The notes under the pieces were generated by a model. It worked only from the letters and a program-made list of their open reading frames with translations, ran no database searches and was not told the origin of the DNA. From Isoptericola sp. AK164 (GTDB lineage Bacteria > Actinomycetota > Actinomycetes > Actinomycetales > Cellulomonadaceae), in assembly GCF_029643425.1 (NCBI RefSeq), contig NZ_CP119106.1:1302001-1366000 (forward strand): a stretch of DNA of 64,000 nt, given 5' to 3'. The first letter of the stretch is position 1. Every line of letters begins with the position of its first letter. Positions 1 to 64,000 of this stretch are shown here, piece after piece. The translations under genes were made by a program, and so were the position numbers.

Positions 1-91
1 ATCCCGGCGCCTGCTGCGTGCCGGGTCGACGCGGGCGCAGCGCGCCCAGCATCTGGCGGGTACGGACCGAACGGTTGGAGCTGAAGGCCAT
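1..91 (-). CDS. Partial hypothetical protein (N-terminus only, runs off left edge)
   Basis: A minus-strand reading frame opens with ATG at 91-89 and stays open to base 1, giving about 30 residues that begin MAFSSNRSVRTRQM and are rich in Arg, Ser and Pro. GGGAG lies a few bases upstream and could serve as ribosome binding site. I do not recognise the family and too little is present to assign a function. It is the next possible gene downstream of the alcohol dehydrogenase on the same strand. It could also be chance open frame in GC-rich DNA. Confidence 0.3.
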   Translation of the reverse strand, partial: MAFSSNRSVRTRQMLGALRPRRPGTQQAPG

Positions 92-226
92 GAGGGGACT
101 CCCAGGCGTGCAGGAACGGTGGTCTGCGTGCTGGATCCCGCGACTGACGACGAGTTCGTCCTGGCGGAGGTGCTCGGGGACAGCGGCATCACCCGCCCGA
201 CGCTGGGCAGGTCGTGTGGAGCCGGG

Positions 227-268
227 TCAGTCGCGGCTCGGACTACTGGGAGGCTCGCTGCGGGTCAT
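227..268 (-). CDS. Possible 13-codon leader peptide with strong Shine-Dalgarno
   Basis: The minus strand carries AAGGAGGT seven bases before an ATG at 268-266, the best ribosome binding site in this part of the window. The frame it opens reads MTRSEPPSSPSRD and stops at TGA 229-227. About 135 bases further downstream is the ATG of the partial gene at the left edge. The arrangement looks like a translated leader or uORF ahead of that gene. There is no run of a single amino acid to suggest classical attenuation, and it is not the known cysteine-rich actinobacterial leader. Confidence 0.35.
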   Translation of the reverse strand: MTRSEPPSSPSRD

Positions 269-385
269 GCGCGGTACCTCCTTCGACGTCGGGCGGCGTT
301 CCGGCCGCCGGCTGCTGGCCGGGGTCAGTCTACTCCGGCGCTGATCACGGCGCCCGGGAGCCGGGTCGTGGCCTGCGTCACCGAC

Positions 386-1438
386 TCAGCGGCGCGGGTC
401 GCAGACCGTGATGCCCGCCGTGCTGCGCTCGCGCATCCGCGGCAGCAGGTCGGCCGCCGCCTCGAGGTCCACGACGCCGTCGAGGAGGTCCTGCGGACGC
501 AGCGTCCCGTCGCCGACGAGCCCCATCATCGCCGGGTAGTCGGCCGCGGACATGCCGTGCGAGCCCAGCACGTCCAGCTCGAGCGCGATGACCCGGTCCA
601 TCGCCACCGGCGGGCGGCCCTCGACGGCGGGCAGCAGGCCGACCTGCACGTGCCGGCCCCGGCGACGCAGCGCACCGATCGCCGTCGCGCAGGTGTCCGG
701 CGAGCCGACGGCGTCGAGCGCGACGTGCGTGCCGCCGTCGGACAGGTCGTGGATCGCGGTGGTGACGTCGGTGCCGTCGGTGCCGTCGGTCAGGAGGGTG
801 TGCTCGGCCCCGGCGCGGCGAGCGGCCTCCAGCGCGGCGGGGTCGCGGTCGACGGCGATCACCTGGGCCCCGCGGGCGGCCGCGACCATGACGGCGCTCA
901 GGCCGACGCCGCCGGCCCCGACGACGGTGACCTGCTCACCGGCGCGCACGCGGGCGCGGTGCGCCACGGCGCGGAACGCGGTGGCGAAGCGGCAGCCGAG
1001 GGCCGCCGCGGTGGCGTCGGTGACGTCGTTGGGCACCGCGACGAGGTTGGTGTCCGCCGCGTGCAGGGCCACGAGCTCGGCCCAGGAGCCGTGGTGGGTG
1101 AACCCGGGCTGGGTCTGGTCGGGGCAGACCTGGGCGTCGCCCGCCCGGCACCACGCGCAGCGTCCGCAGCCGCAGACGAACGGCGTGGTGACGCGGTCGC
1201 CGACCCTCCACCGCCGCACGCCGGCGCCGACGGCGGCGACCGTGCCGGCCAGCTCGTGACCCGGCACGTGCGGAAACATGGTGATGTCGCCGTCGTGGCC
1301 GGCCCAGCCGTGCCAGTCGCTCAGGCACAGCCCCGTGGCGTGCACGCGCACCACCACGCCGCCGTCGGGCGCGACGGGCTCGGGCAGCTCACGGACGGTG
1401 ACGGGACCGCCGAAGGCGTCGTAGGCGACGGCGCGCAT
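386..1438 (-). CDS. Zinc-dependent alcohol dehydrogenase family protein
   Basis: A 350-residue medium-chain dehydrogenase/reductase, cytosolic, oxidising an alcohol or polyol with NAD(P). The catalytic zinc ligands are visible as Cys38 (GLC), His61-Glu62 (GHE) and Cys149. The structural-zinc lobe has four cysteines at 91, 94, 97 and 105 in CxxCxxCx7C spacing. The Rossmann glycine motif GAGGVGL is at 174-180. Length is normal for the family. The ATG start is supported by GAGGAGGT just upstream. The substrate cannot be read from the sequence. It lies downstream of the histidine phosphatase gene on the same strand with a gap of about 90 bases. Confidence 0.88.
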   Translation of the reverse strand: MRAVAYDAFGGPVTVRELPEPVAPDGGVVVRVHATGLCLSDWHGWAGHDGDITMFPHVPGHELAGTVAAVGAGVRRWRVGDRVTTPFVCGCGRCAWCRAGDAQVCPDQTQPGFTHHGSWAELVALHAADTNLVAVPNDVTDATAAALGCRFATAFRAVAHRARVRAGEQVTVVGAGGVGLSAVMVAAARGAQVIAVDRDPAALEAARRAGAEHTLLTDGTDGTDVTTAIHDLSDGGTHVALDAVGSPDTCATAIGALRRRGRHVQVGLLPAVEGRPPVAMDRVIALELDVLGSHGMSAADYPAMMGLVGDGTLRPQDLLDGVVDLEAAADLLPRMRERSTAGITVCDPRR

Positions 1439-1531
1439 CTCAGACCTCCTCGGCGATCTGGCGGATCCGGGCGACGGCAGGCATGTCGCGATGATCGCAC
1501 GCCGGGTCCGACGCCGGTGCGCGACCGGATC

Positions 1532-2224
1532 TCAGCGTGCGGCGGCCGCCGCGGGTGCCGGGGCGGGGCGCGCCGCCACGGCGCCGTGGCCCGCGACGTC
1601 GACGCCCGCGCGCACGACGCGGGCTGCGCCGTCGGACACCTCGACGGTCGAGACGGAGGCGTTCGGCAGCGCGGTGAGCCCGGACGGGTCGACGGTCCAC
1701 AGGTAGGCGGCGAGCGTCAGCCCGTGCCCGACGACGAGGACGCGCGCCGTGCTGGGCGCTGCCGCTCCGTGCGAGGCACCCGCGGGCGCCGTCGCGTGCT
1801 CGGCGAGGATGCGCCGGAAGGTGCCGCGGACCCGGTGCATGAAGTCGCCGCCGGACTCCCCGCCGCCGACGCCCGGGTGGGTCCCCGCGAGCATCGCGGG
1901 GACGAGCTCCGCCCACGGCACCTCGGCGTCGAGGATGTGCTCGGGCCGCCGTTCGAAGCTGCCGAACGACAGCTCGCGCAGGCCCTCGTCGATGCGCAGC
2001 CGCTGGTCGGGGTGGTGCTTGAGGATCTCCGCGGCCGTCTGGACCGCCCGGCCCTGCGGGGAGGAGTAGACGGCGTCGAACGACTGGTCGGCCAGGTGCT
2101 GGGCCGTGACCCGGACACCGGCACGGCCCGTCCGCGTCAGCGGGGAGTCGCAGGCGCCCTGCAGGTGGCGGCGGGCGTTGAGGGTCGTCTGCCCGTGGCG
2201 GACGAGCGTGAGGGTGAGGGTCAT
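1532..2224 (-). CDS. Histidine phosphatase family protein (phosphoglycerate-mutase-like)
   Basis: A 230-residue cytosolic phosphatase of the histidine-phosphatase superfamily. The phosphohistidine motif RHG is at residues 9-11 in LVRHGQT, and the second catalytic histidine sits in VVGHGLTL near the C-terminus. These enzymes remove phosphate from sugars, nucleotides or cofactors through a phosphohistidine intermediate; the substrate here is unknown. I chose the ATG at 2224 because it puts RHG at the usual position; upstream in-frame ATGs would add a nonconserved extension. The C-terminus ends in a low-complexity Ala/Pro tail, probably unstructured. Confidence 0.85.
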   Translation of the reverse strand: MTLTLTLVRHGQTTLNARRHLQGACDSPLTRTGRAGVRVTAQHLADQSFDAVYSSPQGRAVQTAAEILKHHPDQRLRIDEGLRELSFGSFERRPEHILDAEVPWAELVPAMLAGTHPGVGGGESGGDFMHRVRGTFRRILAEHATAPAGASHGAAAPSTARVLVVGHGLTLAAYLWTVDPSGLTALPNASVSTVEVSDGAARVVRAGVDVAGHGAVAARPAPAPAAAAAR

Positions 2225-2366
2225 CGTCGAGGTGACCTTTCGTCGCGTGTGTCTCGCCATGACCCTAGACCCGGTGGGTGGACTCCGGGTGACCTCGCGG
2301 TGCACGGCGGTGGGCCACCGGGCGTCTACCGAGCCCGGGTGGCTGGGCTCTCCGCTCCAGGGTCCC

Positions 2367-3314
2367 TCACGGCGTGAGCACGATGTTGCCGACCTTGTGT
2401 CCGGTGTCGATCCGGGCGTGCGAGGCAGCGACGTCGTCCAGCCCGACGACGGACTCGGTGACCGGTGTCAGCGCTCCCTCGGCGACGAGGCGGAGCAGCT
2501 CGGCGACGTCCTGCGGCTTCTCCGGCGCGGGGCCGGAGCGCACCCGGCCGACGGACGTCAGCGACTGCCCGAACGTGCCCGTGATCAGCAGCAGGACGCC
2601 GTCGTCGGTGAGCAGGCGTCGCCCGGCCCGGGTGCTCAGTGCGCCGACGACGTCGACGACCACGTCGTAGCGACCGGTGAGCTCCTGCACCGGTGTGGTC
2701 CTGTAGTCGACGACGTGGTGGGCACCGAGCCGCCGGACCAGGTCGAGGTTGGCCGCGCTCGCCACCCCGGTGACCGTGGCGCCCCGGTGGGCGGCCAGCT
2801 GGACGACCGCGGTGCCGACGGCGCCCGACGCGCCGACCACGAGCACGGACGTGCCGGGGCCGACCTCGGCTCGCCGGGTCAGGTAGTGCAGCGCCGTGGT
2901 GCCGCCGAACAGCACGGCCGCGGCGTCCTCGTGGCTGACGCCGTCGGGCTTCGGGACGGCGCGGTCGGCGGGCACGACGACGAGCTCGGCGTGGGTGCCC
3001 ATCCGGGTGCCGGTCATCCCCGCCACCTCGTCGCCCCGGGAGAGAGTCGTGACGTCCGGGCCGACCTGCTCGACGACACCGGAGTAGACGCCGCCGAGGA
3101 TCGGGCGGCGCGGCCGGCGGACCCCCAGGGCGAGCCGGGCGAGGAGGCGGAACCCCCGGGGGAACCGGGACCCGCGGATGCGGGCGTCGGCGACCGTGAC
3201 GGCCGCGGCGCGGACCCGCACGAGCACCTCGTCCCGGCCTGGCGTGGGCGCGGAGACGTCGGCGACGCGGACGACGTCGGGCGGACCGTACTGCTGGACG
3301 AGTGCTGCGCGCAT
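2367..3314 (-). CDS. NAD(P)-dependent alcohol dehydrogenase, quinone-oxidoreductase type
   Basis: A 315-residue zinc-free medium-chain reductase of the quinone oxidoreductase branch, which typically reduces quinones or enones with NADPH. The N-terminal GroES-like domain covers about residues 1-130 and the nucleotide-binding motif GASGAVG is at 161-167, within a typical Rossmann segment. The zinc-lobe cysteines of true alcohol dehydrogenases are absent. ATG 3314 is preceded by AGGGAG. The gene is divergent from a TetR regulator with an operator-like palindrome between them, so it is very probably that regulator's target. Confidence 0.88.
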   Translation of the reverse strand: MRAALVQQYGPPDVVRVADVSAPTPGRDEVLVRVRAAAVTVADARIRGSRFPRGFRLLARLALGVRRPRRPILGGVYSGVVEQVGPDVTTLSRGDEVAGMTGTRMGTHAELVVVPADRAVPKPDGVSHEDAAAVLFGGTTALHYLTRRAEVGPGTSVLVVGASGAVGTAVVQLAAHRGATVTGVASAANLDLVRRLGAHHVVDYRTTPVQELTGRYDVVVDVVGALSTRAGRRLLTDDGVLLLITGTFGQSLTSVGRVRSGPAPEKPQDVAELLRLVAEGALTPVTESVVGLDDVAASHARIDTGHKVGNIVLTP

Positions 3315-3359
3315 GACGTTCTCCCTGACGGGTGTAAGGCTGGACGTCCACACTGTAGA

Positions 3360-3373
3360 CTTACGATCGTAAG
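3360..3373. promoter_or_regulatory. TetR operator: perfect 14-bp palindrome in divergent promoter
   Basis: CTTACGATCGTAAG is a perfect palindrome between the divergent oxidoreductase and TetR genes, 25 bases before the TetR start. It overlaps a plausible -10 (TACGAT) for the regulator. Position and symmetry fit autoregulation and control of the oxidoreductase. Binding is inferred. Confidence 0.7.
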
Positions 3374-3398
3374 GTTGGCAAGGGTCCCGGGAGGATGC

Positions 3399-4040
3399 AT
3401 GGCGCGTGTCGCGCTGACCAGCGAGAAGATTCTCGACGCTGCTGCCGGCGTCGCCGACGACGGAGGGCTGGCGGCCGTCAGCATGCGCAACGTCGGACGG
3501 CGCCTCGGTGTCGAGGCCATGTCGCTCTACCACCACGTCGCGAACAAGGAAGCCCTGCTCGACCAGCTCGCCGACTGGGTGTTCGCCCGCATCGAACTGC
3601 CCGTCGTGGGTGACCCGTGGCGACCGGCGATGGCGGCCCGCGCCGCCTCGGCGCGGACCGTGCTGGCGGCGCACCCCTGGGCGCTCGGCCTCGTGGAGTC
3701 GCGGCGCACGCCCGGCCCAGCCCTGCTGCACCACCACGACACCGTGCTCGGGTGCCTGCGGGCCGGCGGGTTCTCCGTCGCGCTGGCGAGCCAGGCGTTC
3801 GCCGCCATCGACTCCTACGTCTACGGATTCGTGCTGACCGAGCAGAGGCTCCCGTTCGACGCCGCGGGAGAGGCCGGCGCGTTCGTGGCGGACGTCGACC
3901 TGCCCGTGGGCGACCATCCCCACCTCGCCGAGATGGTCGACGAGATCGTCATGGGTGGCGACTACCGGTTCGCCGACCAGTTCGACGACGGCCTCGAGCT
4001 GATCCTGGACGGCCTCGAGCGTCGGCTCGGCGGGGACTGA
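3399..4040 (+). CDS. TetR/AcrR family transcriptional regulator
   Basis: A 213-residue repressor with an N-terminal helix-turn-helix at about residues 7-55, ending in the typical SLYHHVANKEALLDQ segment. The C-terminal ligand domain resembles the TetR_C class. ATG 3399 is preceded by GGGAGG at good spacing. The gene is divergent from the oxidoreductase at 2367-3314, and a perfect 14-bp palindrome lies immediately upstream. It probably represses both genes until a small ligand binds. The ligand is unknown; a quinone or other electrophile would fit the neighbour, but that is inference. Confidence 0.9.
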   Translation: MARVALTSEKILDAAAGVADDGGLAAVSMRNVGRRLGVEAMSLYHHVANKEALLDQLADWVFARIELPVVGDPWRPAMAARAASARTVLAAHPWALGLVESRRTPGPALLHHHDTVLGCLRAGGFSVALASQAFAAIDSYVYGFVLTEQRLPFDAAGEAGAFVADVDLPVGDHPHLAEMVDEIVMGGDYRFADQFDDGLELILDGLERRLGGD

Positions 4041-4128
4041 CCTCCGCGAGCCCGTCGTCGGCAAGGGGTTCCCCACGGCGGTCCGTCCGGTTACGGTTCC
4101 CGGACCGGCACGTCGACCTGGAGCCGCC

Positions 4129-4563
4129 ATGAGCATGGACAGCGGACCGCGCTACTACGACCTGGACGGCATGCCCGTCTCCGAGGCGCGGTGGGCGGTC
4201 ATGTGGCACACGGAGGACCGGTGCGTCGCGCAGACGCTCGTCGGGGCCGACTACGTCGTCGAGGCGCGCTGGGTCGGGACCGACCGCGAGGAGCGCGTGG
4301 ACGAGGCGCCCCGCATCTACCGGGTCAGCGTCCATCCCCTGGGGTACGTGCTGCCCGCGGACGCCGACGACGACACCCCCGCCACGCTGCTGCTCACCGA
4401 CGAGACCGTGGTCGAGGAGTCCTTCGCCGACCGGTCTGCCGCCGTGGCCCGCCACGACCAGCTCGTGGCCTCGCTGCGGCACCGGCTCGCCGCGGCGTCC
4501 TACCTCACCAGCGGGTGCGTCCCGCTGCGCGACCTGCTCACCGAGCCGCTCACCCCGGCCTGA
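4129..4563 (+). CDS. Hypothetical protein
   Basis: A 144-residue soluble protein without signal peptide or membrane segment. It begins MSMDSGPRYYDLDG and is rich in acidic residues, with a predicted beta-rich N-terminal half (RYYDLDG, YVVEARWVG, YRVSVHPLGY) and a helical C-terminus. ATG 4129 is preceded by GGAGCC. I do not recognise a family. It lies between the TetR gene and the convergent amidinohydrolase gene, so the context says nothing about its role. Confidence 0.7.
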   Translation: MSMDSGPRYYDLDGMPVSEARWAVMWHTEDRCVAQTLVGADYVVEARWVGTDREERVDEAPRIYRVSVHPLGYVLPADADDDTPATLLLTDETVVEESFADRSAAVARHDQLVASLRHRLAAASYLTSGCVPLRDLLTEPLTPA

Positions 4564-4568
4564 GCCGC

Positions 4569-5330
4569 TCAGCGCACCCGCACGGACAGGCAGGTGACGC
4601 AGCCCTCGAGCTTCTCGAACTCCGTCACCGGGGTGGTGACGACCTCCAGGCCGCGGTCCCGCAGCAGCTCGGCCGTGCGCGGGGCGCTCGCGGACAGCAG
4701 CACCGTGCCCTCGTCGAGGACGACGACGGCGTTCCCCTCGGCCTCGGGGACCGGCACGAACCGCTCGAACAGCTCGGGCGCCTCGACCAGCGGCTCGTGG
4801 CCGATCACGGTGCCGTCCGGCAACGCCGTGACGGCGCTCTTGAGGTGCAGCACCCGGGTGACCGGCACCGGCACGACCTGCCATCCGCGCGGCTCCAGGA
4901 GCGCGCGGAGCTGGGCCACGCCGTCGTCGTCGGTGCGGCTGGAGCGGCCCACGTAGACCGTGCGGCCGACCTGGAGGACGTCGCCGCCCTCCAGGGTCCC
5001 GGGGGCCTCGATCGCCGCGACCTCCAGGTCGAGGGACTCGACGACGGGGCGCATGCTGGCGACCTCGCCCCGGCGGGACTCCGCGCCCGGGCGGGTGAGC
5101 ACGGCGAGGTCGTCGAAGACCACGACGGCGTCCTCGACGAAGACGCCGTCCGGGTGCTCGTCCGCGGCGGGGAGCTCGACGAGCTGCCAGCCGCGGTCGG
5201 CGTACCGCCTCGTGTACTCCTGCCACTGGCGGCGGGCCAGGTCGGCGTCGACCGGGACGCGGTCGAGGTGGGTCAGCTCGCCCTCGGCGAGGCGGGGCGA
5301 GGGCGGACGGACGAGCAGGGTGCCGGGCAT
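4569..5330 (-). CDS. ddaH: Dimethylargininase (DDAH)-type amidinohydrolase
   Basis: A 253-residue guanidino-group hydrolase of the amidinotransferase fold. DDAH enzymes split N-methylated arginines to citrulline and methylamines. Visible active-site elements are Glu66-Asp67 (FVED), the family signature GTLEGGDVL at 111-119, the catalytic His162 (LHLKS) and Cys247 in the C-terminal VTCLS. The last residues correspond to the usual end of the family, so it is full length. ATG 5330 has GGTCACC upstream. A related activity on another guanidino compound cannot be excluded. It stands alone, convergent with the preceding hypothetical gene. Confidence 0.82.
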   Translation of the reverse strand: MPGTLLVRPPSPRLAEGELTHLDRVPVDADLARRQWQEYTRRYADRGWQLVELPAADEHPDGVFVEDAVVVFDDLAVLTRPGAESRRGEVASMRPVVESLDLEVAAIEAPGTLEGGDVLQVGRTVYVGRSSRTDDDGVAQLRALLEPRGWQVVPVPVTRVLHLKSAVTALPDGTVIGHEPLVEAPELFERFVPVPEAEGNAVVVLDEGTVLLSASAPRTAELLRDRGLEVVTTPVTEFEKLEGCVTCLSVRVR

Positions 5331-5389
5331 GGGGTGACCGTACCGTCGCCGCGCCCGCGAGGGGACCCTCGCGGGCGCGGCGAGTCCGG

Positions 5390-8047
5390 TCAGGGTGCGC
5401 CGACCTCGACGGTCAGCGTCGCCGGCTCCGACGCCGTCGGTCGTGCGCCGGTCTGACCGTCCACGAGGACGCGGTAGTCCCCGGCGAACGGGGGTGCGGC
5501 GACGACGGTGAGCTCCGCCGTCGTCTCCCCGTCCAGGTCGGTCCACTCGTCGTCGACGAGACGCTGCCACTGGTAGCCCGTGGCCGCGACCGCGTCGGCG
5601 GTGAAGGTGGCCTGCCGGCCCGGCCGTGTGGTCACGTCCGACGGCTGACCGGTGACGACGGCCGCCACCGGCGTCTCGCCCGCGGTGTACCGCGTGAAGT
5701 TGTACTCCCGCGGGGACTGCGGACGCTGCTCGCCGGTGACCTTGGCGTCCAGGTCGCAGGGGCCGTTGGCCTCGATCTCGAGCCACTCGCCCTGGACGTA
5801 CTCGACGACCTCCTCCTTGTCGTCGCCGCAGATGTCCACGTGCCACAGACGCGCGTCGTCCAGCTCGGTGACGAACTCGCCGTCGCCGGAGTAGATGCCC
5901 GTGGGCTCGCCGCACCCGCGGTTCCAGACCATGATCTGGTCGGTGCCGTCGCCGGTCCAGTTGTGGATCGGCTCGGGGATCGTGCCGTAGCAGCCGCGGG
6001 TCTGCCGCTCCTCGGCCCAGACCGTCTCGCCCTGGGCGTCGATCATGAACAGCCCGTCCAGGCCGTTGGAGGACCGGTTGATGCGGTCCAGGCCGAACGT
6101 CTCCAGCCCCGGCAGATCGGTGCGGTACTCGCCGACCATGATGTTCTGGGACTCGACGGTGTCGTCGTTGACCCAGATCGTCTCGCCGGTGTCCCAGCGG
6201 TGGGCCGACGTCGAGGCGCCGCCGAGCAGCACGTCCGCGGTGCCGTCGGAGTCGATGTCCGCCACCCAGATGGTGTCGGCGTGGTCGGGCAGCTCCGCGC
6301 TCCACAGCAGGTTGCCGTCGGCGTCGACCATGTCGTAGCCGATCATGATCTCGTCACGGCCGTCGCCGTCGAAGTCGTAGGGCCACGGGTAGTGCCCCGT
6401 GTTGCCCTCGTGCTCCCAGATGACGGTGCCGTCGGACTCCAGCAGCCACGCCTTCGAGTAGCGGTTCTTGACGAGGATCTCGTCCGGGTGGCCCTCGCCG
6501 TCGGCGTCGACGAACACGATGGCGTCGTGCGCCTCCGGCGTCGGCAGGGCGAAGTCGCGCACGTGCTCGCCGGTGGCGCCGTCGAACACGTAGAAGCGAC
6601 CCTCGGCCCCGGTGTCCCCGTCCGGGTACATCACGGCCACGACCTCCAGGTCACCGTCGCCGTCGGTGTCGACGACCTGGGCGGGGATGTCCTGGCTGTT
6701 GTTGCGCCCGTCCGGGTCCACCTCGCCGATCTGCCAGAGCTGCTCGCCCGTGGCGGTGAATGCGGTCATGGAGGCGACCATCGGGCCGGTGTACAGCGCG
6801 CCGGCGTTGATGTGGTGCGGCTGGACCATGATGATCTCGGGCCGGCCGTCGCCGGTCAGGTCGCCGAACCACGGACGGGCGCCGTCGCCGGCGACGCTGG
6901 TGTCGATCTCGGCGACCGTGTTCGTGCCGATCATCTGCTCCAGCGTGGTGTTCTCCGAGGGGTCGGAGATGCCACCCGCGCCGACCGCCCGGACCTGGTA
7001 GGTCCAGGTGAAGCAGCACTCGGTGCCGTAGCCGACGTCCAGGGCGCTCGCGGTGTCCTCCGTGCGCTCCAGGAGCTGCCAGGAGTGGGCGACGTGGTCG
7101 GTGCGGTAGACGTCGTAGGCGACGGCGCCGTCGACGGCGTCCCAGCGCAGGGTCGACGTGGTGGCGTCCTCCTCGCCCTCGACGCGCAGGTTCGTCGGGG
7201 CCGACGGCGGATCCTGCTCCTCGTCCGCCGCCTCGATCTCCAGCGGCTGCGACGGGCCGGACTCGGTGCCCGCCGCGTTGGTCTGGGTGACCGTGTAGGT
7301 GAGGGTGTCGCCCAGGCGGATCACGTCGTCGGCGTCCGTGAAGGCGGCCTCGGTGGCGGTGCCGACCTGCTCAGCGTCGCCGCCGTTGGTGCTCCGGTAG
7401 ACGGTATAGGACGCGGCGTCCGCCGGAGCGTCCCAGGTGAGGTCGACCTCGACCGCGGTGCCGTCGACCTCGACGTCCGAGACCAGGTTGGTCGGCGGGA
7501 GCTGGGAGGAGACAGTGACGCCGTTGAGGCGGCCGTCGCGAGCGACGTCCAGGTCGAGGCGACCGTCGGTGACCTCGACGGCCTGGGCCCACGTGGCGTA
7601 CTCCGAGGCGCCGGCCTCGAGCGTGCCCTGGTCCTCGCCCTCGACCGTGAGCTCGGTGTAGTTGCCGGCGATGTGGTCGCCGCTGGTGACGGTCACCCAG
7701 TAGGTGCCGTCCGGGACGTCGGTGGAGAAGGTCGTGGTGCCGACCGTGAAGTCGCGGCGCAGGTCGTCGGGTGCCCCGCGGTCGCGGACGGCGACCTGCC
7801 GGGACAGACCGTAGCCCGCGCCGTCGTCGTACAAGGTGGTGTGTGCGACGCGGGTGTAGCCGTCGGCCACGGGCGAGCCGGTGGAGCCGAAGTCGAAACG
7901 CTGGTCGACGGCGGTGGTCGGGTCGGAGGTGTCCGCCGCGGCGCTGGTGGCCAGCGGGAGCGGCGCGAGGGCGACCGCGGCGGCGGCCGCGATCGCGATC
8001 GTGGGGCGGGGTGATCGGTGGGGGTGTGTGCGGCGTGTGGGTGACAA
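5390..8047 (-). CDS. Secreted multidomain protein: carbohydrate-binding, FN3, FG-GAP beta-propeller, Ig-like (rhamnogalacturonan-lyase-like)
   Basis: An 885-residue exported protein. I place the start at TTG 8047: it has GGAGGA five bases upstream and begins an Arg-rich n-region, an Ala/Leu hydrophobic core and an Ala cleavage site near residue 38. A beta-sandwich module follows (about 45-165), starting RFDFGSTGSPVADGY, a pattern seen in pectin-acting enzymes. Then come two fibronectin-III domains (about 170-370), a beta-propeller (about 370-790) with many DxDGDG calcium-type loops, and a C-terminal Ig-like domain. The propeller resembles PL11-type rhamnogalacturonan lyases or FG-GAP proteins. 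It probably acts on plant pectin outside the cell; catalytic activity is not proven. Confidence 0.68.
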   Translation of the reverse strand: MSPTRRTHPHRSPRPTIAIAAAAAVALAPLPLATSAAADTSDPTTAVDQRFDFGSTGSPVADGYTRVAHTTLYDDGAGYGLSRQVAVRDRGAPDDLRRDFTVGTTTFSTDVPDGTYWVTVTSGDHIAGNYTELTVEGEDQGTLEAGASEYATWAQAVEVTDGRLDLDVARDGRLNGVTVSSQLPPTNLVSDVEVDGTAVEVDLTWDAPADAASYTVYRSTNGGDAEQVGTATEAAFTDADDVIRLGDTLTYTVTQTNAAGTESGPSQPLEIEAADEEQDPPSAPTNLRVEGEEDATTSTLRWDAVDGAVAYDVYRTDHVAHSWQLLERTEDTASALDVGYGTECCFTWTYQVRAVGAGGISDPSENTTLEQMIGTNTVAEIDTSVAGDGARPWFGDLTGDGRPEIIMVQPHHINAGALYTGPMVASMTAFTATGEQLWQIGEVDPDGRNNSQDIPAQVVDTDGDGDLEVVAVMYPDGDTGAEGRFYVFDGATGEHVRDFALPTPEAHDAIVFVDADGEGHPDEILVKNRYSKAWLLESDGTVIWEHEGNTGHYPWPYDFDGDGRDEIMIGYDMVDADGNLLWSAELPDHADTIWVADIDSDGTADVLLGGASTSAHRWDTGETIWVNDDTVESQNIMVGEYRTDLPGLETFGLDRINRSSNGLDGLFMIDAQGETVWAEERQTRGCYGTIPEPIHNWTGDGTDQIMVWNRGCGEPTGIYSGDGEFVTELDDARLWHVDICGDDKEEVVEYVQGEWLEIEANGPCDLDAKVTGEQRPQSPREYNFTRYTAGETPVAAVVTGQPSDVTTRPGRQATFTADAVAATGYQWQRLVDDEWTDLDGETTAELTVVAAPPFAGDYRVLVDGQTGARPTASEPATLTVEVGAP

Positions 8048-8133
8048 CGTCGTCCTCCATCGGTGTCCTGACGTGCTGCCGGGCCGCCGTCGGCCCGGCG
8101 TGCGACTACCTCGGTGTCGTCGCACGGCGACGG

Positions 8134-8145
8134 TAAATCGATTCA
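8134..8145. promoter_or_regulatory. Candidate LacI-type operator upstream of the lyase gene
   Basis: TAAATCGATTCA has the AATCGATT core with central CG that LacI-family repressors of sugar genes often bind. It lies about 90 bases before the lyase start. A second imperfect symmetry (CTGG at 8155 against CCAG at 8172) follows. No LacI gene is in the window, so this is a weak assignment. Confidence 0.3.
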
Positions 8146-8221
8146 AGGTCGCCTCTGGAAACCGTATACCAGCAAGGCCGAGGGTGCGAGGTGTCGGGTG
8201 GTCCCGACCATGGGTCGTGGC

Positions 8222-8281
8222 GTCGGCAGTTCGTCGTCGGATCGGCACTTCGAAGTGCCGATCCGACGACGAGCTGCCGAC
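8222..8281. repeat. 60-bp near-perfect hairpin made of two 11-base words and their inverse
   Basis: The 30-base arms pair except for one position (8230/8273, a G-U wobble in RNA), with no loop spacer. Each arm holds two copies of the word TCGGCASTTCG 19 bases apart (8223 and 8242); the inverse copies begin at 8251 and 8270, again 19 apart. It lies between divergent genes, so it is not an ordinary terminator of either. Confidence 0.8.
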
Positions 8282-8406
8282 CAGATCGGCGCGTGAGGTG
8301 AATCGCGGGCCGGTACTGGTCACCGGGCGCCCGGTCCGCCAGGATTCTGCTCGTGCCCGCGCGTCCGGCGGGGCGCGCCGTCCGCACCGAAGGAGCCCGA
8401 TCACCG

Positions 8407-9117
8407 ATGGGAACGAGCCTGGCCGGGGGCCAGTCGCTGCTGGACCGACTGCCGGGGCAGGAGGTCTTGCTGGGACAGGACGTCCGGTTCCGCCCGCGGT
8501 GGTGGACCCCGCGGGTGCCGGCGTCGTCGTGGCTCGAGGAGCTCCCGGCGGACCCGGCCGACCCGGAGCGCCGCCGGCTCTCGCGCGGCCGGATGCTCGC
8601 CGCCGCCGACGGGGCGGACGACGGGGAGTCGCAGGCGCTGCTCGCGTCGTGCGCGTGGAGCGCGGGGGACCGGCCGCTCCTGGCGAGCCGCAGCGCACGC
8701 GCCCTCGTCGAGACGGAGCCGAGCGAGCTCCTGTCACGGCTCCGGCTGGCCGCCAAGCACCTCGGCACGGCGCGGGGAGCGGTCGACGCCTACCGCGCGA
8801 TGCAGCGCGGGGGAGCGGCGAGCGTGAAGCACCTCGGTCCGGCGTCGTTCACCACGTACCTGTACGTCGCGGACTTCGGGACCCGCGGCGGTGTGCGCGG
8901 CGGTGACGCGCTGATCATGGACCGGTTCGTCGTCCGCGCGCTGAACGACCTGCACGGCCTGTCGGTGCCCGATGGCGGTCCGTGGTCCGCCGACCTGTAC
9001 GCGCGCTGGCTCGACATCGCCGCGGACCAGGCGTGGCTGGCCACGGTCGAGCTCGGCCGCTCGGTGCGCAGCGACGAGATCGAGTACGCGTACTCGGAGT
9101 ACGGCCGGGTGCTCTGA
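8407..9117 (+). CDS. 8-oxoguanine DNA glycosylase OGG-fold-like protein
   Basis: A 236-residue soluble protein. Several segments resemble the uncharacterised OGG-fold (HhH-GPD-like) bacterial family: LGPASFTTYLY, then ALIMDRFVVRALN, then SADLYARWLDIAADQAW. If correct it would bind or act on DNA as a base-excision or DNA-recognition protein. I recognise the family only from pattern memory and see no confirmed catalytic residue. I use ATG 8407 (AAGGAG further upstream than ideal); a GTG at 8353 is the alternative. Codon use is high-GC like the core genome. It is co-directional with the MazG/helicase pair that follows after about 240 bases. Confidence 0.55.
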   Translation: MGTSLAGGQSLLDRLPGQEVLLGQDVRFRPRWWTPRVPASSWLEELPADPADPERRRLSRGRMLAAADGADDGESQALLASCAWSAGDRPLLASRSARALVETEPSELLSRLRLAAKHLGTARGAVDAYRAMQRGGAASVKHLGPASFTTYLYVADFGTRGGVRGGDALIMDRFVVRALNDLHGLSVPDGGPWSADLYARWLDIAADQAWLATVELGRSVRSDEIEYAYSEYGRVL

Positions 9118-9358
9118 CGTCGAGAGACCTCGCCATGTGGACGTGAGCGAAGGTCCTTGGACGGGCGTACTCGTGGCCGTGGAGAAGGTCTCCAAGGCGA
9201 CGGGACCAGGCATCATCGATTACGGGGGCTGGCGCGACGGTGGGGCTGGGATTGAATGGTGGTCATCGGCTCCTCCGCTGGGCCACGGAACGCCGCACCA
9301 TCGCAGGCCCCAGGGCACTTGACGGGGGCGTAGCGGGGGTGCGAGCTAGGGTGCAGTC

Positions 9359-9679
9359 ATGGTGGATGAGCAGGTGAGAGGCGCGCTACGGGACTTCGTC
9401 GCCGAACGGGACTGGGCCCAGTTCCACACCCCTGAGAACCTGGCGAAGAGCATCGCCATCGAGGCCGGCGAGCTGCTCGAGTGCTTTCAGTGGGGTGCGG
9501 AACCCGATCCGGAGGCTGTCCGCCACGAGCTGGCTGATGTGCTGTCCTACTGCCTACATCTCGCCGAGCGCCTCGACCTCGACGCGGACCGTATCGTCCT
9601 GGAGAAGCTGGAGATGACGCGGGAGAAGTACCCGGTCGACAAGGCGCGAGGGAGCAGTGCCAAGTATGACCAGCTTTGA
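9359..9679 (+). CDS. MazG-like nucleotide pyrophosphohydrolase
   Basis: A 106-residue all-alpha NTP pyrophosphohydrolase of the MazG-like family, which hydrolyses (d)NTPs or modified nucleotides to monophosphates. The metal-binding signature is clear: EAGELLE at about residues 38-44 and ELADVLSY at about 59-66, a standard ExxE...ExxD arrangement. A -10-like TAGGGT at 9347-9352 would place transcription start at or near the ATG, so the message may be leaderless. The gene overlaps the helicase gene by 14 bases, so the two are translated together. Base composition is lower in GC than neighbouring core genes. Confidence 0.85.
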   Translation: MVDEQVRGALRDFVAERDWAQFHTPENLAKSIAIEAGELLECFQWGAEPDPEAVRHELADVLSYCLHLAERLDLDADRIVLEKLEMTREKYPVDKARGSSAKYDQL

Positions 9680-11387
9680 GATCTCGAGTCGTGCCTTCTC
9701 GTCGACGACCCACGAGGAGCTTCGCCAGGCGGGGGATCGGTACACGAACTGGCCCGTCGTGTACGTGCTGGACGACGGTCGACAGGTCTACGTGGGCGAG
9801 ACGGGCAACGTGGCCAACCGGATGAGGCAGCACGCAGAGACGAAGAGCCACCTGGAGCAGGTGCGCATCGTGCTGGACGACACGTTCAACAAGTCGGTGT
9901 GCCTCGATCTCGAGTCGCACCTGATTCGGTACTTCTCCGGCGACGCCAAGCTTGAGGTCCTCAACCGCAACGACGGCGTGATCGACGCCGACTACTTCTT
10001 GCGAGAGGACTACAAGGACACCTTCAAGGCGGTCTTCGAAGAGTTGCGCTCGCTCGGTCTCTTCGAACGGTCGATCCCGGAGATCGAGAACAGCGACCTG
10101 TTCAAGTACTCACCCTTCAAGGCGTTGACCCAGGAACAGGCCATCGTGATCGAGGACGTCCTGGAAGGGCTGTTCGTCGATCTGGAGCAGGACGTCGACA
10201 CCACGGCTGTCATCGAGGGGGAGCCTGGAACCGGAAAGACCATCGTGGCAGTCTTCCTGCTCAAGCTGCTGCGGGACATTGCGACGCTCGGTGTGGAGGA
10301 GAACGCGGAGACGGACACGATGTTCTCCGACTTCTTCGCCAAGGGGCACCGAGAGATGCTCGAAGGAAAGCGTATCGGCTTCGTGATCCCGCAGCAGTCG
10401 CTCCGAAAGACGATCCAGAAGGTCTTCCGCAAGACGCCCCGGATGAAGGGCGTCGAGGTCATCGGACCCTTCGATGTCGGGGCTGCCCAGGAGCGCTTCG
10501 ATCTTCTCGTCGTTGACGAGGCGCACCGACTGGGTCAGCGAGCCAATCAGCCCTCGGCTTCTCTCAACTCGAAGTACACCGAGATCAACCTGCGCCTCTT
10601 CGGCAACGACGACTCACGGTGGACCCAGCTCGACTGGATCAGGCGACAGAGCAAGCACACCATCTTCCTGCTCGACAGTCTCCAGAGCGTCAAACCCGCA
10701 GACATCCCCCGGGAGCTCCAGCGGGGTTTGGTGGATGAGGCGCAGCGTGGGGGACGCATCTATCGACTCATGTCGCAGATGCGCGTCCGCGCGGGGAGCG
10801 ACTACGTCCGCTACGTGCGGCGCGTCCTCGGGGACGCGGCCCCAGACGAGGCGGAGAACTTCTCGCCCTACGACCTGCGGTTCTTCGACGACCTCGGTGA
10901 GATGCGAGCGGAGATCGCCCGGCGCAACCAGGAGGTCGGTCTAGGTCGGCTGGTCGCGGGGTACGCCTGGCCGTGGGTGACCAAGAAGGATCCGACCGCC
11001 TACGACATCGAGCTCGACGGCGAGAGGCTGCGGTGGAACCAGGCCCCGACGGACTGGATCAACTCGGCGACCTCGCCGCAGGAGGTGGGGTCGATCCACA
11101 CTGTGCAGGGATATGACCTCAACTATGCCGGTGTCATCGTCGGCCCCGATCTCCGCTACGACCGACGTCAGCGCCGTCTGGTGATCGATCGTGCAAATTA
11201 TCATGACAAGAAGGGTAAGGAGAACAATCCCCGGCTCGGCATCGTCTACACCGATGAGGATCTGCGATCCTTCATCCTCAACATCTACGCCGTGCTGATG
11301 ACCCGCGGGATTATCGGCACCTACGTCTACGTGTGTGATCCTGAACTGCGCGAGTATCTGCGGCCGTACTTCTCGGTGCCCGCCTAG
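9666..11387 (+). CDS. GIY-YIG nuclease / Schlafen group 3-type (DUF2075) DNA/RNA helicase fusion
   Basis: A 573-residue fusion. Residues about 20-95 form a GIY-YIG-type nuclease domain (VVYVLDDGRQVYVGETGN, then NRMRQH, with a later Glu in LDLESHL). Residues about 140-570 are a superfamily-1-like helicase of the DUF2075 class: Walker A EGEPGTGKT, Walker B LLVVDEAH, the family motif HTVQGYDLNYAGVIVG and a C-terminal MTRG...GTYVYV segment. The domain is shared with long Schlafen proteins of vertebrates. ATG 9666 lies inside the MazG-like gene; GTG 9657 is an alternative. A sampled 60-base stretch (10321-10380) has 34 G+C against 43 in a core stretch (12541-12600), suggesting horizontal acquisition. 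A role in phage defence is inferred. Confidence 0.85.
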   Translation: MTSFEISSRAFSSTTHEELRQAGDRYTNWPVVYVLDDGRQVYVGETGNVANRMRQHAETKSHLEQVRIVLDDTFNKSVCLDLESHLIRYFSGDAKLEVLNRNDGVIDADYFLREDYKDTFKAVFEELRSLGLFERSIPEIENSDLFKYSPFKALTQEQAIVIEDVLEGLFVDLEQDVDTTAVIEGEPGTGKTIVAVFLLKLLRDIATLGVEENAETDTMFSDFFAKGHREMLEGKRIGFVIPQQSLRKTIQKVFRKTPRMKGVEVIGPFDVGAAQERFDLLVVDEAHRLGQRANQPSASLNSKYTEINLRLFGNDDSRWTQLDWIRRQSKHTIFLLDSLQSVKPADIPRELQRGLVDEAQRGGRIYRLMSQMRVRAGSDYVRYVRRVLGDAAPDEAENFSPYDLRFFDDLGEMRAEIARRNQEVGLGRLVAGYAWPWVTKKDPTAYDIELDGERLRWNQAPTDWINSATSPQEVGSIHTVQGYDLNYAGVIVGPDLRYDRRQRRLVIDRANYHDKKGKENNPRLGIVYTDEDLRSFILNIYAVLMTRGIIGTYVYVCDPELREYLRPYFSVPA

Positions 11388-11427
11388 GTACTGGCCCCGG
11401 GGAGTCTCGCTGCTGCGGAAACGGCCT

Positions 11428-11520
11428 GTACGTCAGCTGCAGGACTCCGGAGCGGGTCCGGTTCAGCTCGGCGACGTGGCGGCCCTCGAGCAGCACGGCC
11501 AGATGGTTCGTGCGCGCCAT
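11428..11520 (-). pseudogene. hipA toxin remnant, N-terminal fragment only
   Basis: ATG 11520 follows the hipB-like stop by one base and opens a frame whose first 31 residues look like the start of a HipA kinase (LAVLLEGRHVAEL, then SGVLQLTY). After that the frame runs into the 3' end of the oppositely oriented helicase gene and loses all HipA similarity, ending in an unrelated Arg/Pro-rich tail. The kinase domain of about 350-400 residues is absent. The toxin is therefore dead. The break lies just beyond the helicase stop codon. Confidence 0.65.
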
Positions 11521-11521
11521 G

Positions 11522-11809
11522 TCAGACGTCCCCGTGACCGTCGCGGATCGTCAGGCTGGCGTCGAGCGCGTCGAGGACGCGCATCAGACGCCCGACCTCG
11601 AGGCCGGGCGTCTCGCCACCCTCCAGGCCGACCAGCCACTGTCGGGACACCTCGGCACGTCGGGCGAGCTCGGCCTGGGTCATCCCGCGGTCGAGGCGCA
11701 GGCGTCGGACCGCTGCGCCCAGCCGGGGGAGCGAGCGGGCGTTGAGCAGGTTCGGCTCTACAGAGTCAACGTACGGCGACACTGCGTCGATGTCGCCGTA
11801 CCGCGACAT
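11522..11809 (-). CDS. HipB-like XRE family antitoxin/regulator
   Basis: A 95-residue DNA-binding protein with a classical helix-turn-helix at about residues 30-82 (LGAAVRRLRLDRGMTQ, AELARRAEVSRQWLVGLE). The spacing and the following hipA fragment identify it as the antitoxin-regulator of a HipBA system. The start is uncertain: ATG 11809 is used here; GTG 11782 and ATG 11875 are in frame too. An 11-base inverted repeat at 11771-11801 overlaps the 5' codons of this version and could be its operator. With the toxin truncated, the protein may persist as an orphan regulator. Confidence 0.7.
   Translation of the reverse strand: MSRYGDIDAVSPYVDSVEPNLLNARSLPRLGAAVRRLRLDRGMTQAELARRAEVSRQWLVGLEGGETPGLEVGRLMRVLDALDASLTIRDGHGDV
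11771..11801. promoter_or_regulatory. Inverted repeat, candidate HipB operator
   Basis: GTACGGCGACA and its exact inverse TGTCGCCGTAC are separated by nine bases. The site lies at the 5' end of the hipB-like gene, where HipB proteins bind to repress their own operon. It overlaps the coding sequence if the upstream ATG is used, so it may also be a coding coincidence. Confidence 0.45.
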
Positions 11810-12010
11810 CCGGACCGTTCGCCGGCCCGTTACCACCGACGCGACCCAGATCACGGCACGAAGTGTTGCCAGCATGTAACGTGGCCCGTGGTCGGCACCC
11901 CAGGCGTCCCGACCGAGAACGAAACAGGCTTGTGTATCTACCAGGTGCTCCTCGCGCCCACGGCGGCACGACGATCGTGCGGCATCGCCGCGCTGGAGGA
12001 GACCCTAGAT

Positions 12011-13300
12011 TTGAGTACGACCCAGACCCTGACCGCGACGACGCAGGTCACCGGGCCCGAGTCCACGCCGGACACGCACCGCAGCACGACCGTGCTGCAG
12101 GCCGTGGGCCGCACCTACTTCCCGCTGGCGTTCGTCGCGCGCCTGCCGTTCGCGATGATGGTCGTCGGCGTCCTGACCCTGGTGGTCGCCGGCCGCGACT
12201 CGCTCACCCTGGGCGGCGCGACGTCGGGCGTGGTCGGCCTCGGAGGGGCGGCGATCGGGCCGCTCGTCGGGGCCTGGGCCGACCGCGCGGGCCAGCGTCG
12301 CGTCCTGCTCGCGACTGCCGCTGTGCACAGCCTGCTGCTCCTTGGCCTGACGGCCGCCGTGTACTCCACGGCGTCGGACGCCGCCGTCCTCGCGATCGCG
12401 TTCGCCATCGGCGCCAGTGCCCCGCAGGTGCCGCCGATGTCGCGCAGCCGCCTCGTGGCGATCATCCGCACGCGCCTTCCCGTGGCACGGCAGCAGCGCA
12501 CCCTGAGCCGCACCATGTCGTACGAGTCCGCGGCCGACGAGATCGTCTTCGTCGTCGGACCGTTCGTCGTCGGCGTGCTGGCGGCGGCCTTCGGCCCCAC
12601 CGCGCCGATGATCGCGGCAGCCGGGCTGACCGCCGTGGCCGTCGGGGCCTTCGCTCTGCACGCCACGTCGCGCACGACGGCGGCACCCGCCACGGGTGCG
12701 ACGGCCCCCGCCGCGCACAGCACCGGCTCCCAGGCGCCGGTCCAGGAGCTGTGGCACCGACGCGTCCTGGTGTTGGTGGCCGGTTTCGTCGGCATCGGAC
12801 TGTTCTTCGGCGCGACGCTGACCGCGATGTCGGCCGTGACCGGGGATGCCGGGCACTCCGAGCGGGCTGGGCTGCTGTACGGGTTCATGGGGATCGGGTC
12901 GGTCGTCTCGGCGCTCGCGGTCTCCGCGTTCCCGGCGCGGTTCAGCCTCCGCGCCCGCTGGCTGACGGCTGCCGTCCTGCAGCTCGCCGGCGCCGTCGTG
13001 GTCGCCACGTCGGACTCGACCGGCGTGCTGATCGTCGGGCTCCTCGTCGCCGGTCTCGGTATCGGCCCGAGCCTCGTGACGATCTACTCGCTCGGCTCCG
13101 AGCGCAGCCCGCGCGGCCGCGGCACCACCCTGATGGCCATGCTCGGTTCGTCGGTGATCCTCGGGCAGTCGGCGGCCTCGGCGGCCACCGGCGCGCTCGC
13201 CGACACGGTCGGCACGGGGGCCGCCCTGGCGACGCCGGCCGTCGCCGGAGGTGTCGTCCTGGCGGCCGCCGTCGCGAACTGGAGGCTGGCCGACCGTTAA
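12011..13300 (+). CDS. MFS transporter
   Basis: A 429-residue major facilitator with about 12 hydrophobic segments in two halves. The loop between the first helices shows the family's acidic/basic pattern (GAWADRAGQRR). A polar Ala/Thr-rich linker of about 30 residues separates the halves. Start chosen at TTG 12011: GGAGGAG lies nine bases upstream and the upstream frame is nonconserved. Similar proteins export drugs or metabolites, but the substrate is unknown. It follows the hipB-like gene divergently and precedes the PH-like membrane protein on the same strand. Confidence 0.82.
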   Translation: MSTTQTLTATTQVTGPESTPDTHRSTTVLQAVGRTYFPLAFVARLPFAMMVVGVLTLVVAGRDSLTLGGATSGVVGLGGAAIGPLVGAWADRAGQRRVLLATAAVHSLLLLGLTAAVYSTASDAAVLAIAFAIGASAPQVPPMSRSRLVAIIRTRLPVARQQRTLSRTMSYESAADEIVFVVGPFVVGVLAAAFGPTAPMIAAAGLTAVAVGAFALHATSRTTAAPATGATAPAAHSTGSQAPVQELWHRRVLVLVAGFVGIGLFFGATLTAMSAVTGDAGHSERAGLLYGFMGIGSVVSALAVSAFPARFSLRARWLTAAVLQLAGAVVVATSDSTGVLIVGLLVAGLGIGPSLVTIYSLGSERSPRGRGTTLMAMLGSSVILGQSAASAATGALADTVGTGAALATPAVAGGVVLAAAVANWRLADR

Positions 13301-13310
13301 ACTGGATCGA

Positions 13311-13883
13311 ATGGCACCTGCTGAACGCTGGGACGCGGACCTCACCCGGGACGGGCGAGCGCAGATCACCGCGTCCCGCGCGCGGATGCTCTGGCCGCTC
13401 GCCGCGGCGGCCGTCTTCCTCGCCCTCGGGGTCGCCATGGTGAGCGACGAGGTCCGGCCGCTGTCCGTCGCCGTCGTCGTGGTCTTCGCCGTCGGCGTCG
13501 GCGTCCTGCTGTGGCGGGTCGTCCGGCCCGTCCGGCTGGTGGTCACGCGGGACGGCGTCCGCTATCGACGTCTTGAGCTGCCGTGGGACGACGTCGTCGC
13601 GGTCCACGAGCGGTCCACCGGGGCCAACCGCTTCGTTCTGCTGCAGATCACCGACGAGGCGGCGGCGCGGCTCGGCTCCCAGCACGGTGTCACACGCCGG
13701 CTGCTGCGCAACGACGACGACACGTGCGGCAAGGCCTGCGTGGAGGTCGCCGGTCCGTTCGACCACCACGACGAGCTGGTGACCTGGCTCGAGGCCGTCC
13801 GCGCACGCTCCGCCGGAAGTGCCGACGACACGCGGTCGAGCGCCGACGTCGAGGCGCCCGAGAGTGCCGACCCTCCGCACTGA
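13311..13883 (+). CDS. Membrane protein with PH-like cytosolic domain
   Basis: A 190-residue protein with two transmembrane helices close together (about residues 26-45 and 50-68) and a beta-rich cytosolic domain (VRLVVTRDGVRYRRLELPW, then DVVAVHERS) resembling the bacterial PH-like domains of small actinobacterial membrane proteins. It ends in a polar acidic tail. ATG 13311 comes ten bases after the MFS stop, so the two are probably cotranscribed. Function unknown. Confidence 0.65.
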   Translation: MAPAERWDADLTRDGRAQITASRARMLWPLAAAAVFLALGVAMVSDEVRPLSVAVVVVFAVGVGVLLWRVVRPVRLVVTRDGVRYRRLELPWDDVVAVHERSTGANRFVLLQITDEAAARLGSQHGVTRRLLRNDDDTCGKACVEVAGPFDHHDELVTWLEAVRARSAGSADDTRSSADVEAPESADPPH

Positions 13884-13934
13884 TCGTCCCGAGCCGACCT
13901 GACGGAGCCGAGCACACCGGTTAGCGTCGGGTGC

Positions 13935-14252
13935 ATGGACGATGCCGTGCAGGTCGTCACCACGACCGTCTCCGAAGAGGCCGCGCTGCGGCTCATGCAG
14001 GACGCCGTCGGACGCCGCCTGGTCGCCTGCGGCCAGGTCGACGGACCCGTCATCAGCGCGTACTGGTGGGACGGTGCGGTGGAGACGTCCATCGAGTGGC
14101 GACTGACCCTCAAGACGACGGCGACTCGGGTCGGCGAGCTGCGGACCTGGCTGGTCGAGCAGCATCCGTACGACGTCCCCGAGGTGCTCGCCACGCCCGT
14201 GACCGACGGGAACCCCGACTACCTGGCGTGGGTGCGTTCCGAGGTCGGCTGA
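13935..14252 (+). CDS. cutA: Divalent-cation tolerance protein CutA
   Basis: A 105-residue protein of the CutA1 family, small trimeric proteins linked to copper and divalent-cation tolerance whose exact biochemical role is unsettled. The family pattern runs the whole length: VTTTVSEEAA at the N-terminus, LVACGQVDGPVISAYWW in the middle, EWRLTLKTT, then the HPYDVPEVLA motif and a C-terminal DYLAWV. Length is normal. It is a single gene, convergent with the secreted protein gene downstream. Confidence 0.93.
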   Translation: MDDAVQVVTTTVSEEAALRLMQDAVGRRLVACGQVDGPVISAYWWDGAVETSIEWRLTLKTTATRVGELRTWLVEQHPYDVPEVLATPVTDGNPDYLAWVRSEVG

Positions 14253-14258
14253 CGCAGA

Positions 14259-15137
14259 TCAGCCGGTCAGTCGGACCTCGGCGTCGTGCACCTCGAGGGG
14301 CTGGGTCGAGTCGGTCGTGGTGAGCTCGCCGTCGATGTCGGTCCAGGTCGGTGTGCCGGTGATGCGGAACTGGCCGTGCCAGGTGGTGGTGAGGCTCGCG
14401 GTGAAGGTCCCCGGAGCCGGGTAGGGGAGATGGACGGCGTCGGCGCTGTCCCAGCGACCGCCAGGATGCTCGGTAGTGAGAGGTTCGGTCTCGTCACCGG
14501 CGTCCCAGGTGAACTCGGCGGGGAGTGCCCGGATCTGGACCGGGACGCCCAAGAGGGTGGTGTCCATGACCTGGTCGGCGTCGGTGGTGCGGGGATGGAT
14601 GCCGAAGTTGACGATGGCCCAGTCCCGGTCGACCTCCAGCTCGATCTCGGCCGGTTGCACGGGCATGGTCCGGAAGGCGTGCTCCGCCTCGGCCCGCAGG
14701 TCGGCCGGCGTGACGCAGGTTCCCTGGCTGACGAGCGTCGGGGCCGACTCGGACCCGTTGCCTCCGACCGCAACGGCGAACAGGCCGGGCAGCTCGTAGG
14801 CGTCGTCGGGGCAGTCGATGCCGGTCGCGATCGTCTCCGTGCCCTCCGCGCAGGCGAGGCGCAGAACAGTGTTCTCCAGATCGCTGAGCAGGCAGTAGTG
14901 CACGGTGGCGCGGAAGTAGCGGGTGTCGGAGGCGGAGTCGTTGCTCGTGCCGTTGAGGAGGTCGTCCTGCTCCCTGAGTGTCGCGGTCGCCACGATCTCG
15001 TCGTTCCCGTCATCGATGGCGCCCTGATAGTCCGGGTAAGGGCGTTCATCCGAGGCGGCAGCGAGCGCAGGGCTCAGATAGATCGGACCAGCAACCAAGG
15101 CCGCGACCAGTGTGCGAACGGCTTTTGCTCGAGTCAT
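14259..15137 (-). CDS. Secreted protein with PKD-like C-terminal region
   Basis: A 292-residue exported protein. The signal peptide spans about residues 1-28 (RTLVAALVAGPIYLSPALAAAS) with an Ala-rich cleavage site. Four cysteines in the mature part suggest two disulfides. The C-terminal third (FTWDAGDETEPLTTEHPGG, then YPAPGTFTASLTTTWHG) matches the PKD-like fold often found in actinobacterial secreted proteins of unknown function. Start ATG 15137 overlaps the stop of the upstream lipoprotein gene by four bases (ATGA), so they form a translationally coupled pair. No enzymatic motif is visible. Confidence 0.72.
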   Translation of the reverse strand: MTRAKAVRTLVAALVAGPIYLSPALAAASDERPYPDYQGAIDDGNDEIVATATLREQDDLLNGTSNDSASDTRYFRATVHYCLLSDLENTVLRLACAEGTETIATGIDCPDDAYELPGLFAVAVGGNGSESAPTLVSQGTCVTPADLRAEAEHAFRTMPVQPAEIELEVDRDWAIVNFGIHPRTTDADQVMDTTLLGVPVQIRALPAEFTWDAGDETEPLTTEHPGGRWDSADAVHLPYPAPGTFTASLTTTWHGQFRITGTPTWTDIDGELTTTDSTQPLEVHDAEVRLTG

Positions 15138-15772
15138 GACGAAGCCTCAGGGATCTGACCGATCCCAACGAGCACCCATTCGCCGTCTCTGATACCGATC
15201 TCGGCGCGGTGCTTCGCTATCCTCCGCTCGGACTCGTAGAGCACTTCACCCGAACTGTCGGTGATCCGTGTGGAGTCCTCCCGAATGGCGATGTCGAGCG
15301 GCCATACCCCGGTAATTGCGTCGCGCTCGTAGATCGTCTCGATCGTTGCCTTGACTTCGCCGCCGGTGTAGATGTCGCCCCGTTCCGCGATGGTCCGCGC
15401 CTGTTCTAGGCGTGACGCACAGAAGCCACATGATCGGTGAGAGTGCGCTTCCCACTCCTCGGTGTCGCCGGTCATCATCATCTGTTGCTCGAGCCCGAGG
15501 ATGTACTTCACTGCCGCGGCAGCGCCGTCGGCATCTTTGTGGTCCATCGCGGCCGGGCGCTCCGGCTTCGCCGGACCCGTCTCCGATGGCGACGGGGACG
15601 GGCTCGGTTCCGCCGACGGCGACTCCGGCACTGGCGCCGATACCTGCGTCTCGCTAGCCACGGCGTTGGGCGCTGCAGGATCGTCGCCGGTGCAGCCCGA
15701 CAGCAGCGCGGCACCAAGGAGGGCCGCAGCGAGCGGTCGGAGCTGCAGGAGGTGCCGGGGTGTGCGCGCCAT
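15134..15772 (-). CDS. DUF6318 family lipoprotein
   Basis: A 212-residue lipoprotein. The signal peptide ends in the lipobox LLSGC (Cys at about residue 27), followed by a Pro/Ser-rich linker and a globular domain from about residue 70. The domain pattern (GAAAAVKYILGLEQQMMMTGD, then SCGFCASRLEQ with a CxxC, then a beta-rich C-terminus) corresponds to DUF6318, small actinobacterial lipoproteins on the outer face of the membrane with unknown function. ATG 15772 has GGAGACG upstream. It is the first gene of a two-gene operon with the secreted protein gene. Confidence 0.75.
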   Translation of the reverse strand: MARTPRHLLQLRPLAAALLGAALLSGCTGDDPAAPNAVASETQVSAPVPESPSAEPSPSPSPSETGPAKPERPAAMDHKDADGAAAAVKYILGLEQQMMMTGDTEEWEAHSHRSCGFCASRLEQARTIAERGDIYTGGEVKATIETIYERDAITGVWPLDIAIREDSTRITDSSGEVLYESERRIAKHRAEIGIRDGEWVLVGIGQIPEASS

Positions 15773-15867
15773 TGCGTCTCCAGGGCATCAGTGGCAGGAA
15801 CGACTCCCGACCCTAGCGACCCGGACACACCGGACGAAACCTCCCGTCCCACCCTGTGGACAACCGC

Positions 15868-15938
15868 GTGCTACCTCGCGCGGAAGTTGCCTACCCCGCA
15901 AAGAAGTTGCCTACCTCGGCCCGGAGTTGCCTACCTCG
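15868..15938 (-). repeat. Word array A: four units at an exact 20-bp period
   Basis: The 13-base word GTTGCCTACCTCG recurs at 15886 (one change), 15906 and 15926, each separated by seven variable bases. A variant lead unit GTGCTACCTCG at 15868 keeps the same 20-base register. On the minus strand the array follows the end of the 15985-16830 gene. The same arrangement, with the same lead unit, follows ileS at 42198-42270. Confidence 0.85.
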
Positions 15939-15984
15939 GCGGTGGGCGGGTCGGTGGGGGGCATGGAAGGTGAGGGAACAGAGC

Positions 15985-16830
15985 TCAGGCGAGCTGGGCG
16001 GTGAGGACGATGTCCTCGCCCACGTCGATCTGCACGTCGGCCAGCTGCACGCCGGGCGGCAGCGACGTCGACAGGTCGATCTTCCGGCCGGCAGCGGCCT
16101 CGAGACGGCCCCGGATTGCACCGAGCATCGCCCCGACGATCGGGTTGCCGCTGGACAGCTCGACGTCGCCGATCGTGAGCACCATGGCGTCGTCGATCGA
16201 GGCCGACGCCGTCGCCGTGACGGTCGCGGACAGGAACGACTTCTTGATGCCCGCCTCGATCCGCAGCGACGCCTCGCGCGGCCCCGCCTGCTCGACCTGC
16301 AGGTCGAAGTCGTTGAGCGCGATGCCGTTGCCGGACAGCGCCACGGCGAGCAGGCCCTGCACGGTGCCGGCCAGCCCGTCGCGGGACACCGCCACGCGCG
16401 CGTGCCCGGAGACGGGCGAGTCGTCGGTCGGCTCGACGAACTCCACGCCCACGGTCTCGTCGGCCGCGGTCACCCAGGAGAACTGCAGCCCGGTGATCTC
16501 GGCGGTCAGGTCGACCGGCAGGTCGACGGCGACCATCGGGTGCGCGTCGATCCGCAGCGTGCGCAGCGCCGCGGCCTCCCGCCCGGTGACCTCCGGACGC
16601 CACGGCGCCGGCTTGTCCTGCGCACCGGTCGGCATGCCGACCACCACGTCGGTCAGGTCGAGGTCGAGCGAGGCCACGTCGGCGCCGTCGAGCACCGGCA
16701 GGATCTTCGCGGCGTCCAGGCCCTGCACGCGGTCACCGGCCAGACCGACGAGCGCGGCACGCAGCCGGGCGGCCAGGTCCTGGTCCGAGTCCGGGCGCGG
16801 GGCAGTACCGAGGGGGAGCAGAGCGTCCAT
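15985..16830 (-). CDS. DUF2993-like hypothetical protein
   Basis: A 281-residue protein without signal peptide. Alternating beta pattern and the C-terminal segment LPPGVQLADVQIDVGEDIVL resemble DUF2993 (LmeA-type lipid-binding) proteins of actinobacteria, although those are usually membrane-anchored or secreted. I therefore treat the family as tentative. ATG 16830 was chosen because it gives MDALLPLG close to the first conserved-looking segment; upstream sequence is low-complexity. The stop is followed by word array A. It sits ten bases downstream of the DUF4126 gene on the same strand, probably in the same transcript. Confidence 0.6.
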   Translation of the reverse strand: MDALLPLGTAPRPDSDQDLAARLRAALVGLAGDRVQGLDAAKILPVLDGADVASLDLDLTDVVVGMPTGAQDKPAPWRPEVTGREAAALRTLRIDAHPMVAVDLPVDLTAEITGLQFSWVTAADETVGVEFVEPTDDSPVSGHARVAVSRDGLAGTVQGLLAVALSGNGIALNDFDLQVEQAGPREASLRIEAGIKKSFLSATVTATASASIDDAMVLTIGDVELSSGNPIVGAMLGAIRGRLEAAAGRKIDLSTSLPPGVQLADVQIDVGEDIVLTAQLA

Positions 16831-16840
16831 GCCGACGAGC

Positions 16841-17500
16841 CTAACCGCCACGGGTGCCCGACGGCGGCACCGGCGGAGGCGCGGGCGGCCCGCCCGCGTG
16901 AGGCTCGACACCCCGGGCCGCGTCCCGCCGTCGTCCACGTGCCCGCAGCATCCGCCAGGTCAGGACCCCGAGCACGACGACGAGGGGGACCACCAGCAGC
17001 GGCACGAGGATCGCCGCCAACGACAGCCCCACCGACGCGCCGTCCTCCGCCGTGGACAGCACCGGGGCGGCCAGCCCGCCCGTGGCGGCGTTGGCGCCGG
17101 CGCGCAGCGCCGCCTTGGTCAGGTGCACGGCGAGCGCCAGCACGACGCCGAGCACCACCGGGACCCAGGCGCCGGAGTCCACGAACGCGCCCGGGTCCTC
17201 CACCCGGGTGGTCGACGACGTCGCCCCGGCGCCGAAGGCGATCCCGCCCGCACCGGGCCGCACCACCGTCTGGACGAGATCGCTCGCCGAGTCGAGCACC
17301 GGCACCTTGTCGCCGACCACCTCGAGCGCGAGCAGCACGGCGAGCACCACCAGCACCCAGCCGTTCTCGAGCCACGACCAACCGCTCGGCAGGGTCAGCA
17401 GGTCCGTGTACCGGGCGAGCAGACCCAGTGCCAGCAGCGGGATCCACGCGTTCAGCCCGGCGGCGAGCGCGAGGCCGGTCCCGGTGACGAGCTCCAGCAT
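16841..17500 (-). CDS. DUF4126 family membrane protein
   Basis: A 219-residue integral membrane protein with about five hydrophobic helices. The N-terminal LVTGTGLALAAGLNAWIPLL and the following LENGWVLVVLAVLLALEVVGDKVP segments are characteristic of DUF4126. It ends in a Gly/Pro/Arg-rich cytosolic tail. ATG 17500 is chosen at the start of the conserved region. The role of the family is unknown. The stop is ten bases before the DUF2993-like gene and the start is 13 bases after the glutathionyl-hydroquinone reductase stop, giving one minus-strand operon from 19192 to 15985. Confidence 0.8.
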   Translation of the reverse strand: MLELVTGTGLALAAGLNAWIPLLALGLLARYTDLLTLPSGWSWLENGWVLVVLAVLLALEVVGDKVPVLDSASDLVQTVVRPGAGGIAFGAGATSSTTRVEDPGAFVDSGAWVPVVLGVVLALAVHLTKAALRAGANAATGGLAAPVLSTAEDGASVGLSLAAILVPLLVVPLVVVLGVLTWRMLRARGRRRDAARGVEPHAGGPPAPPPVPPSGTRGG

Positions 17501-17513
17501 CAGCGCCCCCGCG

Positions 17514-18593
17514 TCAGAGCTCCACGAGCGGGTTGTGCCCCGCGGTGACCTGCTCGCCGTCGCGCACCGGACCCGGCGCGGTGCCGCCACCCCACGGGTC
17601 GCCGCCGAACGACTCGCGGCCGTGCGGCGTCAGCCAGCCGGAGGTGTCGGGCCCGCACGGGATGATCTGGGTGGGATTGATGTCGGTGTGCACCACGTAG
17701 TAGTGCTCCTTGATCTGCTCGAAGTCGACGGTGTCGCCGAACCCGGGCAGCTGGAACAGGTCGCGGGCGTACGCCCACAGCACCGGCATCTCGGTCAGCT
17801 TGTTCCGGTTGCACTTGAAGTGCCCGTGGTAGACGGCGTCGAACCGCACCAGGGTCGTGAACAGCCGCACGTCGGCCTCGGTGACCCGGTCGCCCATGAG
17901 GAAGCGGCGCGTGCTGAGCCGGTCCTCCAGCCAGTCCATCGCGGTCCAGAGCCGCAGGTAGGCCGCCTCGTAGGCGTCCTGGGAGCCCGCGAAACCGCAC
18001 CGGTAGACGCCGTTGTTGACCTCGGTGAAGACGCGCCGCATGACGGACTCCATCTCGGCGGCCTCGTCGGGATCGGTGGGCCACAGGGCCGGCGCGCCCG
18101 CCCGGTGGTGCTCGGTCCACTCGCCCGACAGGTCGCGCGTGATCAGGTCGAAGTCGTTCGTCACGACGGCGCCGTCACGCGTGTCCACGATCGCCGGCAC
18201 CGTGATGCCGCGCGGGTACTGCGGGTCCCGGGCGAAGAACGCCTCCTGCAGGCGCTCGATGCCGAGCACCGGGTCCCGGCCGTCCGGGTCGAGGTCGAAC
18301 GTCCAGCTGCGCTCGTCGTGGGTCGGGCCGGGCATCCCGATGCTGAGCACGTCCTCGAGGCCCAGCAGCCGCCGCACGATGATCGAACGGTTCGCCCACG
18401 GGCAGGCGCGGGCAGCCACGAGCCGGTACCGGCCCGGCTCGACCGGGTAGCCGTCGGCCCCGTCGCGGGTGATGCGGGTCGAGAGGTAGTTCTGGTCGCG
18501 CACGTACTCCTGGCCGGGCACCGTGTAGGTGCCGCCCTGGGCGTGCTCGGGGCGCTCCGCCGTCGTGCCGGGGCTCGTCTGCTGCTCGCTCAC
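17514..18593 (-). CDS. Glutathionyl-hydroquinone reductase-like GST-fold protein
   Basis: A 359-residue GST-fold reductase of the YqjG/ECM4 (Xi-class) type, which removes a thiol cofactor from hydroquinone conjugates. The catalytic cysteine is in ACPWANRS (about residue 64), the hallmark of the class. The C-terminal all-helical GST domain follows (FLMGDRVTEADVRLF, then FQLPGFGDTVDF). Actinobacteria generally use mycothiol, so the thiol partner is uncertain. GTG 18593 overlaps the upstream DNA-repair gene's stop (GTGA), so translation is coupled. Confidence 0.85.
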   Translation of the reverse strand: MSEQQTSPGTTAERPEHAQGGTYTVPGQEYVRDQNYLSTRITRDGADGYPVEPGRYRLVAARACPWANRSIIVRRLLGLEDVLSIGMPGPTHDERSWTFDLDPDGRDPVLGIERLQEAFFARDPQYPRGITVPAIVDTRDGAVVTNDFDLITRDLSGEWTEHHRAGAPALWPTDPDEAAEMESVMRRVFTEVNNGVYRCGFAGSQDAYEAAYLRLWTAMDWLEDRLSTRRFLMGDRVTEADVRLFTTLVRFDAVYHGHFKCNRNKLTEMPVLWAYARDLFQLPGFGDTVDFEQIKEHYYVVHTDINPTQIIPCGPDTSGWLTPHGRESFGGDPWGGGTAPGPVRDGEQVTAGHNPLVEL

Positions 18594-19192
18594 TTGGTCG
18601 CCTTCGCTGTCTTGGCTGCGGCCTTCTGGGCCTTCTTGAACTCGCGGACCTCCTGCAGGGTCTCCGCGCTGGTCACGTCCGCGATCGAGCGGCGCGACCC
18701 GTCGTCGCCGTAGTGCCCGGCGGCCTCGCGCCATCCGTCCGGCTCGACGCCGCGCTGCTTACCCAGCAGCGCCAGGAAGATCTGCGCCTTCTGCGCGCCG
18801 AACCCGGGCAGAGCGTTCAGCCGCTTCATCACCTCGGCACCGGTCGGGGCCTCGCCGGAGGCCCCCGGGTCGGTCCAGATCCGGGTCACGTCCCCGTCGT
18901 AGTCGTCGACGACGGCGCGTGCCACGGCCTGCACCCGCCCGGCCATGGAGCGGCCGTAGCGGTGGATCGCCGGGGGAGTGGTCGCCATCTCGACGAACGC
19001 GTCGGGGTCGGCGTCGGCGATCGCGGCCGGGTCGAGCGTGCCGAACCGGTCGGCGATCTTGCGCGGCCCCGCGAACGCGTGCTCCATCGGGTACTGCTGG
19101 TCCAGCAGCATCCCGATCAGCAGGGCGAACGGGTCCTCGGCGAGCAACCGGTCCGTGGCGTCGTCACCGGTGATCCAGAGCTGTGCGGTCAT
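18590..19192 (-). CDS. HhH-GPD-type base excision DNA repair protein
   Basis: A 200-residue member of the small actinobacterial HhH-GPD family annotated as base-excision repair proteins. The N-terminal segment LLAEDPFALLIGMLLDQQYPMEHAF and the helix-hairpin-helix region LNALPGFGAQKAQIFLALL are visible. The latter has the expected LPGFGxxKA hairpin. The C-terminus is a Lys/Ala-rich basic tail (about residues 180-200), likely DNA-contacting. The classical catalytic Asp context is not obvious to me. It is the first gene of the operon that continues with the GST-fold protein. Confidence 0.8.
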   Translation of the reverse strand: MTAQLWITGDDATDRLLAEDPFALLIGMLLDQQYPMEHAFAGPRKIADRFGTLDPAAIADADPDAFVEMATTPPAIHRYGRSMAGRVQAVARAVVDDYDGDVTRIWTDPGASGEAPTGAEVMKRLNALPGFGAQKAQIFLALLGKQRGVEPDGWREAAGHYGDDGSRRSIADVTSAETLQEVREFKKAQKAAAKTAKATK

Positions 19193-19382
19193 GTGTCCTG
19201 TCCTCGGGTGCTGTCAGGGCGTGACGCGGCACGCCGATCGGGAGTTAGGCTTCCTCGTATCCCACCATCAGCCGACGTCGCCTCCGATGCAGAGTCGTGT
19301 GATCTGTCTGACGCCATGCTCCGGACCGCCGTCGAGGTTGACGAGTGGCCCATCGTCCGTGGCTCGGGATCTCTCCGACCGG

Positions 19383-19820
19383 TCATGTCTGGTCCACGGG
19401 CGCGAGATCGACCAGGAGGGATTCGTAGTGGTGATCGTCCCGTGGCCAGTCCTGGTCGACTGAGACCACCACTCGAGTTCGGCCAACGTGCGTGGACATC
19501 TTGACGTTGTCGTCCGCATCGCCGATCGACAGCCGGCCGGCGGTGGTGTTCAGCGTCCCGTCGAAGACGGCTCGGCGATTCTGGAGGTCGGGCGTCTCGT
19601 CGAGCCAACGCACGGTGATCTGGACTTCGGCCCAGGCGAAGTCGCCCTCGAACGAGGGAATGTCCGCTTCGTGGCGCACCGAGACCACAAGCCCGGAGTC
19701 ACCGGTCGATACGGCAGCATCCGGCACGACGTCCGGGATCTCGCCGTCGGCGGCGAGGATGATCGCGATACCCCACTGGAACGATCGCGTGATGGTTGTC
19801 GTCGCGAGTGGTTGCACCAT
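19383..19820 (-). CDS. Hypothetical protein
   Basis: A 145-residue soluble protein beginning MVQPLATTTITRSFQWG. It has no signal peptide or membrane segment and shows alternating beta patterns, with an acidic mid-region (TGDSGLVVSVRHEADIPS) and the phrase WAEVQITVRW. It is somewhat less GC-rich than the flanks. It resembles conserved actinobacterial hypotheticals of unknown function. A divergent DoxX-like gene starts 160 bases away. Confidence 0.6.
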   Translation of the reverse strand: MVQPLATTTITRSFQWGIAIILAADGEIPDVVPDAAVSTGDSGLVVSVRHEADIPSFEGDFAWAEVQITVRWLDETPDLQNRRAVFDGTLNTTAGRLSIGDADDNVKMSTHVGRTRVVVSVDQDWPRDDHHYESLLVDLAPVDQT

Positions 19821-19982
19821 CGCAGCCTATCGATCTGCACGTGGGGCTGTGCTGCCGTTCGGAGCACGCTGGTGGGTGCGTAGAGGCCTTCAGCGCCGGC
19901 TTTGCCGTCGGTTCGAGTGGGCCCGACGTGGGCGGGCGTCTCCTGTTCACCGTGAGGATCTCTACCCCGATAGCCTCGCGGA

Positions 19983-20363
19983 ATGGCTCGACACCCGAAC
20001 GTCCTGGCCGGCTCCCTCGTCGCCGCGCTCACCGTCACCGGCACCCTGCACTTCCTCCGGCCCCGCGTGTTCGAGGGGCTCATCCCGAAGGCTCTCGGTT
20101 CCCCGCGCGCCTGGGTCTACGGCAGCGGCGTGGCCGAGCTCGCCTGTGCCGCCGCGGTCGCGGTCCCGGCCACGCGCCGAGTCGGCGGGTACGCCTCCGC
20201 GGCGCTGTTCGTCGGGGTGTTCCCCGGCAACGTGAAGATGGCGCTCGACTCCCACCCGGGCGCGCGGCACTGGTCGCGCAGGCCGTCGGTCGCCTGGGGT
20301 CGGCTGCCGCTGCAGGTCCCGCTGGTCGCGTGGGCCTGGCGGGTGGCCCGCAGCGCCGGGTGA
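19983..20363 (+). CDS. DoxX-like small membrane protein
   Basis: A 126-residue membrane protein with about four hydrophobic segments. The pattern LVAALTVTGTLHFLRP, then WVYGSGVAELACAAAVAVP, then GGYASAALFVGVFPGNVKMAL is typical of the DoxX/DoxD-like family of small quinone-associated or orphan membrane proteins. No cysteine pair or heme ligand is visible. ATG 19983 lacks a strong ribosome site. It is followed after 78 bases by a lipoprotein gene on the same strand. Confidence 0.75.
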   Translation: MARHPNVLAGSLVAALTVTGTLHFLRPRVFEGLIPKALGSPRAWVYGSGVAELACAAAVAVPATRRVGGYASAALFVGVFPGNVKMALDSHPGARHWSRRPSVAWGRLPLQVPLVAWAWRVARSAG

Positions 20364-20441
20364 GCGCTCCCGGCCCCGTCTGTCCACAGGCTGTGGATAC
20401 TCTGAGCGGACGGACCCGGACCGTCCCTAACGTCCGCAGGC

Positions 20442-21068
20442 ATGAACTTCCGATGGCGCACCCTGTGGCCGGCCCTGCTCGTCCTGCTCGTCGCCGGGTG
20501 CGGGTCCCCGGCGGCCGACGGCGGTCACGCACCGCCCGGCGTCGACACGCCCGCCGCCGCGACCCCCGTCGATGCTGCTGACGCCGCCCACGAGTACTTC
20601 GCGGCGCCGGACCACGTCGTGGAGAGCGTCGAGAGCATCCCACCATCGGTCGAGGAGGCCGTCACCGCGTTGCAGCGCTACCTCGACCGTGAACGCGAGG
20701 TCTACCGCACCGGGGACGCGGCCGAGGCCGAGGCGATGGTCGGGGCGGACTGCTCCGCGTGCCGCACCCGCGTCCGGATCGGCGTGGACACCCACGCTGC
20801 CGGCCTCGAGCTCGAGGGCGCGCACGCTCGGGTCGAGCTCGTCCGTCGGATCCCGGTCGCGGAGGTCGCCGACACCGACGGGCTGGACGCCGAGTTCGTC
20901 GCACGGACGTTCCTGCTGCACACCCGCGTGCACCAGGACGCCGGCGTGCTCCGGGGCGCCGACGACGCCCTGCGGCGTGTGCCGGCATCGGCCTACGACC
21001 TGTACGCCTCGCTCTACGCCGCCCAGGACGGCGGCTGGACGGTCGACGGTCTCACGGAGGCCCCGTGA
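20442..21068 (+). CDS. Putative lipoprotein, DUF6318-like
   Basis: A 208-residue lipoprotein with a short signal peptide (LWPALLVLLVAGC, lipobox VAGC with Cys at residue 20). The mature part contains YLDREREVYRTGDAAEAEAM and a CSACRTRV segment with CxxC, the same layout as the DUF6318-type lipoprotein at 15134-15772. Similarity is limited and the assignment is tentative. Function unknown. It converges on the F420-0-type importer operon with only 14 bases between stop codons. Confidence 0.62.
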   Translation: MNFRWRTLWPALLVLLVAGCGSPAADGGHAPPGVDTPAAATPVDAADAAHEYFAAPDHVVESVESIPPSVEEAVTALQRYLDREREVYRTGDAAEAEAMVGADCSACRTRVRIGVDTHAAGLELEGAHARVELVRRIPVAEVADTDGLDAEFVARTFLLHTRVHQDAGVLRGADDALRRVPASAYDLYASLYAAQDGGWTVDGLTEAP

Positions 21069-21082
21069 TCGACTCGGGCGGC

Positions 21083-22039
21083 CTACCGTTCGTCGAACGT
21101 CAGCACCGGCCGCCCGGTGCGCGGATGGCGCAGCACCGTGGTGCGCACCCCGTAGGTCGGGTCGATGACCTCGGGCACCAGGACCTCTTCGACGGGTCCG
21201 GCCGCGACGACGTGCCCGGCCGGCTCCGGGGCGAGCACGACGACGTGGTCGCACGTCGCGGCAGCCAGGGACAGGTCGTGCAGCGCGGCCAGCACGGTGA
21301 CGCCGTCGGCCGCGAGCTCGCCGACCAGCCGCATCGTGGCGAGCTGGGCGGCCACGTCGAGGTGGTTGGTCGGCTCGTCCAGCAGCAGCACACGCGGCTG
21401 CTGCGCGAGCGCCCGGGCCATGTGCACCCGCTGGCGCTCGCCCCCGGACAGCGTCGAGATCTCGCGGGTGGCCAGGTCGCCCGCGCCGGCCCGCTCGAGC
21501 GCGGACCGAGCGATCGTGTGGTCGTCCTCGGTGGGGCCGGCCAGCACCGAGCGGTGCGGGGTGCGGCCCAGCAGGACGGCGTCGAACACCGTGACCGGCA
21601 GCTCGGACGCGGCGTCCTGCTCCACGAAGGCCAGCGTTCGGGCCCGACGACGGCGCCGCATCGTCAGCAGGTCCTCCGGCTCACCGACGCCGGAAGGACC
21701 GTCGGCGCCGGCGGCACCGTCGGCTGCAGCGGATTTCCCGGCCCCGGCCGAGTCGGCGCCGCCGTGCCGCGGGACCAGGGCGACGCGGCCGCCGTCGGGC
21801 CGTTCCACCCCGGCGATCAGGCGCAGCAGGCTCGACTTGCCGGTCCCGTTCGGCCCGAGCAGGCCGGTCAGGGCACCCGGGGGAGCGGTGACGTCGACGT
21901 CGTCGAGGATCAGTCGGTCGCCCACCGACCAGCGCACCCGGTCGGCGGCCAGTCCGGTGCCGGACGACGCCGCGCCCTGCAAGGGTGCGTCGGCCACCGG
22001 CGTCCGGGTGCCCGGGCGGTGCTCCGAGGTCTGCGTCAT
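21083..22039 (-). CDS. ABC transporter ATPase, proposed F420-0 importer
   Basis: A 318-residue ATPase of the iron-siderophore/cobalamin importer class. Walker A is GPNGTGKSS (about 64-72), the signature LSGGERQRV and Walker B VLLLDEPTNHLD follow. An unusual Gly/Ala-rich insertion of about 35 residues follows the Walker A region before the Q-loop (FVEQDAAS). The three-gene cassette with its permease and binding protein matches the actinobacterial set proposed to import coenzyme F420-0. ATG 22039 overlaps the permease stop by four bases. Confidence 0.82.
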   Translation of the reverse strand: MTQTSEHRPGTRTPVADAPLQGAASSGTGLAADRVRWSVGDRLILDDVDVTAPPGALTGLLGPNGTGKSSLLRLIAGVERPDGGRVALVPRHGGADSAGAGKSAAADGAAGADGPSGVGEPEDLLTMRRRRRARTLAFVEQDAASELPVTVFDAVLLGRTPHRSVLAGPTEDDHTIARSALERAGAGDLATREISTLSGGERQRVHMARALAQQPRVLLLDEPTNHLDVAAQLATMRLVGELAADGVTVLAALHDLSLAAATCDHVVVLAPEPAGHVVAAGPVEEVLVPEVIDPTYGVRTTVLRHPRTGRPVLTFDER

Positions 22040-23115
22040 GCGCGGGCCCGTCCCTTCCACAGCAGCACCGCGAACACGGGCGCACCGATCGCGGCCGTCA
22101 CGATCCCGACCGGCAGCTCGCGCGGGGCGAAGACCGTGCGGGCCAGGGTGTCGGCCCAGATGAGGAACGTCGCCCCGCAGAGCATGGACAGCGGCAGCAG
22201 GGCGCGGTGCCGGGCACCGGTGATCATCCGCACCGCGTGCGGCAGGATGAGGCCGACGAACCCGATGGCCCCGGACTGCGAGACCAGGGCGCCGGTCAGC
22301 AGCGCGACGCCGATCAGCAGCACCCAGCGCACCCGGGCCACCGGCACGCCGAGCGTCGCGGCGGCCGTGTCGCCGAAGGTGAAGGCGTCCAGCACCGACC
22401 CGGTCGAGGCGAGCAGCGTGCCCAGCACGAGCACCGCGCCGCCGGCGATCAGCACCGAGGACCACTCCGCCCCGGCCACCGACCCGAGCATCCAGGACAG
22501 GATCTCGCGGTACTGGTCGCCCTGGGCCGACCAGAAGATGACGAAGCTGGTCGCCGCCGCCGCGAGCTGGGACACCGCGAGCCCGGCCAGCACGGTCCGC
22601 CCGGGGGAGAGTCCGCCGGCGCCCCGTCCGGCGGCCGTGGCCAGCGCCAGGGTCGCGACCAGGGCGGCCGCCGCACCGGCGAACGCCGCGATCGGCAGCA
22701 CGGCGAGCCAGCCGAGCACGAGCACGCTGACCGCGCCCAGCGACGCCCCCGAACTGAGGCCCAGCAGGTAGGGGTCGGCCAGCGGGTTGCGGGTCAGCGA
22801 CTGCATGACGACGCCGCACACCGCGAGTCCCGCCCCCACGGCCGCGGCGGTGAGCACCCGGGGGAGGCGCAGCTGCCACACGATGCCGTCGTCGAGCCGG
22901 TCCGGCGCGGCGATCCCCAGCAGGTCGCCCAGCCCGAGCCGCGTCGCCACGACCTGCCCGACGTCCGACGGCGTCAGCCCGGCCGGGCCGATCGCGACCG
23001 TGACGACGACGCTGGCCAGCAGCACCGCCGTCGTCGCGCCGAGCCACGCCAGCAGCCGGCCCCGCGAGAGCGTCGCGGGGGCCGGTGCCGTGCGTGCCGC
23101 GGTCTCAGTCGGCAA
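22036..23115 (-). CDS. FecCD-type ABC permease, proposed F420-0 importer
   Basis: A 359-residue BtuC/FecCD-type permease with about ten transmembrane helices. Family landmarks include LRLPRVLTAAAVGAGLAVCG, the QSLTRNPLADPYLLG segment near the coupling loop and LPHAVRMITGARHR. It forms the membrane channel for the binding protein encoded immediately upstream (11-base overlap) and the ATPase downstream (4-base overlap). The substrate assignment rests on cassette membership, not on residues visible here. Confidence 0.85.
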   Translation of the reverse strand: MPTETAARTAPAPATLSRGRLLAWLGATTAVLLASVVVTVAIGPAGLTPSDVGQVVATRLGLGDLLGIAAPDRLDDGIVWQLRLPRVLTAAAVGAGLAVCGVVMQSLTRNPLADPYLLGLSSGASLGAVSVLVLGWLAVLPIAAFAGAAAALVATLALATAAGRGAGGLSPGRTVLAGLAVSQLAAAATSFVIFWSAQGDQYREILSWMLGSVAGAEWSSVLIAGGAVLVLGTLLASTGSVLDAFTFGDTAAATLGVPVARVRWVLLIGVALLTGALVSQSGAIGFVGLILPHAVRMITGARHRALLPLSMLCGATFLIWADTLARTVFAPRELPVGIVTAAIGAPVFAVLLWKGRARA

Positions 23116-24139
23116 TCTCGAGCTCCGCGAGCTGGTCGGCGAGGTCGGCGACGGCGTCGGCGTTGCGCACGCCCGCCTCGGTGGCCGGGAACGGCACGAC
23201 GAGGTAGCGCTCCTCGCGCACCGCGGTCAGCTCCGCGGTGGCCGGGTTGTCCTCGAGGCGGGCGATCTTGTCGTCGGCCGAGTTCCACACGGCGTCCACC
23301 AGGACGATGACGTCCGGGTCGGCGTCGACGATCTCCTCCCAGGACAGCGACGTCCAGGTGTCCTCGACGTCGCCGGCGACGTTGGACAGCCCGACGGCCT
23401 CCAGGATCATCTGCGGGGCACCGATGCCGGCCCCGACGTAGGGGATGTCGCTGCCCGAGGAGTACCACAGGGCGCTCAGCTCCCGGTCGTCCGGGGTGAC
23501 CCCGTCGAGAGTCTCCTGCTGCTCCGCGACGAGCGCGGCGGCGGCGTCGTTCGCGTCGAAGATCGCGCCGACCTCGCTGATCTCGGCGAAGACCTCCTCG
23601 AAGGTCAGCGGGTTCGGCATGTACTCGGGCGCCTTGCAGGCGGCCGGGGCGACGTAGCTGTGCACCCCGAGCGAGTCGAGGGTCTCGCGGTCGCCGGCGC
23701 CGTCGGCCGCGACGTTCGACTCCCAGCCCGCGTAGACCAGGTCCGGCTCCAGCTCGAGGACCGCCTCGGTGCCGGGCACCTCGTCGCTGAAGGGATCGGC
23801 GACGGCCGTGCCCTCGGCGTCCTCGGCCAGCCAGTCCGGCACGGGGCCGTCGAGGAAGGCCGATCCGACGATGCGGTCGCCGAGGCCGAGCGCCAGCAGC
23901 GTCTCGGCGGTGGAGGACTTGACGGTGACGACGCGCTCGGGCGCGGCGTCGAACGTCACCTCGGTCCCGCAGTTGTCGAGGGTCAGCGGGTACCCGGTCC
24001 TGATGCCGTCGGACACGGCGGACTCGGACGGTCCCGCGGACGCTGCACCGTCGGCCGGCGGCGAGCCGGTCGAGCAGGCGGCGAGGGAGGCGACGGCGAG
24101 GGTTGCGAGGGTCAGGGCAGCGATACGCGCTCGGGGCAC
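23105..24139 (-). CDS. ABC transporter substrate-binding lipoprotein, proposed F420-0 type
   Basis: A 344-residue lipoprotein (lipobox LAAC) of the class III binding proteins. The conserved run NCGTEVTFDAAPERVVT, then LLALGLGDRIVGSAFLDGP, YAGWESN, ALWYSSGSDIPYVGAG and LVVPFPATEAGVRN matches the family defined as the periplasmic component of the proposed F420-0 importer. Those organisms use F420 enzymes, as this one does (LLM gene at 30056). GTG 24139 has GGGAGT upstream. Iron-chelate binding is the main alternative. A foldable leader precedes the gene. Confidence 0.8.
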   Translation of the reverse strand: MPRARIAALTLATLAVASLAACSTGSPPADGAASAGPSESAVSDGIRTGYPLTLDNCGTEVTFDAAPERVVTVKSSTAETLLALGLGDRIVGSAFLDGPVPDWLAEDAEGTAVADPFSDEVPGTEAVLELEPDLVYAGWESNVAADGAGDRETLDSLGVHSYVAPAACKAPEYMPNPLTFEEVFAEISEVGAIFDANDAAAALVAEQQETLDGVTPDDRELSALWYSSGSDIPYVGAGIGAPQMILEAVGLSNVAGDVEDTWTSLSWEEIVDADPDVIVLVDAVWNSADDKIARLEDNPATAELTAVREERYLVVPFPATEAGVRNADAVADLADQLAELEIAD

Positions 24140-24179
24140 GGGCGGGACTCCCGGAAGGCAGGGGGTGGCGTCGATGGCA

Positions 24180-24255
24180 GGTGCGTCATCTCGCACCGAC
24201 CGGACCTGCGGCCCAGAGAGTGGGGCCGCACCGACGGGCGATTCACCGGTGCCCG
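24180..24255 (-). promoter_or_regulatory. Structured leader with mutually exclusive stems before the F420-0-type importer
   Basis: On the minus strand, stems pair 24247-24252 with 24228-24233, 24223-24230 with 24207-24214 (8 bp) and 24192-24197 with 24180-24185 (6 bp). The first two share bases 24228-24230, so only one can form at a time. This is the layout of a regulatory leader. I looked for cobalamin riboswitch boxes and found only a weak resemblance (GGTGAATC). Confidence 0.35.
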
Positions 24256-24302
24256 TGGTCCGCGAGGTCTTCCACCCTAGTACGCGCCCCGACCGGCCCG
24301 GA

Positions 24303-24363
24303 GTTGTGGGCATGAAATCTGCAACTCGGACGGGGCCCAGGCTGCAGATTTCATGCCCACAAC
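24303..24363. repeat. 21-bp perfect inverted repeat with 19-base spacer
   Basis: Arms 24303-24323 and 24343-24363 are exact inverses; the left arm begins GTTGTGGGCATGAAATC. The arms are far less GC-rich than the surroundings. The element lies between the divergent importer operon and molybdopterin oxidoreductase gene, so it is not a simple terminator. Confidence 0.85.
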
Positions 24364-24450
24364 GGGTCGGGGATTACGGGGTGATGACGGTCCGCGTCCG
24401 ACGGCGGATCCGGCGCGGCGCACGGCGCTCGCGGTGGCAGGGTGGAGGGC

Positions 24451-26085
24451 ATGAGCATCCGAGGAAACGGCTGGTGGGCCGCCCCGGCCGGCGTCGTCGC
24501 CGCCGGCGCGGGGCTGGCGCTGGCCGAGCTGGTCGCCGCCTGGGTCGACCCGGCGTCCTCGCCCGTGCTCGGTCTGGGCGGGGTCGTGGTCGACTCCGTC
24601 CCGCCGTGGCTCAAGGACTTCGCGGTCGAGTGGTTCGGCACCGCGGACAAGCTCGTGCTGCTGTCCACGATGGGCGTCGTGCTGGCCGTGGGCGCGGCGC
24701 TGTCCGGGTGGCTGGAGCTGCGCCGGCCCCCCACCGGCCGGGTCCTGCTCGGTGCCGTGGGTGTCGTCATGGCGTTCGTCGCCGCGACCCGCCCCGAGGC
24801 CACGCCGCTGTGGGCCGTCCCGGCGGTCGTCGGTGTGGGGGCGGCCGTGGTGCTGCTGCGGCTGCTCGTCGCGCGCGTGCCGGCGCCCGCCACCGCGGCC
24901 GCCGCGCCGGTCGCCGCCGGCGGGACGGGCCCCGCGCCGGCCGGAGAGGCCGACGCCGGCACCCCGGCCGGCACCCCGACCGGCACCCCGACCGACACGG
25001 CGGCCGAGACCGGCGCCTCGCGCCGCACCTTCCTGGTCTGGGCCGGTGCGACCGCCGTCGGCGGTGTCCTGGCCCTGGCCGCCTCGCGCACCCTGGCCGC
25101 CGGCAGCCGAGCGGTCGAGGTGGTCCGCGAGGCCATCCGTCTGCCGGGCGCGGCGACCCCCGCGCCCGCCGTGCCGTCCGGCGCCGACCTGGGCGTCGAG
25201 GGGCTCACGCCCTACGTCACGCCGAACCCGGACTTCTACCGCATCGACACCGCCCTGCGGGTGCCGAAGGTCGACCCGGCGACCTGGTCGCTGCGGGTCA
25301 CCGGTCTCGTGGACGAGCCGTTCGAGATCTCCTGGGACGAGCTGCTCGACCTGCCGATGACCGAGCACCACGTGACGTTGTGCTGCGTGTCCAACCAGGT
25401 CGGCGGCGACCTCATCGACAACGCGCTGTGGCTCGGCTACCCGGTCCGCGAGCTCCTGGCCCGCGCCGGCCCGCAGGCCGACGCCGACATGGTGCTGTCC
25501 TCCTCCGTCGACGGCTGGACGGCGGGGACACCCTTGGAGGCGCTGACCGACCCCGACCGGGAGGCCCTGCTCGCGATCGGCATGAACGGCGAGCCCCTGC
25601 CCGAGGAGCACGGTTTCCCGGCGCGCCTCGTCGTGCCGGGACTGTACGGCTACGTCTCGGCGACCAAGTGGGTCACCGAGCTGAAGGTCACCCGCTTTGC
25701 CGACGACGAGGGCTACTGGACCCCGCGCGGCTGGTCGGCGCGAGGGCCGGTCAAGCTGCACTCGCGCATCGACGTGCCGCGCCCCGGCACCCCGCTCGAG
25801 CCGGGCCCCGTCACGCTCGCCGGGGTCGCGTGGGCCCAGCACACTGGTATCGCCGGAGTCGAGGTGCGCGTGGACGACGGCGACTGGATGCCCGCCGAGC
25901 TCGCCGACACCGTCGGCCCGGACACGTGGCGCCAGTGGCGGTACGTCTGGGACGCCACCGCGGGCGACCACACCGTCCTCGTCCGCGCGACCGACACCGA
26001 CGGGCAGGTGCAGACCGAGGAGGAGGCGCCACCGGCACCGGACGGCGCGACCGGCCACCACTCGTTCGGCCTCTTCGTCGGCTGA
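24451..26085 (+). CDS. Membrane-anchored molybdopterin-dependent oxidoreductase (sulfite-oxidase family)
   Basis: A 544-residue protein. The N-terminal 145 residues hold about four transmembrane helices, then an Ala/Thr/Pro linker containing a short 12-base DNA repeat. At 191-192 is a twin arginine (SRRTFLVWAG) before another hydrophobic segment, like an internal Tat signal. Residues about 255-420 form the sulfite-oxidase-type molybdopterin domain, with the likely Mo-ligand cysteine in CCVSN (311/312), and the last about 110 residues the dimerisation domain. It probably acts outside the membrane on an oxidised or sulfur substrate. ATG 24451 has GGAGG upstream. Confidence 0.85.
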   Translation: MSIRGNGWWAAPAGVVAAGAGLALAELVAAWVDPASSPVLGLGGVVVDSVPPWLKDFAVEWFGTADKLVLLSTMGVVLAVGAALSGWLELRRPPTGRVLLGAVGVVMAFVAATRPEATPLWAVPAVVGVGAAVVLLRLLVARVPAPATAAAAPVAAGGTGPAPAGEADAGTPAGTPTGTPTDTAAETGASRRTFLVWAGATAVGGVLALAASRTLAAGSRAVEVVREAIRLPGAATPAPAVPSGADLGVEGLTPYVTPNPDFYRIDTALRVPKVDPATWSLRVTGLVDEPFEISWDELLDLPMTEHHVTLCCVSNQVGGDLIDNALWLGYPVRELLARAGPQADADMVLSSSVDGWTAGTPLEALTDPDREALLAIGMNGEPLPEEHGFPARLVVPGLYGYVSATKWVTELKVTRFADDEGYWTPRGWSARGPVKLHSRIDVPRPGTPLEPGPVTLAGVAWAQHTGIAGVEVRVDDGDWMPAELADTVGPDTWRQWRYVWDATAGDHTVLVRATDTDGQVQTEEEAPPAPDGATGHHSFGLFVG

Positions 26086-26110
26086 TGCCACGGTCGGCCG
26101 CCGCCGGCGC

Positions 26111-27529
26111 TCACGCGCCCCCGACGGCCAGGGCGACGGCTGCGGCCACCTCCTCGACGTCGTCGCGCACCATCCCGACGGTGAGCCGCACGTGCGGGCC
26201 GCCGTCGGCCGCCGAGCCCTCCCGGCCGGCGTGGAACGGTGACCCGGGGGCGGCCCGGATCCCCGCGGCCTCCAGGCGGACGAGCGCGGTGTCCTCGTCG
26301 GCCACCGCCAGCCACAGGTTCACCCCGTCGCCGGCCTGTGCCACCACGCCGTGCCGCTCCAGGGCGGCGACGAACCCGCGCTGGCGGGCGAAGTACATCC
26401 GGCGGGCGTGCTCGACGGCCGCGATGGCCTCGGAGTCGGTGAGCAGGTCGGCCAGGACGCGTTGCAGCAGGCGGCTGGTCCAGCCGGGCCCGAGCATGCG
26501 CCGGGCCACCAGCGGGTCGAGCACCGTGGCCGGTCCGCCGACGGTCGCGATGCGCAGGTCGGGGCCGTGCGACTTGGAGTACGAGCGCACGTGCACCACG
26601 CGGTCGGGCAGGTAGGACCCGAGGCTGACGTCCCGGGCCGAGGCGATGAGGCCCGAGTGGTCGTCCTCGAGGACGACGACGTCGGGGCCGTGCGCGCGCA
26701 GCAGTCGCGCGAGCTCGCGGGCCCGCGTCGAGGTCAGGCTGCGTCCGGTCGGGTTCTGCGCGCGCGGCTGGAGCACGACGGCGCGCACTCGGCGCCGCAG
26801 GGCCTGCGCCAGGGACTCCGGGCGCACGCCGTGGCCGTCGAGCGCGAGCGGCACCCGCTCCAGGCCGAGCTGGTCCAGGACGTCGAACACGGGCGGGAAC
26901 CCGGGGTCCTCGACGGCGACGCGGTCGCCGAACCCCGCCACCTGCTCCAGCGTGCGCTCGATGGCGTCCAGGGCGCCGTCGACGACGGTGACGCGCTGCG
27001 GCAGGAACGGCCAGGTCTCGCGCTGCAGCGTCTCGAGCTCCGGCAGCAGGGGCGCGTCGAGGTAGCTGCCGGTGTCGGCGGCCGGGTCGTCGGCGGCGGC
27101 GCGGCGCAGCGCGGCGCCCAGGCGGGGGAGCAGGGCCGGGTCGGGCGTCCCGCCGGACAGGTCGAGGCGGCGGGCGTCGCCCCGCGCGGCGGACGGGGCC
27201 CCGGACCGCGGACCACCGTCGGCCATCGACCGGTACCGCGGGGGCAGCCAGCCGCGCGGCTCGGGCAGCACGACGGTCCCGGCACGGCCCCGGGACGTGA
27301 CGAGCCCGACGGCGGACAGCGCCTGGAACGCGCCGCTGACCGTGGCCGGGCTGACGCCGAGGGCCGCGGCGAGGTCGCGCACGGTCGGCAGGCGGTCGCC
27401 GGGCCGGAGCTCGCCGGAGCGCACCACCCGGGACAGCGTGGCGGCGATGCCGCGGGGGCTGGGGTCGGTGACCCGTGCGGCGAGCCGTGCGGCGTCGAGG
27501 TCGTGCTCGGGCTGCTGATCCTGAGGCAT
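26111..27529 (-). CDS. MocR-type GntR/aminotransferase regulator of the pyrimidine operon
   Basis: A 472-residue fusion of an N-terminal GntR winged helix (about 20-90; RLPTVRDLAAALGVSPATVS) and a C-terminal fold-type I PLP domain (about 115-470). The PLP lysine is in VRSYSKSHGPDLR. MocR proteins sense amino acids or amines via PLP and switch adjacent catabolic operons. ATG 27529 follows GGAGGAG. It is divergent from the operon starting at 27718 that encodes beta-ureidopropionase and a beta-alanine-type aminotransferase, so beta-alanine or an analogue is a reasonable effector. Confidence 0.85.
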   Translation of the reverse strand: MPQDQQPEHDLDAARLAARVTDPSPRGIAATLSRVVRSGELRPGDRLPTVRDLAAALGVSPATVSGAFQALSAVGLVTSRGRAGTVVLPEPRGWLPPRYRSMADGGPRSGAPSAARGDARRLDLSGGTPDPALLPRLGAALRRAAADDPAADTGSYLDAPLLPELETLQRETWPFLPQRVTVVDGALDAIERTLEQVAGFGDRVAVEDPGFPPVFDVLDQLGLERVPLALDGHGVRPESLAQALRRRVRAVVLQPRAQNPTGRSLTSTRARELARLLRAHGPDVVVLEDDHSGLIASARDVSLGSYLPDRVVHVRSYSKSHGPDLRIATVGGPATVLDPLVARRMLGPGWTSRLLQRVLADLLTDSEAIAAVEHARRMYFARQRGFVAALERHGVVAQAGDGVNLWLAVADEDTALVRLEAAGIRAAPGSPFHAGREGSAADGGPHVRLTVGMVRDDVEEVAAAVALAVGGA

Positions 27530-27551
27530 GCGCTCCTCCTGCGGTGACCGA

Positions 27552-27576
27552 AGTGTCCGACTCGGAGTGTTTACAC
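27552..27576. promoter_or_regulatory. Candidate MocR-binding direct repeats
   Basis: AGTGT occurs at 27552 and 27566, 14 bases apart, and the second copy leads into GTGTTTACAC, a short inverted repeat. MocR regulators often bind direct repeats in the shared divergent promoter. Only position and symmetry support this. Confidence 0.3.
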
Positions 27577-27717
27577 CGCCGGCCCGAGTCGACCCGGTAC
27601 CGAAAACGGTCGGTGACGCCACAGAAATGTTCAAGCCCCAGAGTCACATTCATTCGTCCGATGGGCAGCCGGCATCCCGGCGGGCCGCATCGCCAGCCAG
27701 ACCTCGGGAGGTCCTCC

Positions 27718-28566
27718 ATGAGCGTGGTACGCGTCGCATTCACCCAGGCCCGCTGGGCCGGCGACAAGGAGTCGATGATCGCGCTGCACGAGCGCTGGAC
27801 GCGCGAGGCCGCCGAGCAGGGCGCGCAGGTCGTCGCCTTCCAGGAGCTGTTCTACGGCCCCTACTTCGGCATCACCCAGGACACCGAGTACTACGACTAC
27901 GCCGAGTCCGTCCCCGGCCCGACCGTCGACCGCTTCGCCGCGCTGGCCAAGGAGCTCGGCGTCGTCATGGTGCTCCCCGTCTACGAGGAGGAGCAGCCGG
28001 GCGTGCTGTACAACACCGCGGCCGTCATCGACGCCGACGGCACCTACCTCGGCAAGTACCGCAAGCACCACATCCCGCACCTGCCGAAGTTCTGGGAGAA
28101 GTTCTACTTCCGCCCCGGCAACCTCGGCTACCCCGTCTTCGACACGAGCGTGGGCAAGATCGGCGTCAACATCTGCTACGACCGGCACTTCCCCGAGGGC
28201 TGGCGCGTGCTGGCCCTGAACGGCGCCGAGATCGTGTTCAACCCGAACGCCACCGCCCCCGGCGTCTCCAACCGGCTGTGGGAGATCGAGCAGCCCGCCG
28301 CGGCGGCCGCCAACGGCTACTTCATCGTCGCGAACAACCGCGTCGGCCTGGAGGACAACGAGTACGGCGACGAGGCGGTCCAGTTCTACGGCAGCTCGTA
28401 CGCCGTCGGCCCCGACGGCAACTACGTGGGCGACGTCGCCAGCGACAGCGACGACGAGCTCGTGATCCGCGACCTCGACCTCGGCCAGATCCGTGAGGTC
28501 CGCCGGCGCTGGCAGTTCTTCCGCGACCGCCGGCCGGACGCCTACGGCCCGATCGTCGCCCCGTGA
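27718..28566 (+). CDS. Beta-ureidopropionase-type carbon-nitrogen hydrolase
   Basis: A 282-residue nitrilase-superfamily enzyme. N-carbamoyl-beta-alanine amidohydrolases of this type release CO2 and NH3 from the ring-opened pyrimidine to give beta-alanine. The Glu-Lys-Cys triad is visible: Glu43 (FQELF), Lys116 (KYRKHHIPH) and Cys153 (NICYDRHFPE). The HLPKFWEKFYF segment is typical of this branch. ATG 27718 has GGGAGGT upstream. It is the first gene of the nine-gene operon, 34 bases ahead of the dihydropyrimidinase. A hydantoin-derived N-carbamoyl amino acid is the alternative substrate. Confidence 0.85.
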   Translation: MSVVRVAFTQARWAGDKESMIALHERWTREAAEQGAQVVAFQELFYGPYFGITQDTEYYDYAESVPGPTVDRFAALAKELGVVMVLPVYEEEQPGVLYNTAAVIDADGTYLGKYRKHHIPHLPKFWEKFYFRPGNLGYPVFDTSVGKIGVNICYDRHFPEGWRVLALNGAEIVFNPNATAPGVSNRLWEIEQPAAAAANGYFIVANNRVGLEDNEYGDEAVQFYGSSYAVGPDGNYVGDVASDSDDELVIRDLDLGQIREVRRRWQFFRDRRPDAYGPIVAP

Positions 28567-28600
28567 CCCGCCCCGCACGCGCCCACGACAGGAGGACCCC

Positions 28601-30034
28601 TTGAAGACCCTCATCACCGGCGGCACCGTCGTCAACGCCAGCGGCCGCTCGCGGGCCGACGTGCTCATCGACGGCGAGCAGATCGTCGCCCTGCTGGAAC
28701 CCGGATCCACCCTGTTCGGCGTCGACCTCGCGGCCTCCGTCGACAAGGTCGTGGACGCCACGGGCAAGTACGTCGTGCCCGGCGGGATCGACGCCCACAC
28801 CCACATGGAGATGCCGTTCGGCGGCACGTTCGCCGCCGACACCTTCACCACCGGCACGACGGCGGCCGCCTGGGGCGGGACGACGACGATCGTCGACTTC
28901 GTGGTCCAGTACCCCGACCAGAACGTCCTCGACCAGTACGCCCTGTGGCACGACAAGGCCGCCGGGAACTGCGCCGTCGACTACGGCTTCCACCAGATCC
29001 TGTCCGACGTGCAGGACTCGTCGCTGGCCGCGATGGACGAGCTCATCGACGAGGGCGTGACCAGCTTCAAGCTGTTCATGGCCTACAGGGGCGTGTTCCT
29101 CTCCGACGACGGCCAGATCCTGCGGGCCATGCAGAAGGCCGCCGACAACGGCGCCATGATGATGATGCACGCCGAGAACGGCGCCGTCATCGACGTCCTC
29201 GTGCAGCAGGCGCTCGCCGCCGGCAACACGTCCCCGTTCTTCCACGGCACCACCCGCCCGTGGCAGGCCGAGGCCGAGGCCACGAGCCGGGCCATCATGC
29301 TCGCCGACCTCACCGGTGCCCCGCTGTACGTCGTGCACGTCTCGGCCAAGCAGGCCGTCGAGCAGATCGCCCTGGCCCGCGACAAGGGCCAGAACGTGTT
29401 CGGCGAGACGTGCCCGCAGTACCTCTACCTGTCCCTGGAGGAGCAGCTCGGCGCCGTGAGCGAGCAGTGGGGCGACTTCGAGGGCGCCAAGTGGGTGTGC
29501 TCCACCCCGCTGCGCTCGAAGCACGAGGGCCACCAGCACCACATGTGGCAGGCCCTGCGCACCAACGACCTGCAGCTCGTCTCCACCGACCACTGCCCGT
29601 TCTGCATGGCCGACCAGAAGGAGCTCGGGCGCGGCGACTTCTCCAAGATCCCCAACGGCATCGGGTCGGTCGAGCACCGTATGGACCTGATGTACCAGGG
29701 CGTGGTCACCGGTCAGATCTCGCTGGAGCGCTGGGTGGAGATCACCTCGGTCACCCCGGCGCGGATGTTCGGCATGTACGGACGCAAGGGCGTGCTCGCC
29801 CCGGGCGCCGACGCCGACGTCGTGGTCTACGACCCGGCCGGCCACACCTCCATCGGCCTGGGCAAGACGCACCACTCGAACCTCGACTACTCGCCCTGGG
29901 AGGGCTTCGAGATCGACGGCCACGTCGACACGGTGATCTCGCGCGGGCAGGTCCTGGTCGCCGACGACGAGTTCGTCGGCCGCGTCGGGCACGGCAAGTA
30001 CGTCAAGCGCGACCTGTCCCAGTACCTCGTCTGA
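28601..30034 (+). CDS. hydA: Dihydropyrimidinase / hydantoinase
   Basis: A 477-residue zinc amidohydrolase that opens dihydrouracil, dihydrothymine or hydantoin rings. Metal ligands His66 and His68 (DAHTHME), the carboxylated Lys157 (TSFKLFMAY), later histidines in VVHVS and the Asp in STDHCPF are all present. Length is normal. The start is TTG 28601, directly after GGAGGACCCC; no ATG fits. The product is the substrate of the upstream carbamoyl hydrolase. It follows that gene by 34 bases and precedes the LLM oxidoreductase by 21. Confidence 0.9.
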   Translation: MKTLITGGTVVNASGRSRADVLIDGEQIVALLEPGSTLFGVDLAASVDKVVDATGKYVVPGGIDAHTHMEMPFGGTFAADTFTTGTTAAAWGGTTTIVDFVVQYPDQNVLDQYALWHDKAAGNCAVDYGFHQILSDVQDSSLAAMDELIDEGVTSFKLFMAYRGVFLSDDGQILRAMQKAADNGAMMMMHAENGAVIDVLVQQALAAGNTSPFFHGTTRPWQAEAEATSRAIMLADLTGAPLYVVHVSAKQAVEQIALARDKGQNVFGETCPQYLYLSLEEQLGAVSEQWGDFEGAKWVCSTPLRSKHEGHQHHMWQALRTNDLQLVSTDHCPFCMADQKELGRGDFSKIPNGIGSVEHRMDLMYQGVVTGQISLERWVEITSVTPARMFGMYGRKGVLAPGADADVVVYDPAGHTSIGLGKTHHSNLDYSPWEGFEIDGHVDTVISRGQVLVADDEFVGRVGHGKYVKRDLSQYLV

Positions 30035-30055
30035 GCGAGGGAGAAGGAGCACCCC

Positions 30056-31087
30056 ATGGACTTCGGTGTCGTCCTGCAGACCGACCCGCCCGCCTCCCGC
30101 GTCGTCGAGCTCACGCGCCAGGCCGAGAACCACGGCTTCGACTACGCGTGGACCTTCGACTCCCACCTGCTGTGGCAGGAGCCGTTCGTCATCTACTCGG
30201 CGATGCTCGCCGCCACCCGCAAGATCACCGTGGGGCCGATGGTCACCAACCCGGCCACGCGCGACTGGACGGTCCTGGCCTCGCTGTTCGCCACGCTCAA
30301 CGACATGTACGGCAACCGCACCGTCTGCGGCATCGGTCGCGGCGACTCGGCGGTGCGCACCCTCAACGGTCGGCCCTCGAACCTGGCGACCCTGCGCGAC
30401 GCCGTCCACGTCATCCGCGAGCTCGGCAACTCCCGCGAGGCCGAGGTGGGGGAGCGGACCGTCCGCTTCCCGTGGAGCCACGGCTCCGAGCTGGACCTCT
30501 GGGTCGCCGCGTACGGGCCCAAGGCGCTCGCCCTGACCGGCGAGGTGGGCGACGGGTTCATCCTGCAGCTTGCCGACCCGGACATCGCCGCGTGGATGAT
30601 CAAGGCCGTCCGGGACTCCGCCGAGGCCGCCGGGCGGGACCCCGACGACGTGACGTTCTGCGTCGCCGCCCCCGGCTACACGGGTGACGGGTCCTCGCCG
30701 GCCGCCCGGGCGCACATGCGCGAGCAGTGCCGGTGGTTCGGCGGCATGGTCGGCAACCACGTCGCGGACATCGTGCGGCGCTACGGCACGGACTCGGCGA
30801 TCCCGCAGGCGCTGACCGACTACATCCGCGACCGCGAGGGCTACGACTACAACGAGCACGGCCGCGCCGGGAACTCGCACACCGCGTTCGTCCCCGACGA
30901 GATCGTCGAACGGTTCTGCCTGCTCGGCTCCCCGCACGAGCACGTCGAGAAGCTCCAGGCGCTGCGCGAGCTCGGCGTCGACCAGTTCGCCCTCTACCTG
31001 CAGCACGACAACAAGGACGACACGCTGCGCACCTACGGCGAGCGCGTCATCCCGGCCATGCGCGAGCCGGTGGTGGCGAGCGCATGA
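30056..31087 (+). CDS. F420-dependent LLM-class oxidoreductase (TIGR03842-like)
   Basis: A 343-residue TIM-barrel enzyme of the luciferase-like/F420 group. The opening MDFGVVLQTDPPASRVVEL and the segments FDYAWTFDSHLLW, GIGRGDSAVRTLNG and VAAYGPKALALTGEVGDGFILQ match the family annotated as TIGR03842, F420-dependent. The chemistry of that family is not established. Sitting between the dihydropyrimidinase and the importer, and with no dihydropyrimidine dehydrogenase in the operon, it is the natural candidate for the first redox step on the pyrimidine ring. It overlaps the permease gene by four bases. Confidence 0.85.
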   Translation: MDFGVVLQTDPPASRVVELTRQAENHGFDYAWTFDSHLLWQEPFVIYSAMLAATRKITVGPMVTNPATRDWTVLASLFATLNDMYGNRTVCGIGRGDSAVRTLNGRPSNLATLRDAVHVIRELGNSREAEVGERTVRFPWSHGSELDLWVAAYGPKALALTGEVGDGFILQLADPDIAAWMIKAVRDSAEAAGRDPDDVTFCVAAPGYTGDGSSPAARAHMREQCRWFGGMVGNHVADIVRRYGTDSAIPQALTDYIRDREGYDYNEHGRAGNSHTAFVPDEIVERFCLLGSPHEHVEKLQALRELGVDQFALYLQHDNKDDTLRTYGERVIPAMREPVVASA

Positions 31088-31944
31088 GACGCCAGGTGCT
31101 CCTGGGCGCCGCCGGCGTCGGCGCGCTGGCGCTGCTGTGGGAGGGATACAAGCTGGTGGCGCCCGACGACGGCGTCGTGGTGGGCGAGCTCACCGTCCTG
31201 CCCCGCACGAACGACATCGCCATGCCGCACCTGTGGGACATGGCGGCCCGGGCGTTCGAGCCGGTGAACTCCGCCACCGACGCCCTGCCGCTGTGGGTCG
31301 CCGTGCTGGTCGCCGCCGCGTTCACCCTCGGGGTGGCCGCCGTCGGCTGGGTCGTGGGCGTCGTCGTCGGGCTGGGCACCGCCACCCTCATGCAGCGCTT
31401 CCGCACCGCCGAGTCCGCGCTGCTGCCATGGGTGGTGCTGTCCCAGACGGTGCCGCTCATCGCCCTCGCGCCGCTGGTGCGCCGGTGGGGCAGCCAGCTC
31501 GAGGTCGGCACCTTCGACTGGCAGGACTGGATGTCGGTCGCCGTGATCGCGTCCTACCTGGCGTTCTTCCCCGTCTCGATCGGCGCGCTGCGCGGGCTGT
31601 CCTCCCCGGACGCCGTGCACCTGGACCTCATGCGTTCCTACGGCGTCGGGTGGTGGCGCACCTACCGCAGCCTGCGCCTGCCGGCCGCGGTGCCCCACCT
31701 GATCCCCGCCCTGCGCCTGGCGGCGGCGAACGCGGTCATCGGCACCGTCGTCGCGGAGGTCTCCATCGGCCTGCGCGGCGGGATCGGCCGGATGATCGTC
31801 GAGTTCGGCGCCAGCGCCAGCGCCGACCCCGCCAAGCAGTGGTCGCCGATCTTCGGCGCCGTCCTCGTCGGCCTCGTCGCCGCGGGCGTGTGCGCCCTGA
31901 TCGCCCGCGGCCTGGCCCGCTACCGCGTCTCGGAGGTCTCATGA
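31084..31944 (+). CDS. ABC transporter permease (NMT1/nitrate-taurine type)
   Basis: A 286-residue permease. After an N-terminal membrane anchor it has about five more helices and the cytoplasmic coupling loop (RSYGVGWWRTYRSLRLPAAVPH) of SsuC/TauC-type permeases. An unusually long periplasmic segment of about 50 residues (residues 25-70) separates the first two helices. It is one of two nonidentical permeases flanking the ATPase gene, suggesting a heterodimeric channel. ATG 31084 overlaps the LLM stop (ATGA). Confidence 0.82.
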   Translation: MRRQVLLGAAGVGALALLWEGYKLVAPDDGVVVGELTVLPRTNDIAMPHLWDMAARAFEPVNSATDALPLWVAVLVAAAFTLGVAAVGWVVGVVVGLGTATLMQRFRTAESALLPWVVLSQTVPLIALAPLVRRWGSQLEVGTFDWQDWMSVAVIASYLAFFPVSIGALRGLSSPDAVHLDLMRSYGVGWWRTYRSLRLPAAVPHLIPALRLAAANAVIGTVVAEVSIGLRGGIGRMIVEFGASASADPAKQWSPIFGAVLVGLVAAGVCALIARGLARYRVSEVS

Positions 31945-32828
31945 ACTCGTCCGCGCCCACCCGCGCCACCGCGACGTCGGCCGGCACGGCCGGCACCCCG
32001 GCCGGGACCGCCCCCGACCCGCACGCCGCGGCCGCCGTCGAGGTCCGCGGCGTCACCCGGCGCTTCTCCTCGCGGTCCGGCGAGGTCGTCGCGCTGTCCG
32101 ACGTCGACCTCACCGTCCGCGCCGGGGAGTTCGTCTCGCTCATCGGCCCGTCGGGTTGCGGCAAGTCCACGCTGCTGCGGCTGATCGCCGACCTCGACGA
32201 GCCCACCGCCGGCGAGCTGTCCGTCTTCGGCCGGCCGCCCCGGGTGGCCCGGCAGAACCACGACTTCGGCATCGCCTTCCAGCAGGCCGGGCTGCTGCCG
32301 TGGCGCAGCGTGCGCACCAACGTCGAGCTGCCGCTGCAGCTGCACGGCACCGGACGCGGCGCGCGCCGCGCCCGGGCCACCGAGCTGCTGGAGATGGTCG
32401 GGTTGGCCGACTTCGCCGAGCACCTGCCGCACCAGCTCTCCGGCGGGATGCAGCAGCGCGTCGCCATCGCCCGGGCGCTCGCCGAGCGGCCCAGCCTGCT
32501 GCTGATGGACGAGCCCTTCGGCGCGCTGGACGAGATGACCCGCGAGCACGTCCAGACCGAGCTGCTGCGGCTGCGTGCCGAGACCGGGGCCGCCGTCGTG
32601 TTCGTCACCCACTCCATCCCGGAAGCGGTCTACCTCTCGGACCGCGTGGTCGTGATGTCCGCCCGTCCCGGTCAGGTGCGCGAGGTCGTGCCGGTCGGCC
32701 TCGGCGAGGCCCGCGACCGCAGCGACGACGTCCGCGAGGACGACGCCTTCTTCGACCGGGTGCGGGCCGTGCGCGAGGCGCTGCACGGCGCCGACGGCAC
32801 CACACCGCGGGGGGTGGACCGGCGATGA
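31941..32828 (+). CDS. ABC transporter ATP-binding protein (NMT1/nitrate-taurine type)
   Basis: A 295-residue ATPase. Walker A GPSGCGKST, the Q-loop FQQAGLLPW typical of the nitrate/taurine/sulfonate subfamily, signature LSGGMQQRV and Walker B LLMDEPFGALDE are present. An Ala/Thr-rich N-terminal extension of about 30 residues precedes the domain. ATG 31941 is preceded by GGAGGT and overlaps the upstream stop by four bases. It energises the two permeases on either side. Confidence 0.88.
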   Translation: MNSSAPTRATATSAGTAGTPAGTAPDPHAAAAVEVRGVTRRFSSRSGEVVALSDVDLTVRAGEFVSLIGPSGCGKSTLLRLIADLDEPTAGELSVFGRPPRVARQNHDFGIAFQQAGLLPWRSVRTNVELPLQLHGTGRGARRARATELLEMVGLADFAEHLPHQLSGGMQQRVAIARALAERPSLLLMDEPFGALDEMTREHVQTELLRLRAETGAAVVFVTHSIPEAVYLSDRVVVMSARPGQVREVVPVGLGEARDRSDDVREDDAFFDRVRAVREALHGADGTTPRGVDRR

Positions 32829-33607
32829 CCCGATCAGCGACGACCACCTGGCGCCGCGCCGAGGTCGTCCTCGCCCCCGTCCTGCTCGGGCTGCTCGCCC
32901 TGGCGCTGTGGGAGACCGCCGTCGTCGTGCTCGAGCTGCGACCGTTCGTCGTCCCCAGCCCGACCAGCATCGGCGCCGAGCTCACCGGCAACGCCGGCAT
33001 CATCGCCACCGCCGCGCTCTCCACGGCCCTCAACGCCTGGTGGGGACTGGTGATCGGCGTGGTCGTCGCGCTGGTCGCGGCCGCGGTCTCGGCCGCCGTG
33101 CGCACGATCGACGAGATGTCGGCGCCCCTGGCCGCCGCCGCGGCCGTCGTGCCGATCGTCGCCCTCGCCCCGGTGCTCTACACGATGTTCGGGGCGAGCA
33201 CGCAGACCGCCCGGGTCGCCGTGGCCGCGATCGTGTCCTTCGTCCCGGTGTACGTCAACACCCTGCGGGGCCTGCGCACCGTGGCCCCGGTGCACCGCGA
33301 CCTGCTGCGCGCCTACGCCGCGACGCGCCGGCAGGCGACGCTCACCGTCACCCTGCCCGGCGCGCTGCCGTTCTTCTTCAGCGGCCTGCGGGTCGCCACC
33401 TCGCTGGCCGTGATCTCCGCCCTGGTCGCCGAGTACTTCGGCGGGCCGGTGGACGGGCTCGGCAAGGCGATCACCTCGGCCGTGTCGTCCAGCAACTACC
33501 CGCTCGCGTGGGCCTACGTCGTGGGAGCCGTCGTCGTCGGGCTCCTGTTCTTCTGCGGCAGCTCCGGGCTGGAGCGGGCGGTCCTGCACCGCCGCTCCCA
33601 GCGCTGA
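32825..33607 (+). CDS. ABC transporter permease, second subunit
   Basis: A 260-residue inner-membrane permease with about six helices and the coupling loop LRAYAATRRQATLTVTLPGALP. The opening FVVPSPTSI is characteristic of SsuC/ThiX-like permeases. Paired with the permease at 31084-31944 it likely builds the channel. ATG 32825 overlaps the ATPase stop (ATGA), continuing the tightly coupled transporter set. Confidence 0.85.
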   Translation: MTRSATTTWRRAEVVLAPVLLGLLALALWETAVVVLELRPFVVPSPTSIGAELTGNAGIIATAALSTALNAWWGLVIGVVVALVAAAVSAAVRTIDEMSAPLAAAAAVVPIVALAPVLYTMFGASTQTARVAVAAIVSFVPVYVNTLRGLRTVAPVHRDLLRAYAATRRQATLTVTLPGALPFFFSGLRVATSLAVISALVAEYFGGPVDGLGKAITSAVSSSNYPLAWAYVVGAVVVGLLFFCGSSGLERAVLHRRSQR

Positions 33608-33630
33608 CCCGGACGCCGACCACCTGTCGT

Positions 33631-33670
33631 ACCGAGCAGCACCGAGCAGCACCGTCCAGCACGTCCCAGC
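33631..33670 (+). repeat. 10-bp tandem repeat before the binding-protein gene
   Basis: ACCGAGCAGC occurs twice exactly, followed by two diverged copies (ACCGTCCAGC, ACGTCCCAGC), a 40-base run in the 82-base gap between permease and binding-protein genes. It may be neutral slippage or space the transcript for differential expression. Confidence 0.7.
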
Positions 33671-33689
33671 ACTCGAGAGGAAACGCACG

Positions 33690-34838
33690 ATGAAGCACAC
33701 AGCACGCACCGTCGTCCGGACGGGGGCCGTCGTCGCGAGCACAGCGCTCGTGCTGTCCGCCTGCGGCGGCGAGACCGAACCCACCGGGTCCGCCGACGGC
33801 GAGGAGCTGACCCCGGTCACGCTCCAGCTCCAGTGGGTCGCCCAGGCCCAGTTCGCCGGCTACTACGCCGCCGTCGACCAGGGCTTCTACGAGGAGGAGG
33901 GACTGGACGTCACGATCCAGGAGGCCGGGACCGACACCGTCCCCATCGACGTGCTCGCCGCCGGCGAGGCCGACTACGCCATCTCCTGGGTGCCGAAGGT
34001 GCTCGGGTCGATCGAGCAGGGCACCGAGGTGACCAACGTCGCGCAGGTGTTCGAGCGCTCCGGCACCCTGCAGGTCGCCATGGCCGACTCCGGGATCGAG
34101 GGCCCCGAGGATCTCGCGGGCAAGAACGTCGGTTCCTGGGGCTACGGCAACGAGTGGGAGCTGTTCGCCGGCATGCAGCAGGCCGGGCTCGACACCAGCG
34201 AGGACATCACCCTGGTCCAGCAGGCGTTCGACATGAACGGGTTCCTCGCCGGAGACATCGATGCCGCCCAGGCGATGACGTACAACGAGTACGCCCAGGT
34301 GCTGGAGACCGTGAACCCCGACACCGGTGAGCTCTACCAGCCCGAGGACCTGACGGTCATCGACTGGAACGAGGTCGGCACGGCGATGCTGCAGGACGCC
34401 ATCTGGGCCGACGCCACCCGCCTGGCCGACGACGAGGCCTACGCCGAGACCACCGTCGACTTCATCAAGGCGTCCCTCAAGGGCTGGGTGTACGCCCGCG
34501 ACGACGCCGAGGCGGCGGCCGACATCGTCACCGCCGCCGGGTCCACGCTCGGCACGAGCCACCAGCTCTGGCAGACCAACGAGACCAACAAGCTCATCTG
34601 GCCGTCCACCTCGGGCGTCGGCACCATCAACGCCGACCAGTGGGACCAGACCGTCGACATCGCGATGAACACCCAGAACGAGACCGGTTCGACGATCATC
34701 ACCACCGAGCCGCCGGAGACGGCCTACTCCAACGAGTACGTCGAGGAGGCCCTGGCCGAGCTCACCGAGGAGGGCGTCGACGTCATGGGCGAGGACTTCG
34801 CCCCGATCGAGGTCACCCTCACCGAGGGCGGCGCGTAA
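33690..34838 (+). CDS. NMT1/THI5-like ABC substrate-binding lipoprotein
   Basis: A 382-residue lipoprotein (lipobox LSAC, Cys at about residue 25) of the NMT1/THI5-like fold. The domain begins TLQLQWVAQAQFAGYYAAVDQGFYEEEGLDV, followed by YAISWVPKVLG and a GSWGYGNEWEL segment. The family binds thiamine or riboflavin precursors, pyrimidines or nitrate-like anions. In this operon a pyrimidine base, dihydropyrimidine or hydantoin is the likely ligand. GAGAGGAAACG precedes the ATG. A strong hairpin follows the stop. Confidence 0.85.
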   Translation: MKHTARTVVRTGAVVASTALVLSACGGETEPTGSADGEELTPVTLQLQWVAQAQFAGYYAAVDQGFYEEEGLDVTIQEAGTDTVPIDVLAAGEADYAISWVPKVLGSIEQGTEVTNVAQVFERSGTLQVAMADSGIEGPEDLAGKNVGSWGYGNEWELFAGMQQAGLDTSEDITLVQQAFDMNGFLAGDIDAAQAMTYNEYAQVLETVNPDTGELYQPEDLTVIDWNEVGTAMLQDAIWADATRLADDEAYAETTVDFIKASLKGWVYARDDAEAAADIVTAAGSTLGTSHQLWQTNETNKLIWPSTSGVGTINADQWDQTVDIAMNTQNETGSTIITTEPPETAYSNEYVEEALAELTEEGVDVMGEDFAPIEVTLTEGGA

Positions 34839-34848
34839 CACCCGCCCT

Positions 34849-34888
34849 CCGGGCGTGGCGCCGCAGTCCCCGGCGGCGCCACGCCCGG
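34849..34888 (+). terminator. Intra-operon 16-bp hairpin after the binding-protein gene
   Basis: Arms 34849-34864 and 34873-34888 pair perfectly around an eight-base loop, all G-C rich, with no U-tract. It lies in the 81-base gap before the aminotransferase gene. It could partly terminate or protect the 3' end of the upstream message, raising binding protein over downstream enzymes. Confidence 0.55.
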
Positions 34889-34919
34889 CCCTGCCCACCG
34901 TGTCCCGGAAGGACGTCCC

Positions 34920-36263
34920 ATGACCGCCACCGAACCGCTGACCGGCGCGGCGCTCGACGCCGCCGTCGTCGAGGCCGACCACCGGCACGTGCTGCACTCC
35001 TGGTCCGCCCAGGCGCACCTGCCGTCCTTCGTCGTCGCCGGCGGGGCCGGCTGCCGGGTCTGGGACCACGCCGGGACCACCTGGCTGGACTTCTCCAGCC
35101 AGCTCGTCAACACCAACATCGGCCACCAGCACCCGGCGGTCGTGGCCGCCATCGCCGAGCAGGCCCGCACCCTGACCACGATCTCGCCCGCCATCGCGAA
35201 CCTGGCCCGCGGCCGGGCCGCCGAGCGCATCCTGGCCCGCGCCCCGGAGGGCTTCGCCAAGGTCTTCTTCACCAACGGCGGCGCCGACGCCAACGAGAAC
35301 GCCGTGCGCATGGCCCGCCTGCACACCGGCCGCGACAAGGTGGTCTCCACCTACCGCTCGTACCACGGCAACACCGGGGCCGCCGTCGTCGCCACGGGGG
35401 ACTGGCGGCGCGTGCCCAACGAGTACGCCCGCGGCCACGTGCACGCCTTCGGGCCCTACGCCTACCGCTCGGAGTTCTGGGCGACGTCGGAGGCCGAGGA
35501 GTGCCAGCGCGCCCTGCACCACCTCGAACGGGTGGTGCAGTGCGAGGGGTCCGCGTCGGTCGCCGCGATCCTGCTCGAGACGGTCCCCGGCACGGCGGGC
35601 GTGCTCGTGCCGCCGCCCGGCTACCTCGCCGGGGTCCGCGAGATCTGCGACCGGTACGGCGTCCTGCTGATCCTCGACGAGGTGATGGCCGGGTTCGGCC
35701 GCACCGGGACCTGGTTCGCCTTCGACGACCACGGCGTCGTGCCCGACCTGGTCACCTTCGCCAAGGGGGTCAACTCCGGGTACGTGCCCGCCGGCGGCGT
35801 CCTCGTCAGCGCCGACGTCGCCGCGACCTTCGACGAGCGGGTCTTCCCGGGTGGGCTGACCTACTCGGGCCACCCGCTGGCGATGGCCGCGATCGTGGCC
35901 GCCCTGGACGCCATGGAGGCCGAGGGGGTGGTCGAGAACGCCGCCTGGGTCGGGCGCGAGGTGCTCGGCCCCGGCCTGGCGGCACTCGCGGCCGAGAACC
36001 CGCTCGTCGGGGAGGTGCGCGGCACCGGGGTGTTCTGGGCGGTCGAGCTCGTCGCGGACCGGGCCTCGCGCGAGCCGCTGCCGGCCGCCGACATGGCCCG
36101 GATCAAGACACTCTGCCTCGAACGTGGTTTGCTGCCCTTCGTGGCCGAGAACCGCGTCCACGTCGTGCCGCCGTGCGTCGTCACCGACGACGAGGCGCGC
36201 GAGGGCCTGGCGATCCTCGCCGGCGTCCTGCGCGACGTCGCCGCCGACCGACCGTCCGCCTGA
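34920..36263 (+). CDS. Class III aminotransferase, beta-alanine--pyruvate (omega-amino acid) type
   Basis: A 447-residue PLP enzyme of the omega-transaminase group. The PLP lysine is in LVTFAKGVNSGYVP; the cofactor Asp is in LILDEVMAGFGRTG; VFFTNGGADANENAVRMAR binds the PLP phosphate. In this operon it would convert beta-alanine to malonate semialdehyde with pyruvate or oxoglutarate as acceptor. GGAAGGACG precedes ATG 34920. The SDR gene follows after 19 bases. Confidence 0.88.
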   Translation: MTATEPLTGAALDAAVVEADHRHVLHSWSAQAHLPSFVVAGGAGCRVWDHAGTTWLDFSSQLVNTNIGHQHPAVVAAIAEQARTLTTISPAIANLARGRAAERILARAPEGFAKVFFTNGGADANENAVRMARLHTGRDKVVSTYRSYHGNTGAAVVATGDWRRVPNEYARGHVHAFGPYAYRSEFWATSEAEECQRALHHLERVVQCEGSASVAAILLETVPGTAGVLVPPPGYLAGVREICDRYGVLLILDEVMAGFGRTGTWFAFDDHGVVPDLVTFAKGVNSGYVPAGGVLVSADVAATFDERVFPGGLTYSGHPLAMAAIVAALDAMEAEGVVENAAWVGREVLGPGLAALAAENPLVGEVRGTGVFWAVELVADRASREPLPAADMARIKTLCLERGLLPFVAENRVHVVPPCVVTDDEAREGLAILAGVLRDVAADRPSA

Positions 36264-36282
36264 ACCCCGAGGAGCACCACCG

Positions 36283-37068
36283 ATGAGCACCACCCCCACG
36301 CCCGCCCGCCGCGCCCTGGTCACCGGGGCGTCCTCCGGCATCGGCGCCGCCGTCGTCCGCCGCCTGCGCGCCGAGGGCTGGCAGGTCGTCGCGTCCGCCC
36401 GTCGCGCGGACCGCCTGGAGGCCCTGGCCGCCGAGACCGGGGCCGAGGCCTACCCGCTGGACGTGACCGACGAGGCGGCCGTGGCCGCGCTGGCCACGCA
36501 CCTGGAGGCGACCGGCGGGCTGGACGCCGTGGTGAACAACGCCGGCGGTGCGCTCGGCCTGGACCGTGTCGAGGACGGCGACCTGGACGGCTGGCGGCAG
36601 ATGTACGAGCTCAACGTGCTCGGCACGCTGCGCGTCACGCAGGCGGTGCTGCCGCTGCTGCGCGCGTCGGCGCGGGCGCAGGGGTCCGACGGCGGCGCGG
36701 ACGTCGTGGTCGTGACTTCCACCGCCGCGCACGGCGCCTACGAGGGCGGTGCCGGGTACACCGGCGTCAAGCACGCCGAGCGGATGCTGACCACGACGCT
36801 GCGCTGGGAGATCGCGGGTGAGCCGATCCGCGTCATGGAGATCGCGCCCGGCAACGTCGCGACCGAGGAGTTCTCCCTGGTGCGGTTCGACGGCGACGCC
36901 GAACGGGCGGCCGCGGTCTACGAGGGCTACCAGCCGCTGGTCGCGGACGACATCGCCGACGCGGTCACCTGGGCCCTGACCCGGCCCGCGCACGTCAACA
37001 CCGACCTGATGGTCATCCGACCGCGCGCCCAGGCGCACAACCAGAAGATCGCGCGCACGGGAGTCTGA
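36283..37068 (+). CDS. YdfG-like short-chain dehydrogenase (3-hydroxy acid / malonate semialdehyde reductase)
   Basis: A 261-residue SDR: TGASSGIG at residues 14-21, NNAGG, and the catalytic YTGVK (YxxxK). The C-terminal region (APGNVATEEFSLVRFDGDAERA, then TRPAHVNTDLMVIRPRAQ) closely parallels E. coli YdfG, which reduces malonate semialdehyde to 3-hydroxypropionate. That is the product expected from the aminotransferase encoded just upstream, so the pair completes pyrimidine breakdown. ATG 36283 has CCGAGGAGC upstream. Last gene of the operon. Confidence 0.88.
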   Translation: MSTTPTPARRALVTGASSGIGAAVVRRLRAEGWQVVASARRADRLEALAAETGAEAYPLDVTDEAAVAALATHLEATGGLDAVVNNAGGALGLDRVEDGDLDGWRQMYELNVLGTLRVTQAVLPLLRASARAQGSDGGADVVVVTSTAAHGAYEGGAGYTGVKHAERMLTTTLRWEIAGEPIRVMEIAPGNVATEEFSLVRFDGDAERAAAVYEGYQPLVADDIADAVTWALTRPAHVNTDLMVIRPRAQAHNQKIARTGV

Positions 37069-37090
37069 CCGGGCGGTCTCCGTTCTCCGC

Positions 37091-37177
37091 CGAGATACCG
37101 ACCGGTCGCCGAGGTACCGCTGCGTCGCGTCCTGGAACGTCGACCGGCCGGTATCTCGGCGACGGACCGGTATCTCG
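37091..37177. repeat. Word array C: two forward and two inverted copies, 19-bp period
   Basis: CGAGATACCG at 37091 and CGAGGTACCG at 37110 face CGGTATCTCG at 37149 and 37168. Both pairs are exactly 19 bases apart. Outer copies extend to a stem of about 21 bp with one mismatch. It lies between the convergent SDR and MFS genes and may act as a bidirectional terminator. Confidence 0.8.
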
Positions 37178-37197
37178 CGTGCAGGGGGGGGCCGAGC

Positions 37198-38529
37198 TCA
37201 GGTGCGGGACCGGGCGGTCACCGCCACCACGGGCAGGACGGCCAGGGCCAGCAGCCCGCCGCCGAGCGAGAGCGTCGCGAAGCTGGTGGACGCCACGACG
37301 AACCCGGACCCGAGCCCGCCGGCCGCACCCGCCAGGGCGAGGGCCAGGTCGACGGCGCCCTGGGTCCGGGCCCGGGTCGCCAGGGGCAGCGACGACGTGA
37401 GCATCGCGGTGCCGGAGACCAGCCCGAGGCTCCAGCCCAGCCCCAGCAGACCCAGGCCCACGGCGAGCCCGACCACCGACGACGACGGCACGAGACCCGC
37501 GACGAGCCCCGAGGCCAGCAGCGTCACCGCGGCGGCGACCGCCACCCGCAGCGGCCCGAACCGGTCGGTCAGCCAGCCCGACAGCGGCGAGGGCAGGTAC
37601 ATCATCCCCACGTGCACGGCGATGACGAACCCCGCCGTGGACACCGCGTGGCCGTGGTCGGCCATGTGCACCGGTGTCATCGTCATGATCGCGACCATGA
37701 CGGCCTGCGTGAGGACCATGACCGTCCCGGCGACCAGCACCGCGCGGCGCACCGCCCCGGGGTCCCCGGCGTCCTCCTCGACGACGTCCGGTGCCGTCGA
37801 GTCGGCGGTTCCGCCGTCGTCGTCCGCGTGGTCCGCGGTCGCGTCCACGGCCTTCTCCGCCGCGGGCACCGTCGCGCTCTCGACCGCGGCCTCGTCCCGC
37901 TGGCGGGCCAGCTGCAGCGGGTCGGGCCGCAGCGCGACCCAGAGCACGATCCCGGCCGCCGCGTAGGCCGCCCCGCCGAGGATGAACGGGCCGGTGAGCG
38001 CCGGCAGGCCCCAGCCGGCGGCGACGTCCCCCATGACGCCCACGAGGTTCGGGCCGGCGACGGCACCCAGCGTGGTGGCGACGAGCACGGTGCTCAGGGC
38101 GCGGGCGCGGCGGTCCGGCGCGGCGAGGTCCGCCCCGGCGTAGCGGGCCTGCAGGTTGGTGGCCGTCCCGGCGCCGTACAGGGCGAACGCGCCCATCAGG
38201 ACCCAGACGTTCTCCGCGGCCGCCGCGACCACGACGACGAAGGCGCCCACGGCGCCGGCGACGTAGCCGGCCGCGAGCCCGGCGCGACGCCCGTGGCGCT
38301 GCGACAGCCGTCCGACGGCCAGCGCGGCCAGCGCCGACCCGCCGGTGAACAGCGCCGCGGGCAGGCCCGCGAACCGCGCGGACCCGAGCAGGTCGGTCAC
38401 CAGCAGGGCACCGACGGTGATGCCCGCCGCGAGCCCGGCACCGGACAGCACCTGGGCCAGCACCAGGACGCGCAGGGTGCGCCGCTGCACCGCGGCGACG
38501 GGACGGGTGGGGGCCGGTGCGGCGGACAT
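37198..38529 (-). CDS. MFS transporter
   Basis: A 443-residue major facilitator with about 12 transmembrane helices. The motif-A-like loop is [17 protein letters not shown]. The two halves are joined by a long acidic cytosolic loop ([21 protein letters not shown]). ATG 38529 follows GGAGGAGC. Substrate unknown; the YPLNP-type gate residues are not diagnostic. It is divergent from the ileS T-box promoter and convergent with the pyrimidine operon. Confidence 0.85.
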
Positions 38530-38619
38530 GCTCCTCCAGGACGTGCAGGCAGGGATACCCCGCAGGGTACGCCTCGAATGTCGGTGCGGTCCCGCCGCCG
38601 CCCGGGCTACCATGGTCCG

Positions 38620-38815
38620 CACAGGCGTCGACCCGGCCATCACCGGCGAGCCTCCGGAAGAACGGGCCGACTCGTCGGCCCCAGTAGAACCGGACGGGTG
38701 GGCCCGTCACAGCCTGGAACGAGCGGTGGACCGGTCTCGGGTGAGCACGGTCCGCAAGCGGGGTGGTACCGCGGCCCGGCACCGCCGTCGTCCGACCTGG
38801 ACGCCGGGGGGAGCC
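38620..38815 (+). promoter_or_regulatory. T-box leader (isoleucine specifier) of ileS
   Basis: The leader carries the T-box sequence GGTGGTACC at 38762-38770 and an isoleucine specifier ATC at 38639-38641 in the context GCCATCACCGGCGAG, as in known actinobacterial ileS T-boxes. A -10-like TACCAT is at 38608-38613. It reads uncharged tRNA-Ile and in this class probably controls translation of ileS by sequestering its ribosome site. Boundaries are approximate. Confidence 0.88.
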
Positions 38816-38881
38816 GACGTCGTCCTCGCAGCGACGCACGACGACGACCCGTACCGCCCGCTCGTTCAGGAGAGCCCGCCC

Positions 38882-41800
38882 ATGGCCTACCCGCTGCACC
38901 GCACCCCCGACGCGTCCGCGTCCACGCCCGGCGAGGCGTTCGGCATCGCCGGCGTCCCCGCGTCCCCGCAGCTGCCGCAGATCGAGCGCGAGGTGCTGGC
39001 CCACTGGGAGGCCGACGACACGTTCCGCGCCTCGGTCGCCAAGAACCCGGCCGGCGAGAACGGCGAGAACGAGTTCGTCTTCTACGACGGCCCGCCGTTC
39101 GCCAACGGTCTGCCGCACTACGGCCACCTGCTGACCGGCTACGTCAAGGACGTCGTGCCGCGGTACCAGACGATGCGCGGCAAGCACGTCGAGCGCCGCT
39201 TCGGCTGGGACACCCACGGCCTGCCCGCCGAGCTCGAGGCGATGAGCCAGCTCGGCATCAAGACCAAGGACGAGATCCTCGACCTCGGCATCGAGACGTT
39301 CAACGACGCCTGCCGCTCCTCGGTGCTGAAGTACACCGCCGAGTGGCGCGAGTACGTCACCCGCCAGGCGCGCTGGGTGGACTTCGACCACGACTACAAG
39401 ACGTTCAACCCCGACTACATGGAGTCGGTGATCTGGGCGTTCTCCGACCTGTACCGCAAGGGCCTGGTGTACGAGGACTTCCGCGTCCTGCCGTACTGCT
39501 GGAACGACCAGACGCCGCTGTCCAACCACGAGCTGCGCATGGACGACGACGTCTACCAGAACCGGCAGGACCCCGCGGTGACCGTGGGCCTGGACGTGAC
39601 GTCCGTGCCCGACGGCGGCACCGACGTCGTGCGCCCCGGCGACAAGCTGCTCGTGTGGACCACCACGCCGTGGACCCTGCCGTCGAACCTCCTGGTGATG
39701 GTCGGCGCGGACATCGACTACGTCGTCGTCGAGGCCTCGCCGACCGGGACGCCGCAGCGGTTCGTGCTCGCCGAAGCACTGGTGGGCGCCTACGCCCGCG
39801 AGCTGACCGACGACGGTGCGGAGGAGCCGCGCGTCGTGGGTCGCCTGACGGGCCGCGACCTGCTCGAGACCACCTACGCCCCGCCGTTCTCCTACTACGC
39901 CGGGCGCGAGCGGGCGCACCGCGTCGTCGAGGCGGACTTCGTCACCACCACGGACGGCACCGGCCTGGTGCACTCCGCGGGCGCGTTCGGCGAGGACGAC
40001 AAGGTCGTCTGCGACCGCGAGGGCGTGGCGAGCGTCATGCCCGTCAAGGCCGACGGCACGTTCACCGCCCCCGTCACCGAGTACGCGGGCCTGCAGGTGT
40101 TCGACGCCAACGCCCCGATCATCGACCACCTCAAGGCCCGCACCCGCGCGGAGGCCGACGCCGGGTCCGTCAGCGCCGGGACGGTGCTGCTGCGGCGCGA
40201 GTCCTACGACCACGCCTACCCGCACTGCTGGCGCTGCCGGCAGCCGCTGATGTACATGGGCGTGTCCTCCTGGTTCGTCGAGGTCACGAAGATCAAGGAG
40301 CGGATGCTCGAGCTCAACGAGCAGATCGCCTGGACGCCGGACCACATCCAGCACGGCCAGTTCGGCAAGTGGCTGGAGAACGCCCGCGACTGGTCGATCA
40401 CCCGCAACCGGTTCTGGGGCTCCCCGGTGCCGGTGTGGAAGTCCGACGACCCCGCCTACCCGCGCGTCGACGTCTACGGCTCCTTCGCCGACCTCGAGCG
40501 CGACTTCGGCACCCTGCCGCGCAACGCGGCGGGCGAGCCGGACCTGCACCGCCCGTTCGTCGACGACCTGACCCGGCCGAACCCGGACGACCCGACGGGC
40601 AGGTCCACGATGCGGCGCGTCGAGGACGTGCTCGACGTCTGGTTCGACTCCGGCTCGATGCCGTACGCCCAGGTGCACCACCCCTTCGAGAACCGGGAGT
40701 GGTTCGAGGACCACTACCCGGGCGACTTCATCGTCGAGTACATCGGCCAGACCCGCGGCTGGTTCTACACGCTGCACATCCTGGCCACCGCCCTGTTCGA
40801 CCGGCCCGCGTTCCGCTCCGCCGTCTCGCACGGCATCGTGCTCGGCTCGGACGGTCGCAAGATGAGCAAGTCGCTGCGCAACTACCCGGACGTCAACGAG
40901 GTCTTCGACCGGGACGGCTCGGACGCCATGCGCTGGTTCCTCATGGCCTCGCCGATCCTGCGCGGCGGCAACCTCGTGGTCACCGAGGACGGCATCCGCG
41001 ACGCCGTGCGTCAGGTGCTGCTGCCGCTGTGGAGCACGTACTACTTCTTCACCCTGTACGCGAACAGCGCGAGCGGTTCCGAGAGCTCCGCGGCGGGATA
41101 CCTCGCGAAGCCCGTGACGGCCGACCGGGTGCCCGGCCTGCCCGCCCTGGACCGCTACCTGCTGGCCCGCACCCACGACCTCGTGGGCCGCGTGACCGAC
41201 CAGCTCGACGCGTTCGACGTCGCGGGTGCCTGCGAGACCGTGCGTGAGCACCTCGACGTGCTCACCAACTGGTACGTGCGCACCCAGCGGGACCGGTTCT
41301 GGGCGGAGGACGCGGACGCGTTCGACACCCTGTACACGGCTCTCGAGGTGCTGTGCCGCGTCATGGCACCGCTCGCCCCGCTGGTGACCGAGGAGATCTG
41401 GCGCGGGCTGACCGGGGAGCGCTCGGTGCACCTGGCCGACTGGCCGACGGCGGACACGCATCCCGCACTCGTCGCCGACGACGCGCTCGTGGCCGCCATG
41501 GACGAGGTGCGCGCCGTGGTCTCGTCCACGCTCGCGCTGCGCAAGGCGAACCAGCTCCGCGTCCGACAGCCGCTGGCCCGGCTCACCGTCGCCGTGCCGG
41601 ACCCGGAGGCGCTGGCCGACTACACCGGTCTCCTGACCGGCGAGCTCAACGTCAAGGCCGTCGACCTGGTTGTGGCGGACGCCGCGGCCTCCGAGCGGTT
41701 CGGGATCACCGAGCGGCTCGCCGTCAACGCGCGGGCCGCCGGTCCGCGGCTCGGGCGCGGCGTGCAGGCGGTCATCAAGGCGGCCAAGACCGGTGCCTGG

Positions 41801-42205
41801 CACCAGGTCGACGGCGAGGTCGTGGTGACCACCGACGACGGCGAGGTGCCGCTGCTGCCTGCCGAGTACGAGCTGACCACCGTCGTCGGCTCCGAGGCCG
41901 GCGCCGACGTGGCCGCCTCCGTGCTGCCCGGCGGCGGGTTCGTCGTCCTCGACCTGGCCCTCGACGACGCGCTGCGCGCCGAGGGGTACGCCCGCGACGT
42001 CGTCCGCGACGTCCAGGACGCCCGCAAGGCCGCCGGGCTCGAGGTGAGCGACCGCATCGACCTGTCGCTCGGGGTGCCGGCCGAGCACGTGGCCGCCGTC
42101 GAGGCGCACCGCGACCTGGTGATGCGCGAGACCCTGGCGACGTCCCTGGACGTGACCGCCGTCGACGGCGGCGAGCGTTCGGTCGACGTCGCCCGCGCGA
42201 AGTAG
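38882..42205 (+). CDS. ileS: Isoleucyl-tRNA synthetase
   Basis: An 1107-residue class I synthetase charging tRNA-Ile. HIGH-type motif HYGH is at 79-82 and KMSKS at 660-664, with the CP1 editing domain between ([27 protein letters not shown]). The sequence resembles the eukaryote-like type 2 IleRS (for example [13 protein letters not shown] and [13 protein letters not shown]), a form often tolerant to mupirocin. ATG 38882 has AGGAGA upstream and a T-box leader precedes it. Its TAG stop is inside the first unit of word array B. Confidence 0.96.
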
Positions 42206-42367
42206 GCAACCATCCGGCGAGGTAGGCAACGCTCCGGCGAGGTAGGCAAGAACTCTGCGAGGTAGCACGGCGGGACCGCCGACCTCGCCCGGAGGTTGCC
42301 TACCTGGTGGGAAAGTTGCCTACCTCGCCGACCCTGTGCCTACCTGGCCGGCACCTCGCCTACCTCG
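42198..42367. repeat. Word array B: four inverted plus four or five forward units at a 20-bp period
   Basis: Inverted words begin at 42198, 42218, 42238 and 42258 (CGAGGTAGGCAAC and variants, the last being CGAGGTAGCAC); forward words at 42295, 42315, 42335 and 42355 (GTTGCCTACCTCG and variants), with a degenerate one at 42275. Every interval within a set is 20. The first unit contains the ileS stop codon. The transcript could fold into a long branched hairpin before folC. Confidence 0.88.
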
Positions 42368-42396
42368 GGGGCCGCGGGGTCGCGTAATCTCGGTGC

Positions 42397-43818
42397 GTGA
42401 GCGACGAGCAGGGCAAGACCAAGAAGCAGAAGGCCGACGAGCGCAAGGCGGCCCGCGCCGCGGCGGAGGACGCCGCCGCGCGCGAGGACCTGGAGCGCAT
42501 CTACGCCCACATCGTGTCCCGGGCGCCGGAGCACGACATCTCGCCGACCCTCGACCGGGTCGCGCGGCTGCTCGAGCTCCTCGGGGACCCGCAGCACACC
42601 TTCCGGGCGATCCATCTGACCGGCACGAACGGCAAGTCGTCGACCGCCCGGATGGCAGAACGGCTCGTGCGCGAGCACGGGCTGCGCTCGGGACTGTTCA
42701 CCTCGCCGCACCTGAGCAGCGTCACCGAGCGCATCCAGGTCGACGGCGAACCGCTCAGCCCCGTGCGCTTCGTCGAGATCTGGAACGACGTCCACCCCTA
42801 CATCCAGGTCGTCGACGCCGAGCTGATCGAGGCCGGGCAGTCGCGCCTGAACTTCTTCGAGGTCCTGACGGGTCTGGCCTTCGCGGCGTTCGCCGACGCC
42901 CCGGTCGACATCGCCGTGCTCGAGGTCGGGATGGGCGGCACCTGGGACACCACCAACACCGTCGACGCCGACGTCGCCGTGATCACGCCGATCAGCGTCG
43001 ACCACGAGAAGTGGCTCGGCTCCACGCCGGCCGAGATCGCGGCGATCAAGGCCGGCATCATCAAGCCCGGCGCGACGGCGTTCTCGGCCGTCCAGCGCCC
43101 CGAGGTCGACGAGGTCCTGGTCGAGCGGGCCCTCGAGGTCGGCGCCCGGCTGCTGCGCGAGGACGTCGACCTGGAGGTCGTGGCGCGCCAGGTCGCGGTG
43201 GGCGGCCAGATGGTCAGCCTGCGCACCCCGCTGGCCACCTACACCGAGATCTTCGTCCCGCTGCACGGTGAGCACCAGGCCCACAACGCCCTGCTGGCGC
43301 TCGCGGCGGCGGAGCAGGCCCTGGGCGGTCGCGCCCTGGACGGGGGAGCGGTCGAGACGGCCTTCGCCGACGTCGCCGTCCCCGGCCGGCTGGAGCTCGT
43401 CCGCTCCAGCCCGACGGTCCTGGTCGACGTGGCGCACAACCCGCACGGCGCGGAGTCGCTGGTGGCGGCGCTGGACGAGGCGTTCACGCTGCGCACCGTG
43501 GTCGGCGTGGTCGGCCTGATGGCCGACAAGGACGCCGAGGGACTCCTCACCGCGCTGGAGCCGGGGCTGTCCCAGGTGGTGCTGACGCGGAACTCCTCGG
43601 TGCGCTCGGCGGACCCCTTCGCGGTGGCGGAGATCGCCCGCGAGATCTTCGGCGACCACCGGGTCCAGGTCACCGAGCGCCTCGACGAGGCGCTGCAGGT
43701 GGCGACCGACCTGCTCGAGTCGGCGGACTCGGTCGGCGTCGGGCACGGCACCGGCGTCGTCGTCACGGGCTCCGTCGTCACGGTGGCGGACACCCGGATC
43801 CTTCTCGGGCGCGGCTGA
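42397..43818 (+). CDS. folC: Folylpolyglutamate synthase / dihydrofolate synthase
   Basis: A 473-residue Mur-ligase-fold enzyme that adds glutamate to dihydropteroate and folates. ATP-binding GTNGKSS is at about 76-82; the family motifs EVGMGGTWDTTN and the C-terminal DVAHNPHGAESL are present. GTG 42397 is used; a charged Lys/Ala-rich N-terminal extension of about 30 residues precedes the domain. It normally stands with DUF4233 and ndk in actinobacteria, but here about 9 kb separate it from them. A GC-rich hairpin follows. Confidence 0.93.
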   Translation: MSDEQGKTKKQKADERKAARAAAEDAAAREDLERIYAHIVSRAPEHDISPTLDRVARLLELLGDPQHTFRAIHLTGTNGKSSTARMAERLVREHGLRSGLFTSPHLSSVTERIQVDGEPLSPVRFVEIWNDVHPYIQVVDAELIEAGQSRLNFFEVLTGLAFAAFADAPVDIAVLEVGMGGTWDTTNTVDADVAVITPISVDHEKWLGSTPAEIAAIKAGIIKPGATAFSAVQRPEVDEVLVERALEVGARLLREDVDLEVVARQVAVGGQMVSLRTPLATYTEIFVPLHGEHQAHNALLALAAAEQALGGRALDGGAVETAFADVAVPGRLELVRSSPTVLVDVAHNPHGAESLVAALDEAFTLRTVVGVVGLMADKDAEGLLTALEPGLSQVVLTRNSSVRSADPFAVAEIAREIFGDHRVQVTERLDEALQVATDLLESADSVGVGHGTGVVVTGSVVTVADTRILLGRG

Positions 43819-43830
43819 CCGGGGCCGACA

Positions 43831-43853
43831 GGGCTGCCGCCGCGGCGGCGCCC
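43831..43853 (+). terminator. GC-rich palindrome after folC
   Basis: GCCGCCGCGGCGGC at 43836-43849 is perfectly symmetric and flanked by GGGC/GCCC, so a stable hairpin can form 13 bases after the stop. There is no U-tract. It likely separates folC from the iron operon. Confidence 0.42.
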
Positions 43854-43875
43854 GGGCCGCGCGCTGTGACATAGA

Positions 43876-43899
43876 TTACGCAACACTCGTGTTGTGTAA
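43876..43899. promoter_or_regulatory. 24-bp near-perfect palindrome, second operator of the siderophore operon
   Basis: CAACAC and GTGTTG flank a central TC, and the symmetry extends outwards to TTAC and GTAA with a single mismatch. It lies 11 bases upstream of the iron box. The length and half-site form are typical of a TetR-type regulator; which protein binds is not known. Confidence 0.6.
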
Positions 43900-43910
43900 A
43901 GGTGGACTAT

Positions 43911-43929
43911 TTAGGTGAGGCTCACCTAT
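43911..43929. promoter_or_regulatory. DtxR/IdeR iron box
   Basis: TTAGGTGAGGCTCACCTAT matches the actinobacterial iron-box pattern (TTAGGTTAGGCTAACCTAA) with full symmetry in the core. It covers the -35 to -10 region before the siderophore binding-protein gene, so iron-loaded DtxR/IdeR would repress the operon. Confidence 0.85.
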
Positions 43930-43986
43930 ATTGTGACCGGCGTCATCACGCCGTCCCCACACGTCCCTCACCCGAGGAGTTCCACC

Positions 43987-44967
43987 GTGAGCATTCGCTC
44001 CCTGCGTCGCGCGGCCGTCGTCGCGGCGCCCGCCGCCGTCCTGGCGCTGTCCCTCTCGGCCTGCGCCGACGCCGACGAGACCGAGGCCGGCGCGGCCGAG
44101 GCGGACACCGCTGCCGGGGCCACGACCCTCACCATCGAGCACGCGCAGGGCACCACCGAGCTCGACGGCGTCCCGGAGAAGATCTTCACCTTCGACTACG
44201 CGGCGCTGGCGGTCCTCGACGCGCTGGACGTCGACGTCGCCGGCGTCGCCAAGTCGAACCTGCCCGACGTGTTCTCCGAGTACGCCGGGGACGACGTCAC
44301 CGACATCGGCACGATCTTCGAGCCCGACTACGAGACGGTCGCCGCCGAGCAGCCCGACCTCATCATCGTCGCGGGCCGTTCCTCCACCGCGTACCCGGAC
44401 CTGTCGGAGATCGCCCCGACCATCGACCTGTCCAACGACTGGGCGACCTTCCACGACTCCGTGGTCGCCAACACCGAGCTGCTCGGCGAGGCGGTCGGTG
44501 CCGAGGAGGGCGTCGACGAGCTGGTCGCCGACCTCGACGAGTCCGTCGCCGCCGCGCGGGAGGTCGCCGCCGACGCCGGGACGGGCCTGATCGTCCTGAC
44601 CTCGGGCGGCGAGGTCACCGCGTACGGACCGGGGTCCCGCTTCGGGTACCTGCACGACGCGCTCGGTGTCACGCCGGCTGTCGAGGACGTCGAGGCGGAG
44701 ACGCACGGCGAGGCGGTCTCCTTCGAGTTCATCCTCGAGGCCGACCCCGACTGGCTCTTCGTGCTGGACCGGGACGCCGCGATCGGCGAGGGCACCGACA
44801 ACGCCGAGCAGGTGCTCGACAACGCCGTGGTGCACGAGACGACCGCCTGGTCCGAGGACCAGGTCGTCTACCTGGACCCGGTGGCCTGGTACATCGTCAA
44901 CGGTGGCGTGCCCACCCTGACGGGGATGGCCGACGAGGTCACCGCCGCGCTGCAGGACGCCTCCTGA
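43987..44967 (+). CDS. Iron-siderophore ABC transporter substrate-binding lipoprotein
   Basis: A 326-residue class III binding lipoprotein (lipobox SLSAC). The fold resembles FatB/CeuE-type proteins: VPEKIFTFDYAALAVLDAL, then PDLIIVAGRSS and YPDLSEIAPTIDL. It captures ferric siderophores outside the membrane. GTG 43987 is preceded by GAGGAG. An iron box controls the promoter. Permeases and ATPase follow without gaps, completing the importer. Confidence 0.88.
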   Translation: MSIRSLRRAAVVAAPAAVLALSLSACADADETEAGAAEADTAAGATTLTIEHAQGTTELDGVPEKIFTFDYAALAVLDALDVDVAGVAKSNLPDVFSEYAGDDVTDIGTIFEPDYETVAAEQPDLIIVAGRSSTAYPDLSEIAPTIDLSNDWATFHDSVVANTELLGEAVGAEEGVDELVADLDESVAAAREVAADAGTGLIVLTSGGEVTAYGPGSRFGYLHDALGVTPAVEDVEAETHGEAVSFEFILEADPDWLFVLDRDAAIGEGTDNAEQVLDNAVVHETTAWSEDQVVYLDPVAWYIVNGGVPTLTGMADEVTAALQDAS

Positions 44968-44971
44968 CCTC

Positions 44972-45976
44972 ATGGGCGCCACGACCGCACCCGCCGGGAC
45001 GGCGTCGCACCGCGGCGCCGTCCTCGGCATCCCCCTGGCGCTGCTCGGGCTGGCCCTCGGGGCCGTCGCCTCGGTGTTCATCGGCGTCAGCGACGTCTCG
45101 CCGGCCACGCTGTGGGCGGACGACGGGCACGCCCGCCAGCTCCTGACCGTGTCGCGGCTGCCGCGCACCGTCGCGATCCTGCTCGCCGGTGCCTGCACCG
45201 CCGTCGCCGGCGTCGTGATGCAGATGCTGGTGCGCAACCGGTTCGTCGAGCCGTCCACCGTCGGCACCTCGGAGTCGGCCGCCCTGGGCCTGCTGATCGT
45301 CACGATCTGGGCGCCCGGCCTGGCGCTGCCCGGCAAGATCGGCGTCGGGGCGGTGTTCGCGGTGGCCGGCACCCTGCTGTTCCTGTGCGTGCTGCGAGCG
45401 GTGCCGATCCGGTCGGTCGTCACCGTGCCGCTGGTCGGCCTCATGCTCGGCGGCATCATCGGCGCCGTGGCGGCGTACATCGCGTTCCGGTACGACCTGA
45501 TGCAGACGCTGTCCGCCTGGCTGACGGGAGACTTCTCCGGCGTGACGGCCGGCCGGTACGAGATGCTCTGGGTCGTCGGGGCCCTGACCGTCGTCGTCTA
45601 CGTCCTCGCCGACCGGTTCACCGTCGTCGGGCTCGGGCGGGACACCGCCACCGCCCTCGGCCTCGGCTACCGCGGCGTGATGGCCCTGGGCCTGGGCGTC
45701 GTGGCGGTCACGAGCGCGGTCGTGGTCGTGGTGGTCGGTGCGCTGCCGTTCCTGGGGCTGGTCGTGCCGAACGTCGTCAGCCTGCTGCGCGGCGACAACC
45801 TGCGTCGTTCCCTGCCGTGGGTCGCCATCGGGGGCGCGGCCCTGGTGCTCGTGTGCGACGTCGTCGGCCGCGTCGTCCGCTACCCCTACGAGATCCCGAT
45901 CGGCGTCGTCATGGGCGTGGTCGGCGCGGCCGTGTTCCTGTGGCTGCTGCTGCGGAAGGCCCCCGATGTCGGTTGA
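44972..45976 (+). CDS. FecCD-type siderophore ABC permease 1
   Basis: A 334-residue permease with about nine to ten helices. Landmarks are VSRLPRTVAILLAGACTAVAGVVMQ, MLVRNRFVEPSTVGTSE and LPFLGLVVPNVVSLLRGDN, typical of the FatD/CeuB subgroup. It begins only five bases after the binding-protein stop. With the following gene it forms the heterodimeric channel of the ferric siderophore importer. Confidence 0.88.
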   Translation: MGATTAPAGTASHRGAVLGIPLALLGLALGAVASVFIGVSDVSPATLWADDGHARQLLTVSRLPRTVAILLAGACTAVAGVVMQMLVRNRFVEPSTVGTSESAALGLLIVTIWAPGLALPGKIGVGAVFAVAGTLLFLCVLRAVPIRSVVTVPLVGLMLGGIIGAVAAYIAFRYDLMQTLSAWLTGDFSGVTAGRYEMLWVVGALTVVVYVLADRFTVVGLGRDTATALGLGYRGVMALGLGVVAVTSAVVVVVVGALPFLGLVVPNVVSLLRGDNLRRSLPWVAIGGAALVLVCDVVGRVVRYPYEIPIGVVMGVVGAAVFLWLLLRKAPDVG

Positions 45977-47012
45977 CACCCATCCGCTCGACGCGGTGCC
46001 GGGCGCCCGGTCCGACGCCGGGACCCCCGTCGCCGCGAGCGATCCGACCGAGCGGGCCCTGCGCCGTCGCGCCCTGGGCGTGCTGGGCGGGCTCGGCGTG
46101 CTCGCGCTGGCGGTGACCGTCCTGTACCTGACCGTGGACGTGCGCGCGGGCTGGGAGTTCACCCTGCCCTTCCGGGGGCGACGCGTGGCCGCCATGGTCG
46201 TCGTCGGGGTGGCGGTCGCCGCGTCGACGGTCGTCTTCCAGACCCTGACGACGAACCGCATCCTGACCCCGTCGATCCTCGGGTTCGACTCCCTGTACCA
46301 GCTGCTGCAGACCACGCTGGTGTTCGTGCTCGGCTCGTACGCCCTCGCCTCGGTCGGGGTGGTCGAGCAGTTCGGTCTCGCGGTCGCCCTCATGGTGGGT
46401 GCCTCCCTGGCCCTCTTCCTCGGCCTGTTCGGCGGTGCGCGCCGTTCCCTGCACCTCGTGCTGCTCATCGGCGTCGTGCTCGGCACGCTGCTGCGCTCGG
46501 CCACCGCGCTGATGCAGCGGATGATGGACCCGAGCGAGTTCCAGGTGCTGCAGTCGCGGCTCTTCGCCAGCTTCACCGGGGTCGACGAGCGACTCCTGGG
46601 TGTCAGCGCCGTCGTCGTCGCGGCCTGCTGCGGCGTGCTGTGGGTCCTGCGCCGCCGTCTCGACGTCGTCGCCCTGGGGCGCGACGCGGCCGTGTCCCTG
46701 GGCGTGGACCATCGCCGCACGTCCTTGCTGGTGCTGGTCGTGGTCGCCGTCCTGGTCTCGGTCTCCACCGCGCTGGTCGGGCCGATCACGTTCTTCGGCC
46801 TGCTGGTGGCCAACCTGGCCTACGTGCTGCTCGGCACCCAGCGGCACGCCCTGACCCTGCCCGTGGCGGCGCTGCTGTCCGTCGTGACCCTGGTCGGGGG
46901 CCAGACCGTGCTCGAGCACCTGCTCGGCATGGAGACCGTGCTGTCCGTCGTCATCGAGTTCTGTGGAGGCATCGTGTTCATCGCCCTGCTCGTCGCCGGG
47001 GGGCGGCGATGA
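45966..47012 (+). CDS. FecCD-type siderophore ABC permease 2
   Basis: A 348-residue permease, partner of the upstream one, with about nine helices after a cytosolic N-terminus of about 40 residues. FatC/CeuC-like segments include FRGRRVAAMVVVGVAVAAS, TLTTNRILTPSILGFDSLY and GPITFFGLLVANLAYVLLG. ATG 45966 overlaps the preceding gene by 11 bases and its stop overlaps the ATPase start (ATGA). Confidence 0.88.
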   Translation: MSVDTHPLDAVPGARSDAGTPVAASDPTERALRRRALGVLGGLGVLALAVTVLYLTVDVRAGWEFTLPFRGRRVAAMVVVGVAVAASTVVFQTLTTNRILTPSILGFDSLYQLLQTTLVFVLGSYALASVGVVEQFGLAVALMVGASLALFLGLFGGARRSLHLVLLIGVVLGTLLRSATALMQRMMDPSEFQVLQSRLFASFTGVDERLLGVSAVVVAACCGVLWVLRRRLDVVALGRDAAVSLGVDHRRTSLLVLVVVAVLVSVSTALVGPITFFGLLVANLAYVLLGTQRHALTLPVAALLSVVTLVGGQTVLEHLLGMETVLSVVIEFCGGIVFIALLVAGGRR

Positions 47013-47794
47013 CGGCGCCGACCGAGGTGCGGCGCGCCATCGCCGCCGAGGCCCTGACCAAGCGCTACGGGCGGACCGTGGTCGTCGACGACGTGAGCCT
47101 CGAGCTCCCGGCCGGCGGCGTGGTCTCGATCATCGGCCCCAACGGGGCCGGCAAGTCGACGCTGCTCGGCATGGTCTCGCGCCTGCTGCCCGTGGACGCC
47201 GGCCGGGTGGTCGTGGACGGGGACGACATCGCCCGCACGCCGGGGGACGTGATGGCGCGGCGCCTGGGCGTCCTGCGCCAGGACAACCACCTGGCGGTGC
47301 GCCTGACGGTGCGCGAGCTGGTGACCTTCGGCCGGTATCCCCACAGCAAGGGGCGCACGACCGCGGAGGACCGGCGCCACGTCGACGCCGCGCTGGAGTA
47401 CCTCGACCTCACGGGGCTCGCGGGGAGGTTCCTCGACGAGATGTCGGGCGGGCAGCGCCAGCGTGCCTTCGTCGCGATGGTCCTCGCCCAGGACACGGAC
47501 TACGTGCTGCTGGACGAGCCGCTGAACAACCTCGACATGGTGCACGCCCGCGCCATGATGCGGCTGGCCCGTCGCGCGGCGGACGACCTCGGCAAGACGG
47601 TCGTGACGGTGCTGCACGACATCAACTTCGCCGCCGCCTGGTCGGACCGCGTCGTGGCCATGAAGGACGGTCGCGTCGCGGCGCACGGCACCCCGGCCGA
47701 GATCATGCGGCCCGACGTCCTGGGTGCGGTCTTCGACATGGACGTGGCCGTGCACGAGATCGACGGCCGACCGATCGCGTTGTACTACACGTGA
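47009..47794 (+). CDS. Siderophore ABC transporter ATPase
   Basis: A 261-residue ATPase of the iron-chelate class. Walker A GPNGAGKST, the Q-loop LRQDNHLAVRLTVRELV, signature MSGGQRQRAF, Walker B VLLDEPLNNLDM and the H-loop VLHDINFAA are all present. The C-terminus (HEIDGRPIALYYT) is characteristic of YclP/CeuD-like proteins. It powers the two preceding permeases. The operon ends here, 87 bases before dhaK. Confidence 0.92.
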   Translation: MTAPTEVRRAIAAEALTKRYGRTVVVDDVSLELPAGGVVSIIGPNGAGKSTLLGMVSRLLPVDAGRVVVDGDDIARTPGDVMARRLGVLRQDNHLAVRLTVRELVTFGRYPHSKGRTTAEDRRHVDAALEYLDLTGLAGRFLDEMSGGQRQRAFVAMVLAQDTDYVLLDEPLNNLDMVHARAMMRLARRAADDLGKTVVTVLHDINFAAAWSDRVVAMKDGRVAAHGTPAEIMRPDVLGAVFDMDVAVHEIDGRPIALYYT

Positions 47795-47881
47795 ACGGTC
47801 CCGTACGGTCCCCGTGGGCTGCGACGACTCCCGCCCGGGTGTTGGATAGGACCGTGGCACCCGCGCTGAGGAGGTTGTGCG

Positions 47882-48873
<992 letters not shown>

Positions 48874-48877
<4 letters not shown>

Positions 48878-49515
48878 GCTCGCTGGACGCCGGATGGGCC
48901 GAACGATGGATGCGTCAGGCAGCGAGCGACCTGAAGGCGGGTCGTGACGAGCTGACCGAGCTGGACCGCCGCATCGGCGACGGGGACCACGGCAGCAACA
49001 TGGACCGCGGCTTCACCGCCGTCGTCGCGAAGCTGGACGACGCGGGCTCGCCGGAGACCGTCGGGCAGGTGCTGAAGCTGGTCGCCACGACGCTGATGTC
49101 CACCGTCGGTGGGGCCTCGGGCCCGCTGTACGGCACGGCGTTCCTGCGCGCGTCGAAGGTGGTGGACCGGGCCACGGTCGACCCGGCCTGCCTGGTCTCG
49201 CTCGCCGAGGCGGCGACCGAGGGGATCGTGGCCCGCGGTCGCGCCCACGTGGGGGAGAAGACGATGATCGACGCGTGGCAGCCGGCCGTCGAGGCGGCCG
49301 AGCAGGCGGCGGGGTCGGGGGACGTCCTGGACGTGCTCCGCGCCGCGGCCGAGGCCGCCGAGGCCGGTGCGGTCGCGACGATCCCGCTGGTGGCCACCAA
49401 GGGTCGCGCGTCCTACCTGGGCGAGCGCAGCGCCGGCACCGAGGACCCGGGTGCCCGGTCGACGGCGATGCTGCTGGCAGCGGCGGTGACCGCCGCCGAG
49501 GAGGTGGCCGGGTGA
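48874..49515 (+). CDS. dhaL: Dihydroxyacetone kinase subunit DhaL
   Basis: A 213-residue all-helical ADP-binding subunit. The Mg-ADP motif RRIGDGDHGSNMDRG is at about 31-45 and the lid segment VGGASGPLYGTAF follows. The KGRASYLGERSAGTEDPGA region near the C-terminus is conserved. DhaL passes phosphate from DhaM to dihydroxyacetone on DhaK. GTG 48874 overlaps the dhaK stop (GTGA). Confidence 0.93.
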
Positions 49516-50273
49516 GCGTGGCCCTGGTGCTCGTCTCCCACTCGCCGCGGCTGGCCGACGGTCTCGCCGAGCTGACCGCCCAGATGGCCCCGGACGTCGT
49601 GGTGCGCTGCGCGGCGGGCGACGTGGACGGCGGCCTGGGCACCTCGCTCGACCGTGTGCAGGAGGCGGTCGAGGCGGCGCTGGCACGGACCGACTCCGTC
49701 GTCGTGCTGGCCGACCTCGGGTCCGCGGTGCTCGTGGTGGAGTCGGTGCTGGAGCTGGACCCGGACCTGCCACCGCGGGTGCGGATGGTCTCGGCACCCT
49801 TCGTCGAGGGTGCCGTCGCGGCGGCCGTGAGCGCCCAGCAGGGTGCGGACCTGGACGGGGTGGCGGCCGCCGCGGAGGACGCCGCACGGTCGATCGGGCC
49901 GGAACCGGTCTACCAGGTGGTGGAGGCCGCCGGGACCGGCAGCCCGCCGATCGCGGGGACGTGGGCGCAGGGCGAGGTGGTGCCGGAGCCGGGGGCGCCG
50001 TCGTCGGGCGCCGCGGACGAGGTCAGCGCGACCGTCGAGATCCGCAACGCGCTCGGGCTGCACGCGCGGCCGGCGGCGGTGGTGGCCCGGGCCGCGGCCG
50101 ACCTGGGGGTGCCGGTGACGATCGAGGGGGCGGACGCCACGAGCGTGCTCGCCCTGATGTCCCTCGGGACGACGGCGGGGCAACGGGTGACCGTGACGGC
50201 TCGCGGGGACGGCGCACAGGGCGCGGTCGCGCTGGTGTCGGGGCTGATCGAGGGCGGTTTCGGCGAGGCGTGA
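49512..50273 (+). CDS. dhaM: PTS-dependent dihydroxyacetone kinase phosphotransferase DhaM
   Basis: A 253-residue phosphocarrier combining an EIIA-Man-like domain (His10 in LVSHSPRLADG; ADLGSAVLVVES) with an HPr-like domain (active His in NALGLHARPAA) after a Pro/Gly-rich linker at about 150-165. The EI-type third domain of the E. coli protein is absent, so phosphate should come from the general PTS enzyme I. GTG 49512 overlaps the dhaL stop (GTGA). Confidence 0.92.
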   Translation: MSVALVLVSHSPRLADGLAELTAQMAPDVVVRCAAGDVDGGLGTSLDRVQEAVEAALARTDSVVVLADLGSAVLVVESVLELDPDLPPRVRMVSAPFVEGAVAAAVSAQQGADLDGVAAAAEDAARSIGPEPVYQVVEAAGTGSPPIAGTWAQGEVVPEPGAPSSGAADEVSATVEIRNALGLHARPAAVVARAAADLGVPVTIEGADATSVLALMSLGTTAGQRVTVTARGDGAQGAVALVSGLIEGGFGEA

Positions 50274-50290
50274 GGTCGGTCACGACAACA

Positions 50291-50312
50291 TTGCATTGAC
50301 TGCAAAGTTGCA
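50291..50312. promoter_or_regulatory. Overlapping inverted repeats, likely TetR operator and promoter
   Basis: TTGCA-N5-TGCAA at 50291-50305 overlaps TGCAA-N2-TTGCA at 50301-50312. TTGACT at 50296 is a plausible -35. The AT-rich site sits directly before the TetR gene and suits autoregulation. Confidence 0.55.
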
Positions 50313-50325
50313 CCGGCTGCAGAAT

Positions 50326-53136
<2,811 letters not shown>

Positions 53137-53188
53137 TCCCGGCCCCGCGCCGGGCCGGACCGGCGGCGCGCGCCGATAGGGTGGCGCC

Positions 53189-53629
53189 ATGACCGAACCG
53201 ACCACGCCTGCCATCGAGCGCACCCTGATCCTCGTCAAGCCCGACGGCGTCCGCCGCGGCCTGACCGGTGAGATCCTGCGGCGCGTCGAGGCCAAGGGCT
53301 ACACGCTCGCCGCCGTCGACCTCCAGCACGCCACCCCCGACCAGCTCGCCACGCACTACGCCGAGCACGAGGGCAAGCCCTTCTACGCCCCGCTGGTGGA
53401 GTTCATGCTCTCCGGGCCGACCCTCGCGGTGATCGCCGAGGGCCAGGGCGTCATCGCCGGTTTCCGCTCCCTCGCCGGCGCCACCGACCCGACGGTCGCC
53501 GCCCCGGGCACCATCCGCGGCGACATGGCCCGCGACTGGGGCCTGAAGGTCCAGCAGAACCTCGTGCACGGGTCGGACTCCCCGGAGTCGGCCGAGCGCG
53601 AGATCGCGATCTGGTTCCCCGGCCGCTGA
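53189..53629 (+). CDS. ndk: Nucleoside-diphosphate kinase
   Basis: A 146-residue kinase equilibrating (d)NDP and (d)NTP pools. The phosphohistidine is His127 in [26 protein letters not shown] opens the fold and [10 protein letters not shown] carries nucleotide contacts. Length is slightly above the usual 137-140 because of a short N-terminal extension. Followed by strong hairpins. Confidence 0.95.
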
Positions 53630-53636
53630 CGACCCT

Positions 53637-53703
53637 GCCCCCGGACCGGGGGCGACCCGTCCCGCCGCGGGGAGGACGACGACCGAGCTCCTCCCCGCGG
53701 CGG
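53637..53703 (+). terminator. Tandem hairpins after ndk
   Basis: GCCCCCGG/CCGGGGGC surrounds one base at 53637-53653. A 15-bp perfect stem follows (53662-53676 with 53689-53703, 12-base loop). No U-tract, as is usual in high-GC actinobacteria. They likely end the ndk transcript before smc. Confidence 0.6.
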
Positions 53704-53776
53704 TGCCGTGCCGGGGCGCCGGAACGCCGGGCCCAGATGCCCGGGTTCGCCGGTACGGGCCGATAGGCTCGCCGTC

Positions 53777-56700
53777 GTGCACCTCAAGACGCTCACCCTG
53801 CGGGGCTTCAAGTCGTTCGCCTCGGCGACGACGCTGAGCTTCGAGCCGGGGATCACGTGCGTCGTCGGGCCGAACGGCTCCGGCAAGTCCAACGTCGTGG
53901 ACGCCCTGTCGTGGGTCATGGGGGAGCAGGGCGCCAAGTCCCTGCGCGGCGGCAAGATGGAGGACGTCATCTTCGCCGGCACGTCCGGCCGACCGCCCCT
54001 GGGGCGCGCCGAGGTCGCCCTGACCATCGACAACACCGACGGCGCCCTGCCGATCGACTACACCGAGGTGACGATCTCGCGGACCCTGTTCCGCAGCGGC
54101 GGCTCGGAGTACGCCATCAACGGCAGCGCCTGCCGCCTCCTCGACGTCCAGGAGCTGCTCAGCGACTCCGGCATCGGCCGCGAGATGCACGTCGTCATCG
54201 GCCAGGGCCAGCTCGACGCCGTGCTGCGCGCGACGCCCGAGGAGCGGCGCGGCTTCATCGAGGAGGCCGCGGGGGTCCTCAAGCACCGCAAGCGCAAGGA
54301 GAAGGCGCTGCGCAAGCTCGAGGCGATGGCCGGCAACCTCGCCCGGCTCACCGACCTGACCACCGAGCTGCGACGCCAGCTCGGCCCGCTCGGCAAGCAG
54401 GCCGAGGCCGCCCGCAAGGCCCGGGCCGTCCAGAGCGAGGTCCGCGACGCCCGCGCCCGGCTGCTGGCCGACGACCTCGCCCAGCTCGGCGCCCGGCTGG
54501 AGCAGGAGCGGGCCGACGAGGCCGCGCTCGCGGAGCGCCGGCGCGCCACCGAGGACGAGCTGGCCGCGAGCCGACGGCGCCTGACCGGCCTGGAGGCAGC
54601 CGCCGCCGAGACCGGACGCGCCGCGGCCCGTGCCGCCGAGACGGTGCACGCCCTGGACGGGCTGCGCGAGCGGCTGCGCGGCCTGGGCTCCCTGGCCGAC
54701 GAACGCGTGCGGCTGCTCGGCGCGGCCGAGCCGGAGCACCGGGGCCAGGACCCCGACGAGCTCGAGGCCCAGGCCGAGCGCGCCCGCGTCTCGGAGTCGG
54801 AGCTGACCCGGGAGGTCGAGCTGGCCCGCGAGGCGCTGGAGACGGCCGAGGAGAGGCGGGCCGAGGCCGAGCGGGCGGCCCAGCAGGCCGAGCGCGAGCT
54901 CGCCACCCTGCACCGCGGTGCGGCCGACCGGCGCGAGGGGCTGGCCCGGCTGGCCGGCCAGGTGTCCACCTGCCGCAGCCGCGTCGAGGCCGCCGACGCC
55001 GAGATCGAGCGGGTGCGCGACGGCCTGGCCGAGGCCGAGCGCCGCGCGCAGGAGGCGGCGCGGGAGTTCGCGGCGCTCGAGACCGAGGCCGTCGGGGCCG
55101 AGGCCGGCGAGGAGGGGCTGGACGCCGACCACGAGCACGCCGTCGAGGAGCTGGCCGGGGCGCGAGACGCCGTCGCCCGCCTCGAGGAGCTCGTCGCCGC
55201 CGCCGAGAAGGACCGTGCGACCTGGTCGGCCCGGGTCGAGGCGCTCGAGCTGAGCCTCGACCGCAAGGACGGGGCCGGCGCGCTGCTCGCCGCCGACCAG
55301 CCGGGCGTGCTCGGTTCGGTCGCGGCGCTGCTCGGCGTGGAGCCCGGGTACGAGGAGGCGGTCGCCGCCGCCCTCGGGCCGCTGGCCGACGCCGTGGCCG
55401 TCGAGAGCCTGGAGGCGGCGGTGGACGCCCTGCGGCTGCTGCGGGACGACGACGGCGGCCGCGCGGGTCTCGTCGTCGGTGGCTCGTCGACCGGGACGCC
55501 CCGCGACCTGGGAGAGCTGCCCGGGGGAGCCCGGCCCGCCGTCGACGTCGTCACGGCGTCGGGAGGGGCCGCCGCGGCGGTGCGCTCGCTGCTGGCCGAC
55601 GTCGTCGTCGTGCAGGACCTGGCCGAGGCGCGCGCCCTCGTCGCGGCCCGCGCCGACGTCGTCGCCGCCACCCGGGCGGGCGACCTGCTCGCCGCGACCC
55701 GCGCCTCGGGCGGGTCGGCGGGGGCCCCGAGCGTGCTGCACCTGACCAGCGCCCTGGACGAGGCGCGCGCCGGCCTCGAGGACGCCGAGCGTCGCGGCGA
55801 GCGCTCGGGGAGCGAGCTGACCGACGCCCGCCGGGCCCGCGAAGCCGCCCAGCAGCGGCACGACGAGACCCTGGAGCGCCTGCACGAGTCCGACGCCGCG
55901 CTGGCGGCGGTGGCCGAGCAGCTCGGCACCCTCGGCGCCGCCCGCCGTGCGGCCCAGACGGAGGCCGAGCGTCACCGCGCGACGATGGAGGATGCGACGG
56001 AGCGCCGGCGGACCGCCGAGGAGGAGCTGGTCGACCTGCAGCGCCGGCTCGAGGTCGCCGAGGCGGAACCGGCGCGTTCCGAGGAGGACGTCGAGGCCGC
56101 GACGGCGGACCGGGACGCCGCGCAGCAGGCGGCGACGACCGCTCGTCAGGCCGAGACCGAGACCCGCCTCGCGCTGCGGACCGCCGAGGAGCGGGCCCGC
56201 GCCGTGACCGGCCGGGCCCAGGCGCTGGCGCACGCGGCCGAGCAGGAGCGCCGCGCCCGTGAGGAGGCGGCCGCCCGCGCCCGTCGGCGGGCCGCCCAGG
56301 CGCACCGTGCGGCGGAGGTGCGCGAGGACGTGGCCACGGCGCTCGGCGCGATCTCGCGGTCGATCGAGCGTGCCCGTGACGAGCAGGCCCGCGCGCGGGC
56401 GGACCGGGACCGCCAGCGGCGCGAGGTCGACGACGTGCGCACCGACGTCGACCGGCTGACCGGCGAGCTGCGGGACCTGACGGACGTGGCCCACCGGGAC
56501 GAGGTGGCCCGCGCCCAGCAGCTCGCGCGTCTGGAGCAGCTGCGGACCCGCGCCGTCGACGAGCTCGGCACGGACCCCGAGGTGCTCGTCGAGGAGTTCG
56601 GTCCGCACCACCCGGTGCCGGTGGCCCGGCCGGCGGACGCCGCCGAGGACGACCCGGACCCGGACCCCGTCCCGTACGTGCGCGCCGAGCAGGAGAAGCG

Positions 56701-57343
56701 GCTGGCGTCGGCGGAGCGCGCCCTCAAGCGCATCGGGACCGTCAACCCCCTCGCGCTGGAGGAGTTCGCGGCCCTGGAGGAGCGGCACCAGTTCCTCGCC
56801 GACCAGCTCGCGGACCTGAAGAAGTCGCGCGAGGACCTGCTCCAGATCGTCGCCGACATCGACGACCGCGTGCAGCAGGTGTTCGCCGAGGCGTTCCGGG
56901 ACACGGCCGAGCAGTTCGAGGGCGTGTTCTCCCGGCTGTTCCCCGGGGGCGAGGGGCGCCTGGTGCTCACCGACCCGAGCGACCTGCTGACGACCGGTCT
57001 CGAGATCGAGGCCCGGCCGGCGGGCAAGAAGGTCAAGCGCCTGTCGCTGCTGTCCGGGGGCGAGCGGTCGCTCACGGCGGTCGCGTTCCTGGTCTCGATC
57101 TTCAAGGCGCGCCCGAGCCCGTTCTACGTGATGGACGAGGTCGAGGCCGCCCTGGACGACGTCAACCTGGGCCGCCTGCTGGAGATCTTCCGCGAGCTGC
57201 GCGACGACTCCCAGCTCATCGTCATCACCCACCAGAAGCGCACCATGGAGATCGCCGACGCCCTGTACGGCGTGACCATGCGCGGCGACGGTGTGACGAC
57301 GGTCATCTCCCAGCGGCTGAGCGAAACCGCCGAGACGGGGTGA
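53777..57343 (+). CDS. smc: Chromosome segregation SMC protein
   Basis: An 1188-residue SMC ATPase that organises and helps segregate the chromosome with ScpA/ScpB. The N-terminal Walker A is GPNGSGKSN at 31-39. Two long coiled coils (about 165-490 and 660-1000, Ala/Glu/Arg-rich) flank a hinge at about 500-650. The C-terminal head has LSGGERSLTAVAFL and Walker B FYVMDEVEAALDD. GTG 53777 is used. It heads the block with ftsY. Confidence 0.96.
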   Translation: MHLKTLTLRGFKSFASATTLSFEPGITCVVGPNGSGKSNVVDALSWVMGEQGAKSLRGGKMEDVIFAGTSGRPPLGRAEVALTIDNTDGALPIDYTEVTISRTLFRSGGSEYAINGSACRLLDVQELLSDSGIGREMHVVIGQGQLDAVLRATPEERRGFIEEAAGVLKHRKRKEKALRKLEAMAGNLARLTDLTTELRRQLGPLGKQAEAARKARAVQSEVRDARARLLADDLAQLGARLEQERADEAALAERRRATEDELAASRRRLTGLEAAAAETGRAAARAAETVHALDGLRERLRGLGSLADERVRLLGAAEPEHRGQDPDELEAQAERARVSESELTREVELAREALETAEERRAEAERAAQQAERELATLHRGAADRREGLARLAGQVSTCRSRVEAADAEIERVRDGLAEAERRAQEAAREFAALETEAVGAEAGEEGLDADHEHAVEELAGARDAVARLEELVAAAEKDRATWSARVEALELSLDRKDGAGALLAADQPGVLGSVAALLGVEPGYEEAVAAALGPLADAVAVESLEAAVDALRLLRDDDGGRAGLVVGGSSTGTPRDLGELPGGARPAVDVVTASGGAAAAVRSLLADVVVVQDLAEARALVAARADVVAATRAGDLLAATRASGGSAGAPSVLHLTSALDEARAGLEDAERRGERSGSELTDARRAREAAQQRHDETLERLHESDAALAAVAEQLGTLGAARRAAQTEAERHRATMEDATERRRTAEEELVDLQRRLEVAEAEPARSEEDVEAATADRDAAQQAATTARQAETETRLALRTAEERARAVTGRAQALAHAAEQERRAREEAAARARRRAAQAHRAAEVREDVATALGAISRSIERARDEQARARADRDRQRREVDDVRTDVDRLTGELRDLTDVAHRDEVARAQQLARLEQLRTRAVDELGTDPEVLVEEFGPHHPVPVARPADAAEDDPDPDPVPYVRAEQEKRLASAERALKRIGTVNPLALEEFAALEERHQFLADQLADLKKSREDLLQIVADIDDRVQQVFAEAFRDTAEQFEGVFSRLFPGGEGRLVLTDPSDLLTTGLEIEARPAGKKVKRLSLLSGGERSLTAVAFLVSIFKARPSPFYVMDEVEAALDDVNLGRLLEIFRELRDDSQLIVITHQKRTMEIADALYGVTMRGDGVTTVISQRLSETAETG

Positions 57344-57353
57344 GAATGCTGCC

Positions 57354-57683
57354 GTGGTCACGTTCATCGTCTGGTTCGGCGTCTCGCTGCTGCTGTGCGC
57401 AGCGGTGTTCCTCGTCGCGAGCGTGATGGACCGCGGCGACGACGAGGGCGAGGGCCTGCGCGGGTTCGTCCGCGACTTCCGGGCCGGCCTGAGGCGCCGG
57501 GGCGGCACGTCCCGGCCGGTGGACACCGACATGGACGACTTCTTCGCCGCCAACCTCGAGTCGGCCCCGGGCTACGTCGACGCCGACGAGCTCTCGGGTG
57601 CGCTGCAGCGCGCGCAGGGCCGGGTGCGCCCGCACGGGCAGGCGCCGGGAGCGGCGTCGGACGGCGGGGCGTCGCCGCGCTGA
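57354..57683 (+). CDS. Small membrane-anchored protein between smc and ftsY
   Basis: A 109-residue protein with one N-terminal transmembrane helix (about residues 3-25, FIVWFGVSLLLCAAVFLVASV) and a charged cytosolic part rich in Asp, Arg and Gly. GTG 57354 lies ten bases after the smc stop, so it is likely cotranscribed with smc. I do not recognise a named family. The position is suggestive of a link to membrane or chromosome organisation, but that is inference. Confidence 0.65.
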   Translation: MVTFIVWFGVSLLLCAAVFLVASVMDRGDDEGEGLRGFVRDFRAGLRRRGGTSRPVDTDMDDFFAANLESAPGYVDADELSGALQRAQGRVRPHGQAPGAASDGGASPR

Positions 57684-57722
57684 GCCCGCCGTCGGTCCCG
57701 CGGTCTGGGAGACTGAGGGACC

Positions 57723-58871
57723 GTGACTGACTTTCTGTGGCTCTACATCCTTCTCGGTGTCGTCCTGGTCGTGGGGCTCGGCTCCGCTCTCGTCGTCCCG
57801 CGCCTGCGTCGGGGCCGGTCCGACGACGGGACCACGCTCGCGCCGCCTCCGTCCGACGTCGAGGACGAGCCCGCCGACGCGGGTGCCGCCGACCAGGGGA
57901 CCGGCACCGCGACGGCGGTCCTCGAGCGCCCGGAGCCGGCCGCCGGCCGGATGGTGCGCCTGCGCGACCGGCTCGCACGCTCCGGGTCGCCGCTGGGCGC
58001 CCGGCTGCTGACGATGCTCTCGCGCGACCAGCTCACCGAGGACGACTGGGACGAGATCGAGGAGACCCTGCTGCTGGCCGACCTCGGCACCGGTCCCGCC
58101 GAGGAGCTGCTGGAGTCGCTGCGGACCCGGGTGCGCGTGCTGGGGGTGCGCGAGCCGTCGGCGGTGCGCGACCTGCTGCGCGACGAGCTGCTCAAGGTCG
58201 TCGACCCCACCCTCGACCGCTCGCTCGCGCTGGACCGTCCCGTGGTCGACGGCGAGACGAAGCCGGCGGTCCTGCTCGTGGTCGGCGTCAACGGCACGGG
58301 CAAGACCACGACGGTGGGCAAGCTGGCCCGCGTGCTGGTGGCGGAGGACAGGTCCGTCGTGCTGGGTGCGGCCGACACGTTCCGCGCCGCCGCGGCCGAC
58401 CAGCTGCAGACCTGGGGCTCGCGCGTGGGCGTCGAGACCGTCCGGTCCGACCGGGACGGCGCCGACCCGGCCGCCGTCGCCTTCGACGCGGTGCGCACCG
58501 GCGCGGCGAACGACACGGACGTGGTGGTCGTGGACACCGCCGGCCGGCTGCAGAACAAGGCGGGGCTCATGGACGAGCTCGGCAAGATCTCCCGCGTCAT
58601 CACGCGCGAGGCGCCGCTGTCCGAGGTCCTGCTCGTGCTGGACGCCACGACGGGGCAGAACGGCATGCAGCAGGCGAAGGTCTTCTCCGAGGTCGCGGGG
58701 GTGACGGGCATCGTGCTCACGAAGCTGGACGGCACGGCCAAGGGCGGGATCGTCGTGGCGGTCCAGCGCGAGCTCGGCGTGCCGGTCAAGCTCGTGGGCC
58801 TCGGCGAGGGGCCCGACGACCTCGCCCCCTTCGACGCGGAGGACTTCGTGGACGGGATCCTCGGGGGCTGA
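57723..58871 (+). CDS. ftsY: Signal recognition particle receptor FtsY
   Basis: A 382-residue SRP GTPase that docks ribosome-SRP complexes at the membrane. A hydrophobic N-terminal helix (about 5-27) anchors it, followed by an acidic linker. NG-domain motifs are GVNGTGKTTTVGK (188-200), DTFRAAAADQLQ, DTAGRLQNK and TKLDGTAKGG. GTG 57723. Its partner Ffh is encoded at the right edge. Confidence 0.96.
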   Translation: MTDFLWLYILLGVVLVVGLGSALVVPRLRRGRSDDGTTLAPPPSDVEDEPADAGAADQGTGTATAVLERPEPAAGRMVRLRDRLARSGSPLGARLLTMLSRDQLTEDDWDEIEETLLLADLGTGPAEELLESLRTRVRVLGVREPSAVRDLLRDELLKVVDPTLDRSLALDRPVVDGETKPAVLLVVGVNGTGKTTTVGKLARVLVAEDRSVVLGAADTFRAAAADQLQTWGSRVGVETVRSDRDGADPAAVAFDAVRTGAANDTDVVVVDTAGRLQNKAGLMDELGKISRVITREAPLSEVLLVLDATTGQNGMQQAKVFSEVAGVTGIVLTKLDGTAKGGIVVAVQRELGVPVKLVGLGEGPDDLAPFDAEDFVDGILGG

Positions 58872-58904
58872 CCGACGGCCTCCGCGAGGTCACGGGAAGG
58901 TCAC

Positions 58905-58922
58905 GACACCCCCCTGGGTGTC
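58905..58922 (+). terminator. Hairpin after ftsY
   Basis: GACACCC and GGGTGTC pair around a four-base loop, 33 bases after the ftsY stop. A short stem without U-tract, but placed where a terminator is expected before the regulated amt promoter. Confidence 0.55.
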
Positions 58923-58967
58923 TCGCAGTCCGGACAGAAACTCGATGTTTACCCCCGCAGGGCGTTC

Positions 58968-59005
58968 GTCACACGGACGTAACACCAGGACAGTCCAGGG
59001 GAAAC
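58968..59005 (+). promoter_or_regulatory. Candidate GlnR box upstream of amt
   Basis: Half-sites GTCAC (58968), GTAAC (58979), ACAGT (58990, poor) and GAAAC (59001) are each separated by six bases, matching the actinobacterial GlnR pattern of alternating GTnAC and GAAAC half-sites at 11-base spacing. GlnR activates amt-glnB-glnD under nitrogen limitation. Confidence 0.6.
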
Positions 59006-59065
59006 CCGGCGCCGCCACGGTGGTCACCGACCGGCCACACGGGCTGGCGAGGGGAGTAACACACG

Positions 59066-60687
<1,622 letters not shown>

Positions 60688-60692
60688 CGCCG

Positions 60693-62555
60693 ATGGCCGA
60701 CCACCCGATCCCGGGCGGCGGCCCCGCGCAGCAGGCCCCGCACCCCACCACCGGGGTGCGGGGCCCTGTCGTCGGGCTCCGCGAAGACCTGCTCACCACC
60801 GCCCGGGACCTCACCGGACCGGGACGCTCGGGCGTCGCGCGTCGCGCCATGCTCCAGCAGCTCGTCACCGACCGCCTCGGCGTCCTGTACGCCGAGGCCA
60901 CCGCCGACGTCGACCCCGCGGGGCTGGCGCTGGCCGCCGTCGGCTCCCTGGGCCGCGGGGAGCTGGGTCCGCTGTCCGACCTGGACCTCGTGCTCGTGCA
61001 CGACGGGCGCACGCACAAGCCCGACGAGCTCGCCCAGGTCGCCGAGCGCCTCTGGTACCCGCTGTGGGACTCGGGCGTCGACATCGACCACGCGGTGCGT
61101 TCGTTGAACCAGACCCGCCAGCTCGCCATGCGCGACCTGCCGGCCGCCGTCGGCTGGCTGGACGTGCGCCCCGTGGCGGGCGACGCCGTCGTCGTGCACC
61201 GGGCCGCGTCGGGGATCCTCACCGACTGGCGCTCCGCCGCCCGCCGCCGGCTGCCCGAGCTGCTCTCCAGCGTGCGCGAGCGTGCCGAACGGTCCGGGGA
61301 CCTGGCCTACCTCATCGAGCCCGACCTCAAGGAGGCCCGTGGCGGCATCCGGGACGCCGTCGTCGTCTCGGCGCTCGCCGCGACCTGGCTCACCGACCGG
61401 CCCCACGGACGGGTCGACTCGGCCTACGCCCACCTGCTGGACGTCCGCGACACGCTGCACGTCGTGACCGGCCGGCGGGCCACCCGGCTGCTCCTGGCCG
61501 ACCTGGACGAGGTCGCGGCCCGGTGCGGCTACGACGACCCGGACGAGCTGCTGGCGAGCCTGGCGGCCGCCGGCCGGGAGATCTCCTTCGCCCTCGACTC
61601 CACCGTGCGACGTGCGCGCCAGGCCCTGCAGCGGCCCGCGGCCCGGCGTCCGATGGTGGTGCGCGGCCGCCGGCAGCCGCCCCGGCTGCGCTCGGTCGGC
61701 GACGGGCTGGTCGAGCACGACGGCGAGCTCGTGCTCGGCGTCAACGTCTCGCCGCGCGAGGACCCCCAGCTCTCGCTGCGCGCCGCCGCGACGGCCGCGC
61801 GCACGGGGCTCGTGCTCTCCCCGGTGACCATGCACTCGCTGGGCGAGTGCCCGCCCATCCCGGAGCCGTGGCCCCAGACGGCGCGCAGCCACCTGTTGAC
61901 CCTGCTGGCCTCCGGACCCGCGCAGATCCACGTCTGGGAGGCGCTCGACCTGGCCGGCGCGGTGACCACGTGGATCCCCGAGTGGGCCGACGTGCGCAAC
62001 AAGCCGCAACGGGCCGCCATCCACCGCCACACGGTGGACCGGCACCTGGTCGAGACGGCGGCGCTGGCCACGGCGGTGCGCAAGCGGCAGATCGCCGACG
62101 GCGTCCCCGCGCGCCTGCTGCCCGCGGACCTGCTGCTCGTCACCGCGATCCTGCACGACATCGGCAAGCGACGGCGCGCGACCAGCAGCGACCACTCCGT
62201 CGAGGGCGCGGCGATCGCTCCGCCGATCGTGCGGCGCATGGGCTTCTCCGAGGAGTTCACCGCCGACGTCGAACGGCTGGTGCGCCACCACCTGACGCTG
62301 TCCGGTCTCGCCACGCGCTCCGACCCCGAGGACCCGGCGACCGTGCGGGCGCTGCTCGAGGCGGTCGACCACCGGCCCGACCTGCTCGAGGTGCTGCGGG
62401 CGCTCACCGAGTGCGACGCGACCTCCCTGGGACCCGCCGGCTGGACCGGCTGGCGGGGCAGCCTCGTCGACCAGCTCACCGACCTGGCGCGTGCCGCCCT
62501 GGCCGAGGAGGGCGCCCCGGCCGACGGTCCGACCGACGGTGAACCCCGCCGGTAG
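60693..62555 (+). CDS. glnD: P-II (adenylyl/uridylyl) transferase GlnD, short form without ACT domains
   Basis: A 620-residue bifunctional enzyme that modifies and demodifies P-II. The nucleotidyltransferase motif [16 protein letters not shown] is at about 84-99, and the HD hydrolase motif ILHDIGKR has His488-Asp489. The protein stops about 130 residues later, at the end of the HD region; the usual two C-terminal ACT domains (glutamine sensors) are missing. ATG 60693 is five bases after glnB and lacks a clear ribosome site. A strong hairpin covers codons 14-25. Confidence 0.9.
60734..60765 (+). terminator. 13-bp perfect hairpin inside the 5' end of glnD
   Basis: GGCCCCGCACCCC and GGGGTGCGGGGCC pair exactly around a six-base loop. 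It begins 47 bases after the glnB stop and lies in the first codons of glnD, in a nonconserved stretch. It looks like an attenuator that lowers glnD relative to amt-glnB. Confidence 0.6.
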
Positions 62556-62610
62556 GAGGCCGGTAGGCTAGGGGACCGCACTTCATCCATCCCGTGAAGA
62601 GGACCACCTG

Positions 62611-64000
62611 GTGTTCAACTCCCTGTCGGACCGTCTCGCTGCGACGTTCAAGAACCTGCGCGGCCGGGGACGGCTGTCCGAGGCGGACATCGACGCGACC
62701 GTGCGGGAGATCCGGCGCGCGCTGCTCGATGCCGACGTCGCCGTCCCCGTCGTGCGGGAGTTCACGCGCGCCGTGCGCGAGCGTGCGCTCGGCGCCGAGG
62801 TCTCGGCCGCGCTGAACCCTGCCCAGCAGGTCGTCAAGATCGTCAACGACGAGCTCGTTGAGATCCTCGGCGGGCAGACCCGCCCGCTGTCGCTGGCCAA
62901 GAACCCGCCGACGGTCATCATGCTGGCCGGTCTGCAGGGCGCCGGGAAGACGACGCTGGCCGGCAAGCTGGCGCTGGCGCTCAAGGAGCAGGGGCACACC
63001 CCGCTGCTGGTCGCCGCCGACCTGCAGCGGCCCAACGCCGTGACCCAGCTCTCGGTGGTCGCCCAGCGGGCCGGGGTGCCGGTCTTCGCGCCGCACCCGG
63101 GCAACACCTCCGCCGAGGACACCGACGCCGTCATCGGCGACCCGGTCGGGGTCGCGCGCGACGGCGTCGGCGAGGCGCGCGCCAAGCAGCACGACGTGGT
63201 CATCGTCGACACCGCGGGCCGGCTGGGCATCGACCAGGTGCTCATGCAGCAGGCCGCGGACATCCGCACGGCGATCGACCCGGACGAGGTCCTGTTCGTC
63301 ATCGACGCGATGATCGGCCAGGACGCCGTCAGCACGGCCAGCGCGTTCGCCGAGGGTGTCGACTTCACCGGTGTCGTCCTGTCCAAGCTCGACGGCGACG
63401 CCCGCGGTGGCGCGGCGCTCTCCGTCGCGAAGGTCACGGGCCGTCCGATCATGTTCGCCTCGACCGGTGAGAAGCTCACCGACTTCGAGGTCTTCCACCC
63501 GGACCGCATGGCCTCGCGCATCCTCGACATGGGTGACGTGCTCACCCTCATCGAGCAGGCCGAGAAGGCGTTCGACGCCGAAGAGGCCGAGAAGATGGCC
63601 GCCAAGGTGGCCGGCGGCGAGGACTTCACGCTCAGCGACTTCCTGGTGCAGATGCAGCAGATGAAGAAGCTCGGGTCGATGAAGAAGATGCTCGGGATGA
63701 TGCCCGGCATGGCCCAGATGCGCGAGCAGATCGAGAACTTCGACGAGCGCGAGGTCGACCGTGTCCAGGCGCTGATCCAGTCGATGACGCCCGCCGAGCG
63801 GGACAACCCCAAGATCATCAACGGCTCGCGCCGGGCGCGCATCGCCCGCGGTGCGGGGCAGACGACGGCGGCGGTCAACGGCCTGCTGGACCGCTTCGCC
63901 CAGGCGCAGAAGATGATGCGCCAGATGTCCTCGGGCGGCGGTATGCCGGGCGGTGGCCCCGGTGGCATGCCGGGGATGCCCGGGATGCCGGGCATGCCGG
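62611..64000 (+). CDS. ffh: Signal recognition particle protein Ffh (3' end outside window)
   Basis: The SRP GTPase that binds signal sequences on ribosomes. At least 463 residues are present. N-domain helices (SEADIDATVREIRRALLDADV), GTPase motifs GLQGAGKTT, DLQRPNAVTQL, DTAGRLG and SKLDGDARGG, and most of the Met-rich M domain (DFLVQMQQMKKLGSMKKM, NGSRRARIARGAG) are visible. The tail is entering a GMPG tripeptide-type repeat at the edge. GTG 62611 follows AAGAGGACC. It follows glnD by 55 bases. Confidence 0.95.
   Translation, partial: MFNSLSDRLAATFKNLRGRGRLSEADIDATVREIRRALLDADVAVPVVREFTRAVRERALGAEVSAALNPAQQVVKIVNDELVEILGGQTRPLSLAKNPPTVIMLAGLQGAGKTTLAGKLALALKEQGHTPLLVAADLQRPNAVTQLSVVAQRAGVPVFAPHPGNTSAEDTDAVIGDPVGVARDGVGEARAKQHDVVIVDTAGRLGIDQVLMQQAADIRTAIDPDEVLFVIDAMIGQDAVSTASAFAEGVDFTGVVLSKLDGDARGGAALSVAKVTGRPIMFASTGEKLTDFEVFHPDRMASRILDMGDVLTLIEQAEKAFDAEEAEKMAAKVAGGEDFTLSDFLVQMQQMKKLGSMKKMLGMMPGMAQMREQIENFDEREVDRVQALIQSMTPAERDNPKIINGSRRARIARGAGQTTAAVNGLLDRFAQAQKMMRQMSSGGGMPGGGPGGMPGMPGMPGMP
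63941..64000 (+). repeat. Gly-Met-Pro coding tandem repeat at the Ffh C-terminus
   Basis: The last 60 bases repeat a nine-base GGN-ATG-CCN unit encoding GMP triplets. Methionine/glycine-rich tails are common in actinobacterial Ffh. Cut by the window end. Confidence 0.7.

Follow-up and report, generated by a model that had tools for sequence, protein, structure and literature searches.

How do bacteria that dismantle uracil and thymine by reduction take the first step when the usual enzyme for it is missing? The question is raised by an operon in the window, the stretch of 64,000 nucleotides from Isoptericola sp. AK164 (class Actinomycetes) analyzed here. A first-pass annotation had remarked on the missing dihydropyrimidine dehydrogenase, and the gap extends genome-wide: PreA is not found (the search reaches 23 bits), and the sole PF01180 match is a quinone-type PyrD. 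Within the operon lies a candidate substitute, an LLM (luciferase-fold) protein of the family TIGR03842. The reading favored here, which we consider well founded though short of secure, is that the operon serves the reductive breakdown of imported pyrimidines, that the LLM protein acts as an F420H2-dependent uracil/thymine reductase, and that the cofactor is supplied in a lineage-specific way. Reaction, substrate, and direction are predictions.

The pyrimidine operon

In the proposed pathway, the LLM enzyme would reduce uracil or thymine by transferring a hydride from F420H2, and the neighboring dihydropyrimidinase would open the ring of the resulting dihydropyrimidine. The CN hydrolase would then set free the beta-amino acid, the aminotransferase would convert it to a semialdehyde, and the short-chain dehydrogenase/reductase (SDR) would reduce the latter. 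All of the genes that the first-pass annotation had named for a full pathway, an importer, and a MocR regulator are present (Table 1), but the CN hydrolase and SDR assignments are weaker than it implied, both falling below curated cut-offs. The CN hydrolase stays under every curated NCBIfam cut-off compared (best TIGR03381, 254 versus 410 bits), and its closest solved chains are an N-carbamoylputrescine amidohydrolase (210 bits), CG3027-PA (2vhh; 195 bits), and beta-ureidopropionases (178 bits); it is likely a beta-ureidopropionase. The solved relatives of the dihydropyrimidinase include hydantoinases as well as dihydropyrimidinases, and the class III aminotransferase likely acts on beta-alanine or beta-aminoisobutyrate. 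The divergently transcribed regulator has PtsJ as its best NCBIfam match (265 bits; cut-off, 573), and the promoter of the operon probably lies in the stretch between them.

As previously placed, the LLM gene sits between the ring-opening enzyme and the importer, flanked by dihydropyrimidinase and ABC genes. The importer spans 31084-34838 and ends with a THI5-type binding protein whose best solved relative, at 55 bits, binds N-formyl-4-amino-5-aminomethyl-2-methylpyrimidine, so that it likely carries a pyrimidine. The cargoes of this importer and of a putative F420-0 importer (described below), like the ligands of the regulators, are predicted from sequence.

Table 1. Features of the pyrimidine operon and of the nearby putative F420-0 importer (positions in the window)
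Feature	Position	Strand	Basis
ATPase of putative F420-0 ABC importer	21083-22039	-	TIGR03873, 347.5 bits (cut-off, 372.4); best match
Permease of putative F420-0 ABC importer	22036-23025	-	TIGR03869, 485.5 bits (cut-off, 437.35)
Binding protein of putative F420-0 ABC importer	23105-24313	-	TIGR03868, 470.4 bits (cut-off, 392.4)
MocR-type regulator	26111-27529	-	GntR and aminotransferase I/II domains; divergent from operon
Divergent intergenic stretch	27530-27717		Putative operon promoter, read from sequence
CN hydrolase	27718-28566	+	PF00795 and nearest solved relatives
Dihydropyrimidinase	28601-30034	+	TTG start; TIGR02033, 552 bits (cut-off, 393)
TIGR03842 LLM enzyme, proposed F420H2-dependent uracil/thymine reductase	30056-31087	+	594.1 bits (cut-off, 295.45)
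ABC permease	31084-31944	+	PF00528
ABC ATPase	31941-32828	+	PF00005
ABC permease (second)	32825-33607	+	PF00528
NMT1/THI5-type binding protein	33690-34838	+	PF09084
Class III aminotransferase	34920-36263	+	NF004718, 728 bits (cut-off, 472)
SDR, YdfG-like	36283-37068	+	NF007829, 166 bits (cut-off, 411)

Family and fold of the LLM protein

The window protein is a clear member of TIGR03842 (F420_CPS_4043, an NCBIfam hypothetical equivalog) and, among the matches listed for 296 genomes of the class, members score at least 414 bits and nonmembers below 148, split pieces apart. The family name gives no reaction; the one put forward here is a proposal. The open library searched yielded neither a reaction for TIGR03842 nor a paper linking the family or F420 to pyrimidine catabolism. 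PreTA, PydA, and eukaryotic dihydropyrimidine dehydrogenase (DPD) have the reaction predicted here and the same place in the pathway, ahead of dihydropyrimidinase. In contrast to these, the LLM protein matches PF00296 only, with no PF01180/NF006183 domain and no iron-sulfur domains, and F420H2 is predicted to take over from the NAD(P)H, flavins, and iron-sulfur centers of DPD.

What points to F420? In a Foldseek search with the window protein, ranks 1 to 27 are all F420 enzymes, led by Mer (F420-dependent methylene-tetrahydromethanopterin reductase), and the first other enzyme appears at rank 28. A profile search of solved chains likewise puts Mer first and then other F420 enzymes. These nearest relatives group the protein with F420-dependent LLM enzymes, and F420 binding is predicted.

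Might it simply be a Mer-like methylene-tetrahydrofolate or -methanopterin reductase that sits in the operon by chance? Mer is the nearest solved relative in both sequence and fold, but identity is 25% and the Mer model TIGR03555 gives 116.8 bits against a cut-off of 348.7. Glu6 of Mer, the residue mutated in 8qq8, is absent in 159/159 aligned TIGR03842 members, being Val in 77/77 and Cys or Thr in 82/82 (column taken from the alignment of the window protein with Mer). Residues 227 to 269 form an additional conserved region that aligns poorly with Mer: 22 of its 43 positions are fixed across both LLM clades, compared with 50 of 300 elsewhere. (Five of 164 proteins were left out of the protein comparison: L158, which reads in two frames, and L201, L211, L251, and L252, which are cut beyond the stop codon.) Add to this that the genes linked to the LLM protein are those of pyrimidine breakdown, and chance residence of a Mer-like enzyme has next to no probability.

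The first-pass annotation had instead pointed to RutA, of the same superfamily, as evidence that this fold can act on pyrimidines. RutA is an oxidative, flavin-dependent enzyme that acts on uracil and thymine, and the Rut route is not known to need a dihydropyrimidinase. As a structural template RutA is of little help, the protein being most closely related to Mer, an F420 enzyme. The RutA model TIGR03612 is not among the best 25 of the 26 NCBIfam matches of the window protein, nor is any RutA-named chain among its solved relatives at an E value of 1e-5 or lower or among its top 50 folds. No RutA was seen in the 12 of 13 PF00296 stretches of the window's genome that were scanned (L266, with an internal stop, was left out; 10 of those scanned were reported at E values of 1e-25 or lower only). 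Given also that the LLM gene is linked to F420 supply genes and to dihydropyrimidinase, a RutA-like pyrimidine oxygenase in place of an F420 reductase is highly improbable, shared superfamily and substrates notwithstanding.

Linkage within the class

Does the gene neighborhood hold up beyond the window? A dihydropyrimidinase lies within 8 kb of the TIGR03842 gene in 78 of 82 loci of the class, always on the LLM strand, and this linkage is more than chance. The remaining four stretches have none at the thresholds used, one of them (G074) on a contig that ends there. A CN hydrolase is as close in 75/82 loci, again always on the LLM strand; an aminotransferase (at least 30% identity) lies within the same distance in 54/82, and 19/82 loci have an NCS1-type permease. 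PreA, in turn, does not exceed its cut-off in any of the 80 class genomes with the LLM protein that were searched, a count without a baseline since the search covered LLM-positive genomes only. The class-wide searches for PreA, CofH, and the F420-0 binding protein were run on every LLM-positive genome but the incomplete G060 and G074, which leaves 80 of 82.

These neighbors bear on whether the LLM protein could act at the other end of the pathway, as an F420H2-dependent aldehyde reductase on malonate or methylmalonate semialdehyde, with an unrecognized enzyme reducing uracil. F420 enzymes of the LLM fold do include a secondary alcohol dehydrogenase (1rhc). However, the SDR of the window already suits that step, a methylmalonate-semialdehyde dehydrogenase homologue is found in 27/82 loci of the class and in 14/82 proteobacterial loci, and the genes examined offer no other recurrent candidate for the first step. 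The ring-opening enzyme, moreover, lies less than 200 bp from the LLM gene in 55/82 class loci. An aldehyde reductase is thus very unlikely.

F420 supply in the class

An F420H2-dependent reductase needs F420. A search for CofH, the synthase that forms the F420 ring, gave no match in the window's genome, and the organism seems unable to build that ring on its own. The idea that it has no F420 at all was set aside, as its genome encodes CofD and CofE together with a putative F420-0 importer. The importer genes (21083-24313), absent from the earlier reading of the window, match the models of the putative F420-0 ABC transporter (TIGR03868, TIGR03869, and TIGR03873) best, binding protein and permease over their cut-offs and ATPase under. 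What sets the window's copy apart is its closeness to the pyrimidine operon and the retention of CofD.

CofH is over cut-off in 69 of the 80 LLM-positive class genomes, below it in 3 (one of these being FbiC), and without a match in 8, and it is in exactly these 8 that the F420-0 binding protein is over cut-off. Every one of the 80 genomes therefore has either a CofH match (72) or the F420-0 importer (8). Another 29 genomes have related binding proteins that score under the importer cut-off (37/80 at an E value of 1e-30 or lower; best, 240 bits). All 8 importer genomes retain CofD and CofE, searched in sets of 34 and 24 genomes that both contain the order's full complement of 11 LLM-positive genomes. 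The retention of CofD makes FO a possible cargo. Most of the class, then, would make its own F420, while the window's organism would import a precursor, probably FO or F420-0, through 21083-24313 and finish it with CofD and CofE.

Are the LLM proteins of importer genomes distinct? Seven of the eight were compared with other class members (L158 was left out), and a single diagnostic position, 126, emerged. In the LLM tree, G204, which has the importer, clusters with G239 and G148, two genomes with FbiC; in the label test, the importer group came out as "one side of a branch" against the proteobacterial group only, with the FbiC rows ungrouped.

Proteobacterial loci

The LLM homologue closes an F420 operon in Proteobacteria, annotated in Leisingera and Paracoccus as cofG-H-D-C-E-npdG-LLM. 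Both cofH and cofD lie within 8 kb of the LLM gene in 75/82 proteobacterial loci and npdG in 72/82, in 71 of these less than 200 bp away. Here the operon beside the LLM gene would supply the cofactor, with NpdG reducing F420 at the expense of NADPH.

Pyrimidine genes recur as well. In 62/82 loci there is a TetR gene whose product resembles a RutR-like protein; the two members scanned score 194 and 192 bits versus 368, about half of one RutR cut-off. An NCS1-type permease occurs in 30/82, with scanned members under cut-off (325 and 333 versus 353) and a hydantoin carrier as best solved relative. Most loci have no dihydropyrimidinase in the stretch examined at the thresholds used, many stretches stopping at contig ends; loci with one number 29/80, two weak matches (L071 and L073; 25-26%) having been dropped. 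One locus, L105, brings together permease, dihydropyrimidinase, F420 operon, LLM gene, carbamoylase, RutR-like gene, cytidine deaminase, and thymidine phosphorylase.

Is the LLM protein always a substitute for PreA? The expectation that genomes with this enzyme lack preA holds in the class but not throughout Proteobacteria: among 48 proteobacterial genomes (from 50/80 loci), PreA is below cut-off in 40 and present together with the LLM protein in 8, which means that the latter is not everywhere a strict replacement. This coexistence suits the idea that the LLM protein and F420 act on some other ring, such as a hydantoin, a modified pyrimidine, or a breakdown product of the thiamin pyrimidine, with uracil and thymine handled otherwise. 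So do the THI5-like binding protein, the hydantoin carrier nearest to the NCS1 permease among solved structures, and the fact that dihydropyrimidinases, with hydantoinases among their solved relatives, open hydantoins too. Opening a hydantoin ring, however, requires no redox step. L105 further ties the LLM gene to cytidine deaminase and thymidine phosphorylase, feeders of uracil and thymine; RutR-like regulators recur; and PreA stays below cut-off in 40/48 and 80/80 genomes. A different ring is, on this evidence, unlikely, and uracil or thymine the more probable substrate.

Is the LLM enzyme the sole reason for keeping F420? In Gammaproteobacteria, that proposal is unsupported. CofH is over cut-off in 14/369 genomes, only one of which, the query's own centre (G317), has the LLM protein. 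Of 80 genomes tested, two (G317 and G638) have the LLM protein over cut-off, G638 with CofH in pieces and below cut-off. A further 65 of those tested, in which CofH is missing or under its cut-off, gave no LLM protein. F420 thus has other users, and the window's genome, too, carries other F420-type LLMs.

The first-pass suggestion of an F420-dependent dihydropyrimidine dehydrogenase nonetheless stands as a genomic prediction of activity, backed by the PreA count of 0/80 in the class, the linkage to an F420 operon and, in some of the loci, to pyrimidine genes in Proteobacteria, and an F420 source in 80/80 class genomes. The broader statement is somewhat more probable than its opposite: TIGR03842 would be a nonhomologous F420H2-dependent dihydropyrimidine dehydrogenase in the class and in Proteobacteria, many marine and soil Proteobacteria would keep a whole F420 operon for pyrimidine catabolism, and those relatives of the window's organism that lack the ring synthase would retain the enzyme thanks to imported FO, a deazaflavin.

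Implications

A parallel comes from Chloroflexota, where uricolytic clusters contain, according to PMC12507026, a putative F420-dependent yanthine reductase. The idea matches the one put forward here: a luciferase-family F420 enzyme stands where YgfK or a PF01180-type reductase acts elsewhere, though substrate, pathway, and phylum differ. Why Proteobacteria and Chloroflexi make F420 at all is called unanswered in a 2021 review (PMC8498797), which also states that F420-using bacterial enzymes had by then been studied experimentally only within Actinobacteria and that trace F420 was reported for Paracoccus denitrificans. With F420 genes adjoining those for pyrimidine breakdown, the question becomes testable in an everyday laboratory organism such as the latter species.

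Overall, it seems that many soil and marine bacteria begin to break down uracil and thymine with a little-known enzyme dependent on the rare cofactor F420, and the genes to make or import F420 are often near it, which may explain why some of these bacteria have F420 at all. If true, F420 in Proteobacteria, whose presence has been described as a puzzle, would have a role; a widespread family whose function is unknown would gain a reaction; and a textbook step would turn out to have been solved twice. Biocatalysis would obtain a new F420-dependent reductase, and deazaflavin salvage would make physiological sense.

The operon and its luciferase-fold enzyme

The window belongs to a genome of 3.58 Mb, assembled as a single contig, and has a GC content of 67-76%. 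This GC level, the genes present, and a homologue on a Streptomyces plasmid (66%) suggest an actinomycete. Gene calls and family searches bear out the gene content of the first-pass annotation, which had described a pyrimidine breakdown operon with a divergent MocR regulator and, within it, a luciferase-fold protein (here LLM) proposed to reduce uracil or thymine with F420H2. The CN hydrolase and SDR protein of the operon, set against curated models, are named by resemblance only. Its importer has an NMT1/THI5-like binding protein whose best solved relative is a thiamin-type pyrimidine binder. A sulfite-dehydrogenase-like protein lies between the MocR gene and a putative F420-0 importer. Further along is another ABC importer cassette, of siderophore type, in which the genes besides the SstD-like binding protein are assigned by position and appearance only.

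What kind of enzyme is LLM? AlphaFold predicts its structure with confidence (mean pLDDT 90.7, lower around residues 230-280), and Foldseek ranks 1-27 are F420 enzymes throughout, headed by the methylene-tetrahydromethanopterin reductase Mer (8qpl; E 3e-23, TM 0.76, 25% identity). Unlike Mer, all 159 of 159 aligned LLM members lack the residue corresponding to Mer's Glu6. The window LLM is 41-48% identical to a proteobacterial clade, and 72 columns are >97% identical in both that clade and the one from the organism's own class (hereafter the class). Twenty-two of the 72 sit within the 43 residues 227-269, a candidate substrate region.

Features, locations, and model scores
Feature	Location	Score, cut-off (bits)	Remark
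Operon	window 27718-37068
LLM	window 30056-31087	594, 295	TIGR03842
Dihydropyrimidinase	window operon	552, 393	TIGR02033
Aminotransferase	window operon	728, 472	NF004718
Putative F420-0 ABC transporter	window 21083-24313	470.4, 392.4; 485.5, 437.35; 347.5, 372.4	binding protein (23105-24313); permease; ATPase
Sulfite-dehydrogenase-like protein	window 24442-26085	110, 420
Siderophore-type cassette	window 43987-47794	139, 450	SstD-like binding protein
LLM overlapping CofE	L185 13842-15670	315, 399	score for "flavin revert" family
FbiC fusion	L161 2174-4738		genome G239
Importer + cofD block	L154 6542-10617; L156 11189-14926		two relatives without CofH match
PreA + LLM	L035, L038, L041, L043, L044, L046, L049, L062		Leisingera, Tritonibacter, Thalassovita, Limimaricola, Shimia
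NCS1 permease	L105	325, 353
Dihydropyrimidinase	L105	605, 393
Carbamoylase	L105	440, 204	TIGR01879
RutR-like gene	L105	192, 368
Cytidine deaminase	L105	163, 74
Thymidine phosphorylase	L105	616, 571

Genes that accompany LLM

TIGR03842 exceeds its cut-off in 82 of 296 class genomes, and the stretches round all 82 genes were searched with the window's proteins. A dihydropyrimidinase lies within 8 kb of LLM in 78/82, on the LLM strand in every case, and at less than 200 bp in 55/82; a CN hydrolase is within 8 kb in 75/82, again always on that strand, and an aminotransferase (at least 30% identity) in 54/82. NMT1-type binding proteins (28/82), methylmalonate-semialdehyde dehydrogenase homologues (27/82), MocR (22/82), and NCS1-type permeases (19/82) are less frequent. 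The most constant element of these loci is the LLM-dihydropyrimidinase pair. The LLM match at one class locus (L158, genome G094) spans two frames, reflecting either a broken gene or a sequencing error.

A plasmid search returned 14 records. Ten from Leisingera and one from Paracoccus encode homologues at 44% identity, and a Streptomyces plasmid has one at 66%. Both plasmids examined, one from Leisingera and one from Paracoccus, carry cofG-cofH-cofD-cofC-cofE-npdG-LLM, that is, a complete F420 pathway, then an NADPH-dependent F420 reductase, and then LLM. The divergent Leisingera cluster encodes transhydrogenase subunits, an aminotransferase, a Zn-dependent hydrolase, and a dihydropyrimidinase. 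Scanning species genomes with the Leisingera and Paracoccus proteins yielded 100 relatives, of which 80 loci were kept (82 with the two plasmids). Within 8 kb of LLM are cofH and cofD in 75/82, npdG in 72/82 (71 at less than 200 bp), and a RutR-like TetR gene in 62/82; two such regulators were scanned and score 194 and 192 bits against RutR, whose cut-off is 368. A carbamoylase homologue is present in 45/82 stretches, an NCS1-type permease in 30/82, a dihydropyrimidinase in 29/80 loci (two weak matches dropped), and none of the pathway genes sought in 27/82; many of these stretches are cut short by the end of a contig or extend no further than 10 kb. In Paracoccus denitrificans (L050, genome G303) the F420 genes and LLM cluster with carbamoylase and dihydropyrimidinase homologues, and PreA does not exceed its cut-off.

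Four stretches from alphaproteobacterial MAGs (L091, L100, L106, L113) combine LLM, a carbamoylase, a dihydropyrimidinase, and a window-like NMT1 importer, with no cof genes in the stretch; two from Afifellaceae (L071, L073) pair npdG with LLM, likewise without nearby cof genes. A contig titled Nocardioides marinus (L036) bears a Leisingera-like operon with an LLM 98% identical to that of Leisingera, probably a contamination or mislabel.

Which substrate do these neighbors suggest? The order at L105, the clearest locus, is CN hydrolase, NCS1 permease, dihydropyrimidinase, six F420 genes, LLM, carbamoylase, RutR-like gene, cytidine deaminase, and thymidine phosphorylase. The last two enzymes supply uracil and thymine, and this single locus is therefore the best evidence on what LLM acts upon.

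Absence of the usual dehydrogenase

The first-pass annotation had also held that the usual dihydropyrimidine dehydrogenase, PreA, is missing. For the window's genome this stands as far as the searches reach: the sole PF01180 match is a quinone-type PyrD, the best PreA score is 23 bits, and no RutA was called among the 12 of 13 PF00296 stretches scanned. None of the 80 TIGR03842-positive class genomes searched has PreA over cut-off, a count of LLM-positive genomes only that is consistent with replacement by LLM and is not proof of it. In Proteobacteria the replacement is not strict everywhere: 8 of 48 genomes keep PreA alongside LLM, so coexistence, or a split of substrates between the two enzymes, can occur.

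Where does the F420 come from?

No match whatever to CofH, the F420 ring synthase, was found in the window's genome. CofH exceeds its cut-off in 69 of the 80 LLM-positive genomes of the class; the 11 exceptions all belong to the same order as the window's organism, and three of them (G239, G148, G138) have weaker matches. That in G239 is a divergent FbiC fusion with its CofG half well over cut-off and its CofH half under, so that organisms making F420 are undercounted when the CofH cut-off is used by itself; G148 has cofG and cofH homologues near cofD. The remaining eight, including the window's, have CofD over cut-off and CofE present, and the F420-0 binding protein exceeds its cut-off in exactly these eight of the 80 searched. 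Related proteins fall below it in 29 other class genomes (best 240 bits). In G195 and G213, importer and cofD form one block next to the LLM operon's MocR gene.

The importer together with CofD and CofE, in genomes without CofH, is read as cofactor salvage. But what is imported? The importer model presumably describes F420-0 import by genomes keeping only cofE. CofD acts on FO and stays in all eight genomes, which suggests that the putative importer may carry FO rather than F420-0. Could LLM instead have switched cofactor in the importer genomes? Their LLMs (7/8 compared) do depart from the other class members, but at one diagnostic position only; given so small a difference, and since one importer genome groups with FbiC genomes within a single LLM clade, a switch is unlikely.

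F420 also has other users. The window's genome has further F420-type LLMs, and some 4-6 kb ahead of the window a TIGR03557-family LLM (F420 G6P-dehydrogenase family) overlaps CofE. In a gammaproteobacterial sample of 369 genomes, CofH exceeds its cut-off in 14, and LLM is missing from 13 of these, pointing to other F420 uses there.

Implications

TIGR03842 was already on record as a hypothetical equivalog, the F420-0 importer as putative, and one paper (PMC8498797) treats proteobacterial F420 as a puzzle. The open literature searched yielded no publication giving TIGR03842 a reaction, linking the salvage importer to a pyrimidine operon, or explaining that puzzle by the link to the F420 operon. 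Linkage, PreA, and F420-supply evidence support the earlier F420H2 dehydrogenase reading as a genomic prediction and extend it. Overall, LLM most likely acts as a dihydropyrimidine dehydrogenase that depends on F420H2, and the predicted enzyme is found with cofactor supply of three forms.
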